37,956 bases of DNA from positions 1-37,956 of the IMG/VR virus record IMGVR_UViG_3300031757_000846; one strand, written 5' to 3'. Shown in pieces: positions 1-37,956 of the stretch (the first letter of the stretch is position 1; the number at the start of each line of letters is the position of its first letter). The DNA is from a virus. The notes beneath the pieces are model-generated. The model ran no database searches. It was not told where the DNA came from and saw nothing but the letters and a program-made list of their open reading frames with translations. The translations under genes were made by a program, and so were the position numbers.

Positions 1-222
1 CTATCTCTTTCTGAGATAAAAACCATTGGTCACTACGCAGACAAACAAACAAAGGAATTGGGAAAATGGAAATGTGAAGACCTTAGAAAAGAGTTTAAAA
101 CCAAGAAAACCGAAGGAGGGGCCAAGCTTCCCACTGGAATGAGTCGAATGGACAAGCCTGATGGCGGTGTCAAGTGGACAAAAGATAGTGCTTCAAAAAA
201 GAGAAGGAAAAAAACCAGATGA
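1..222 (+). CDS. C-terminal part of an unknown basic protein (5' end outside window)
   Basis: Frame 1 is open from the first base to a TGA at 220-222, giving 73 residues of a protein that begins upstream of the window. The tail is strongly basic, with clusters of Lys and Arg in the last 15 residues and a short KWxCED segment earlier. The stop overlaps the next gene's start as ATGA, which places it in the same operon. No family is recognised. A basic tail next to replication genes could suggest nucleic-acid binding, but that is only a guess. Confidence 0.6.
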   Translation, partial: LSLSEIKTIGHYADKQTKELGKWKCEDLRKEFKTKKTEGGAKLPTGMSRMDKPDGGVKWTKDSASKKRRKKTR

Positions 223-620
223 GCAACTTTAAAATACATAAAGATCGCACAGAAGAGCCCACCAGAGGGGAAACCGCCGATGAAACAACATCTCTCTATA
301 CTATATTGGGAAAGCAGGACTGGGTTGATGAGGATGGGTTCCCTCGCATGAATATAAAAGAGTTTGACCCTGCTCAGGTTCACGCTAAGGCAGTAGAAGA
401 CAGCAACAAAACCAAATTCTATATCAAAAAAGGCCGCTACGGAAAGCCCTTTGATCCTATGGGTATATATACTGAGGGAACAGAATACAAACAAAAGCGT
501 CACGCTGGCAAACCTGAGTGGGAACTTAAACCAGTCAGCGAAAAGGCGTTTAATTTTTATATAAATTTTTTAAGAACCAAAAACTTTGCTTGGTTGCGTA
601 ATGCAGAAAGGGAAATATAA
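219..620 (+). CDS. Unknown 133-residue protein
   Basis: The start ATG overlaps the previous stop as ATGA, and the stop overlaps the next start as TAATG, so it is translationally coupled on both sides. The protein is soluble, charged and rich in aromatic residues (YIKKGRYGKPFDPMGIY near residues 68-84; an FNFYINFLRTKNFAWLRN helix-like end). It has no signal peptide, membrane segment or cysteine pair. No family is recognised. Position in the replication and recombination operon suggests an accessory role in DNA metabolism, but nothing in the sequence proves it. Confidence 0.65.
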   Translation: MSNFKIHKDRTEEPTRGETADETTSLYTILGKQDWVDEDGFPRMNIKEFDPAQVHAKAVEDSNKTKFYIKKGRYGKPFDPMGIYTEGTEYKQKRHAGKPEWELKPVSEKAFNFYINFLRTKNFAWLRNAEREI

Positions 621-928
621 TGGGAAAATTATCCAAAGCCAAAGCCTTAACAGAGACAGAGAAATTCTGTATTGAAGGCATGATTAACAATGAGATGAGC
701 ATTGGTGAGATTGCTAGGGCTCTAGGTAGAGAAAAGTCTTTAATAGAAACGCTGCTCGAAGACTATGAAGAAGAAACTACCCCCCTTACCATCAACGAGA
801 CTGCCTCTGGAAATAAAGGGGTGGCAATTATGACGGAGGCTGGCTCATATAGGGTGGACTCGGCGAAGAAACGTGAAGCTAAACCAACAAAGATATCAGA
901 AACCACCATCCATAAGATTAATGAGTAA
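620..928 (+). CDS. Small helix-turn-helix-like protein
   Basis: This 102-residue protein overlaps its upstream neighbour as TAATG. Residues about 11-48 (TETEKF...SIGEIARALGREKSLIETLL) read as a helix-turn-helix: a helix, a turn around MSIGEIA, then a recognition-type helix. The C-terminal half is polar and lysine-rich. Such proteins are common small DNA-binding regulators or replication accessories in phages. It ends in GAG TAA, and the next gene's ATG lies inside that end (ATGAGTAA). DNA binding is an inference from the helix pattern. A transcriptional or structural role cannot be separated. Confidence 0.6.
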   Translation: MGKLSKAKALTETEKFCIEGMINNEMSIGEIARALGREKSLIETLLEDYEEETTPLTINETASGNKGVAIMTEAGSYRVDSAKKREAKPTKISETTIHKINE

Positions 929-1352
929 AGAAAGAAGCGAAAAAAGCAAGTACCCTTCTAGGTACTCTCCCAAAGGATGGGTCTCCGCACCACAATACAT
1001 AACGGAGTTTGTGTGTGAAAAGAAGGCTCAGGTAGACCGCAAGGAACTGCCGATTAAGTTCTGGGAAATAGATGAATGGAAAAAGTATTTTCGCTATCAA
1101 ATTACTATAGCAAATAAGCTATTAAAGGACTTCTCAGAAGAGGCTGTTATAGCAGCACTTAAGGATAACCGTTGTTGGAAAACTTATTCTCTTAGGTCTC
1201 CTTTTCTTCAGGGTATAATTAAGGAGAAGCAAGCCGCTATAAAAGAACGCACGTTTAAAGAGTATGAGATTGTAGACAAGCAAGAAGTAAAGCATAAAAG
1301 CAACAACAACAAAAAATCAATTATATCAAAGTTGAGGGAATTAGATGAGTAA
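921..1352 (+). CDS. Unknown 143-residue basic protein upstream of the recombinase
   Basis: The frame is open from an in-frame start at 873. The ATG at 921 (MSKERSEK) is preferred because it gives an 8-base ATGAGTAA overlap with the preceding stop, a pattern repeated elsewhere in the operon. The protein is basic and predicted mainly helical, with a conserved-looking core around residues 40-100 (PIKFWEIDEWKKYFRYQI, then KTYSLRSPFLQGII). The C-terminal 25 residues are Lys/Asn-rich. No family is recognised. Its position directly before a RecA-like gene makes a recombination or helicase-loading role possible but unproven. Confidence 0.55.
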   Translation: MSKERSEKSKYPSRYSPKGWVSAPQYITEFVCEKKAQVDRKELPIKFWEIDEWKKYFRYQITIANKLLKDFSEEAVIAALKDNRCWKTYSLRSPFLQGIIKEKQAAIKERTFKEYEIVDKQEVKHKSNNNKKSIISKLRELDE

Positions 1353-2319
1353 AGACATTATCAAAGAATATGGTGATGTTCTTCATGATCCCTCTTCAAT
1401 TGTAGATAGACCTCTAGAAGTTCTGTCCGTTGGCCCCAAACTAGACATAGCTCTAGGAGGAGGAGTTCCTGAAGGGTCATTGTTTATAATGACTGGCCCT
1501 GAGAAAGTAGGGAAGACAGTAACCGCCCTCACCTTTTGTGCAAACGCACAGAAGCACTATCAGCGTAAGGTCTACTACGCCAACATAGAAGGTCGCTTAA
1601 AAAAGCGAGACCTAGAAGGTATTGCGGACTTAAGTCTTGACTCAGAAGAGATGCAGATCATCGGATCTACAGAAGGAAACATTCTATCTGCTGAAAAATA
1701 TCTGAGCATCGTGGACAATATTGTACACACGCAGCCGGGCTCTTTGGCTGTCGTAGACTCCTTTTCGGCTTTATCTAGCGAAGCAGAGCTTACGGGAGAC
1801 CTCTCAGACATGCAGGTCATGAGCGTCCAAAAGATTTTAGCAAAGTTCTGTAGAAGGATTTCCAACGTTCTCCCAATCAATCGAGTAACCGTGATTGGAA
1901 TAACTCACCTTATGGCTAATATGCAGAGGTTTGGAAGAGGGAAAACAAAGATAGAAAAATCAGGAAACGCCTTGAAGTATCAGGTTGATGTAAAACTGCA
2001 CGCTACACACTCTGTTCCACTTATGCAAGGAGATGCTCAAATAGGACAGACCATACACTGGCAAATAGCAACGTCTGCTATCGGACCTCCGGGTCAAAAA
2101 GTAGAGAGTCACATAAGATATGGTAGAGGTATTTGGAAGGAGATGGAAGTTGCAGACTTGCTAATCGATTTTGGTTTGGTTGCTAAAGCTGGAGCATGGC
2201 TAAAGCTACCAAATGGCGAAAAGGTTCAAGGTAAGGCTAACTTTGCCCAATATTTAGAGGATAACCCTAAAGAGTATGAAGAATTTAGAAAACAGATTTT
2301 CGAAATGGTAGGTGTGTGA
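1345..2319 (+). CDS. RecA/UvsX-like strand-exchange recombinase
   Basis: This 324-residue protein has a RecA-type ATPase core. It has a Walker A motif GPEKVGKT at residues 51-58 and a NIEGRLKKRDLEG segment matching the catalytic-glutamate region of RecA. The Walker B-like LAVVDSFSAL is near residue 135, and a VIGITHLMAN strand is followed by a RecA L2-like region. The family forms ATP-dependent filaments on single-stranded DNA and drives strand invasion, which in T4-like phages also primes replication. It is close to RecA and UvsX in length. GAGGGAA at 1334-1340 lies just before the ATG, which overlaps the previous stop (ATGAGTAA). RadA or a DnaB-like ATPase is less likely because no zinc finger or helicase-specific region is present. 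Confidence 0.85.
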   Translation: MSKDIIKEYGDVLHDPSSIVDRPLEVLSVGPKLDIALGGGVPEGSLFIMTGPEKVGKTVTALTFCANAQKHYQRKVYYANIEGRLKKRDLEGIADLSLDSEEMQIIGSTEGNILSAEKYLSIVDNIVHTQPGSLAVVDSFSALSSEAELTGDLSDMQVMSVQKILAKFCRRISNVLPINRVTVIGITHLMANMQRFGRGKTKIEKSGNALKYQVDVKLHATHSVPLMQGDAQIGQTIHWQIATSAIGPPGQKVESHIRYGRGIWKEMEVADLLIDFGLVAKAGAWLKLPNGEKVQGKANFAQYLEDNPKEYEEFRKQIFEMVGV

Positions 2320-2690
2320 TGAGCGGTACAATGAGAATAAAAAAGAATAAAACATATCAAGTGAGTTTGTTTTTAGGTTCTATCAATGAAGAAACGAAAG
2401 AGCCTTTTTTCAAGCGTGATTTGTATTGGGAGATAGGTCTTTTTCAAGACTCTCAAAAGGACTGGACTCCAGTCAGAGTTACCCCTACAACATTCGTATG
2501 CGGAACAAAGTACATAGAAACTGGCTGGGAGATAGCGGTAATCAACTACCCCCGAGTCTCTTCGGGAACAAAACAAATAGATGATTTTATTAAAGGTCTC
2601 GCTATCCATCTACTAGAAAACTTTAAACAAAAAAGAATTACCACTACCTCTCCTAATAAAACAATAATGTACGAAAGAAATGAAAGTTAG
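2319..2690 (+). CDS. Unknown 123-residue protein
   Basis: The frame allows a GTG start at 2316, but the ATG at 2319 gives a TGATG overlap with the recombinase stop and is preferred. The sequence looks like a compact mixed or beta-rich domain, with alternating hydrophobic strands (YQVSLFLGSI, LYWEIGLF, WEIAVINYP) followed by one helix (IDDFIKGLAIHLLENF). It has a single Cys and no membrane segment. No family is recognised. It lies between the recombinase and a nuclease and overlaps the nuclease start by 11 bases, so a role in recombination is the natural guess. Confidence 0.6.
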   Translation: MSGTMRIKKNKTYQVSLFLGSINEETKEPFFKRDLYWEIGLFQDSQKDWTPVRVTPTTFVCGTKYIETGWEIAVINYPRVSSGTKQIDDFIKGLAIHLLENFKQKRITTTSPNKTIMYERNES

Positions 2691-3096
2691 AGACCTAAAT
2701 AACGAAATTCAAAACTGGAAGCTAAGCGGCTATGTTGTCAAAGCCAACGATAACAGAAGAAGATCTAAACTACATCTTGCAGCTAGAGACTTACTTATTG
2801 GGACATTTCCTACTGTACAAATTTTGGAAGAGGTCATGGCCCCTTTGACTCGAAGCGAGAAGTGTTTTTTTGATTTCTATATCAATACAGTAAAGCTGGT
2901 TGTTGAAGTGCATGGACAGCAACATTACCGTTTTAATACTCTATTTCATACTTCAGCACAAGATTTTTTGAATCAAAAACAAAGAGATGCCAAAAAAAGG
3001 GAATGGTGCGAGTATAATAATATAACGTACATTGAGCTTCCGTATAACGAGGATATAAAACAGTGGAACCACAGAATCAGCCACAGGAACGACTAG
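2680..3096 (+). CDS. VSR/PD-(D/E)XK-like small endonuclease
   Basis: This 138-residue protein carries a one-domain nuclease pattern. FFDFYI (Asp65) is followed by VVEVHGQQH (Glu76, His78, His82), then a helix rich in Q, K, R and D (QKQRDAKKREW) and a strand ITYIELPY. That layout matches the VSR, DUF559 and EDxHD group of the PD-(D/E)XK superfamily, which nicks or cuts DNA at mismatches, branches or specific sites. It follows the recombinase gene, so resolving recombination intermediates is plausible. A freestanding homing enzyme is the main alternative. His replaces the usual Lys of the ExK motif. The next gene begins inside its 3' end. Confidence 0.6.
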   Translation: MKVRDLNNEIQNWKLSGYVVKANDNRRRSKLHLAARDLLIGTFPTVQILEEVMAPLTRSEKCFFDFYINTVKLVVEVHGQQHYRFNTLFHTSAQDFLNQKQRDAKKREWCEYNNITYIELPYNEDIKQWNHRISHRND

Positions 3097-3548
3097 AGCA
3101 CGTAGACTCTGTTTTGGATGAGTATGAGGGAAGTCTCGGTATGTCGCAGTATACTGGTGAGTTTCATGACCCTTCTGTTAAGAATTATATGTCTATGCCT
3201 AGACAGCAAATGGAAAAGTTAACTGTTGAAGAATGTGCTGAAGCTGCCCTTTTGCTTGGTGGCTTTTCTTTTTATCTACAGCGTTCATACAATAGGGAAG
3301 TAGCTAGAGTAAACTGGGCTAACTCTTGTATTAAAAACATGCTCGCTGGTAGAGAGAGCCAATATTCCGGATCTTGGGACAGCCAATACAATCAAGCTAT
3401 TAAAGAAGACAGTTATGCAAGTAAATTAAAAAAGATACAAGTCTATGCACAGCAAAGAGCGGACAGGCTTACCTATTTAGCGAACTCCGTAAAGAACATT
3501 AGCGACTTATTTGTCAACCTTCAAAGAGCAAAGGTAAACAGAGCATGA
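3063..3548 (+). CDS. Unknown helical protein, possible UvsY-like recombination mediator
   Basis: The longest frame starts with GTG at 3063 after CGAGG at 3048-3052 and overlaps the nuclease by 34 bases. A second plausible start is ATG at 3141 (MSQYTGEF) after GAGGG at 3126-3130. The product (161 or 135 residues) is strongly helical: LTVEECAEAALLLGGFSFYLQ, then YNREVARVNWANSCIKNML, then a long C-terminal helix ending NVNRA-like. Size, helicity and position near a UvsX-like recombinase recall UvsY, the small T4 mediator that loads recombinase on ssDNA. There is no clear sequence match, so this is a context guess only. Confidence 0.45.
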   Translation: MEPQNQPQERLEHVDSVLDEYEGSLGMSQYTGEFHDPSVKNYMSMPRQQMEKLTVEECAEAALLLGGFSFYLQRSYNREVARVNWANSCIKNMLAGRESQYSGSWDSQYNQAIKEDSYASKLKKIQVYAQQRADRLTYLANSVKNISDLFVNLQRAKVNRA

Positions 3549-4054
3549 GCAAAAAAGAACTAAAAAAAATGTTAAGCGGAATGTCGAAAGAAGACCTCAT
3601 GCAGGTAATAGTTGAGATGCAGGACGACCAAGGCGTTCATTCGATTGAAAACAACAAACCCAAGTCTAGCAACAAAAGAAAAAGAGGAAAAGGAAAGAGA
3701 GGAAAGAAGCCTAAGTCCAAAAGAAGAGGAGAGGGGCGATCTACCAAGTCTTTTGGGAATGACAAGGGGAATAAGGCTAGAACTAGCAGGATGGATCTCT
3801 CTGGAAACCGACCAAATAAGTTTGAAGACTTCATGAGAAATACTAACTTTTCTAGCTCGGAGAGACAAGAGCTCAAGGCTGCAGAAGAAGCGGACAAGGC
3901 AAGTAAAAGCTTTGAAAGAACCCCTAGAACAAGAGAAGAAGCCTCTTTGGTTGAAGTGGAATGTATGGTCTGCGGAAGAGAAGACGAGGTGTCTGCGGTC
4001 ACATTACAAGATATTAATAGATACACATGCAACAACTGTTGCGTAAGGAGATAA
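3545..4054 (+). CDS. Basic protein with C-terminal zinc ribbon, upstream of helicase
   Basis: This 169-residue protein has three parts. Residues 1-35 form an acidic to amphipathic helix. Residues about 38-80 are an extremely Lys/Arg-rich disordered stretch of KRKRGKGKRGKK type. The C-terminus is a zinc-ribbon-like pair, CMVC near residue 140 and CNNC near residue 164. It overlaps the upstream stop as ATGA and ends one base before the replicative helicase ATG. Positive charge plus a zinc ribbon suggests nucleic-acid binding, and gene order suggests help in loading or regulating the helicase. No named loader family is recognised. Confidence 0.6.
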   Translation: MSKKELKKMLSGMSKEDLMQVIVEMQDDQGVHSIENNKPKSSNKRKRGKGKRGKKPKSKRRGEGRSTKSFGNDKGNKARTSRMDLSGNRPNKFEDFMRNTNFSSSERQELKAAEEADKASKSFERTPRTREEASLVEVECMVCGREDEVSAVTLQDINRYTCNNCCVRR

Positions 4055-4055
4055 G

Positions 4056-5498
4056 ATGATTTTACAAGACCTGCCAGCAGAACGAGCTATCCTAGCAGGA
4101 GTTCTTCGACATGGATCAGACGCATACTTTGATATAGCAGATATAGTTGATGAAAATAGCTTTACTATAGAGTCTAATATGTCCATTTACTGCTGTCTTA
4201 AGCATGTAATAGAAAAAGATGATACTGTCAAGCCAGACATTCCTTTGATATTGTCGGCGGCAAAAGAGATAGGTTTAAGTGACTTTTTTAATAACCAAGA
4301 GGTCTCACACCTAGCCTCCATTGCAAAGTTTCCTGTCCTGCTCTCCAACGTAAGGGGCTTTGCAGCCAAGGTACGCAAGCTACAAATAGCTAGAATGATG
4401 TATGACCAGCTTGAACTGACTAAAGAAAAGTACACTGAGGTCAAAGGAGATGAGCCTATCTCCCAGATTTTAGGCATAGCGGAAGAGTCTATTTTTGACT
4501 TTACCTCCATTCTTTCTGACTCAGACGAGGCCCCAAGTAAGATGTTTGAAGACGTCGAAGACTACTTGAAAGACCTAGCAGAAGACCCTATCGATCAGAT
4601 CGGTATCTCTACTGGCTTCAATCGTTACGACTTTGCTATTGGTGGAGGACTCAGAAGAGGCACTGTGAATGTTATAGGGGCTAGGCCAAAAACAGGAAAA
4701 ACTTTGCTAGCCGACAATATGGGGGTTCATATAGCCCGACAAGGCATTCCTGTCCTAAATCTAGATACTGAGATGAGGAAAGAAGATCATCAAAACAGGA
4801 TGATGGCTATGCTTTCTGATGTTGAAATTAACGATATTGAAACTGGTAAATTCTCTCAAAGTCCCTTAAAAAACCAGCGTGTTCTCGAGGCCGCCAAAGA
4901 GATAAAAGATATTCCCTATTACTTTAAATCCATTGGAGGTATGTCTTTTGAAGACCAAATCTCCATTATGCGTAGATGGATAGCAAAGGTAGTTGGCGTA
5001 AACGATAAGGGCAAAGCGAATGATTGTGTCATAATTTATGACTACCTAAAGCTAATGGACTCTGCTGCGATCAAAAGCGACATGAAGGAGTTCCAAGTTT
5101 TGGGGTTTATGATGACATCCCTACACAATTTTGCATTAAGATACGAAGTCCCAGTACTGTCCTTTATACAGCTAAATCGCGATGGCATAAACAAAGAGAC
5201 GACAGATACTGCCTCTGGTTCAGATAGAATTATTTGGCTCTGCTCTAACTTTAGTATCTACAAATATAAATCTGATGAAGAAATTGCCAAGGACGGGCCA
5301 GAAAATGGAAACCGCAAACTTGTCCCCGTCATCTCTCGACATGGGGAAGGACTAGAAGACAAAGACTATATTAATATAATGATGAATGGATCTTATGCTA
5401 GGATATCAGAAGGAAAGACAGCCTTCGAATTAGAGGATAACACGTACGAAAATGAACCAGAACAATACTCACCAAGCGAAGACATCCCATTCGTATAA
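4056..5498 (+). CDS. dnaB: DnaB-like replicative DNA helicase
   Basis: This 480-residue protein matches the DnaB family (about 450-480 residues). The N-terminal helical domain opens DLPAERAILAGVL. After a linker the RecA-like domain has Walker A GARPKTGKT (208-216), a VLNLDTEM segment with the catalytic Glu, Walker B CVIIYDYLKLM, and SFIQLNRDG, the usual DnaB sensor strand. It would unwind DNA 5'-3' as a hexamer ahead of the polymerase and recruit primase. AAGGAG at 4045-4050 precedes the ATG. The C-terminal 20 residues are acidic and end SEDIPFV, much like the SSB interaction tip. The primase start lies inside its 3' end, so the two are coupled. Confidence 0.92.
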   Translation: MILQDLPAERAILAGVLRHGSDAYFDIADIVDENSFTIESNMSIYCCLKHVIEKDDTVKPDIPLILSAAKEIGLSDFFNNQEVSHLASIAKFPVLLSNVRGFAAKVRKLQIARMMYDQLELTKEKYTEVKGDEPISQILGIAEESIFDFTSILSDSDEAPSKMFEDVEDYLKDLAEDPIDQIGISTGFNRYDFAIGGGLRRGTVNVIGARPKTGKTLLADNMGVHIARQGIPVLNLDTEMRKEDHQNRMMAMLSDVEINDIETGKFSQSPLKNQRVLEAAKEIKDIPYYFKSIGGMSFEDQISIMRRWIAKVVGVNDKGKANDCVIIYDYLKLMDSAAIKSDMKEFQVLGFMMTSLHNFALRYEVPVLSFIQLNRDGINKETTDTASGSDRIIWLCSNFSIYKYKSDEEIAKDGPENGNRKLVPVISRHGEGLEDKDYINIMMNGSYARISEGKTAFELEDNTYENEPEQYSPSEDIPFV

Positions 5499-6624
5499 AT
5501 ATGGGGACTTTGGCAAGCTAAAACAACTATCTGCCCTAGCAGCACAGCACATAGACCAAATCTATGAGTATTTTGGGGTAAGGGCTAGCTATAGAAACGA
5601 GATACTTATAAAATCCTGCTGTCCAATACACGGCGGAGACAACCCTACCGCCCTAAATATGTACCCCAAGGCGGACTACAAGGTTCACTTTAAATGTAGG
5701 ACTCACCAATGCGAAGACTTATTTGGCAATAGCCTAATACACTTCATAAGAGGGTGTCTCTCTAGATTCAAATACAACTGGGAAAAAGAGGGAGACAAGG
5801 AAGCCAACTTCTCTGAGGCTGTAGAATTTTTATTGTCCTTCCTTAAGCAAGACTTTAACTCTTTAAAAAGCGAAACAGTAAACATTGAAAAGATGAAGTT
5901 TGGTAGCTTAGTTAGCTCTATCTCTACAAAAAAAGCTAGAGGTCTTGGGATAACACAGGAACAATACAGAGAAAAACTAGAGGTTCCAGCTAAGTATTAC
6001 GTAGATAGAGGCTTCGACAAAGAGATTTTAGAAGAATATGATGTTGGGTATTGTGATAACCCTCGCAAACCCATGTATCAAAGGGCTGTTGTTCCAATCT
6101 ATGATAATGACCATAAGTATATTGTTGGCTGCACAGGTAGAAGCATTCACCCCAGATGTGAAGAGTGCAAGCATTACCATCCTCCAAAAGAAAATTGTAG
6201 ACACTTCCCAAAATGGATGCACAGCAAGGGCTTCCAGAAAGAAAAGTGGTTGTATAATTACTGGAAGGCTAAGAACTATATGTTAGACACAGGCGTTGCA
6301 ATTCTTGTTGAATCGCCGGGAAATGTCTGGCGGCTAGCCGAAGCTGGAATATATAATGCTGTAGCTATTTTTGGTACGGCATTCAATAACGATCAAAAAC
6401 ATCTGCTGGACGAATCTGGTGCTTTATCTATAGTCTGCTTAATGGACAATGATGAGGCTGGAAAGAAGGCGGCGGCTAAAATCGAAGAAGTTTGTGGTAG
6501 ATTGTATCGACTATACTTCCCTAGATTCAATGCTAATGATGTCGCTGACCTCAATGTAGATGGTGTAACATCTGACATTAAACCTTTTATTCAACAAGCT
6601 ATGGACGCTTATAAGGAAATTTAA
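5452..6624 (+). CDS. dnaG: DnaG-like primase with CHC2 zinc finger and TOPRIM domain
   Basis: The 390-residue protein makes RNA primers. A CHC2-type zinc site is formed by Cys57, His60, Cys82 and Cys87. The TOPRIM core has AILVESPGN (Glu287), SIVCLMDNDEAG (Asp332, Asp334) and a later DVADLN. Between them, around residues 225-247, lies a second Cys/His cluster (CEECKHYHPPKENCRHF), probably another metal site. It is shorter than cellular DnaG (about 580 residues) and lacks a clear helicase-interaction domain. The start overlaps the helicase gene by 47 bases. No later in-frame ATG precedes the zinc finger, so this start is the best available. Confidence 0.88.
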   Translation: MNQNNTHQAKTSHSYKYGDFGKLKQLSALAAQHIDQIYEYFGVRASYRNEILIKSCCPIHGGDNPTALNMYPKADYKVHFKCRTHQCEDLFGNSLIHFIRGCLSRFKYNWEKEGDKEANFSEAVEFLLSFLKQDFNSLKSETVNIEKMKFGSLVSSISTKKARGLGITQEQYREKLEVPAKYYVDRGFDKEILEEYDVGYCDNPRKPMYQRAVVPIYDNDHKYIVGCTGRSIHPRCEECKHYHPPKENCRHFPKWMHSKGFQKEKWLYNYWKAKNYMLDTGVAILVESPGNVWRLAEAGIYNAVAIFGTAFNNDQKHLLDESGALSIVCLMDNDEAGKKAAAKIEEVCGRLYRLYFPRFNANDVADLNVDGVTSDIKPFIQQAMDAYKEI

Positions 6625-6625
6625 C

Positions 6626-6859
6626 ATGCCCCAAAAAGAAGTAAAAAATTACGCTATCAGTTACCTGTACCACAAAGCTATTGCAGATCAAGAAAAAGCT
6701 AAGCTGTCTCTTGAATTGTTGACAAACAATGCTGCTGGTATTGGAGATCACTCAACTGGCGATTTCCATCAGAATTTAGACGAGGCATTAGACCTTCTTG
6801 TGGACGCTCTAGATCGTTTAGAGGTTTTGAATGGCCTTTACCCAGAACTTAATAACTAA
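6626..6859 (+). CDS. Small helical protein of unknown function
   Basis: This 77-residue protein sits one base after the primase stop, with AAGGA at 6613-6617 as ribosome binding site. It is predicted to be two helices (about residues 5-32 and 48-70) joined by a Gly/His/Asp-rich loop (GIGDHSTGDFHQN). The second helix is acidic and Leu-rich (LDEALDLLVDALDRL), which could support dimerisation. No family is recognised. Location between primase and dNMP kinase suggests an accessory of the replication module. Confidence 0.6.
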   Translation: MPQKEVKNYAISYLYHKAIADQEKAKLSLELLTNNAAGIGDHSTGDFHQNLDEALDLLVDALDRLEVLNGLYPELNN

Positions 6860-6871
6860 TAAGGTATAACC

Positions 6872-7714
6872 ATGACACAGATTATAGCGTTTGCTGGCAA
6901 GAAACAAAGCGGTAAAAACACTGTTTGCAATTGTATACTTGCAATGAAGCTTGCCGAGTTAGGAATATGTAAAGTCTCTAGACTTTCCGATAGTGGGGAG
7001 ATTGAAGTTACCGATATATTCGGAGAGAATCCAACCAAAGAAGAATTTTTCCCATTTAAAGAACCCCATGTAGACATAGAGAGCCTTTTTGAAAACGAAA
7101 TTGGTAGATATATTCGATTGTATGCCCTAGCAGATACCCTTAAAGAAATGGCCATTAGTATTCTAGGCTTAGAGAGGAAACAAGTCTTTGGAACAGACAA
7201 GGACAAGAACAGTAAAACCAATTTAAGATGGGAAGATATGCCGGGAGTTATACCTCCGGGAGAACTAAAGAAAAAAGGATTTACTAAAGAGCAAGCTAGC
7301 TCTCTGGGCCTTTTAGTCCATGCTAAGGGCAAGATGAGTGCCCGAGAAGTCCTACAGTATGTTGGAACTGATATTTTTAGAAAAATGAACCATAAAGTAT
7401 GGCTAGATTCCTTCTTATCTAAAGTAGAAATAGAAGGTTCAGAGTTAGCTTTAGTATCTGACGTCAGATTTAAAAACGAAATAGAAGAAATCCAAAAACA
7501 AGGCGGTTTTGTGCTGGGTCTTGCCAGAGATATTTATAAGGGAACAGATTCACATTCTAGTGAAAGTGAGATTGGGGAAGCCTTATCTAGCTGTAATGTT
7601 ATGATAGAAAATACAGACCTTACAATTTCCGAACAGAACGAGAAAGTCTATTATGCTCTGCGACATCTAGAAGAGGTAATTCCTCAACTGTCTATTCCTG
7701 AGGAGGAAAAATAA
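6872..7714 (+). CDS. Deoxynucleoside monophosphate kinase
   Basis: This 280-residue protein matches phage dNMP kinases such as T4 gene 1. It has an N-terminal P-loop GKKQSGKNT (9-17), a central lid-like region, the strongly characteristic VSDVRFKNEIEEIQKQGG segment, and a C-terminal SEIGEALSSCNVMIENT motif. It would phosphorylate dNMPs to dNDPs and supply precursors for phage DNA synthesis in the cytoplasm. In T4 the enzyme also accepts a modified nucleotide, but no base-modifying partner is visible here. It is somewhat longer than T4 gp1 because of an insertion around residues 40-75. AAGGT precedes the ATG. Confidence 0.85.
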   Translation: MTQIIAFAGKKQSGKNTVCNCILAMKLAELGICKVSRLSDSGEIEVTDIFGENPTKEEFFPFKEPHVDIESLFENEIGRYIRLYALADTLKEMAISILGLERKQVFGTDKDKNSKTNLRWEDMPGVIPPGELKKKGFTKEQASSLGLLVHAKGKMSAREVLQYVGTDIFRKMNHKVWLDSFLSKVEIEGSELALVSDVRFKNEIEEIQKQGGFVLGLARDIYKGTDSHSSESEIGEALSSCNVMIENTDLTISEQNEKVYYALRHLEEVIPQLSIPEEEK

Positions 7715-7715
7715 T

Positions 7716-8774
7716 ATGAGTATACCAATTGTTTATTTTAGAAGCAGCTCCTTTAATTGTCATCGCATGTGTCCCATGCAATATTATATGGAATACGGCC
7801 TAGGATGGAGGGGGCTATCTGGCAAGAAAGCAGACAAAGGAACTATAGTTCATAAAATTTTAGAGTTGGCAGCTAGGGCAAAGAAGGCCCTGCAAGACGG
7901 AGAGCTTGTTTTCAAAGATTCAGAGATAGGCGAAATACAAACTGACAACTATGACCCAGAGTATTTGGACGAGATAATAGAGAAAGTTTATGAGTACTAT
8001 ACCTCTCGATTGCCACATCACAAGTGGATACCAAGCGACAAAAAACATTGTCACGCATGGGTCTGGAAAATATTTAATGACCACGATGGATTCTTTGACC
8101 CAAAAAATAGAAATGTTGTCGATGCTGAACCTCATTTCGATTTTGAGATAGATGAAGACTGGGCTAAATATGATTACACACTAGAGGACGGGACTAAGCT
8201 AGAAGGAAGACTTGCACTTAAGGGCACAATAGACCTTATAACCGACATTGGAGATGATACTTACGAAATTATTGACTGGAAAACCGGAAAGCGTCTTGAC
8301 TGGGCGACAGGAAAGGAAAAAACCCACGCAAAACTAGAGAAAGATATTCAACTGAGAATGTATCATCTAGCTTGTAAGAAGATGTATCCTGAAGCTAAGA
8401 CTTTCTTGGTGACTATTCACTTCATGAATGACGGCGGCCCATTTACTATTCATTTCCAAGATAGTGATATCCCAATTACTCTAGAAATGCTTCGTAAAAA
8501 GTATGAACTGATCAAAGAAACTGAAATTCCTCAGCTTAATAAGAGTTGGAAATGTCGTAGGCTTTGCTCCTCGGGCAAGAGCACTTTTGAAGGCACCGAG
8601 ATTACCCCTCTTATAGAGCGTCGCTTCGGGGCCGTTAGTAACTACGGTGAGTATATGACAAAGTGTGAGCAGACTAAATACATGATAGAAAAGAATGGCA
8701 TAGAGTGGGTTACCGACAACATGAAAGAACCTGAACATGTGATTGGAAAATATAAGGCTCCGGGCGAAGTATGA
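7716..8774 (+). CDS. RecB/Cas4-type PD-(D/E)XK exonuclease, possible Fe-S protein
   Basis: The 352-residue protein has the ordered motifs of the RecB/Cas4/AddB nuclease family: KGTIVHKILE (His46), GTIDLI (Asp173), YEIIDWKTGK (Asp187, Lys189) and a downstream DIQLRMYHLA with the conserved Gln and Tyr. Members degrade or trim DNA ends, often 5'-3', to feed recombination. Cysteines lie at 15, 19, 280, 284 and 317, placed at the two ends of the nuclease fold as in iron-sulfur members. The spacing CxxxC differs from the usual CxxC, so a cluster is possible but not shown. A perfect AGGAGG at 7701-7706 fixes the start. The next gene overlaps as ATGA. Confidence 0.8.
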   Translation: MSIPIVYFRSSSFNCHRMCPMQYYMEYGLGWRGLSGKKADKGTIVHKILELAARAKKALQDGELVFKDSEIGEIQTDNYDPEYLDEIIEKVYEYYTSRLPHHKWIPSDKKHCHAWVWKIFNDHDGFFDPKNRNVVDAEPHFDFEIDEDWAKYDYTLEDGTKLEGRLALKGTIDLITDIGDDTYEIIDWKTGKRLDWATGKEKTHAKLEKDIQLRMYHLACKKMYPEAKTFLVTIHFMNDGGPFTIHFQDSDIPITLEMLRKKYELIKETEIPQLNKSWKCRRLCSSGKSTFEGTEITPLIERRFGAVSNYGEYMTKCEQTKYMIEKNGIEWVTDNMKEPEHVIGKYKAPGEV

Positions 8775-9316
8775 TTTCATTACCATTCTCTAAAGATATG
8801 TTAGACAGGGCTAAAGCAAAGGCCAACAACCTAGGTTCAATCAAGAACTCCATTCTTAAGGGCAGAGGAAATCTAGCAGGCTATTTAGGAGAAGAGGCCT
8901 TGGCTCCCTATATTGGGGCTGAGATAGTAAGCAACAATAGAGGACTAGATAAGTACAATCATGATCTGTTAATGAAAGATGGAAATAGGGTAGAGGTAAA
9001 GACAAAGAGAAGAACGGTAAAACCTCGTAGCAACTATGATGTTTCTGTGGCGCACACTAGCACCCACCAGAAGCCGGACATCTACGCTTTCATTAGTCTT
9101 GAATTTGAAAGGTCTAGCGATACTCACCCTAAAAGTTACTATGGGCTGAAAAACGTTTGGCTTTGCGGGTTTATGTCTGCCGAAGAGTATATGGAAAAGG
9201 CCGTAGTTTGGAAAAAGGGAAAAATTGACAAAACAAATAACTTTAAAACACATGTTGACATGTATAATTTATCAATAGACCAACTACACAAAGATATAAC
9301 AGGAATAGAAGCATGA
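8771..9316 (+). CDS. PD-(D/E)XK-like nuclease
   Basis: This 181-residue protein shows a restriction-fold active site. Glu41 lies in a helix (LAGYLGEEALAPY), Asp65 in YNHDLLM, and Glu75 with Lys77 in NRVEVKTKRR. This E...D...ExK layout is shared by many small phage nucleases and Holliday-junction or restriction-like enzymes. The C-terminal half has a strand-rich region (DIYAFISLEF, LKNVWLCGFM) typical of the fold's second half. It lies between an exonuclease and the polymerase gene, with ATGA overlaps on both sides, so a role in processing DNA during replication or in host DNA degradation is reasonable. The exact substrate is unknown. Confidence 0.65.
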   Translation: MISLPFSKDMLDRAKAKANNLGSIKNSILKGRGNLAGYLGEEALAPYIGAEIVSNNRGLDKYNHDLLMKDGNRVEVKTKRRTVKPRSNYDVSVAHTSTHQKPDIYAFISLEFERSSDTHPKSYYGLKNVWLCGFMSAEEYMEKAVVWKKGKIDKTNNFKTHVDMYNLSIDQLHKDITGIEA

Positions 9317-11175
9317 CCTATGCGCCTCTTCATGTCCACAGTGAATACTCTTTACTCTCCGGACTTTCTCAAACAAAACATATAGCTGGCCGTCTCGAAG
9401 AGATAGGCGTAGAGGCTTGCGCTCTAACGGATTACGGAACCGTTTCTGGAGCTGTTGATTTTCAGAAAATAATCTCAGGTAATTTCAAGCCCATTCTAGG
9501 TTGTGATTTTTATCTTTCTGAACAAGAAGCTACTTTGAAAGAGCCATCTAATGAAAAACTAACCAACCAAGTTGTGTTGGCTAAGGACATAGAAGGTTGG
9601 AAGAAATTGCTTTCCTTGGTTTCTGAGTCTAACAAGCCAGAACACTTCTATAGAAAGCCTCGCTTAGGTTTCGAACAGTTCCTCGAACGGGTGTCTGGGT
9701 CAGGTAAGGTGATTTCCTTTAGTGGGCAGATAGGTTCTAGGCTAGCAAACATAGTGTCTGAAAGCGGAGACTGGAAGAAAGAAGGCATTAAAGAAGTAGA
9801 AAGAATGCAAGAGGTTTTTGGCAAAGGAAACTTCTACATAGAGATACAACTAATTAACTCTCTAGTAAACCAGAAAGCAAAAGAAATAGGAGAGAAGCTC
9901 AGAGAAATATCTATAGCCACAGGAATTCCCTGTGTTGCTACTCCAGACTCACACTATTGCAAGAGAGAGGACGCTCATGACCAGCGGGTTCTTTTATGTA
10001 CAGGAGCTAGGAAAAGTGTGGGACAAATACAAGGAGGAATTAAGGAAGGGCTACATAAGGACATATCTCCTTTCTTCGAGTCTGAAAACTTCCATCTACC
10101 TAGCTATGAAGATATGAAGGAGTTCCATACAGGAGAGGAGCTAGCAAATACACTGGACATAGCAAGTCAATGCTCAGAGTATAATATATTAGGGCCTCCT
10201 AATCCTCCTGTGTTCGACTGCCCTCAGGGAATGTCCCCTAATGATTACCTTCGCTACCTGTGCAGAGAAGGCTGGACAACCAAGATGGGCCATATAGACA
10301 AAGACCATGCACAGTTCCAAGACTATGGAAGTAGAGTTAATAAAGAAATTAAAATTTTTACCGAAACCAATCTCTCTAGTTACTTTTTAATCGTTAGGGA
10401 TATTATTCAGTATGCGGATACGAGAGGATACCTAACTGGGCCGGGACGTGGTAGTGCGGCAGGATGTATAGTGTCCTATTTGATGGATATAACTAAGATT
10501 GACCCCATCCCATATGATTTAATTTTCGAAAGATTTTACAATGCTGGCCGTAACGCTGGAGAACATGTGTCTATGCCCGATATCGATATTGACGTACCTA
10601 AACACTCAAGGAACGATATTATTGAATATGTTAAAAATAAGTACGGCAAAGACAATGTAGCTCAGATTATTACTTTTCAAACACTGAAAGGAAGAGCTGC
10701 TCTTAAGAGAGTCATGGCTGCCAGAGGTAACATTGGTTTCGATGAGCAAAACACAATCACGTCTCATATTCTTGACGAAGCTAAAATTGCAGATGAGCTG
10801 CAAGACATGAAGGATGAGCTTGGAACATCTTCTGTGATAACTTGGGCATTAGAAAACAAAACTGACAAGCTAAAAGACTGGTGTTATGTTGATGACAACG
10901 GAAATCTGCAAGGAAGGTTCGCTAAGATTTTTGAACAGGCTATACGATTAGAAGATACAAAGATTATCCAATCAAAGCATGCCGCTGGTGTTGTCATCTC
11001 TCCTCAACCAATATATGATGTTTGCCCTATGGTTTTAGATAGAGAAGAAAAGAATCTATTAGCTGGGTTTGAAGGGCCGTCGTGTGAAGACGTAGGACTT
11101 TTGAAGCTAGATGTTCTTGGTATTAAAATGTTAGATAAAGTTATGGAGATTCCCAATATTTTAATGGGAGTATAA
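9313..11175 (+). CDS. dnaE: DNA polymerase III alpha subunit, N-terminal half (PHP and palm)
   Basis: This 620-residue protein matches the first half of bacterial DnaE. It has a PHP domain from HVHSEYSLL (His7, His9) to PDSHYCKREDAHDQ, then GPGRGSAAGCIVSYL, MPDIDID (Asp423 and Asp425, equivalent to E. coli Asp401 and Asp403), SKHAAGVVIS, and KLDVLG with the third catalytic Asp at 600. It stops at TAA, 20 residues later, with no intein motif. The rest of the enzyme is encoded at 11885-13519. One PHP ligand position (usual TDHG) reads TDYG, so PHP nuclease activity is doubtful. AGGAA and an ATGA overlap support the start. Activity would require assembly with the C-terminal half. Confidence 0.92.
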   Translation: MTYAPLHVHSEYSLLSGLSQTKHIAGRLEEIGVEACALTDYGTVSGAVDFQKIISGNFKPILGCDFYLSEQEATLKEPSNEKLTNQVVLAKDIEGWKKLLSLVSESNKPEHFYRKPRLGFEQFLERVSGSGKVISFSGQIGSRLANIVSESGDWKKEGIKEVERMQEVFGKGNFYIEIQLINSLVNQKAKEIGEKLREISIATGIPCVATPDSHYCKREDAHDQRVLLCTGARKSVGQIQGGIKEGLHKDISPFFESENFHLPSYEDMKEFHTGEELANTLDIASQCSEYNILGPPNPPVFDCPQGMSPNDYLRYLCREGWTTKMGHIDKDHAQFQDYGSRVNKEIKIFTETNLSSYFLIVRDIIQYADTRGYLTGPGRGSAAGCIVSYLMDITKIDPIPYDLIFERFYNAGRNAGEHVSMPDIDIDVPKHSRNDIIEYVKNKYGKDNVAQIITFQTLKGRAALKRVMAARGNIGFDEQNTITSHILDEAKIADELQDMKDELGTSSVITWALENKTDKLKDWCYVDDNGNLQGRFAKIFEQAIRLEDTKIIQSKHAAGVVISPQPIYDVCPMVLDREEKNLLAGFEGPSCEDVGLLKLDVLGIKMLDKVMEIPNILMGV

Positions 11176-11217
11176 TTAAGTAAGTAAAACTAGGAAACAA
11201 TAAGGAACATAAAAGAT

Positions 11218-11898
11218 ATGAATAATAGATGGATAATGGTATTCGACTGGGAGACTGATAGTCCAAACCCAAATACATGCAACCCTGTTGAGCTTGCTGC
11301 CGTACCAGTAAACCCCCGAACTTTAGAAATCAAAACAGACCAAGCATTTAGGGCGACTATTCGTCCAGATGATATTGATTCAGAAGAATATTTCACCAAA
11401 GAAAGACAGGGAACTATAGCTTGGCACGCAAAGCAACGCGGAGTAAAAACAGAAGAAATTATATCAGACTGGAAAAAAGGTCAAAGTGAAAAGGTTGTTT
11501 GGAAAAACTTTTGTAACTACTGTGCTAAATACGAAGTAGACAAAAAGCCGGGACAGTGGTATACTGAACCTATTCCTTCAGGATATAACATCATTGGCTT
11601 TGATCTTGTTATTGCCAATAGAATGGTTGAAAAGTACAAAACAAAATCGCCTTTCTCAAAGGTAACTAAGATTGACATGATGGACATACTGTTTATGTGG
11701 TTCGAAAATTTAGATGAGCCAAGCAGTATGAAGCTTGATGCCTTCCGAGACTTCTTCGGAATGGAGGCAACACAAGCACACGAAGCTTTATCAGATACAA
11801 TCGACGAGGCGGAATTATTGGTGAAGTTTATGAAGTTCCATCGAAGACAATCGACAATTGGAAAGTTTAAGGGAGCATTCGCTCATGAAAAAGTTTAG
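11218..11898 (+). CDS. dnaQ: DEDDh 3'-5' proofreading exonuclease (epsilon-like) between the polymerase halves
   Basis: This 226-residue protein has the three exonuclease motifs. ExoI is VFDWETD (Asp10, Glu12), ExoII is IIGFDLVIANRM (Asp129), and ExoIII is HEALSD (His188, Asp193). That is the DEDDh class of DnaQ, which removes misincorporated 3' nucleotides. Residues 50-120 hold an insertion compared with compact DnaQ cores. It has its own AAGGAA (11202-11207) and a 41-base gap after the polymerase N-half. Its last 14 bases overlap the start of the polymerase C-half, so exonuclease and C-half are translationally coupled. Its place inside a split dnaE makes a proofreading role the simplest reading. 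Confidence 0.88.
   Translation: MNNRWIMVFDWETDSPNPNTCNPVELAAVPVNPRTLEIKTDQAFRATIRPDDIDSEEYFTKERQGTIAWHAKQRGVKTEEIISDWKKGQSEKVVWKNFCNYCAKYEVDKKPGQWYTEPIPSGYNIIGFDLVIANRMVEKYKTKSPFSKVTKIDMMDILFMWFENLDEPSSMKLDAFRDFFGMEATQAHEALSDTIDEAELLVKFMKFHRRQSTIGKFKGAFAHEKV
11869..11874 (+). promoter_or_regulatory. Shine-Dalgarno deciding the start of the polymerase C-half
   Basis: AAGGGA lies 10 bases before the ATG at 11885, inside the exonuclease gene. It supports separate translation of the C-terminal polymerase half from that ATG rather than from TTG at 11858. Confidence 0.65.
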
Positions 11899-13519
11899 TT
11901 GCGGGTGTGAATTCCATGAAACAGAAAAGGGAATAATATTTGACCCTGACATCACAAAAATATCTCTAGACTGCTCGGCAACTTGGGACTTAATATGTAG
12001 CGGAAACACAAAGGGTGTTTTTCAATTAGAGTCTCAGCTTGGCCGTTCGTTGTCAGAACAAGCCAAGCCCAACAACATGGAAGAACTCTCCGACCTTATT
12101 GCGATCATGAGACCGGGATGTTTGGAGGCTATGGTTAAAGGAAAATCCTTGACCATGCACTATATAGATAGAAAACACTATAGAGATGCTGTTGAGTACC
12201 TTCATGATTCCCTAAAGCCAATATTAGAAAGTACCTATGGTATCCTTGTATACCAAGAGCAGGCTATTCTTATCGCTACAGAGATTGCGGGATTCGATCT
12301 TCAGGAGGCTGATATCTTAAGAAAAGCCATCGGCAAGAAAAAGGTAGATGTCATGGCAAAGGTTAAGAAGTCTTTTCTTGAAAAGGCAGAAGCCAGAGGA
12401 ACTGTAAGCAAGGAACAGGCTGAAGAAATCTTTAGCTGGATTGAAAAGTCTCAAAGATATTCATTCAATAAATCCCACAGTGTAAGTTATGCCTATAACT
12501 CATACCTCACCGCCTACTGCAAGGCTCATTTCCCTCATGAGTTTTTCACTGCTTATCTTAAAAATGCTGTCGGTAAGCCAGATACATTTTGGGAAGTAAA
12601 CGAGCTAGTTAATAATGCCAAGATTATGGGTATCCAAGTAATGCCTCCTAACATTAAAAATATGAATGAGGAATTTAGACTGATTGACAGGAGCCCCACT
12701 TATGGAATTACCAATATAAAGAATGTCGGCTCTTCTGTCTTTAGAAAAATGCTTGCTCATATTGAAGCTAACGAGATAGACATCAACCATTGTGACTGGG
12801 ATTGCTTTCTTTTGTTGATCGCTCCCTTCGTTAATAAAAGAGCGTTTGAGTCTCTAATTTTAGCAGGAGCCTTTGATGGTTTTAAAATCTCTCGCTCTAA
12901 GATGCAGCACCATTTTAATATAGTCAAGGAATTTACTAAAAGAGAGATGGCTTGGCTCAAAGAGTTCAAGGAAGAGAACCCAGACGCAACAGCAGAAGAC
13001 GCCATTGGAAGGATGGTAGAGGAGTCAGAAACAAGAACAAAGAACAGGCCCATCTTTCGTAAGGAAAGAATTCCTATTATAGCAGACTTACTAAGCACCT
13101 ATGACAATCCGGGATATGACCTATATGACTCTCCATCATGGGTGTCTAAGGTAGAGGAAGAACTGTTAGGGATCTCGTTGACCTGCAACAAGGTGGACGA
13201 ATATGATACCAGCAAGTCTAACTGCTCTTGCAAAGAGTTTGTTGATGGCTTCAATTCAAAAGGAGGAATCGTTCTTGCTGTTAAAGTAGATTCTGTAAGA
13301 GAGTGGACTATTAAAAAAGGAAGATCTAAGGGAATGAAAATGGGTTTTGTTACTGTTAGTGATACTAGCTGCTCCTTAGATAACGTAACCGCCTTCTCAG
13401 ACGAGTGGGAAAAGTACAAACAGTTCCTCCATGAGGGCAATACGGTGCTTATGAGAGGTATGAAGGACAATAATCGGGGAAGTTTCCTGATAAAAAAGGT
13501 AGAACAGCTAACAAGTTAG
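11885..13519 (+). CDS. dnaE: DNA polymerase III alpha subunit, C-terminal half (fingers to OB fold)
   Basis: This 544-residue protein resumes DnaE where the first half stops. KGVFQLES lies at residues 43-50, followed by IMRPG, LKPILESTYGILVYQEQ, DILRKAIGKKK, the fingers motif YSFNKSHSVSYAY, a helix-hairpin-helix region (LILAGAFDGF) and an OB-like end around residues 455-540. Together the halves give 1164 residues, matching E. coli alpha (1160). The ATG at 11885 after AAGGGA is preferred to a TTG at 11858 because the extra residues align with nothing. The first 40 residues include a CGC pair and replace a variable palm loop. No catalytic Asp is here, so it cannot polymerise alone. Confidence 0.92.
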   Translation: MKKFSCGCEFHETEKGIIFDPDITKISLDCSATWDLICSGNTKGVFQLESQLGRSLSEQAKPNNMEELSDLIAIMRPGCLEAMVKGKSLTMHYIDRKHYRDAVEYLHDSLKPILESTYGILVYQEQAILIATEIAGFDLQEADILRKAIGKKKVDVMAKVKKSFLEKAEARGTVSKEQAEEIFSWIEKSQRYSFNKSHSVSYAYNSYLTAYCKAHFPHEFFTAYLKNAVGKPDTFWEVNELVNNAKIMGIQVMPPNIKNMNEEFRLIDRSPTYGITNIKNVGSSVFRKMLAHIEANEIDINHCDWDCFLLLIAPFVNKRAFESLILAGAFDGFKISRSKMQHHFNIVKEFTKREMAWLKEFKEENPDATAEDAIGRMVEESETRTKNRPIFRKERIPIIADLLSTYDNPGYDLYDSPSWVSKVEEELLGISLTCNKVDEYDTSKSNCSCKEFVDGFNSKGGIVLAVKVDSVREWTIKKGRSKGMKMGFVTVSDTSCSLDNVTAFSDEWEKYKQFLHEGNTVLMRGMKDNNRGSFLIKKVEQLTS

Positions 13520-13548
13520 TTTGAGAAGTACTATAATAAGGAAAAGAC

Positions 13549-13998
13549 ATGGATGATTTAATAGAGAAGCACATGGGGCTCGTCGTTTCTGTTGTGAACT
13601 CTTTTAAGCCTAGGAACTCTACCGAGAGAGAAGACTACGTGCAGGCTGGAAGGATAGGGCTTTGGAAGGCTCTTAAAAAATACGACCCGACAAAAGGAAC
13701 TGTACTTTCTACATACGCATGGAACCCTATACGATGGGAGATAATCAAGGAGATTAAATCTGCAAAAAAGGGAAGATATGTTTCCTCTACATTTAACAAC
13801 CCTCCCTTATATCATACAAAAGATGAGATATGGGAAGTCTTGCCTAGTTTTCTTTCCGATGAAGAGGTGGGCTTAGTGGAGCTAAGGAAAATGGGATATA
13901 AGTTAGCCGAGATGGCTGAGATTACAGGAAGAACCAGTTCGTATGTCAAGAGAATTTTTTACAAAGCTGTTAAAAAGATAAGGGAAAAGAATGAGTAA
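13549..13998 (+). CDS. Small sigma-70-like transcription factor
   Basis: This 149-residue protein has a region 2-like segment, REDYVQAGRIGLWKALKKYDPTKGT, continuing into STYAWNPIRWEIIKEIK (core binding and -10 recognition). A C-terminal region 4-like helix-turn-helix runs about residues 102-145 (LSDEEVGLVELRKMGYKLAEMAE, then SSYVKRIFYKAVKKI). Regions 1 and 3 are absent, as in small phage sigma factors such as T4 gp55. It probably redirects host RNA polymerase to phage promoters, perhaps those of the opposite-strand tail genes. No matching promoter motif was found in the window. AAGGAA at 13538-13543 precedes the ATG, and the stop overlaps the next gene (ATGAGTAA). Confidence 0.75.
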   Translation: MDDLIEKHMGLVVSVVNSFKPRNSTEREDYVQAGRIGLWKALKKYDPTKGTVLSTYAWNPIRWEIIKEIKSAKKGRYVSSTFNNPPLYHTKDEIWEVLPSFLSDEEVGLVELRKMGYKLAEMAEITGRTSSYVKRIFYKAVKKIREKNE

Positions 13999-15625
13999 AA
14001 AGAAAGTTCTCTTCGTTACAGAGTCTCACAATGTGGCTTCTGGTTTCGGAACCTACGCCAAACAAGTCTTGCCCCGATTGGCCGCAACTGGGAAGTATGA
14101 ACTAGCGGAGTTTGCAAGTTACGGAGATTTTAATTCTGTAAACAATCTTGATTGGCTATACTTTTCTAACTCTCCGAATTCTCCTGAGGAAAAAAAGATA
14201 TTTGACCAGAACCCCGCGAATCATTTTGGCCTATGGAGATTTGATAAGGTTGTAATGCATTTTCAGCCAGACATTGTTCTCACATATAGAGACCCGTGGA
14301 TGGACCAGTGGATAGCCCAGTCTGCAAATCGCCCTTATTTCCACTGGGTATGGATGCCAACCGTTGACTCTGCCCCCCAGCAAAGAAAGTGGCTAGAAAA
14401 CTTTGGAGAGTGCGACGCCCTGCTTGCTTATTCTGAGTTCGGAGAGAAGACTCTATTGGAAGAATCTAACAATAAGCTTAATGTCATTGGATGTGCTTCT
14501 CCGGGGATTGATCCAAAAATATATAAACCTACAGCAAGCCAAAGATCTCTTCGCAAATCTCTTGGCGTAGACCTAGATATTAATATAGTGGGAACAGTTA
14601 TGAGGAACCAGAAAAGAAAATTGTTTATTGAGCTCATGAGAGCCTTTAGAATTTTCTTAGACAAGGCTCCAAAAGAGATAGCAGACAAGACATGTCTTTA
14701 CTTACATACTAGCTATCCAGAAAAATCAGGGTGGGATATTTCCCAAGGTGTTCAAGAATTTAATCTACAAGGAAAGGTTCTAGTCACTTATATTTGCAGA
14801 GCCTGTCATGGATTCTCGTGCTCTCAGTTCCAAGATGCCATTACGACATGCAAACATTGCAATGCTCGAGCCGCCGTAATGCCTAGTGTTGCAATGGGAT
14901 TAGAAATACCAGACCTTATTAAGATATATAACATATTTGACCTATACGTCCAGTACGCTATTTGCGAAGGGTTTGGCATGCCTCAGGTAGAAGCAGCCGC
15001 CTGTGGAGTCCCTATCGCCGCTGTTGATTACAGCGCCATGGAAGATGTCATAAGGTTTACTAAAGGATACCCTATAAGTGTCAAGAGTCTATATAGAGAG
15101 ATTGAAACGGGAGCAGACAGGGCTCATCCTGACAACGAGCACCTCGCCTCTATTATAGAAAAACATTTCTCCTTGTCCGAAGAAGAAAGAAACAAAGTAA
15201 GAGTAAAAACTAGGATGGCAACTATAGAAAGATACGACTGGGACGAAACAGCCCATGTGTGGGAAGATTATATAGACAACTATAGCCCGACTGGACCGCA
15301 GGGTAGATGGGACTCGCCATATATACATGTGGATATCCCAGAGTCTCCTCCTCAACTAGACCCAGAGTCTCTGGTAAGGTGGTGCTATGGCTCTTTGCTT
15401 AGAGAGCCTTATGGGGCCTATTCATATGAAGCAACAGAATTAATTCAGTCTGTAGCCTTTGGAGCCCACGTAGAAACACTAGAACCATTCGGTGTAGAAT
15501 CGGTTTGGAACATAATGGTTCAAAGAGCAAAAAACAAACAGCTTTGTGAACAAATTCGCACAGGACAACAAACAATGTTAGTTGACGAATTCATCAAACA
15601 GGCCTACCAAAGGAGAAAACAATAA
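13991..15625 (+). CDS. GT4-type glycosyltransferase with inserted zinc ribbon
   Basis: The 544-residue protein is a GT-B glycosyltransferase. The N-terminal Rossmann start is KKVLFVTESHNVASGFGTYA. The donor-binding half has ICEGFGMPQVEAAACGVPI with the family ExxxxxxxE pair (Glu326, Glu334). It would move a sugar from a nucleotide donor to an unknown acceptor. Between the halves is a four-cysteine ribbon, CRAC (269-272) and CKHC (287-290), which is unusual for GT4 enzymes. The C-terminal 110 residues after the GT core are an extra helical region. It is the first gene of a sugar cluster running to 21153 and overlaps the sigma-like gene by 8 bases. Confidence 0.82.
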   Translation: MSKKKVLFVTESHNVASGFGTYAKQVLPRLAATGKYELAEFASYGDFNSVNNLDWLYFSNSPNSPEEKKIFDQNPANHFGLWRFDKVVMHFQPDIVLTYRDPWMDQWIAQSANRPYFHWVWMPTVDSAPQQRKWLENFGECDALLAYSEFGEKTLLEESNNKLNVIGCASPGIDPKIYKPTASQRSLRKSLGVDLDINIVGTVMRNQKRKLFIELMRAFRIFLDKAPKEIADKTCLYLHTSYPEKSGWDISQGVQEFNLQGKVLVTYICRACHGFSCSQFQDAITTCKHCNARAAVMPSVAMGLEIPDLIKIYNIFDLYVQYAICEGFGMPQVEAAACGVPIAAVDYSAMEDVIRFTKGYPISVKSLYREIETGADRAHPDNEHLASIIEKHFSLSEEERNKVRVKTRMATIERYDWDETAHVWEDYIDNYSPTGPQGRWDSPYIHVDIPESPPQLDPESLVRWCYGSLLREPYGAYSYEATELIQSVAFGAHVETLEPFGVESVWNIMVQRAKNKQLCEQIRTGQQTMLVDEFIKQAYQRRKQ

Positions 15626-16674
15626 TGAACATTCTTTTTATCGGCCCTTACAGACAAGCAGACGCATGGGGATCTATTAGCAGAAGCTTAATCAAGTCTA
15701 TCTCTATGATTGAAAATGTTGGCCTAACAACCAGACCAATCTTTTTATCAAATAGTATAGATGGGAACATAGAGCCTAATATATTTAAACTTGAAGCGAA
15801 CAGAGAAGAAGAATATGACGTTCTTATTCAGCATGCTCTTCCTAATTATATGATATACAGTGGAGAGTTTGATAAGGTAGTTGGCTTTACTAGCTTTGAA
15901 ACAAAAGGGAATAAGCAATGGGACAACTATCTAAAATTACTAGACAAAGTTCTTGTATCTACGGAAGCGGAAAAGGAAGGTGTCTCCAAAGAGATTAGAG
16001 AAAAAACTTTTTCTATTGGGGTAGCTCAAGAAGTAAGCTCTTTAAAAAATGATATACCAGCAGATAGGTTTACCTTTTATTGCTTTGGAGGTGGTCTTGA
16101 AAGTAGGACAAGTGTAAAAGAAGTCATACAAGCATACTTTTCTGAATTTCATTTGAACGACAGTGTCAGTCTTGTCCTGCAGGTAAATGATCAGCAACAG
16201 ACACAAGCTCTAGTGGATCGAGTAGCTCAGGAGGTAGGTTTTTATAGCCTTCCTTATTATCCTCATGTCCACCTAGTAGACAAAGAAGACGGCCTTCATG
16301 ATAACTGTAATTGTTTTATAGATGTCTCTTCATCTATAGGTTTTAATCCAGAAACAGCCAAAGCATTGCTAAAAGGAAATACTCCTATTGTACTAAAAGG
16401 ATCTGGTAGAGATGAGTATGTGAAAGAAGAAAGCGGATTTATAGTTGATTCTATCGAAGACTTTCTAATCTGCCCAGACCGCCCCCTTAAAGACATGTTC
16501 ATCGCTAGAGAAACATGTTTCAAGCCTAGCTTAGCTGCCCTTAGGAGCAATATGAGAGAGGCCTTTGAGGATAGAATATCTCTTATTAGAAAATCAAAGT
16601 CTGGAGTAGATTCTAAAGAGATGTTATCTTATGAAAAACAATCTAAATTGATTGAGGAAATTTTATGTTCGTAA
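15625..16674 (+). CDS. GT-B glycosyltransferase-like protein
   Basis: This 349-residue protein starts MNILFIGPYRQADAWGSISR, the typical first strand and glycine turn of a GT-B fold. It has a DVLIQHALPNYM acceptor-side segment and a DKVLVSTEAEKEGV linker, as in GT4 enzymes. A FYCFGGGLESR strand opens the second domain, and CFIDVSSSIGFNPETAKALLKGNTPIV lies where the donor-site motif usually sits. The standard ExxxxxxxE is altered to an FNPE form, so catalysis is plausible but not certain. AGGAGA at 15611-15616 and a TAATG overlap tie it to the previous gene. The donor and acceptor are unknown. Confidence 0.65.
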   Translation: MNILFIGPYRQADAWGSISRSLIKSISMIENVGLTTRPIFLSNSIDGNIEPNIFKLEANREEEYDVLIQHALPNYMIYSGEFDKVVGFTSFETKGNKQWDNYLKLLDKVLVSTEAEKEGVSKEIREKTFSIGVAQEVSSLKNDIPADRFTFYCFGGGLESRTSVKEVIQAYFSEFHLNDSVSLVLQVNDQQQTQALVDRVAQEVGFYSLPYYPHVHLVDKEDGLHDNCNCFIDVSSSIGFNPETAKALLKGNTPIVLKGSGRDEYVKEESGFIVDSIEDFLICPDRPLKDMFIARETCFKPSLAALRSNMREAFEDRISLIRKSKSGVDSKEMLSYEKQSKLIEEILCS

Positions 16675-17627
16675 TGTCTAATATACTAAGGTCAGTAACA
16701 AGAACTTCGGAAAGTAGATTCCGCTGTATCTCATTTTGCAGAGAGAACGAAAAGTACCTTAGCTTACTTTCCAAATGTGATTGTGATATTTATATAGTGC
16801 GTCAGGAGGGACTATCTGATTGGAAAAATTCAATATCCCCCGCTCCCGATAATCTATTCGTATTAAACGCAGATCTGCACAATTGCAGTGTCTCTTATTT
16901 TGACTTCGTGCTGTGCCACGGGAGACTTCAAGAGTTTGATGCCGCCTACAATGTCGCCTCTTCTTTACATATCCCTCTTATTACAATAGATCATGTAAGT
17001 AAAAGGGTATTCCAAAAGATTCCTTTACATACTACCGTAAATCCAAGCAACCACTTGGAAGGAAGAACTGGCAAAATAAATGTAGCATTATCTGAAGATA
17101 TAAAATCCTCATGGGCTAGTGCCACACATGGAATATCAATTACTATTCCTACCTTTGTAGAGGAAGAGCATTTTGAGACTAAGAATAATAGAAAAGGTTT
17201 TCTTTTTGATAACAATGCACCATCTGAATTAATCGCCCCCATCCAAAGCGTAATCTCTTCATTCAATTGTGTCTCTAGATTTAGTCCAGACAAAGTAGAA
17301 AGCCCCGGAGACTTTAAGTACTATATAAACACATGGAACAATATTGACAACAAGACACTGGAGGCTATGGCTGCTTCCTGTATATGTCTATCTCCAAGAA
17401 CTCCTGAAACAGAGCAGGTTATCAAACACGGGGAGAACGGATTGCTGTACGCTAATATAGCTGATCTTGAAAAGGTTATGGCTGAGTGTAAGAGTGGAAA
17501 GTGGGACTCTATTGGCAGTAACTCAAAAGAATATATATTAAATAATCACGCAGATGAAAAAGCATTTATAGACAAATGGAAAAAGGTTTTTTCGTATGCT
17601 TCTAGTTCTTTTTTTATGGGAAATTAA
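16665..17627 (+). CDS. GT-B glycosyltransferase-like protein
   Basis: The 320-residue product has an N-terminal half with RCISFCRENEKYL and a DFVLCHGRL strand. It has an ALSEDIKSSW linker and a second half ending in KTLEAMAASCICLSPRTPETEQVIKHGENGLLY, the usual donor-site and ENGLL segment of GT4 enzymes. The ATG at 16665 sits five bases after GAGGAA (16654-16659). A second ATG at 16674 would give a TAATG overlap. The choice changes only three residues. It probably works in series with the neighbouring glycosyltransferases on one glycan. Confidence 0.65.
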   Translation: MFVMSNILRSVTRTSESRFRCISFCRENEKYLSLLSKCDCDIYIVRQEGLSDWKNSISPAPDNLFVLNADLHNCSVSYFDFVLCHGRLQEFDAAYNVASSLHIPLITIDHVSKRVFQKIPLHTTVNPSNHLEGRTGKINVALSEDIKSSWASATHGISITIPTFVEEEHFETKNNRKGFLFDNNAPSELIAPIQSVISSFNCVSRFSPDKVESPGDFKYYINTWNNIDNKTLEAMAASCICLSPRTPETEQVIKHGENGLLYANIADLEKVMAECKSGKWDSIGSNSKEYILNNHADEKAFIDKWKKVFSYASSSFFMGN

Positions 17628-17628
17628 A

Positions 17629-18045
17629 ATGAAAGCAATAGTTTACGTAGATGGAAAGTCTTCTCCTCCTTTTACAAATAAGTCGGAAGATCTCTCTGTC
17701 CTCTCTAGTGAGAATATAGACTCTCTGCCTGATGCTGTTTTTGAGGAGATAGAGCTATTAGATGTGCTGGAATTTAGCGAGAGACCAGAAATTCTAGAAG
17801 TTGCTATAAAGAAACTTCGCCACGGAGGGAAGATTAAAATAACCGGAACAGACGCTTTACAGGTTATTAAAAGCGCTGCCTTTGGTACGTGTGATCTGGA
17901 GCACGCTTCTAGTGTTATGCTAGGGGGGAGAAATAAGTTAGTATCAGCTCATAACCTTAAAGAGGGATTATCCTCTGTAGGATTAAATGTTACTTTAGTT
18001 AGCATCGTGGGTTATAAATATGTTGTGGAGGCACAAAGACAATGA
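17629..18045 (+). CDS. Truncated class I methyltransferase-like protein
   Basis: The frame extends upstream to 17596 inside the previous gene, but the ATG at 17629 (MKAIVYVDGK), just after the neighbour's stop, is the likely start and gives 138 residues. From residue 45 it resembles the second half of SAM methyltransferases: IELLDVLEFSERPEILEVAIKKLRHGGKIKI is the post-motif II strand and helix. A Phe-Gly segment and a C-terminal beta hairpin (VTLVSIVGYKYVVEA) follow. The glycine-rich SAM-binding motif I is missing, so it may be a non-catalytic partner, a remnant, or bind something else. It lies among glycosyltransferase genes. Confidence 0.5.
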   Translation: MKAIVYVDGKSSPPFTNKSEDLSVLSSENIDSLPDAVFEEIELLDVLEFSERPEILEVAIKKLRHGGKIKITGTDALQVIKSAAFGTCDLEHASSVMLGGRNKLVSAHNLKEGLSSVGLNVTLVSIVGYKYVVEAQRQ

Positions 18046-18875
18046 CAGAAGAAATACCAACAATAAACGAAGTGCATACCGCTTGCCTAGATTGCGTCTT
18101 TTCTATAAAGGATAAACAAAAGCAAATAGGTTGCAAATTTAATAGGTTAGAGCTTTACGAAAAAGCTGGAGCAGAAATAATCAAAGCCTACGACGCTCAC
18201 AATAATGAGTTCGATGTAATAAATATGCGCATTTGCATGTACAAAAGAGGTGAAGAGTGGGCAAAGGAAGTTCCTAAGCACGAACAAGAAGACACAGTCA
18301 ATAAAGAGCTAAGAGCTAAGTACCACTCTATGGTTTACTTCACAGACAATTTACCTAACAAAGATGAAGCCTTGAAGGGCCTAGATAAGACCCTTGATTC
18401 CCTTGACAAACAAAAGAACCCTCCTAGGGTTGTTACTGTTATCAGCAAAAGAAAAGACATATCTCAAAAAATTTTAGTCAATCACATTACAACCTCTTGC
18501 TATAAAAACATAGAATGGAGACTGCAAACTTTCTTCGATGAAGAAATGGCCGACAGAGAATGCGTGGACATGGTAATTGATGGAACCAAGTACCAGTACC
18601 CTATCTTGTTTTATATCAATTTTCATTCTGGATTTGTTGTTCCTGAATCCATGAGCGAAGAGCTTCAAAATTTCTTTGTGAAAGACATGAAACGAGCAGT
18701 ATACGCTTATCCTACAACAGACGGGAATGGAGAGCTAGTCAATAGTGTTATTCACTTAAAGCATGCTGGAAATTGTTTCAATATCCCCATTCTAGAAAAG
18801 ATTAAGGAATTTGAAGAGGGAGCTTTAGATTTTATAGTGGAGATAGAGGATATATGTCCAAGCCTAAAAATGTAG
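18042..18875 (+). CDS. Four-Cys domain fused to a GT-A-like domain
   Basis: The 277-residue protein starts with an ATGA overlap after GGAGG. Residues 12-75 contain Cys15, Cys18, Cys31 and Cys65 in an arrangement that suggests a metal site. Residues about 128-250 resemble a family 2 (GT-A) glycosyltransferase: strand RVVTVISKRKDI, a helix, strand IEWRLQTFFDE, then CVDMVIDGTKYQYPILFYINFHSGFVVP. A clear DxD metal motif is not seen. Sugar transfer is inferred from fold pattern and neighbours. A purely structural or regulatory role cannot be excluded. Confidence 0.45.
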   Translation: MTEEIPTINEVHTACLDCVFSIKDKQKQIGCKFNRLELYEKAGAEIIKAYDAHNNEFDVINMRICMYKRGEEWAKEVPKHEQEDTVNKELRAKYHSMVYFTDNLPNKDEALKGLDKTLDSLDKQKNPPRVVTVISKRKDISQKILVNHITTSCYKNIEWRLQTFFDEEMADRECVDMVIDGTKYQYPILFYINFHSGFVVPESMSEELQNFFVKDMKRAVYAYPTTDGNGELVNSVIHLKHAGNCFNIPILEKIKEFEEGALDFIVEIEDICPSLKM

Positions 18876-19240
18876 GGATTGTTTCTTACGTTCTAAGATT
18901 GTCAATGCAAGATTACGAACATGCTATGACCTATTATAATATAAATAATGATGCAGACTATCCAGTTAAGATTTTTAATAGCTCTAAATTTGAAGTATTT
19001 GGCTTCTTGCCTCCCGGGTTTTTTTATTCTATGCCTAATAATATACAGAATATTTTGCGTGAAATAGAAGAAGGGAATGATGTTGTGTTTTCTAATAATG
19101 ACGAGCCATCGAGACCTTTTTTTATAAACAAAGAAACCGTGAAAACAAAAGTATACTCCTTAGAAGATATTTTAAATATAGCAAATGATAGGTCTTTAAA
19201 AAGAAAGGTTTCAAAGGAAGTTTTTGTTTATGAACAATAG
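18854..19240 (+). CDS. Unknown 128-residue protein in the sugar cluster
   Basis: It starts at an ATG inside the previous gene (22-base overlap) with GAGGA only a few bases upstream. The protein is rich in Asn, Phe and Tyr, with a central FGFLPPGFFYSMPNNI segment and a charged helical end (SLEDILNIANDRSLKRKVSKEV). It has no cysteine and no membrane span. No family is recognised. Its last 11 bases contain the start of the nucleotidyltransferase gene, so the two may be made together and could work on the same substrate. Confidence 0.5.
   Translation: MSKPKNVGIVSYVLRLSMQDYEHAMTYYNINNDADYPVKIFNSSKFEVFGFLPPGFFYSMPNNIQNILREIEEGNDVVFSNNDEPSRPFFINKETVKTKVYSLEDILNIANDRSLKRKVSKEVFVYEQ
19214..19220 (+). 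promoter_or_regulatory. Shine-Dalgarno deciding the nucleotidyltransferase start
   Basis: AAGGAAG is nine bases before the ATG at 19230 and only three before an in-frame TTG at 19224, so the ATG is the better start. Confidence 0.65.
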
Positions 19241-19949
19241 ATATATAAAAAAAATTAAAAAATCCCTTGACACCAAGGGCTTGGATATAATGATCCCAGC
19301 GGCAGGACTGGGCAAGAGAATGAAATCCCATGGGCCCAAGTCTTTGATTTCTATAAAGTACGGACAGAGGATATTAGACAGACAAGTGAGCCTTATAGAC
19401 GACTACTTTACGACTTACAACTTGGTGATTGTCTGCGGATTTGAGGCCGATAAACTTATTGCCGAGTCTCCTACTAGTGCCATTAAGGTTGAAAATGAAC
19501 TATATGAAAACACGAACGTTGCTAGGAGTATAGGGCTTGGCCTTAGGGCTATACCTTCCAGCGACAGACTCTTGCTAATAAATGGGGACTTAGTATTTAC
19601 TAATAATATGATAGGGGCGATGTCTTACGATTGCTCGTGCATTTTTGTGTCTGACAAGTTCATGGGGGACGGAGAGGTCGGTTGTATAATAAACAAGAAG
19701 GGGTATCTAGAAAACCTTATGTACGACCTCCCTGTAAAGTGGTGTCAAATAGCCTACTTCCAAGGGAAGGAGCTAGAAGAACTAAGGAATATAGCTTGCC
19801 AAAGAAAAAATAAAAAACTATTCACGTTTGAAATAATTAATAAGATAATAGACAACGGGGGTTCCTTTAAATGTTTAGATGACCCCTCGGTTAAAGTCAT
19901 AGATGTAGATACCTCTAAAGACATTAAAAGGGCAAAGGGAATAATATGA
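19230..19949 (+). CDS. MobA/GlmU-like nucleotidyltransferase
   Basis: The 239-residue protein carries the nucleotidyltransferase signature IPAAGLGKRMKSHGPKSLISI near residues 22-42. The metal-binding strand LLLINGDLVF is near residue 116, and the C-terminal VIDVDTSKDIKRAK is typical of the fold. Such enzymes join a sugar-1-phosphate or phospho-alcohol to CTP, UTP or GTP to make an activated donor. The specific substrate is not readable. A TTG at 19224 is possible, but AAGGAAG at 19214-19220 is correctly spaced only for the ATG at 19230. It supplies the activation step expected next to the glycosyltransferases in this cluster. Confidence 0.75.
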   Translation: MNNRYIKKIKKSLDTKGLDIMIPAAGLGKRMKSHGPKSLISIKYGQRILDRQVSLIDDYFTTYNLVIVCGFEADKLIAESPTSAIKVENELYENTNVARSIGLGLRAIPSSDRLLLINGDLVFTNNMIGAMSYDCSCIFVSDKFMGDGEVGCIINKKGYLENLMYDLPVKWCQIAYFQGKELEELRNIACQRKNKKLFTFEIINKIIDNGGSFKCLDDPSVKVIDVDTSKDIKRAKGII

Positions 19950-20740
19950 AAGTTCTAGTGCAGGAAGGTACAGGAAGGCTGGGGGATGGAATATCGTCTT
20001 CTTTAGTATGGATTAATGAGTTCCAAGTCTCCAGATGGAACTATGAAAACAAGCCCATTATGGATATGTTTGATGAGATGACACCCGATATGCTTTTTGT
20101 ATCAGCAAATGTATTGGTAGATCCGGCCTTGCAAATAGCAATGGAACGACATCCCAACACTAGAGTCATTTCGCTAGGACTCAAAGAAGGAGGAACCGGC
20201 CCGCACCTAAGTATAGGCAGAAAAACTGACCCAGAAACCCCAACGGTGATTTTTAATGGCGGGGTAATGCTTGGAAAAATAGGCACGCCATCCGCCAAAG
20301 AGGAGCTAATTTCTGAGGTACTATGCTTTACAGACTATATAGAAGGTAATCAAGAGCAAGTTGGGATACTGCAATTTCTAAGTTCCTCTTATAATACTAA
20401 AATATTTGGAATTACTTCCGTCCCTGTTCCTAGTTATCTAGGAATGGTTACAGACCAAGTTAAAGCAAACGCAATGGCCTCAACCAAGGTATATGTTGAC
20501 TTAGATGGGAACTCTCATAATGATTTGCTATGGTTAAAAAAGAATACTATAACAAAATTTAAAAACATTCTTGACCTTAAAAAGAAAGTAGACAAATTGC
20601 TTAAAGAAGGAGATCAAAATATCAACCATATGTCTGTAAAGAATAAGACATATTTTGATTTATGTAGTGAAGTTTTAAGTTTCTTTGGACTTAAAGAAGC
20701 CGGAGATGTCCTTATAGGAAAGAAAGAGGAATTAGCATGA
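19946..20740 (+). CDS. CgeB/GT-B-like glycosyltransferase-like protein
   Basis: This 264-residue protein overlaps its neighbours as ATGA on both sides. The N-terminal part shows a FDEMTPDMLFVSANVLVDPALQIAM layout, as in CgeB-type GT-B proteins. Later, TKIFGITSVPVPSYLGMVT is followed by NAMASTKVYVDL, which matches the donor-domain strand and loop of those enzymes. The usual acidic donor motif is weak. It may be a reduced enzyme or work with the short GT-B-like product of the next gene. Family membership is inferred from pattern only. Confidence 0.45.
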   Translation: MKVLVQEGTGRLGDGISSSLVWINEFQVSRWNYENKPIMDMFDEMTPDMLFVSANVLVDPALQIAMERHPNTRVISLGLKEGGTGPHLSIGRKTDPETPTVIFNGGVMLGKIGTPSAKEELISEVLCFTDYIEGNQEQVGILQFLSSSYNTKIFGITSVPVPSYLGMVTDQVKANAMASTKVYVDLDGNSHNDLLWLKKNTITKFKNILDLKKKVDKLLKEGDQNINHMSVKNKTYFDLCSEVLSFFGLKEAGDVLIGKKEELA

Positions 20741-21153
20741 TAGGTATTTTACTGGGTCATAGCTTTGACGACAAGTCTATAGAAGATATTTATAATAATA
20801 ACGATAAAAATTATTGTATCTTTAGTACAGGAGCAGTCTCTCCTAAGTACCCTGTCCCTTATCTGCAAAAGCTACGGGTCTATGACTTTAAAGGAACTGT
20901 AGTGGCGACTGACATCCCAACAGCCATACTGGCAGCAAGACTAAGTTTACCTACCAAAAAGTATTTTTACATCCGCTCTTTAGAATGGGTTGGCTTTCAA
21001 CCCCTAGTATACGAAGAACTAAAAAGCATATACCTGAACGAGGAGGTGGAGTTAATAGTTTCAAATAAAAGAGACTTTAATTTAATCAAAAACCTATTTA
21101 AAGAACCGAAATTTATTGTAAAAGATTGGAATTTTAGTGAGATATTAAAATGA
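20737..21153 (+). CDS. Short GT-B N-domain-like protein
   Basis: The 138-residue protein is Rossmann-like. Residues 1-60 hold two strand-helix units (MIGILLGHSFDD, GTVVATDIPTAILAARLSL). Then comes KKYFYIRSLEWVGFQPLVYEELKSIYLNEEVELIVSN, similar to the acceptor-domain end of GT-B glycosyltransferases. It is about half the size of a complete GT-B enzyme and has no donor domain. It may complement the preceding protein as a split GT-B, or act as a binding subunit. GAGGA and the ATGA overlap support the start. It closes the sugar cluster. Confidence 0.45.
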   Translation: MIGILLGHSFDDKSIEDIYNNNDKNYCIFSTGAVSPKYPVPYLQKLRVYDFKGTVVATDIPTAILAARLSLPTKKYFYIRSLEWVGFQPLVYEELKSIYLNEEVELIVSNKRDFNLIKNLFKEPKFIVKDWNFSEILK

Positions 21154-21950
21154 ATAAAAAAAATAAAACCTATTGGGACTTACCAGATAAAGAAAAAGAA
21201 AAATTTCTATCAACAGCCTACAACAAAAAGAAAATGAGCTGGATTAGTATAGCAAAGGAACTTTCTACATATCCAAATAAGGTTCGCAGAGAGGCTAGGA
21301 GACTTGGAATAGAGTCTAGAGATAAAAGCTCAGCACAAAGAGTTGCATTGAAGCAAGGTAGGTCTGAACATCCAACAGAAGGTACTGAAAGAAGTGAGGA
21401 GACTAGGATAAAAATTAGTGATAGTCAAGGTAAAATTTGGGACTCACTCACCGAAAGAGAAAAGGCAAAAAGGTCTTTGACGGCTAAGGAGGTCTGGGAC
21501 AGAAAAACCGAGGCTGAGAAGCAGGATATTATCAGTAAAGGAAGCGAAGCTATTCGTAGAGCGTCCAAGGAGGGATCTAAATTAGAAAAATTTATACTTA
21601 GCGAACTCACCAAGAGAAATTACAAGGTACAATTCCATAAGGAGCATTGGCTTAAAAACCAAAATCTTGAGACTGACCTATTCGTTGAGGACTTAAGAAC
21701 AGTAATAGAAGTAGACGGCCCCTCTCACTTTGAGCCTGTGTGGGGAGAGGAAAACCTAAAGAAGAATCAGCGGTCAGACCTAGAGAAAACAGGGCTAGTA
21801 TTAGCACAGGGTTTAGTTCTCATTAGAATTAAACAAACAAAGAGGATTTCAAATAGATATTTAAGAAGTGTTCTCGAAAAGCTTCTTGAAGTTATTGGTA
21901 ATATTGAGGAAAAGTTTCCCGAGGAAAATAAGAGGTATATAGAAATATGA
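21150..21950 (+). CDS. VSR/EDxHD-like endonuclease, probable freestanding homing type
   Basis: The 266-residue protein has three parts. A helix-turn-helix lies at about residues 28-54 (MSWISIAKELSTYPNKVRREARRLGI). A long charged linker of short helices follows, resembling homing-enzyme DNA-contact modules. The nuclease domain runs from residue about 145: GSKLEKFILSEL, ETDLF, TVIEVDGPSHFEP, then LVLIRIKQ. That is the VSR/EDxHD group, known as freestanding homing endonucleases in phages and also as phage repair nucleases. It sits between the sugar cluster and the recombination genes, a spot compatible with insertion. The start overlaps the previous stop as ATGA without a clear Shine-Dalgarno. 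Confidence 0.65.
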   Translation: MNKKNKTYWDLPDKEKEKFLSTAYNKKKMSWISIAKELSTYPNKVRREARRLGIESRDKSSAQRVALKQGRSEHPTEGTERSEETRIKISDSQGKIWDSLTEREKAKRSLTAKEVWDRKTEAEKQDIISKGSEAIRRASKEGSKLEKFILSELTKRNYKVQFHKEHWLKNQNLETDLFVEDLRTVIEVDGPSHFEPVWGEENLKKNQRSDLEKTGLVLAQGLVLIRIKQTKRISNRYLRSVLEKLLEVIGNIEEKFPEENKRYIEI

Positions 21951-22681
21951 GTAAGAAAAGCGATTTTGATGAAGTTGTAGTTGAAACGGAAGAGACCTTA
22001 GAGTCTCAACCAGTATCTGAAGATAGAGTTCTTCCATACAGTAGTGAGTGGAGCGAGCATGTTCTCGATCACCTAACCGATGGGGAACTTAAAGAAGGAA
22101 ACCCTACCGTAGACGGGCTTCGTCGAGTTACTGAAGAGGTCTTCGGAGATATTCTTTCTTCAACTAGTCATATCTATAGTCATGATGTTGGTAGAGGAAT
22201 TTGCACTCTAAAACATACTTTACAAATACGTAAGCATGGCACAGGAGATTTGATTACTGTTGACGGCTGTGTAGATGTAAACAGGGGGAATATTCCCCAT
22301 CCGTTTAACCAACACTTAGTTGCCACTGCTGATACTAGAGCAGAGGGAAAAGCTATTCGTAGAGCTCTAAAGATTAGAGTTGTAACCGCTGAGGAAATGC
22401 AAAACTCAGATGAAGACGATATCCTTGCGGCTGAAGAAAACATTACAGACCAACAGATTCTTGCCATCAATCAGATGTGTAAGAGATTAGATGCTAATTT
22501 AGAAGTGGTAGTCAAGGCTACTTGTGCTGGTGTCGCTTCTATAAGAGGAGTTAGTAACCTGCAAGGTCGCAATCTCCTTGCCTCTTTGGCTCAATATCAG
22601 AGAGACGCATCTCTAATCCCTGAGGATTCTGTTGGATACAATCCTAACTGGCGTGAAACATTTGATTCTGGAGGTAAATAG
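21947..22681 (+). CDS. Rad52/Erf-like single-strand annealing protein
   Basis: This 244-residue protein has an acidic N-terminus. Its central domain (about residues 45-145) begins GNPTVDGLRRVTEEVFG and ends ATADTRAEGKAIRRALKI. The last pattern is the TDA-KRAL helix seen in Rad52, Sak and Erf-type annealing proteins. The C-terminal ITDQQILAINQMCKRL...LLASLAQYQ helix resembles the oligomer or partner-binding tail of phage annealing proteins. It would pair complementary single strands during phage recombination, alongside the RecA-like protein at 1345-2319. A single-strand binding role is an alternative. The next gene starts two bases later, after GGAGG. Confidence 0.5.
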   Translation: MSKKSDFDEVVVETEETLESQPVSEDRVLPYSSEWSEHVLDHLTDGELKEGNPTVDGLRRVTEEVFGDILSSTSHIYSHDVGRGICTLKHTLQIRKHGTGDLITVDGCVDVNRGNIPHPFNQHLVATADTRAEGKAIRRALKIRVVTAEEMQNSDEDDILAAEENITDQQILAINQMCKRLDANLEVVVKATCAGVASIRGVSNLQGRNLLASLAQYQRDASLIPEDSVGYNPNWRETFDSGGK

Positions 22682-22683
22682 AT

Positions 22684-23067
22684 ATGAAGGCTAGAGTTAA
22701 AGCATCTAATGATCTGTGGTTTGAGGCTGATGCAGAAACCGAAGAAGAGCTATTTAAGCAAGTTGCTAGAGTTCAAGAGATTTTTCAGCATAACTCTTGC
22801 GGTAAGTGTCATTCACTTAACGTGAAGTTCGTCTGCCGATTCGATAGTTCCGAGAATGACTGGCTTGAAATAGTTTGTCAGGACTGTAGAGGCAAACTTA
22901 TCTTTGGGCGAACTAAAAAAGGTGGACAAGTCTATCCAAAGATTCGGTGGGATCAGCTATCTGAGAAGCAAAAAGAGCAAAGAGTTAATGAAAAGGTCTA
23001 TGCTGACAAAAATAGAGGCTATTTGCCTGATAGAGGATGGTTTATTTATAAGCCACCAGCCTCCTAG
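22684..23067 (+). CDS. Zinc-ribbon protein, last gene of the plus-strand operon
   Basis: The 127-residue protein has a short N-terminal beta/alpha segment (KASNDLWFEADAETEEELFKQ). It then has a zinc-ribbon pattern with Cys39, Cys42, Cys65 and Cys68, plus an extra Cys51. The C-terminal half is basic and aromatic, ending in RGWFIYKPPAS. GGAGG upstream is well spaced. It follows the Rad52/Erf-like gene with two bases between, so a ssDNA-binding or annealing-accessory role is plausible. A hairpin terminator lies 30 bases after its stop. No named family is recognised. Confidence 0.6.
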   Translation: MKARVKASNDLWFEADAETEEELFKQVARVQEIFQHNSCGKCHSLNVKFVCRFDSSENDWLEIVCQDCRGKLIFGRTKKGGQVYPKIRWDQLSEKQKEQRVNEKVYADKNRGYLPDRGWFIYKPPAS

Positions 23068-23095
23068 AGGGGTCATAGCGAATAGTTTTTAAAAA

Positions 23096-23123
23096 GAGAA
23101 GGGGTTTCATACCCCTTTTTTTT
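23096..23123. terminator. Rho-independent terminator between converging operons
   Basis: AAGGGGT (23099-23105) and ACCCCTT (23111-23117) form a GC-rich stem with a five-base loop, followed by a run of eight T to 23123 on the plus strand. On the minus strand the same stem is followed, after three bases, by TTTTT (23095 down to 23091), so it may stop both operons. It lies between the last plus-strand gene (stop 23067) and the last minus-strand gene (stop 23132). Confidence 0.88.
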
Positions 23124-23131
23124 ATTACACT

Positions 23132-23608
23132 CTATTCTTCATCTTCTTGGTCTTTATTTTTTTTATAACTAAATATTTTATTAAACCATTTCTTTCTTTC
23201 AGAGCATCCACAGCTCTTGGATCCAATCACATTTTCTATCTTTTCCTGTGTAATGCCAAATTTCTTAAGAGCTTTCTCAATGGTATCGCCAAGCCCCTCA
23301 GATGGGTTGTCGTCTAGTTTGTGACCTTGCTGTTTTATCTCCTTAACTACCCTGTCTGCTTCTTCAGCTGATTTCATAGTTTCTATCTGCTGATTGCTGA
23401 ACGCCCTTTTGACTTTCTCGTTATGAACTCCACGTTGCATCGCGTATTTCAAAAACGACTTCCTATGGTCCGCACTAGTCTTACATAGCTTATGAAGATG
23501 AGGCGTCATTACTTCTTCTAGTAGAGGGCAATAGCCAGAAAATTCGCATTCGCACTCGTAGTCATTTTCAGCCATGTCTTTATAGTCATAGTCCTTGTCT
23601 TTATCCAT
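23132..23608 (-). CDS. Small Cys-containing protein with GLGD...CGCxxR motif
   Basis: This 158-residue protein has two Cys-bearing ends. Near the N-terminus is ECECEFSGYCPLLEEVMTPHLHKLCK, a possible metal site. Near the C-terminus GLGDTIEKALKKFGI is followed by SCGCSERKKWFNKIF. The GLGD-helix-CGCxxR-N layout recurs in short domains of uncharacterised phage proteins, by recollection only. The middle is charged and helical. The extreme C-terminus is acidic. AAGGA precedes the ATG. It is the last gene of the tail module, so a virion or assembly role is possible. No function is known. Confidence 0.6.
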   Translation of the reverse strand: MDKDKDYDYKDMAENDYECECEFSGYCPLLEEVMTPHLHKLCKTSADHRKSFLKYAMQRGVHNEKVKRAFSNQQIETMKSAEEADRVVKEIKQQGHKLDDNPSEGLGDTIEKALKKFGITQEKIENVIGSKSCGCSERKKWFNKIFSYKKNKDQEDEE

Positions 23609-23626
23609 AGTATATAATCCTTTGTA

Positions 23627-24520
23627 TTATGTTATAGTAATTGTGAGGTCAATCGTATCGTCCCCTATCTGATCTCCACCGGAGCAACAATCACAGTTAA
23701 AATAAAGCCCTGAGCTCTTATAGACCAAGGTGTGTAGGTAGCCGTCATCGTGGCACTCTCCAGCTATCAGATCCGGTGTTATTGACGCGTTGTGACCCAT
23801 AGTGCCCGGGTAGTCGCCCGGCAAAAGGCGTTCTGGTGGGAACATTTCCCATGCGTCTCCCGAAGGACAAGTACAGTAACCATCTTGCAGATAATGATCA
23901 ACAGGCTTTGGGACGAACGTTAGAGTCGTACTATAGTTACAAGTATGGCAATCTAGAGGCCCCCCATAGCTGATACTGCCACCCATTTCTCCGCAGCAAC
24001 ATGTGGTGACAATAATTTGCTGGCCCGAACAGCCCGGACCCCCGGAGTCGTCCTCACATAACATCCCACTTCCAGCCCACTTCTCGTATTTTTGCTCCCT
24101 TATGTCGATTGGAACCGTCGCGCCTCCACCGAATCCTCCGTTCTCAAGCCAGTAACAGTAATAGCCAAGGTCGTCGCCCACCCATGTATCGCCCACATAT
24201 CCTCCAGTGCAAGCTGATGCGCCGACCTCTGGGGTCATTGTTATGTCAACGGTAGCAGCTCCACCCTCGCACCCAGCAAAAACAACAGCCGCATTTCTAG
24301 TGGCATCCCCAGTGTTTGGGCATGGGCAGCATGTATAATTCATGCAAGAAGGATCGCCGATCAACCACCAATCGTAAAGGTGAGTTTGACTTAGGTTGAC
24401 CGAAGATGTGCACTTCGCCGGGCACCCGGTGGCCCTGCTATTGTTCGGATCATGTCCCAAGACATAGCCACACACACAGCATTCGTTTCCCCCGCTCGGC
24501 CCAGTTACCATTATTCCCAT
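23627..24520 (-). CDS. Cysteine-rich (25 Cys) probable virion-surface protein
   Basis: The 297-residue product holds 25 cysteines, many adjacent or in CxC (CCVC, CCPC, TCCCGE, CDCC), with high Gly, Thr and aromatic content and few Lys. No signal peptide or membrane span is seen. AGGAGAAG at 24527-24534 overlaps the stop of the hub-fibre gene and fixes the start. The downstream genes and the fibre repeats, also Cys-bearing, suggest an extracellular tail-tip or fibre component held by disulfides or metal. It is not a known family. The density of cysteine is unusual for a phage protein folded in the cytoplasm. Confidence 0.6.
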   Translation of the reverse strand: MGIMVTGPSGGNECCVCGYVLGHDPNNSRATGCPAKCTSSVNLSQTHLYDWWLIGDPSCMNYTCCPCPNTGDATRNAAVVFAGCEGGAATVDITMTPEVGASACTGGYVGDTWVGDDLGYYCYWLENGGFGGGATVPIDIREQKYEKWAGSGMLCEDDSGGPGCSGQQIIVTTCCCGEMGGSISYGGPLDCHTCNYSTTLTFVPKPVDHYLQDGYCTCPSGDAWEMFPPERLLPGDYPGTMGHNASITPDLIAGECHDDGYLHTLVYKSSGLYFNCDCCSGGDQIGDDTIDLTITIT

Positions 24521-24526
24521 ATTTTT

Positions 24527-24534
24527 CTTCTCCT
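24527..24534 (-). promoter_or_regulatory. Shine-Dalgarno of the Cys-rich protein gene, overlapping the hub-fibre stop
   Basis: The minus strand reads AGGAGAAG six bases before the ATG at 24520 and overlaps the upstream TAG stop. This supports the chosen start and couples the two genes. Confidence 0.7.
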
Positions 24535-27500
24535 AACTAACAGTGTCTATAAATAATCCCTCTGGAGTAAATCGCATCTTCCTTTCCACGACGCTAAGGC
24601 CGCTTCCTACACATACGATATCTGTAACATAAGGAACCTCAGTTGGAGCTCCGCTACACGCTGTTTTATCAAGAGTAATAGTGACATTATTGGAAGAGCC
24701 AGCCAAGCCAAGACCGTCGCCGACTTGAACAATTTCTATTCTATTAGACCCTTGCTTAACACCATCACAATCTAGGAATTTAAGCTTACTGTTTAGCTCG
24801 TAATCACACCCATCCTCATAGACGGTCCGTAGTTCTAAGCCAGAACCAACCGCTAGCGAGTCAAATATGTTTCCACCTATTGTAGGCTGCGGAGCTGTGA
24901 TTGTCGCGGTTGTTCCGCCCATAGCAAGCTTGAGACCATTGCCGATAACTATTTTTTCAAATGCCTTATGATCTGCGACTTGCTCGTTGCCGTCCGGTTT
25001 GCACTCAGGCATTCCACCCTTTATGGTATGGGTCGAATCAAGGGTAAAGTCACAGTATTCACCCATCACAGGAGGACGAAGTTGTAGCCCTGTTCCTAGT
25101 GTGATCTGGTCAAATACATTGCCGTCTATTTCGGGTTGAGGGGCCCATATCTCGAAGTCTCCAGCACCATTGTCATCAAGCTTAAGACCATCCCCAATTA
25201 AGAATCTATCAAATAACTTATAATCCCCTACACTATAATTTGCGCCGTCCGGTTTGCAGCCTGTCATTCCACCCTTTATGGCATGGGTCGAATCAAGGGT
25301 ATAATCGCAATACTCATCTATCAAAGGAGGACGAAGTTGTAGTCCTGTTCCTAGTGTGATGTCGTCAAATATCTTGCCGTCTATTTTAGATTGTGGAACA
25401 TTTATTGTATATTCACAACCCGGAGTATTCTCTACTAATTCAATACCTTCTTTAAAATGAAGCTGTGTAAACGACTTGTATTCTGGAACTTTCGGGATAT
25501 GAGACGGATCAAACTTGCAGCCAGTCATACCTCCCTTTATAGACATCAAGCTGTTTAGAGTTACCTCACATGGGTTATCCTCATTAGGATCTACTACAAT
25601 ACCCAGTCCAGTTCCAAAGTTAATATGTGTAAAGTGAGTGCTACTTCCTATGCCGGGTTGACCACATTTAGTCTCATCAGTATAGCTAATATTATTAGCA
25701 GCGTTAATTGTATAGTTGCAGAGATCGGATGGTCCGCCGGACATTACCGAAAGTCCGCTACCAACTGTTAGCCTGTAAAACGGCTTGGGGGAATCCATGA
25801 ATGTGTCTACACAATTACCAGCTGTTCCCTGTGCTATCTCCAAGTAGGAATTCAATCTGGGAGAACACGAGCCGGGAAGATGATCCTCTAGCCATAGACC
25901 GGAGCCTATCACAACATTTTTGGGATTGCCTGACGTAAAGCCATTTGGGGCTCCACACTTCTTGGTGTAAGTCATTGGGAGTTGAGTTTCCCAGTTTATC
26001 ATATAGGTGCATCCGTCAGAAACTTCCTGTAAGCTGAGTCCGGTACCTAGCTGCAGGCTCTCAAACTCCTTTACATCGGTAACGCCGGGCCTGTGGCAGT
26101 CTGGTGATGCATGATTGTGACTAGCCAAATCTTCTATAGTCTGGTAGCTATTTAATAGATAGCTATGGCACTCTTGATTTGGTCTAGCTGCATCTGGATG
26201 TAGTCCGGTTAAGCGAAGCCCTTTTCCAAACACAAGATCTTCATATTTAGTAGATTTAGGATATTTAGGAACACCTCTATAAGTGTATGGTTCATCTCCA
26301 CAGCTGCCGGAGTCAGATATTCTGTGGCTGCTACTAACGAGATAGTTAGAGCTAGAACCGCTTTGCTCTATGTCTATGCCGGTGCTAAATGTTAACTCGG
26401 TAAAGTTTACCTTGGGATGTCCATAGTAATAGCCGGGCGATATGGTCGCATCGCATGGCATATATTCCTTTGATACCATAGTGCCACTTCCACCTGACCC
26501 ACAAGCATAAATCTCATACTTACAGTCTCCAAGATCTTTAACTCCAATGCCGGAGGTAAAGCTTAGATGACTAAAAAATTCCTTGTCTATGTCCGATTCG
26601 GTCTCGTTACAGGTAGCACCAGTAGAGCTAATATAATGATCCGCGTCAATCCTAGCAGAGCCATCGACATGGCTGTGAATTTTCAGCCCACTACCATACT
26701 CAATGCAAGTCGTACCTGTGCACGCTGTTACTGATGGGGTATAACCACAATATCCAGAGTCACTAACCTTAGTTCCGCTTCCTCCTCCGCTAGCCTCAAT
26801 GTAAACAAAGTTGCAATCCTGAGTGGGGCCAGTTTGATCGCTCCGTCCTCCGGTATAAGCGGTTATTCCGGATCCAAAAATTAAAGTGCTCCAGTCCGAA
26901 ATACAGTTACTCTCGAGTTTTTTGATAACAGACATGCTGGTAGAACCAGCGTCTCCAGTGCTAGCAACATCATAAACCGGAACTCTTAAAGACAAAAATG
27001 TTCCTGATCCAGAAGGAAAACTGTCGCAGTCGCTATTTCCGCCGCTTACTGATATTTGAGACGCTTGCAGCCCGCTGCCAACCACTATGGTACTGCTTGT
27101 CCAACAGCCTCTAGAGGAAGGGGCTTGGCAACCTTCTCCGGCACTCTCATAGCAAACGCCGGTATTGTAAAATGTGGTTTCTCCGCCGGAGCCACCACCT
27201 ACGAGAGGGTAATATGTGCATGCCATTGAATCATAAACTGCAAAGAAGCCTTCTCCACTTGGAATAGTATCACCCCAACTTGGGTTCTTTACTTTAATCG
27301 TACCAGAGGAATTGGATATAACGGCCCCGTTTGCATCATAAACAGGATTGGCTGCAGTACCCATATCAAGGACTTGAACATCAGCACGACTTTCTCCTGC
27401 CGCAATGGATCCACCTGTAGTAGAAGCTTGAACAATCTTATACTGTATAGGCTGAGTCCATACTCCTCTTGCTCTGTCAAACCTTAAGTCTATAGGGCCG

Positions 27501-30500
27501 ACAGGCCAAGTATGAGGTTTCCTTAAATAGTGAGTTAAAAACCTATCCTTAAGACCGGCAGCTTCAAACACACCACCAGAAGCTGCTGATTCTGTATCTG
27601 CTTCATTTGGTATAGGCTTACCATCTATATCATATCCCCAGCCATGCATAAGCATAGGGCCTTTGCTAGCTATCATTCTTAGGTGCTCTGGAAAAGAATT
27701 CCCCTCATCCACGTATGTATTCATATCCAGAGGTCCGACAGGCAATGCGCCATGCCCTAAAATCCCTATGTCCGCGTAGTTTCCTGCTAGATCGGAGTCC
27801 TCATCGTGTTTAGCCTTGGAAGGATATGAGTATGGATCAAGATAATCAATGTCAATGATACAAGGTTTATATGGGTTCGGTGAAGGACCAGTCCCATCTC
27901 CATTAAAGGGAGGATTTACATGTCTTGTTTGATTGGGTCTTTCTTCCCAGCATAAATCTGGCTTATGAGCCCTGCCTTTAGCAGTCTTTGTGTATTGAGG
28001 AAGTCTTGATGATGGAGAAACTCCATTCCAAACAGGTCTGTAAAAAGCATCGTTACTAGAAAGACCTTGATTGACCCAATCAGAAGAGTTTCCCATTCTT
28101 AAAGTTCTTGGAGACGTGTCTGTTATGTTACTTGCTACCGTTGTGTTTCCGTCTGTCTTATTACCCTCTCCTATTTGACCCACTTTTATCGTATTAGAAT
28201 TAACGGAGTCTGATTTGCTACTTCTTTTAATCTGAGAATTTTTAAGAGATCTTGCGGTTCTGTCTTGAGTGGTCTTTAGGGCTCTTGTGAGTTTGTTTCT
28301 TTCTCTTTGTGCTTTTCTAAACGACTGTCTCTGTTTGCCCAGAGTTTTTAGTCGATTAGCATTATACTTAGCAAACCTACCAAAAGTAGGAGAGAAGGTA
28401 CTCAAGGTGTAATTAGAGGTGAATCCATTATCTCCAATATTTATTTGAATGTTTGTAATGCTTGGTCCAAAAGAGCCTTCCCAAGGCCCTATGTTAATCC
28501 TATTGAATTGGAAAGTCTGAGATAAAACTTTAAAGTCTACGGATTGCATCGTAAGCAGTCCCATCACGCTCTGCGAAGAATTAAGCTCTGATCCCAATCT
28601 CTTTGTCGGATGTCCCGGAAAATTAACAGAACCCCTCTCTCCTTCTTGCATGTATGTAACGGCCGACTTGGCATGCTCATCCATCGCATTTATCCCACCG
28701 GCCATAAGGCTTGTATACCCATCGTATTCCCAAGGAACTAAACCGTCGTCTGCAACAAAGTGTATTTGTCCCGGAGGTCCCTTGTACGCTTTTGGCCCAT
28801 ACCTAATGGTATTACTCTTCATTGGGACGGCTGCCTCGCTAGGGGTTCTTCTGCGAAGTGCCATCCCCAGTCCTCCGTCTGTCCCTCTTGAATTGTCTGG
28901 ATTGAAGCTAAGTCCATATTTTAAGTTAGTAATGTCGGATCCGACAAGACCAGACTCGAACGCCAGTTCTATAAGCCCCCCAAAGCTCTGATCTACATCG
29001 GAAAGATCTTTTTCAAGACCGCTCATTGTTACTGGATTGTCTAAGTTAACAATAGCAGTAGCATAACTATAGTACTCTAAAGGCTTCTCTTCTACTGTTG
29101 AGCTGACATATAAAGAATTTCCACCAGCATCTCCGGGATTATAAACTAAGGAGTCTCCTTCTGTTCTCATGGAACCTGATTCATTATTATAGAATCTTGC
29201 AAAAGGAAGAATCTTGTTTACATCATCCGTGAAATGACTGCACGCGTCACCCGGTATACCTTCTGTTGCGTCAACAGGTAATCCAAGGATATTAGTCACT
29301 CCCTTAGTAGGCCAACCTCCATCATTCGTAGGGTTGTCCGAGTAGAGAACTTGACCGGAATCAGGATCTGTGCAATAACACACATAAGGAAGTTGAACCA
29401 AAAACTTTTTACCGTAATAGGTATCTGCCCAGTTCTCAATAAATTCATGTATCTTTCGCATGTCTGCGTTTTTAGCATTTTGCGGGTCTTGGTCTGGCTG
29501 AAAAGCTAGGTTGAATCCTAATAAATTTTGAAACTTGGCCCCAATTTCTGCTTGTGGTTTACCAACGTGACCAAAGTGTATCTGGGGTCCGACGATACCA
29601 AGAGTGTCTTTCAGGTATTTACCAAACTCTGTTCCTGTTCCCGTATTATATACCAACGCATAGTTCATCCATGAATCAAAACTAGAAAGAGCCATTCTCA
29701 TCTCTCTCTCATGGATGGGGATATAGTTGGCTCCTCTGGCTCCGAGGCCCGGTATGCTTTGACCTGTAATAACATTCGTAAGAACTAGATTAAGTGGTCT
29801 AATGTCGAGCCAGACTTTCCATTCCCCTAGCTCTCTCCCTGTTAATGTAGTATTTGTTGCATATGCAAGATTGTGTGCAGCGTCCCATCCCCAAAACTGA
29901 ACGATTTCTCCGGCAGACTTAGTAGGCGTTCTGTCTTGTTGATATATAGTTTGGACGTATCCACCATAAACAAAAGCTTGGCTAGGCTCATTTCTTAGTT
30001 CTCGTCCTATGTTTTTAGAGGTCACATTCTCTACTGTATTAACAAAATCCTCTATCTGTCCCAGTGTAGGCTGTACCGCTCTTTGTACTGTTCTTACTTT
30101 GATAACCTTTTGTTTGGTTGGGGTAATAAGAAGTTCAATATAATAATCTGAACCGGAATCGTTGCACACTTGAGTAATAAGATCTAGTAAAGAAATACTA
30201 GGACCCGGAATACGGTAAAAGGTTGGAGTAAATGGTATCTCAGATAAATCAATATAGTACTGAGAAACCTGTCTATGTCCGCCTGCTGCTGCGAGAGCTG
30301 CATCGTTTCTATCCTCGCTGCTTCCTTCTATAACTCCATAAAACTCTCCGTTGGCTGCTGCGTCTGTGCTGGTTGGGCCCCTATACGAAGCGTACCCATA
30401 TGGTGAAAAGCTAGCATGACTACTTCCACTTAAAAGCCTTTGTATAGCATATCTCAGACCACCGGGTCCGGAGGGCTTATTCCACGGGGTTCCTTCATTA

Positions 30501-31069
30501 TTATTTCCAGCCCCACAAAAACCGCCAGCTGGAGAACCAAAGGTTGCCCCATTTACTAGAGTAGGAGGACAAGCATATCCTTTGGATTCTAACCATCCAT
30601 AAGCATTAATAAGGTTGTAGACATCTCCAACGGCGCCAGCATAGTCGCTGACAATAACCTCTAGGTTCTGAAGTATAAGACGAGGGTCTACTATCTGGAC
30701 AGTATACACCGGATAGCCACTGGAGCTTCTGTCCTCTGTCCAAGACTGAATGATTCCAGCAAATTCAAATATATCGCTGCTGTTTCCAAGTTCTCCACCT
30801 ATCCTAAAATAGACTGGAACGCCTATAGTGGGTTTCGTAAATCCGGGATCGGCGGCTCTCGTTTCAACTCTAGAGCCGGGTCTTGGATAATAAACCTTAG
30901 CGGGCTTAGTCGCTGGTACTTCGCAGAAGTCATCTACAAGAACAACTGTAAGTGAGGACTGTTGCTCATTCCACCCTACAGAACAACTGACAGATTGTAC
31001 AGAAGAACCTAAAAATATGGTCTGTTGTCTTGGGCCATATATATCGTCTGGTAAGCAGGCTTTTGCCAT
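24533..31069 (-). CDS. Giant tail hub-like protein fused to a repeat-rich fibre
   Basis: This 2178-residue protein seems to join three parts. Residues 1 to about 450 look like a tail-hub or baseplate domain: DIFEFAGIIQSWTEDRSSSG, YPVYTVQIVDPRLILQNLEV, then SLLDLITQVCNDSG. Residues about 895-955 are a strongly basic linker (SFRKAQRERNKLTRALKTTQ). From about 1325 to the end come some 18 units centred on GxGL, most with a Cys and a following CxYxI strand. The likely role is host contact at the tail tip. AAGGA precedes the ATG. It follows a distal-tail-like gene, as hub genes usually do. Assignment rests on order and pattern. Confidence 0.6.
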   Translation of the reverse strand: MAKACLPDDIYGPRQQTIFLGSSVQSVSCSVGWNEQQSSLTVVLVDDFCEVPATKPAKVYYPRPGSRVETRAADPGFTKPTIGVPVYFRIGGELGNSSDIFEFAGIIQSWTEDRSSSGYPVYTVQIVDPRLILQNLEVIVSDYAGAVGDVYNLINAYGWLESKGYACPPTLVNGATFGSPAGGFCGAGNNNEGTPWNKPSGPGGLRYAIQRLLSGSSHASFSPYGYASYRGPTSTDAAANGEFYGVIEGSSEDRNDAALAAAGGHRQVSQYYIDLSEIPFTPTFYRIPGPSISLLDLITQVCNDSGSDYYIELLITPTKQKVIKVRTVQRAVQPTLGQIEDFVNTVENVTSKNIGRELRNEPSQAFVYGGYVQTIYQQDRTPTKSAGEIVQFWGWDAAHNLAYATNTTLTGRELGEWKVWLDIRPLNLVLTNVITGQSIPGLGARGANYIPIHEREMRMALSSFDSWMNYALVYNTGTGTEFGKYLKDTLGIVGPQIHFGHVGKPQAEIGAKFQNLLGFNLAFQPDQDPQNAKNADMRKIHEFIENWADTYYGKKFLVQLPYVCYCTDPDSGQVLYSDNPTNDGGWPTKGVTNILGLPVDATEGIPGDACSHFTDDVNKILPFARFYNNESGSMRTEGDSLVYNPGDAGGNSLYVSSTVEEKPLEYYSYATAIVNLDNPVTMSGLEKDLSDVDQSFGGLIELAFESGLVGSDITNLKYGLSFNPDNSRGTDGGLGMALRRRTPSEAAVPMKSNTIRYGPKAYKGPPGQIHFVADDGLVPWEYDGYTSLMAGGINAMDEHAKSAVTYMQEGERGSVNFPGHPTKRLGSELNSSQSVMGLLTMQSVDFKVLSQTFQFNRINIGPWEGSFGPSITNIQINIGDNGFTSNYTLSTFSPTFGRFAKYNANRLKTLGKQRQSFRKAQRERNKLTRALKTTQDRTARSLKNSQIKRSSKSDSVNSNTIKVGQIGEGNKTDGNTTVASNITDTSPRTLRMGNSSDWVNQGLSSNDAFYRPVWNGVSPSSRLPQYTKTAKGRAHKPDLCWEERPNQTRHVNPPFNGDGTGPSPNPYKPCIIDIDYLDPYSYPSKAKHDEDSDLAGNYADIGILGHGALPVGPLDMNTYVDEGNSFPEHLRMIASKGPMLMHGWGYDIDGKPIPNEADTESAASGGVFEAAGLKDRFLTHYLRKPHTWPVGPIDLRFDRARGVWTQPIQYKIVQASTTGGSIAAGESRADVQVLDMGTAANPVYDANGAVISNSSGTIKVKNPSWGDTIPSGEGFFAVYDSMACTYYPLVGGGSGGETTFYNTGVCYESAGEGCQAPSSRGCWTSSTIVVGSGLQASQISVSGGNSDCDSFPSGSGTFLSLRVPVYDVASTGDAGSTSMSVIKKLESNCISDWSTLIFGSGITAYTGGRSDQTGPTQDCNFVYIEASGGGSGTKVSDSGYCGYTPSVTACTGTTCIEYGSGLKIHSHVDGSARIDADHYISSTGATCNETESDIDKEFFSHLSFTSGIGVKDLGDCKYEIYACGSGGSGTMVSKEYMPCDATISPGYYYGHPKVNFTELTFSTGIDIEQSGSSSNYLVSSSHRISDSGSCGDEPYTYRGVPKYPKSTKYEDLVFGKGLRLTGLHPDAARPNQECHSYLLNSYQTIEDLASHNHASPDCHRPGVTDVKEFESLQLGTGLSLQEVSDGCTYMINWETQLPMTYTKKCGAPNGFTSGNPKNVVIGSGLWLEDHLPGSCSPRLNSYLEIAQGTAGNCVDTFMDSPKPFYRLTVGSGLSVMSGGPSDLCNYTINAANNISYTDETKCGQPGIGSSTHFTHINFGTGLGIVVDPNEDNPCEVTLNSLMSIKGGMTGCKFDPSHIPKVPEYKSFTQLHFKEGIELVENTPGCEYTINVPQSKIDGKIFDDITLGTGLQLRPPLIDEYCDYTLDSTHAIKGGMTGCKPDGANYSVGDYKLFDRFLIGDGLKLDDNGAGDFEIWAPQPEIDGNVFDQITLGTGLQLRPPVMGEYCDFTLDSTHTIKGGMPECKPDGNEQVADHKAFEKIVIGNGLKLAMGGTTATITAPQPTIGGNIFDSLAVGSGLELRTVYEDGCDYELNSKLKFLDCDGVKQGSNRIEIVQVGDGLGLAGSSNNVTITLDKTACSGAPTEVPYVTDIVCVGSGLSVVERKMRFTPEGLFIDTVS
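24560..27095 (-). repeat. About 18 GxGL fibre repeats in the hub-fibre protein
   Basis: Units of about 33-65 residues have the form F-x2-hydrophobic-x-hydrophobic-G-x-G-L/I, followed by a short loop, Cys-x-Tyr-x-Ile/Leu-Asn and a connecting segment. Examples are VVGSGLQ, LQLGTGLSL, ITLGTGLQL and VCVGSGLSV. Similar GTGL beta repeats are known in phage tail fibres. Long and short units alternate near the C-terminus. Confidence 0.75.
24989..25395 (-). repeat. 255-base near-identical duplication in the fibre array
   Basis: The segment 24989-25140 recurs at 25244-25395 with a constant offset of 255 bases (85 codons). The shared sequence encodes TLGTGLQLRPP and TIKGGM-type segments. A more diverged third copy begins near 24861. 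High DNA identity shows recent duplication or recombination in the fibre. Confidence 0.8.
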
Positions 31070-31084
31070 GTGTTGTTTATCCTT

Positions 31085-32797
31085 TTAACAATCTGTGTGT
31101 ATCCAAGAAGCTGTTCTTCCTAATCTTCCTGTTCGTGGGTCCCAATTTATGTTGTTTGCAGTCAGGAAATAAGTCCCATACGTATCTGCAATTCCTACCT
31201 CAACAGAATCTATTAATTCCTGATAAAATTCAGTGGGCGCTCCTACCCAAAAATCTCCTGTACAAGTGTATCCAGTTTGTGGAACTACAACTGCCTCTAT
31301 GCTACATTCTGTAGTTGATGCTGTCTTGGTTCCTATGTCTTGCAGTATAGGCCCATTCGCTCTGCCTAATATAACTAGGCTAGAGTGAACATCTGTAGCT
31401 AATCCTCTGGAGATACTTATGGTTTCTGAGAGGGCTTCACTATAACAATTTACAGGTCTATTACTGTAAGATAAGTTATATCCTATTGTCCCCTCATTAG
31501 TATTATATGCTATACTCTTGCTAATTGGTTCGGGAGATAATTGTAATAATGTAGTAGAAGGAGAGCCTAATCCACTATAAGCAGTAGCGGCCCTGTCAAA
31601 TAACAAGGGACTACCTCTCTCTTTAGTTGGATAGCTATCAGAACCACCGCCCGTATTGGCATATAAAGCGTCATCTAGGTAAGACTGTGCCGCAAATATG
31701 GCAGTAGACATTTTATTGCCAGCGGGTAATGCTAAGCCAAAAGGACCCGGAGATCCACTGCCAGACTCAGTTGGGGTTCCAACAAAAGACTCTAAGCCTC
31801 TTAGTTCTCCTTGAAGATTAACGGTGATAATGGCTTCGTCTAGAGAAGAGGAAACATCAAGATTAAAAGTGTCAATAACATTTCCAGAAGGAATATTCTT
31901 TCCTTTATAGTCACCGCTACTAGGTTTCATTACATAGGTGTCTGTCCAGCTATAGCTACCGCCTAAAAAATTAATCCCGTGAGATCGCTCTGTCAAAATA
32001 GGATCGAATCCAGAGGCGCCACCTGCCATGCCAACAAAGTCTAAGAAACTTCCAACAACATTATCAAAATCAGCCGAAGTCGGATTTGTGCTATAGGCTT
32101 TTGTCGGCGCCCCTTCTATTGTCTGAGCACTTGTCCCAACCCCCACAGTGACCCACAAAGGAGTGCATCCTGTTCCAAATTGGTTTGGTTTAGAAGCTAT
32201 GTCTACTGTGTAATCTCTATCGTAGCTTTGGAGTTCAATAAAACCACCACTATAACCACCACTACCAACAATAAGATCGTAGGATTCTTGTTCTGGATAT
32301 GGATTGGAAAGAGAAGCTCCTCCTGTTCCTGTAGATAAATGAGTACGAGAGAATATCTCAATGGAGTACTCCACTTTTTTTACCCACTGATCTTCACTAC
32401 TGAACTCTACACTGTTAACTCTTGTCCCACTAGTGTATACTACATAACCAGAGCAAAGAGGGCCATCTCCTAGAAACTTAACCGAGAATAGACTTCCGTC
32501 ATTATTAAGGGCATAAAGTAAATCGTCTTTTGCCCTGAAGCTAGAAACAGCATTTCCATAGCCGTCAAACTGGTGCCCTAGTGCGATAGGAAGGTTTGAC
32601 CTTGAAGCTGCTTCTGCCGGTGTTAATCCTGTTCCTTGTACCGATTCAGGAAGTAAGCTGCCATTAATGCTAACTCTATAGCCACCACCAAATACAGTTC
32701 CATCATTCGCCTTATATTGTTCCCTAGAGACGGTCATTAACGGCGCAGGTTTAAACTGGTAATCGCCGTAGAATACCTCTACTCCTGTTACTGACAT
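31085..32797 (-). CDS. Distal-tail-like structural protein
   Basis: The 570-residue protein is beta-rich and low in Lys, with many Gly, Ser and Thr, as in virion proteins. The N-terminus VTGVEVFYGDYQFKPAPLMTVS and DGTVFGGGYRVSINGSLLP resembles the strand-turn opening of tail-tube-linked distal proteins. The middle holds YDLIVGSGGYSGGFIEL and a Cys-bearing segment, and the end is TASWIHTDC. GGAGA precedes the ATG. It lies between a tape-measure-like gene and the hub-fibre gene, the usual place of the distal tail protein. It is longer than simple Dit proteins (about 250 residues), so an added domain is likely. Confidence 0.5.
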   Translation of the reverse strand: MSVTGVEVFYGDYQFKPAPLMTVSREQYKANDGTVFGGGYRVSINGSLLPESVQGTGLTPAEAASRSNLPIALGHQFDGYGNAVSSFRAKDDLLYALNNDGSLFSVKFLGDGPLCSGYVVYTSGTRVNSVEFSSEDQWVKKVEYSIEIFSRTHLSTGTGGASLSNPYPEQESYDLIVGSGGYSGGFIELQSYDRDYTVDIASKPNQFGTGCTPLWVTVGVGTSAQTIEGAPTKAYSTNPTSADFDNVVGSFLDFVGMAGGASGFDPILTERSHGINFLGGSYSWTDTYVMKPSSGDYKGKNIPSGNVIDTFNLDVSSSLDEAIITVNLQGELRGLESFVGTPTESGSGSPGPFGLALPAGNKMSTAIFAAQSYLDDALYANTGGGSDSYPTKERGSPLLFDRAATAYSGLGSPSTTLLQLSPEPISKSIAYNTNEGTIGYNLSYSNRPVNCYSEALSETISISRGLATDVHSSLVILGRANGPILQDIGTKTASTTECSIEAVVVPQTGYTCTGDFWVGAPTEFYQELIDSVEVGIADTYGTYFLTANNINWDPRTGRLGRTASWIHTDC

Positions 32798-32833
32798 TTT
32801 AAAATCTCCAATTAAATTTACTAACTAAGGCCG

Positions 32834-35800
32834 TTACACGTCTCTCATTGAGTTTCCGGCTCCATCTGGCCTGTTACTATTTTCTAAGTTTTTAACCCTT
32901 GCTGAAAGCTCGTCGAACTTTCCGGCAACGGCTTCAAATATCATACCTTGAACAACTGCTCCTATCCTCTCACTTATGTTGTTTGCATTTACTATAACCT
33001 CTACCCGAGGAGTTTGTAGTGTTAATTCTATAGATGATGGGATTTTTGATATAGAACCCACTACAGTTTCAAGTCGTCCAACAAAGCCATTAAAGATCTG
33101 GTGAACTGGGCCGTCTGCGGCAAACATTGAGCCGAATTCAACTAGTCTATTTACCGTCTCATCTGAGATAAGTGGACCAGCAAGGGTTCCTACTGCTTCT
33201 CCTGCTGTAGGAGTCACTCCCATATTACCTGCTAATTGAGTATTGGATGCACTACCAAACATTCCGGGAGATCCTTGTAGACCGTAATCAGTAACAGAAA
33301 GTCCTTGACTTTCAGCAAAGTTTCGTATTTTCTGTTCCGAGGTAAGACCGTCGCCTCCTTCTCCGGTCCGTATTAGATCGGCTTGTTCTTGAGTCATTCC
33401 ACCGGACTGAGCCAGCATTGCAGCGACTTCTTCTGGAGTAGGGACTCCTCCACTATATAACCCCGCAGGAGTAGTCTGGCTTGCCCCACCGCCGGGTCCA
33501 AGTCCTCCAAAATCTCCGGTGCGATTGCTGCGAGCCGCAGGAGTAGTCTGGCTTGCCCCACCGCCGGGTCCAAGTCCTCCAAAATCTTCGGTGCGATTGC
33601 TGCGAGACTCCTCCGACAGCTTAGTATCTTTCGGCTTAGTATCTTTGTTTACTTGTGCTTGAGCTGCTGCTCCACCAGATACTTTTACGAGCTTTGAAGT
33701 ACCATTGATTATTGATCTTCTCGCAGCCGCAGAGAGTTCATCAAAGTCAAATATTTTTCCTGATGTCGGGTTCCTGTACTGCCCCATAGAACCTTCTTCT
33801 CTTACATAAGATCTACCTTCTCTCATTGATTGTTGAGCCGCTCCAGAAAGCTGATTAAATGTTCTAGATTTTCCCTGACCTCCCATCGACTTAGGTCTTC
33901 CCGGAATTCCAGCCCTATAACGTTTTTCTGTTGGTTTTTTTTGTGCTGGGGCTCCGGCTCCGAGGCTGGCCTCGCCCATGGCGATCATTTCGGCGTATCT
34001 ATCATTAATGTGTTGTGTGTCGCTCTGCTGAGCACTGACTCCTCCACCAAGTCCGGGAAGCTGTCCTCCGCTCGGAGGTGTATGAGGAGCCATCGGGGCA
34101 ATAGGGGGAACACTGTCCATTGGATTTGGGAGAGGTTGTCCTCCTCCACCCTCTGGAACACCTTCCGGTGTCTGATCATGCATAAACGCCCACGTCATTG
34201 GCTCACCTTTGGGACCTCTTATTTCCCCTCCATGAACTGAGTACGCTTGCGAAGGATGACGATCTTCATTCGCCTCATCAGCTGCAGCCTGAAGTTGTTG
34301 GTCTGTAAAATAAGGTTTACTTTTCCTGTATCTCTCCTTTGCTTCCTTCTCTCTCTGAACAGCCTCTTTGTATTCTTTTTGTTTCTTAATATAGTCAGCC
34401 TCCGCTGCTTTCTCTTTCTCTTTTTTCTCTTTTAAGAAATCCGCTTGTTGTTTTCGTATTTTTTCTAATGCAGCTCGACGTTCCTTCGGGTCCCTTATAT
34501 CTACGGCTTTACGGATGTCTTCTTTAAGTGTTCCCGTGTCTCCTTCCATACCTCCCCATCTAAAGTTAAGAGCAAACTGTCCATCATCTAAAGGTGAATC
34601 TTCACGTCCTCGGCGAGTTCCAGCCGCATCAGACTTCTCAATCAGACTATCAATATAGGCAAGATCACTCTCTACCTGACCACGGTCGCCTCTGACACCT
34701 CCAGCTGCCTGCTCCGCATCTTGGTTGGCCGTGTGGGCGGCTTGTTGTTCTTCTTTAGCTTGCAGATATTGTTGATGCGCTGCACTTATATTGGGACTCC
34801 CCGATGGCGGGTCGATGCCTTCCATGCCGGGTAGAAAAGTGTCCTTATAAGTAGGCGGCGGACCACCACCCGACGGGCTCATAAACCCCGGAGGAGTAGG
34901 ACCATAAGCTCCATTGCCTTGTGGGTACATAGGTTGTCCGTTTGGCCCCATAACACTGCCGCCACCAGCTCCACCAACCCCTAGTCCTCCACCTCCACCT
35001 CCGCAAGGCTCAACCTTTAAGCAGGTCGTTTTAAGGAATGCTATGAGATCTCTAATAGAGTTCCCAGATGCTCCTTTTTTATCCTTAGGGACTATGCCCA
35101 TAATCTCTTCAAGTCTTTTCTTTTCATTTTCATCTTTGATTGTTTCTAAATTGCCTTTACCACCACCAGCAACTGCTGCTGCTTGAGCTGCTGCTTGAGC
35201 TGCTGCGTTTTGGGCTGGAGTCTTCTTTTTATCAAATTCATATATCTTGTCAAACTCACCTAGGTTTTTATCTAGAGCTTCTTTTTGAGATTTGATTCTT
35301 GCGGCATATGAAGTAGGATCTCTGTCTACTAATTTATCAAAGTTAGGGCCTTCCATTTGTTTTGCAAACTTGTCCCTGTTCCTTTTCATGGTTTCATAGC
35401 GTTTTCTGTCTCTTTTTTCGTTCCCTGAAACAAGAGGTCCAACTCCTCTAGATGTACTACGTTCTGCTCCGAATCCAGTAAGTTCGCCATCCGCTCCCCT
35501 TCTTGCGGTAGATACAAAAGGCTTAGCATCTTTAAAGGAAGTTATCTCTTTAATTCCTTGGGTAACTACGTTCGCGATATCATTAGCGACCCCAGCTGCG
35601 CCTCCCCCTAGAGCACCGACTATAGACCCCAGTATGCCACCGGGAGGTGTACCGGGTAGTGTACCCGGCGGTGTACCGGGAGGAGTAGGAGTTGGAGTAG
35701 GCGTAGGAGGTGTTTCAATTTCCAGTTCTGCTGGTGTAAGAGGCGGAACGCTAGGCAAGGGCGACAGATCAGGTTTCCGACGTGGTGGTGTTGATGGAGT

Positions 35801-37956
35801 AGGCCTTACTTCTTCTTCGAGCTTGTCTATCTCTGCTCTAGGGATATCAGCAGATTCCGGTGGATTTAGGACCACTGCCGTCACAGCCGCCGTCGCCGCT
35901 ACTGCAGCCGCAGCAATTCCCGCTTGCAGCCGGTTCTCGATACCTATTTTTTTCAATGCTTGTTCCGCAATGAGTCCTACTTGTTCGGGCTTAGTTAGCT
36001 TACCTGCAGGCAACCCTCCCCTAGTAGAACCTGCTGCCTTTGAGCCCGGCAGAACAGCAGGCTTGTATGTGGGGTCCTTTGGGACCGGAGTTCTAGTTCT
36101 CGGCACTGGAAATGGCTGCGGTAGTGGTTCAGTAGTTTCGACTCTCGAAGAAACCCTCGCACGCGGTTGTATATGGGCAGGAGCAGGTGGATAAGCTGTA
36201 TCGACAACGTTTACAGGTTGAGGTCCTCTCAAGTTGTCGGGGAGAACCGCCCCTTCAGGGATCGCTGGTGTTCTTTGTTTTGGTAGAACATTATCGCCGA
36301 GGCGCGGAGGCGATGGCGGTAGGTGGGCGGTTGTCGGGTCATACTTCAGGGCTTGACCGTCGGGTCCAATCGTCGGAGGGAGGTCCTCTAATGGGCTAGC
36401 CCTTCTCTTTATTATTTTTTGTATCGCATCCCCGGCATCCGGGCTTTGTTTGTAAACCTTCCCTAAGGCCGCCATGACCTCTGCTCCTTCTTCTCCACCT
36501 CTCTGACCCGCTCTAGCCAGTATTTCTTCGGGGTTCAGGTAATAGCCTATGGTCTGCGCCAACTCATTTCCGATATCCCTTGTTCCAGCTGCTGCTTTAA
36601 TCGGTTCACGGAGTTCTCGAGGACCCCATCTTATATCGTCTACGCCTATCGGTCTTCCAAGAGCATTCTCAATCGCGCCCAAATCCAAGCCAGCTAGCTG
36701 CCCTGATGCTAATTCCTCGTTAAGGAGGGGTCCGATCATCTCGCCTATCTCAGAGAGGGGGTCCTGACTTGCCATCTTTCCACCGGCAGTCGACTTCAGG
36801 TTACTCCCTGCTTTCTTGCTAAGGCCTTGTTCTTTTATTAGCTCATCTATAAGGTGGATGGATTCGTGGTCTACCACCGATTCGCCAAATACTTGGTCCT
36901 TATATGCATTTATTTGCTTTGTATTGGGATCGTATGCTGCTATGTAATTCTTTGGCTTTCCGGTTTTGGAGCTAATGGGCTGCGGCTGACCAAATTTTGC
37001 TTCTATGGGCTTAGTCAGCGCGGGTCCTTTGTCAGGATCTATCGGAACTTGCAGATCTCTTCTCGTCAAACCCATCTTAGCCAAGCCCTCGTCTAGAGCC
37101 TTATCCAAAGCAACTTGCGAGTCGATGATTGGAGTGTTCTCTGCTCTATTTCCCCATTTAGTGTAAGTTGGTGTCTTTGGTTTTGCTGTTCCCGTAAAAA
37201 ACTCTCCAAACTGATCGCGGAGACGTTGTTGTGATTTCGCCATTTCCTCTGGGGACATGGGTAAGCCGTATCGACTCGAATCCATAGTATCTTCCATCGT
37301 GGCAGGTACTCCAGATTTGGATTGTTGCTTAGAGAATAACCCGACCTGCTCCTTGGGCGGTATATTTCGTACCTCGCTCGCCGTAAGATTGCCACTATCT
37401 CCCAAAGTAAATCTGCTGGTTATGTTTGGAGCACCAACGTCAGTTAAATCCAGATCAGAAGCCAGCATATCCCGATGGGGAGCGAGAAGATCATCACCAA
37501 GGTCTTTTGAAAGCTGCCGTGCCGCTTCGACAGACTCGTCCTTACTGAATGCTTTCACGCCCGGACTATCAGGCACGCCCGAAAAATTGGTTCCCGTTGT
37601 CCGATTGCCGTAAACAGTTAAGGGCTTACCTGCGTCCCCGCCCCATTTATATCCTGTCGGTGATGTTGAGTCTTCTACTAAATCACGTATCTTGTATTCC
37701 TTGCCCTGCTCTTCGAGCATGTCCATTACCCTCTTCCTTGCCTTAGGATCTGCTTTTACGTTGGCGTGCAGCTTCCAGCCAGTGGTTCCCTGTTGGGGAT
37801 TTATATCTGCATCGGCTAAGAAGCTCTGGTCACCACGCGTTCCGAACCTTGAAGTAGGAGCCGTATCTAGAGCCACCTCTCCAGCAGCATCCCCCCGTCT
37901 CGCGCGTGCGGCGGCATTTTCGAGCTCTTCTAGTTGTTTCCCCGCAAGTGCATCAG
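32834..37956 (-). CDS. Giant tape-measure-like protein, N-terminus outside window
   Basis: The frame stays open to the window edge beyond the GTG at 37876 (26 further codons), so that GTG is not necessarily the start and the protein exceeds 1700 residues. Numbering from the GTG, HESIH lies at 337-341 with NPEEILAR near 450, a zincin-like metal site. An Ala/Val-rich membrane-like helix is near 645-672, and a Pro/Thr/Gly tract near 720-750. A Gly-rich hydrophobic segment follows, then a charged coiled coil near 1145-1190. The C-terminal helical region runs FNGFVGRLETVVGS to FDELSARVKNLEN. Size, helices and position before a distal-tail-like gene suggest a tape measure with an embedded peptidase. 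Confidence 0.5.
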   Translation of the reverse strand, partial: DALAGKQLEELENAAARARRGDAAGEVALDTAPTSRFGTRGDQSFLADADINPQQGTTGWKLHANVKADPKARKRVMDMLEEQGKEYKIRDLVEDSTSPTGYKWGGDAGKPLTVYGNRTTGTNFSGVPDSPGVKAFSKDESVEAARQLSKDLGDDLLAPHRDMLASDLDLTDVGAPNITSRFTLGDSGNLTASEVRNIPPKEQVGLFSKQQSKSGVPATMEDTMDSSRYGLPMSPEEMAKSQQRLRDQFGEFFTGTAKPKTPTYTKWGNRAENTPIIDSQVALDKALDEGLAKMGLTRRDLQVPIDPDKGPALTKPIEAKFGQPQPISSKTGKPKNYIAAYDPNTKQINAYKDQVFGESVVDHESIHLIDELIKEQGLSKKAGSNLKSTAGGKMASQDPLSEIGEMIGPLLNEELASGQLAGLDLGAIENALGRPIGVDDIRWGPRELREPIKAAAGTRDIGNELAQTIGYYLNPEEILARAGQRGGEEGAEVMAALGKVYKQSPDAGDAIQKIIKRRASPLEDLPPTIGPDGQALKYDPTTAHLPPSPPRLGDNVLPKQRTPAIPEGAVLPDNLRGPQPVNVVDTAYPPAPAHIQPRARVSSRVETTEPLPQPFPVPRTRTPVPKDPTYKPAVLPGSKAAGSTRGGLPAGKLTKPEQVGLIAEQALKKIGIENRLQAGIAAAAVAATAAVTAVVLNPPESADIPRAEIDKLEEEVRPTPSTPPRRKPDLSPLPSVPPLTPAELEIETPPTPTPTPTPPGTPPGTLPGTPPGGILGSIVGALGGGAAGVANDIANVVTQGIKEITSFKDAKPFVSTARRGADGELTGFGAERSTSRGVGPLVSGNEKRDRKRYETMKRNRDKFAKQMEGPNFDKLVDRDPTSYAARIKSQKEALDKNLGEFDKIYEFDKKKTPAQNAAAQAAAQAAAVAGGGKGNLETIKDENEKKRLEEIMGIVPKDKKGASGNSIRDLIAFLKTTCLKVEPCGGGGGGLGVGGAGGGSVMGPNGQPMYPQGNGAYGPTPPGFMSPSGGGPPPTYKDTFLPGMEGIDPPSGSPNISAAHQQYLQAKEEQQAAHTANQDAEQAAGGVRGDRGQVESDLAYIDSLIEKSDAAGTRRGREDSPLDDGQFALNFRWGGMEGDTGTLKEDIRKAVDIRDPKERRAALEKIRKQQADFLKEKKEKEKAAEADYIKKQKEYKEAVQREKEAKERYRKSKPYFTDQQLQAAADEANEDRHPSQAYSVHGGEIRGPKGEPMTWAFMHDQTPEGVPEGGGGQPLPNPMDSVPPIAPMAPHTPPSGGQLPGLGGGVSAQQSDTQHINDRYAEMIAMGEASLGAGAPAQKKPTEKRYRAGIPGRPKSMGGQGKSRTFNQLSGAAQQSMREGRSYVREEGSMGQYRNPTSGKIFDFDELSAAARRSIINGTSKLVKVSGGAAAQAQVNKDTKPKDTKLSEESRSNRTEDFGGLGPGGGASQTTPAARSNRTGDFGGLGPGGGASQTTPAGLYSGGVPTPEEVAAMLAQSGGMTQEQADLIRTGEGGDGLTSEQKIRNFAESQGLSVTDYGLQGSPGMFGSASNTQLAGNMGVTPTAGEAVGTLAGPLISDETVNRLVEFGSMFAADGPVHQIFNGFVGRLETVVGSISKIPSSIELTLQTPRVEVIVNANNISERIGAVVQGMIFEAVAGKFDELSARVKNLENSNRPDGAGNSMRDV
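33465..33608 (-). repeat. 72-base tandem repeat in the tape-measure-like gene
   Basis: Two head-to-tail copies, 33465-33536 and 33537 to about 33606, differ at only a few positions and encode two copies of a 24-residue unit of NRTxDFGGLGPGGG type. The length keeps the frame. It is a recent slippage or recombination duplication in a Gly-rich linker. Confidence 0.85.
35634..35720 (-). repeat. Pro/Thr/Gly low-complexity tract
   Basis: On the minus strand this encodes a PTPTPTPTPPGTPPG-like run of alternating Pro and Thr, then PGTPPGG. It probably forms an extended, flexible linker between the membrane-like helix and the Gly-rich segment of the tape-measure-like protein. Confidence 0.75.

Follow-up and report, generated by a model that had tools for sequence, protein, structure and literature searches.

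Introduction

Phage replicative polymerases that are split into two chains are already known, among them gp43A/43B, Krampusvirus and Cbastvirus. The gp43A/43B type belongs to family B, whose polymerases carry the proofreading domain as part of the polymerase. Specifically, the split gp43A and gp43B chains of Aeromonas phage 25, which are encoded by adjacent genes, are reported to co-purify and to have DNA polymerase activity (PMC2988022). The gap between genes of this type holds either a seg homing endonuclease or untranslated sequence, and the type is known from a few phages, without fixation over a large clade.

Other examples concern C-family polymerases. Microbacterium phages of cluster EF carry two genes related to Pol III alpha (PMC7302621). 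In Krampusvirus (cluster EF; TinyMiny, Neptune) and in Rhodococcus phage Weasels2, these two genes are adjacent, the break falls at the PHP/palm boundary (about E. coli residues 268-277) and no exonuclease lies between the pieces. The marine phages of Cbastvirus (Cellulophaga phage phiST, Tenacibaculum phage Larrie) likewise use two adjacent genes, with a break at about E. coli residue 397, just before the catalytic PD-D-D motif; the genes abut and the gap is empty.

In cyanobacteria, DnaE is also divided between two genes, which are far apart, and a split intein (Ssp/Npu) ligates the halves; the break is in the finger region, at about residue 774. The pairing of a C-family polymerase with a DEDDh exonuclease is familiar from the bacterial DnaE plus DnaQ core, in which epsilon is encoded apart from alpha and binds through its C-terminal tail, and from PolC, in which the exonuclease sits within the PHP domain of a single chain. 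Furthermore, 'fractured genes' have been described that combine split inteins with free-standing endonucleases (Dassa et al. 2009, cited in PMC3653736). Here a phage gene is divided, a nuclease gene unrelated to it occupies the gap, and the halves carry intein fragments.

The locus presented here resembles each of these systems in part. It encodes a C-family polymerase as two chains, at a break site distinct from those above, and its gap holds a DEDDh exonuclease in place of the endonuclease or untranslated sequence seen in the gp43A/43B type. This exonuclease is a separate gene at the break, unlike epsilon, encoded elsewhere, and unlike the exonuclease of PolC, within the chain. In contrast to the cyanobacterial and 'fractured' genes, no intein fragments are present and the genes are not far apart. 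Three features appear to be new, namely the position of the break, the unfailing presence of an exonuclease gene in the gap and the fixation of the arrangement throughout a large clade; a literature survey, with most subscription papers outside its scope, yielded no description of any of these.

Results and discussion

Organization of the locus

The window, by which we mean the whole stretch of DNA analysed, is a linear IMG/VR virus record of 37,956 bases and is a fragment. The locus comprises the following features.

9313..11175, + strand: N chain of the split Pol III alpha, 620 aa, with PHP domain and palm/thumb
11176..11217, + strand: short gap between the N chain and the exonuclease, holding the exonuclease's Shine-Dalgarno-like AAGGAA (11202-11207)
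11218..11898, + strand: DEDDh 3'-5' exonuclease, probable proofreading subunit, 226 aa (RNase_T, phrog_192)
11870..11875, + strand: AGGGAG, Shine-Dalgarno-like site of the C chain within the exonuclease gene, read directly
11885..13519, + strand: C chain of the split Pol III alpha, 544 aa, with CxC hairpin, fingers, HhH and OB fold
11900..11908, + strand: CGC motif supplying C6 and C8, near the C-chain start; it co-occurs with C30

The stop codon of the N chain is separated by 42 nt from the exonuclease start, and the last 14 nt of the exonuclease gene overlap the start of the C chain, which has its own ATG at 11885 with AGGGAG located 9 nt upstream. An earlier note, made from the sequence alone, had read this stretch as a Pol III alpha in two pieces with an exonuclease gene in the gap that has its own ribosome site and overlaps the C chain. 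The coordinates above bear out the overlap and the site, and the Pfam domains and the recurrence of the order in relatives (see below) bear out the rest. The neighbouring genes form a replication module that encodes UvsX, a DnaB helicase, a primase, a dNMP kinase and a PD-(D/E)XK nuclease. HNH genes are also present in the window.

Domains, catalytic residues and break site

The N chain matches the Pfam families PHP (E 1e-28) and DNA_pol3_alpha (E 4e-69), and the C chain matches DNA_pol3_finger (E 2e-45), HHH_6 and, weakly, an OB fold. This is the domain order of C-family (DnaE-type) Pol III alpha, namely PHP, pol3_alpha palm, finger, HhH and OB; the OB fold is weak in Pfam, but the structural alignment to Pol III alpha takes in the entire C chain. 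Specifically, an AlphaFold2 model of the C chain alone, made with a family alignment, shows a well-formed predicted fold (pLDDT 92) that Foldseek matches to Pol III alpha along its whole length, with TM scores of 0.66-0.67 to the Taq and M. tuberculosis proteins. The two chains also align to successive parts of one family, phrog_405, with the N chain covering positions 42-607 and the C chain positions 617-1075.

All three catalytic aspartates reside in the N chain, with D423 and D425 in MPDIDID and D600 in KLDVLG, and all are invariant in 34 diverse relatives. The N chain ends 20 residues after D600, and the C chain carries KGVFQLES at residues 43-50, preceded by 42 residues. Together the chains total 1164 aa (620 + 544). 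In each of these respects, including the placement of the fingers and OB-like end in the second piece, the earlier description was accurate.

When aligned to Taq alpha, the N profile extends to residue 629 and the C profile begins at residue 642. The corresponding site in Salmonella DnaE is at 558-561 of the annotated protein, whose start is 16 residues late, and in E. coli alpha numbering the break is at about 574-577. In the E. coli alpha structure the palm extends to about residue 560 and the fingers begin at about 561, which places the break near the palm/fingers boundary. The C chain is predicted to open with a beta-hairpin, which carries the CxC motif. Of 144 distinct C chains, 128 have CxC together with C30, 10 have neither and 6 are mixed, a tally of sequences rather than of independent events.

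Conservation of the three-gene order

Protein and profile scans of IMG/VR recovered hundreds of relatives. The order N chain, exonuclease, C chain in three separate frames is found for every one of 185 distinct exonuclease sequences from loci where all three genes are present (144 of 144 before the last IMG/VR scan). These repeats, which have no exception, rule out an assembly error, a local frameshift or a chance origin of the order. The order persists down to relatives that are about 37-50% identical to the window, indicating that the arrangement is old. Its carriers are a large group of uncultured phages, mostly marine and freshwater.

The earlier note had proposed that relatives with one continuous dnaE at this locus would expose the split as an artefact. 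A search among the relatives of the clade revealed none, and continuous relatives are found only outside it, at about 30% identity. We constructed a maximum-likelihood tree from joined N and C sequences, adding alphas of other split phage types and continuous ones of both phages and bacteria. All 51 rows with the split and the exonuclease fall on one side of one branch with support 100, which points to a single origin of the group, as judged from a quick search with long outgroup branches. Krampusvirus and Weasels2 are remote from the clade in this tree.

No isolated phage with the three-gene module was found among 50,697 phage records. In this set the C chain is matched at about 30% identity at best, and those continuous matches that were retrieved fall outside the clade. 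Weak exonuclease matches were obtained to Tenacibaculum phage Larrie, rejected as a carrier because its split is different, and to Virus Rctr197k, which has no annotated alpha gene nearby. Among cellular genomes, only three MAG contigs matched (Lokiarchaeota, Flavobacteriales). These are most likely viral contigs binned into MAGs, and we therefore do not claim either group as hosts.

For pairs that include the window, pN is about 0.02-0.17 vs pS of about 0.4-0.84. When the window is compared with either of two particular relatives (L003 or L004), synonymous sites have reached saturation (pS about 0.8) against a pN of 0.07-0.12, and between these two, which are close to each other, dN/dS is 0.007-0.045 in all three genes. 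These values show strong purifying selection on all three genes. Mirror-tree distance matrices correlate similarly for N-C (0.88), C-exonuclease (0.88) and N-exonuclease (0.86), and thus give no specific N-C pairing signal.

The exonuclease in the gap

The gap gene encodes an RNase_T/DEDDh protein (Pfam E 7e-7) whose residues D10, E12, D129, H188 and D193 do not vary among 37 relatives. It is a separate open reading frame, not an insertion in the PHP domain of one chain as in PolC. Its best PHROG is phrog_192, 'DNA polymerase exonuclease subunit', and its AlphaFold model (pLDDT 90) most resembles a DnaQ domain and RNase T; ExoI and a PolC exonuclease domain also appear among the fold matches. 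The catalytic residues and the RNase H-like fold are those of a DEDDh proofreading exonuclease. However, the fold alone does not prove proofreading, since RNase T and ExoI match besides DnaQ.

This ambiguity leaves room for a reading in which only the two chains make up the polymerase, and the gene between them encodes a nuclease of recombination or repair, similar to ExoI, RNase T or phage DexA, that happens to lie in a permissive gap. In relatives, the distance from the N chain to the exonuclease ranges from 0 to 1.5 kb and some gaps hold extra genes, those that enter being a cytidylyltransferase, UDG, ThyX, MazG, GroES, macro domain, SET, QueF and glyoxalase. That so many unrelated genes (ThyX, UDG, MazG, GroES and QueF among them) also enter the gap speaks for this alternative. 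Moreover, the exonucleases of the window and one relative (L014) have recently diverged (dS 0.65), whereas their N and C halves are saturated. By this comparison the exonuclease is an exchangeable module, with at least one exchange independent of the polymerase halves.

We nevertheless consider such a role unlikely. Of the many gap genes the exonuclease alone is always present (185 of 185), which favours proofreading, and its translation is mostly coupled or nearly coupled to that of the C chain. Relative to the stop of the exonuclease, the C-chain start has a median position of -4 nt and is within -30 to +40 nt in 92%. Its best PHROG match is to a polymerase subunit, and the N and C chains have, PHP aside, no exonuclease domain detectable by Pfam. 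The coupled proofreading put forward in the earlier note is thus well supported at the gene level by an intact DEDDh site, its constant place in the gap and the overlapping or nearly overlapping starts; a physical complex and its activity are inferred.

A more intimate role is conceivable but improbable. The exonuclease could occupy the palm/fingers break as a third, structural subunit and so make the replicase core an obligate heterotrimer, with the conserved CxC...C of the C chain serving as a metal-stabilised joint. The exchange of the exonuclease fits a modular partner and argues against a very tight three-way fit. If this proposal were true, proofreading would be built into the seam between the polymerase halves.

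Searches for other polymerases

In each of 20 long records (67-233 kb) there is a single palm domain and a single finger domain. Polymerases of families A and B were not found in them, with controls that worked, nor was a second C-family polymerase, although the completeness of these records is uncertified. A beta clamp was not found, again with working controls; a search for a T4-type clamp was without match, and its control was likewise silent.

These results bear on the possibility that the two polymerase genes are decaying, or have no part in replication, and that another polymerase, of the phage or of the host, does the work. The earlier note had raised the case of a decaying pair with an intact polymerase elsewhere in the genome. 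The window is a fragment of 37,956 bases and phages can use host polymerases, both of which would accommodate such a scenario. It is very improbable, given that another phage polymerase is absent from the 20 long records, all three genes are under strong purifying selection, the catalytic residues are invariant and the neighbours include DnaB helicase, primase and UvsX.

Inteins and introns

No intein or Hint match was found by Pfam in the window's N chain, exonuclease or C chain, and an Rfam gathering search found no intron in the window. The same library detects a real split intein in two relatives (L211 and L239), so an intein in the window would have been seen. In these relatives an intein half follows GPGRG, then comes an endonuclease gene and then the other intein half, at a site further upstream within the N gene than the break in the window. 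The earlier statement that no intein is visible at either edge thus survives a search with a positive control. That the halves become one continuous alpha after transcription or translation, by split-intein trans-splicing or by an intron that removes the exonuclease, is scarcely credible even though split inteins occur in the gene family and join cyanobacterial DnaE, since the chain ends carry no intein halves, 42 nt on one side and an overlap on the other leave no room for an intein or a group I intron, the gap retains additional genes of unrelated kinds in some relatives, and the C chain is equipped with a start codon and a ribosome site of its own.

A probable two-chain replicase with its own exonuclease

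A two-chain replicase, assembled non-covalently and with translationally coupled proofreading, is the best explanation of the locus, and a probable one. This reading, which was that of the earlier note, is preferred because the relatives in the clade contain no continuous dnaE and the long records no second polymerase, and because purifying selection is strong. We infer physical assembly, polymerase activity and proofreading; the halves would almost certainly reassemble into a working polymerase given that the split is old, stable and under selection. The function of the gp43A/43B pair of Aeromonas phage 25 provides a direct precedent; the earlier note made no mention of precedents among split phage polymerases.

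Specifically, the products of the three genes would make up the replicase core of the phage, in which Pol III alpha would permanently consist of two separately made chains. With the break close to the palm/fingers boundary, each chain would fold as its own set of domains. The chains would associate non-covalently to create one active site, to which the N chain would contribute the catalytic aspartates and the C chain the nucleotide and DNA contacts. The DEDDh exonuclease would act as a dedicated proofreading subunit, in the role that epsilon/DnaQ has for bacterial alpha, and its translation would be coupled to that of the C chain.

How the split arose is a matter of speculation. A likely route is an ancient invasion by a mobile element, either a homing endonuclease or a split intein, whose intein and nuclease were later lost; this is a guess suggested by three relatives (L211, L239 and L275) and by the window's HNH genes. 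By analogy, a 'fractured gene' is a possible ancestor of the arrangement. After loss of the element, the gap may have become a place of insertion for other genes.

Gene callers and HMM surveys that require full-length DnaE would report such phages as carrying fragments. The break offers a split point for engineered polymerases that has already been tried by evolution, and a natural test of communication between palm and fingers in C-family enzymes. Few single chains in a genome should be as constrained as a replicative polymerase; here its catalytic core was divided once and has stayed divided across a large and diverse clade, where the three genes would constitute a minimal replicase with its own proofreader.

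Additional interruptions of the split polymerase

In some relatives of the window, the gene for the N chain of the polymerase III alpha subunit (PHP and palm domains) is itself interrupted. Two related loci (L211:550-3610 and L239:472-3602) carry a split intein just after the GPGRG motif, wherein the intein N-half is followed by a separate endonuclease-like gene and then by the intein C-half, which terminates in ...VHN and is followed by SAAG. This arrangement is a 'fractured gene' nested within a polymerase that is already split. At a third locus (L275:521-3592), the N-chain gene is broken immediately upstream of the catalytic PDIDID motif by an insertion of about 1 kb that contains a LAGLIDADG endonuclease gene; no intron was found at this interruption by Rfam at the gathering threshold.

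The N chain also varies in length, being reduced to approximately 520-550 aa in one sub-clade (L335, L336 and L341-L358), whose PHP domain lacks about 85-110 residues.

A split of another type is present in two marine phages, Tenacibaculum phage Larrie (L184) and Cellulophaga phage phiST (L186). Unlike in the window, polymerase III alpha in these phages is encoded by two abutting genes, and the break lies just upstream of the catalytic PD-D-D motif.

Gene content between the polymerase halves and apparent exchange of the exonuclease gene

Varied genes occupy the interval between the N- and C-chain genes at ten loci (L042, L055, L060, L067, L074, L078, L094, L099, L100 and L227). These encode QueF-like, cytidylyltransferase, SET, glyoxalase, ThyX, uracil-DNA glycosylase, MazG, GroES-like and macro domain proteins, and in L227 a tRNA is located between the exonuclease and C-chain genes.

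The DEDDh exonuclease gene of the window (11218-11898, plus strand) diverged recently from that of L014 (5001-5678), with a dS of 0.65, whereas both polymerase halves are saturated in the same comparison. This difference in sequence divergence suggests that the exonuclease gene alone was swapped.

Genomic context

The module also occurs in contigs binned with Lokiarchaeota and Flavobacteriales MAGs (L181, L182 and L183). These are probably viral contigs inside MAGs, and would not indicate a host. No bacterial-type beta clamp was found in 20 long related records; in the search of these records for a T4-type clamp, the controls themselves gave no signal.

Other genes in the window
2680-3096, HNH/homing-endonuclease-like gene (PHROG match)
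13549-13998, short gene lying directly 3' of the C-chain gene and containing sigma-70 region 2
21150-21950, HNH/homing-endonuclease-like gene (PHROG match)
24533-37876, minus strand, very large genes of 2178, 570 and 1680 aa

The three very large genes have no PHROG matches. The product of the short gene is possibly a phage sigma factor. The two HNH/homing-endonuclease-like genes point to past entry of mobile nucleases into this phage lineage.
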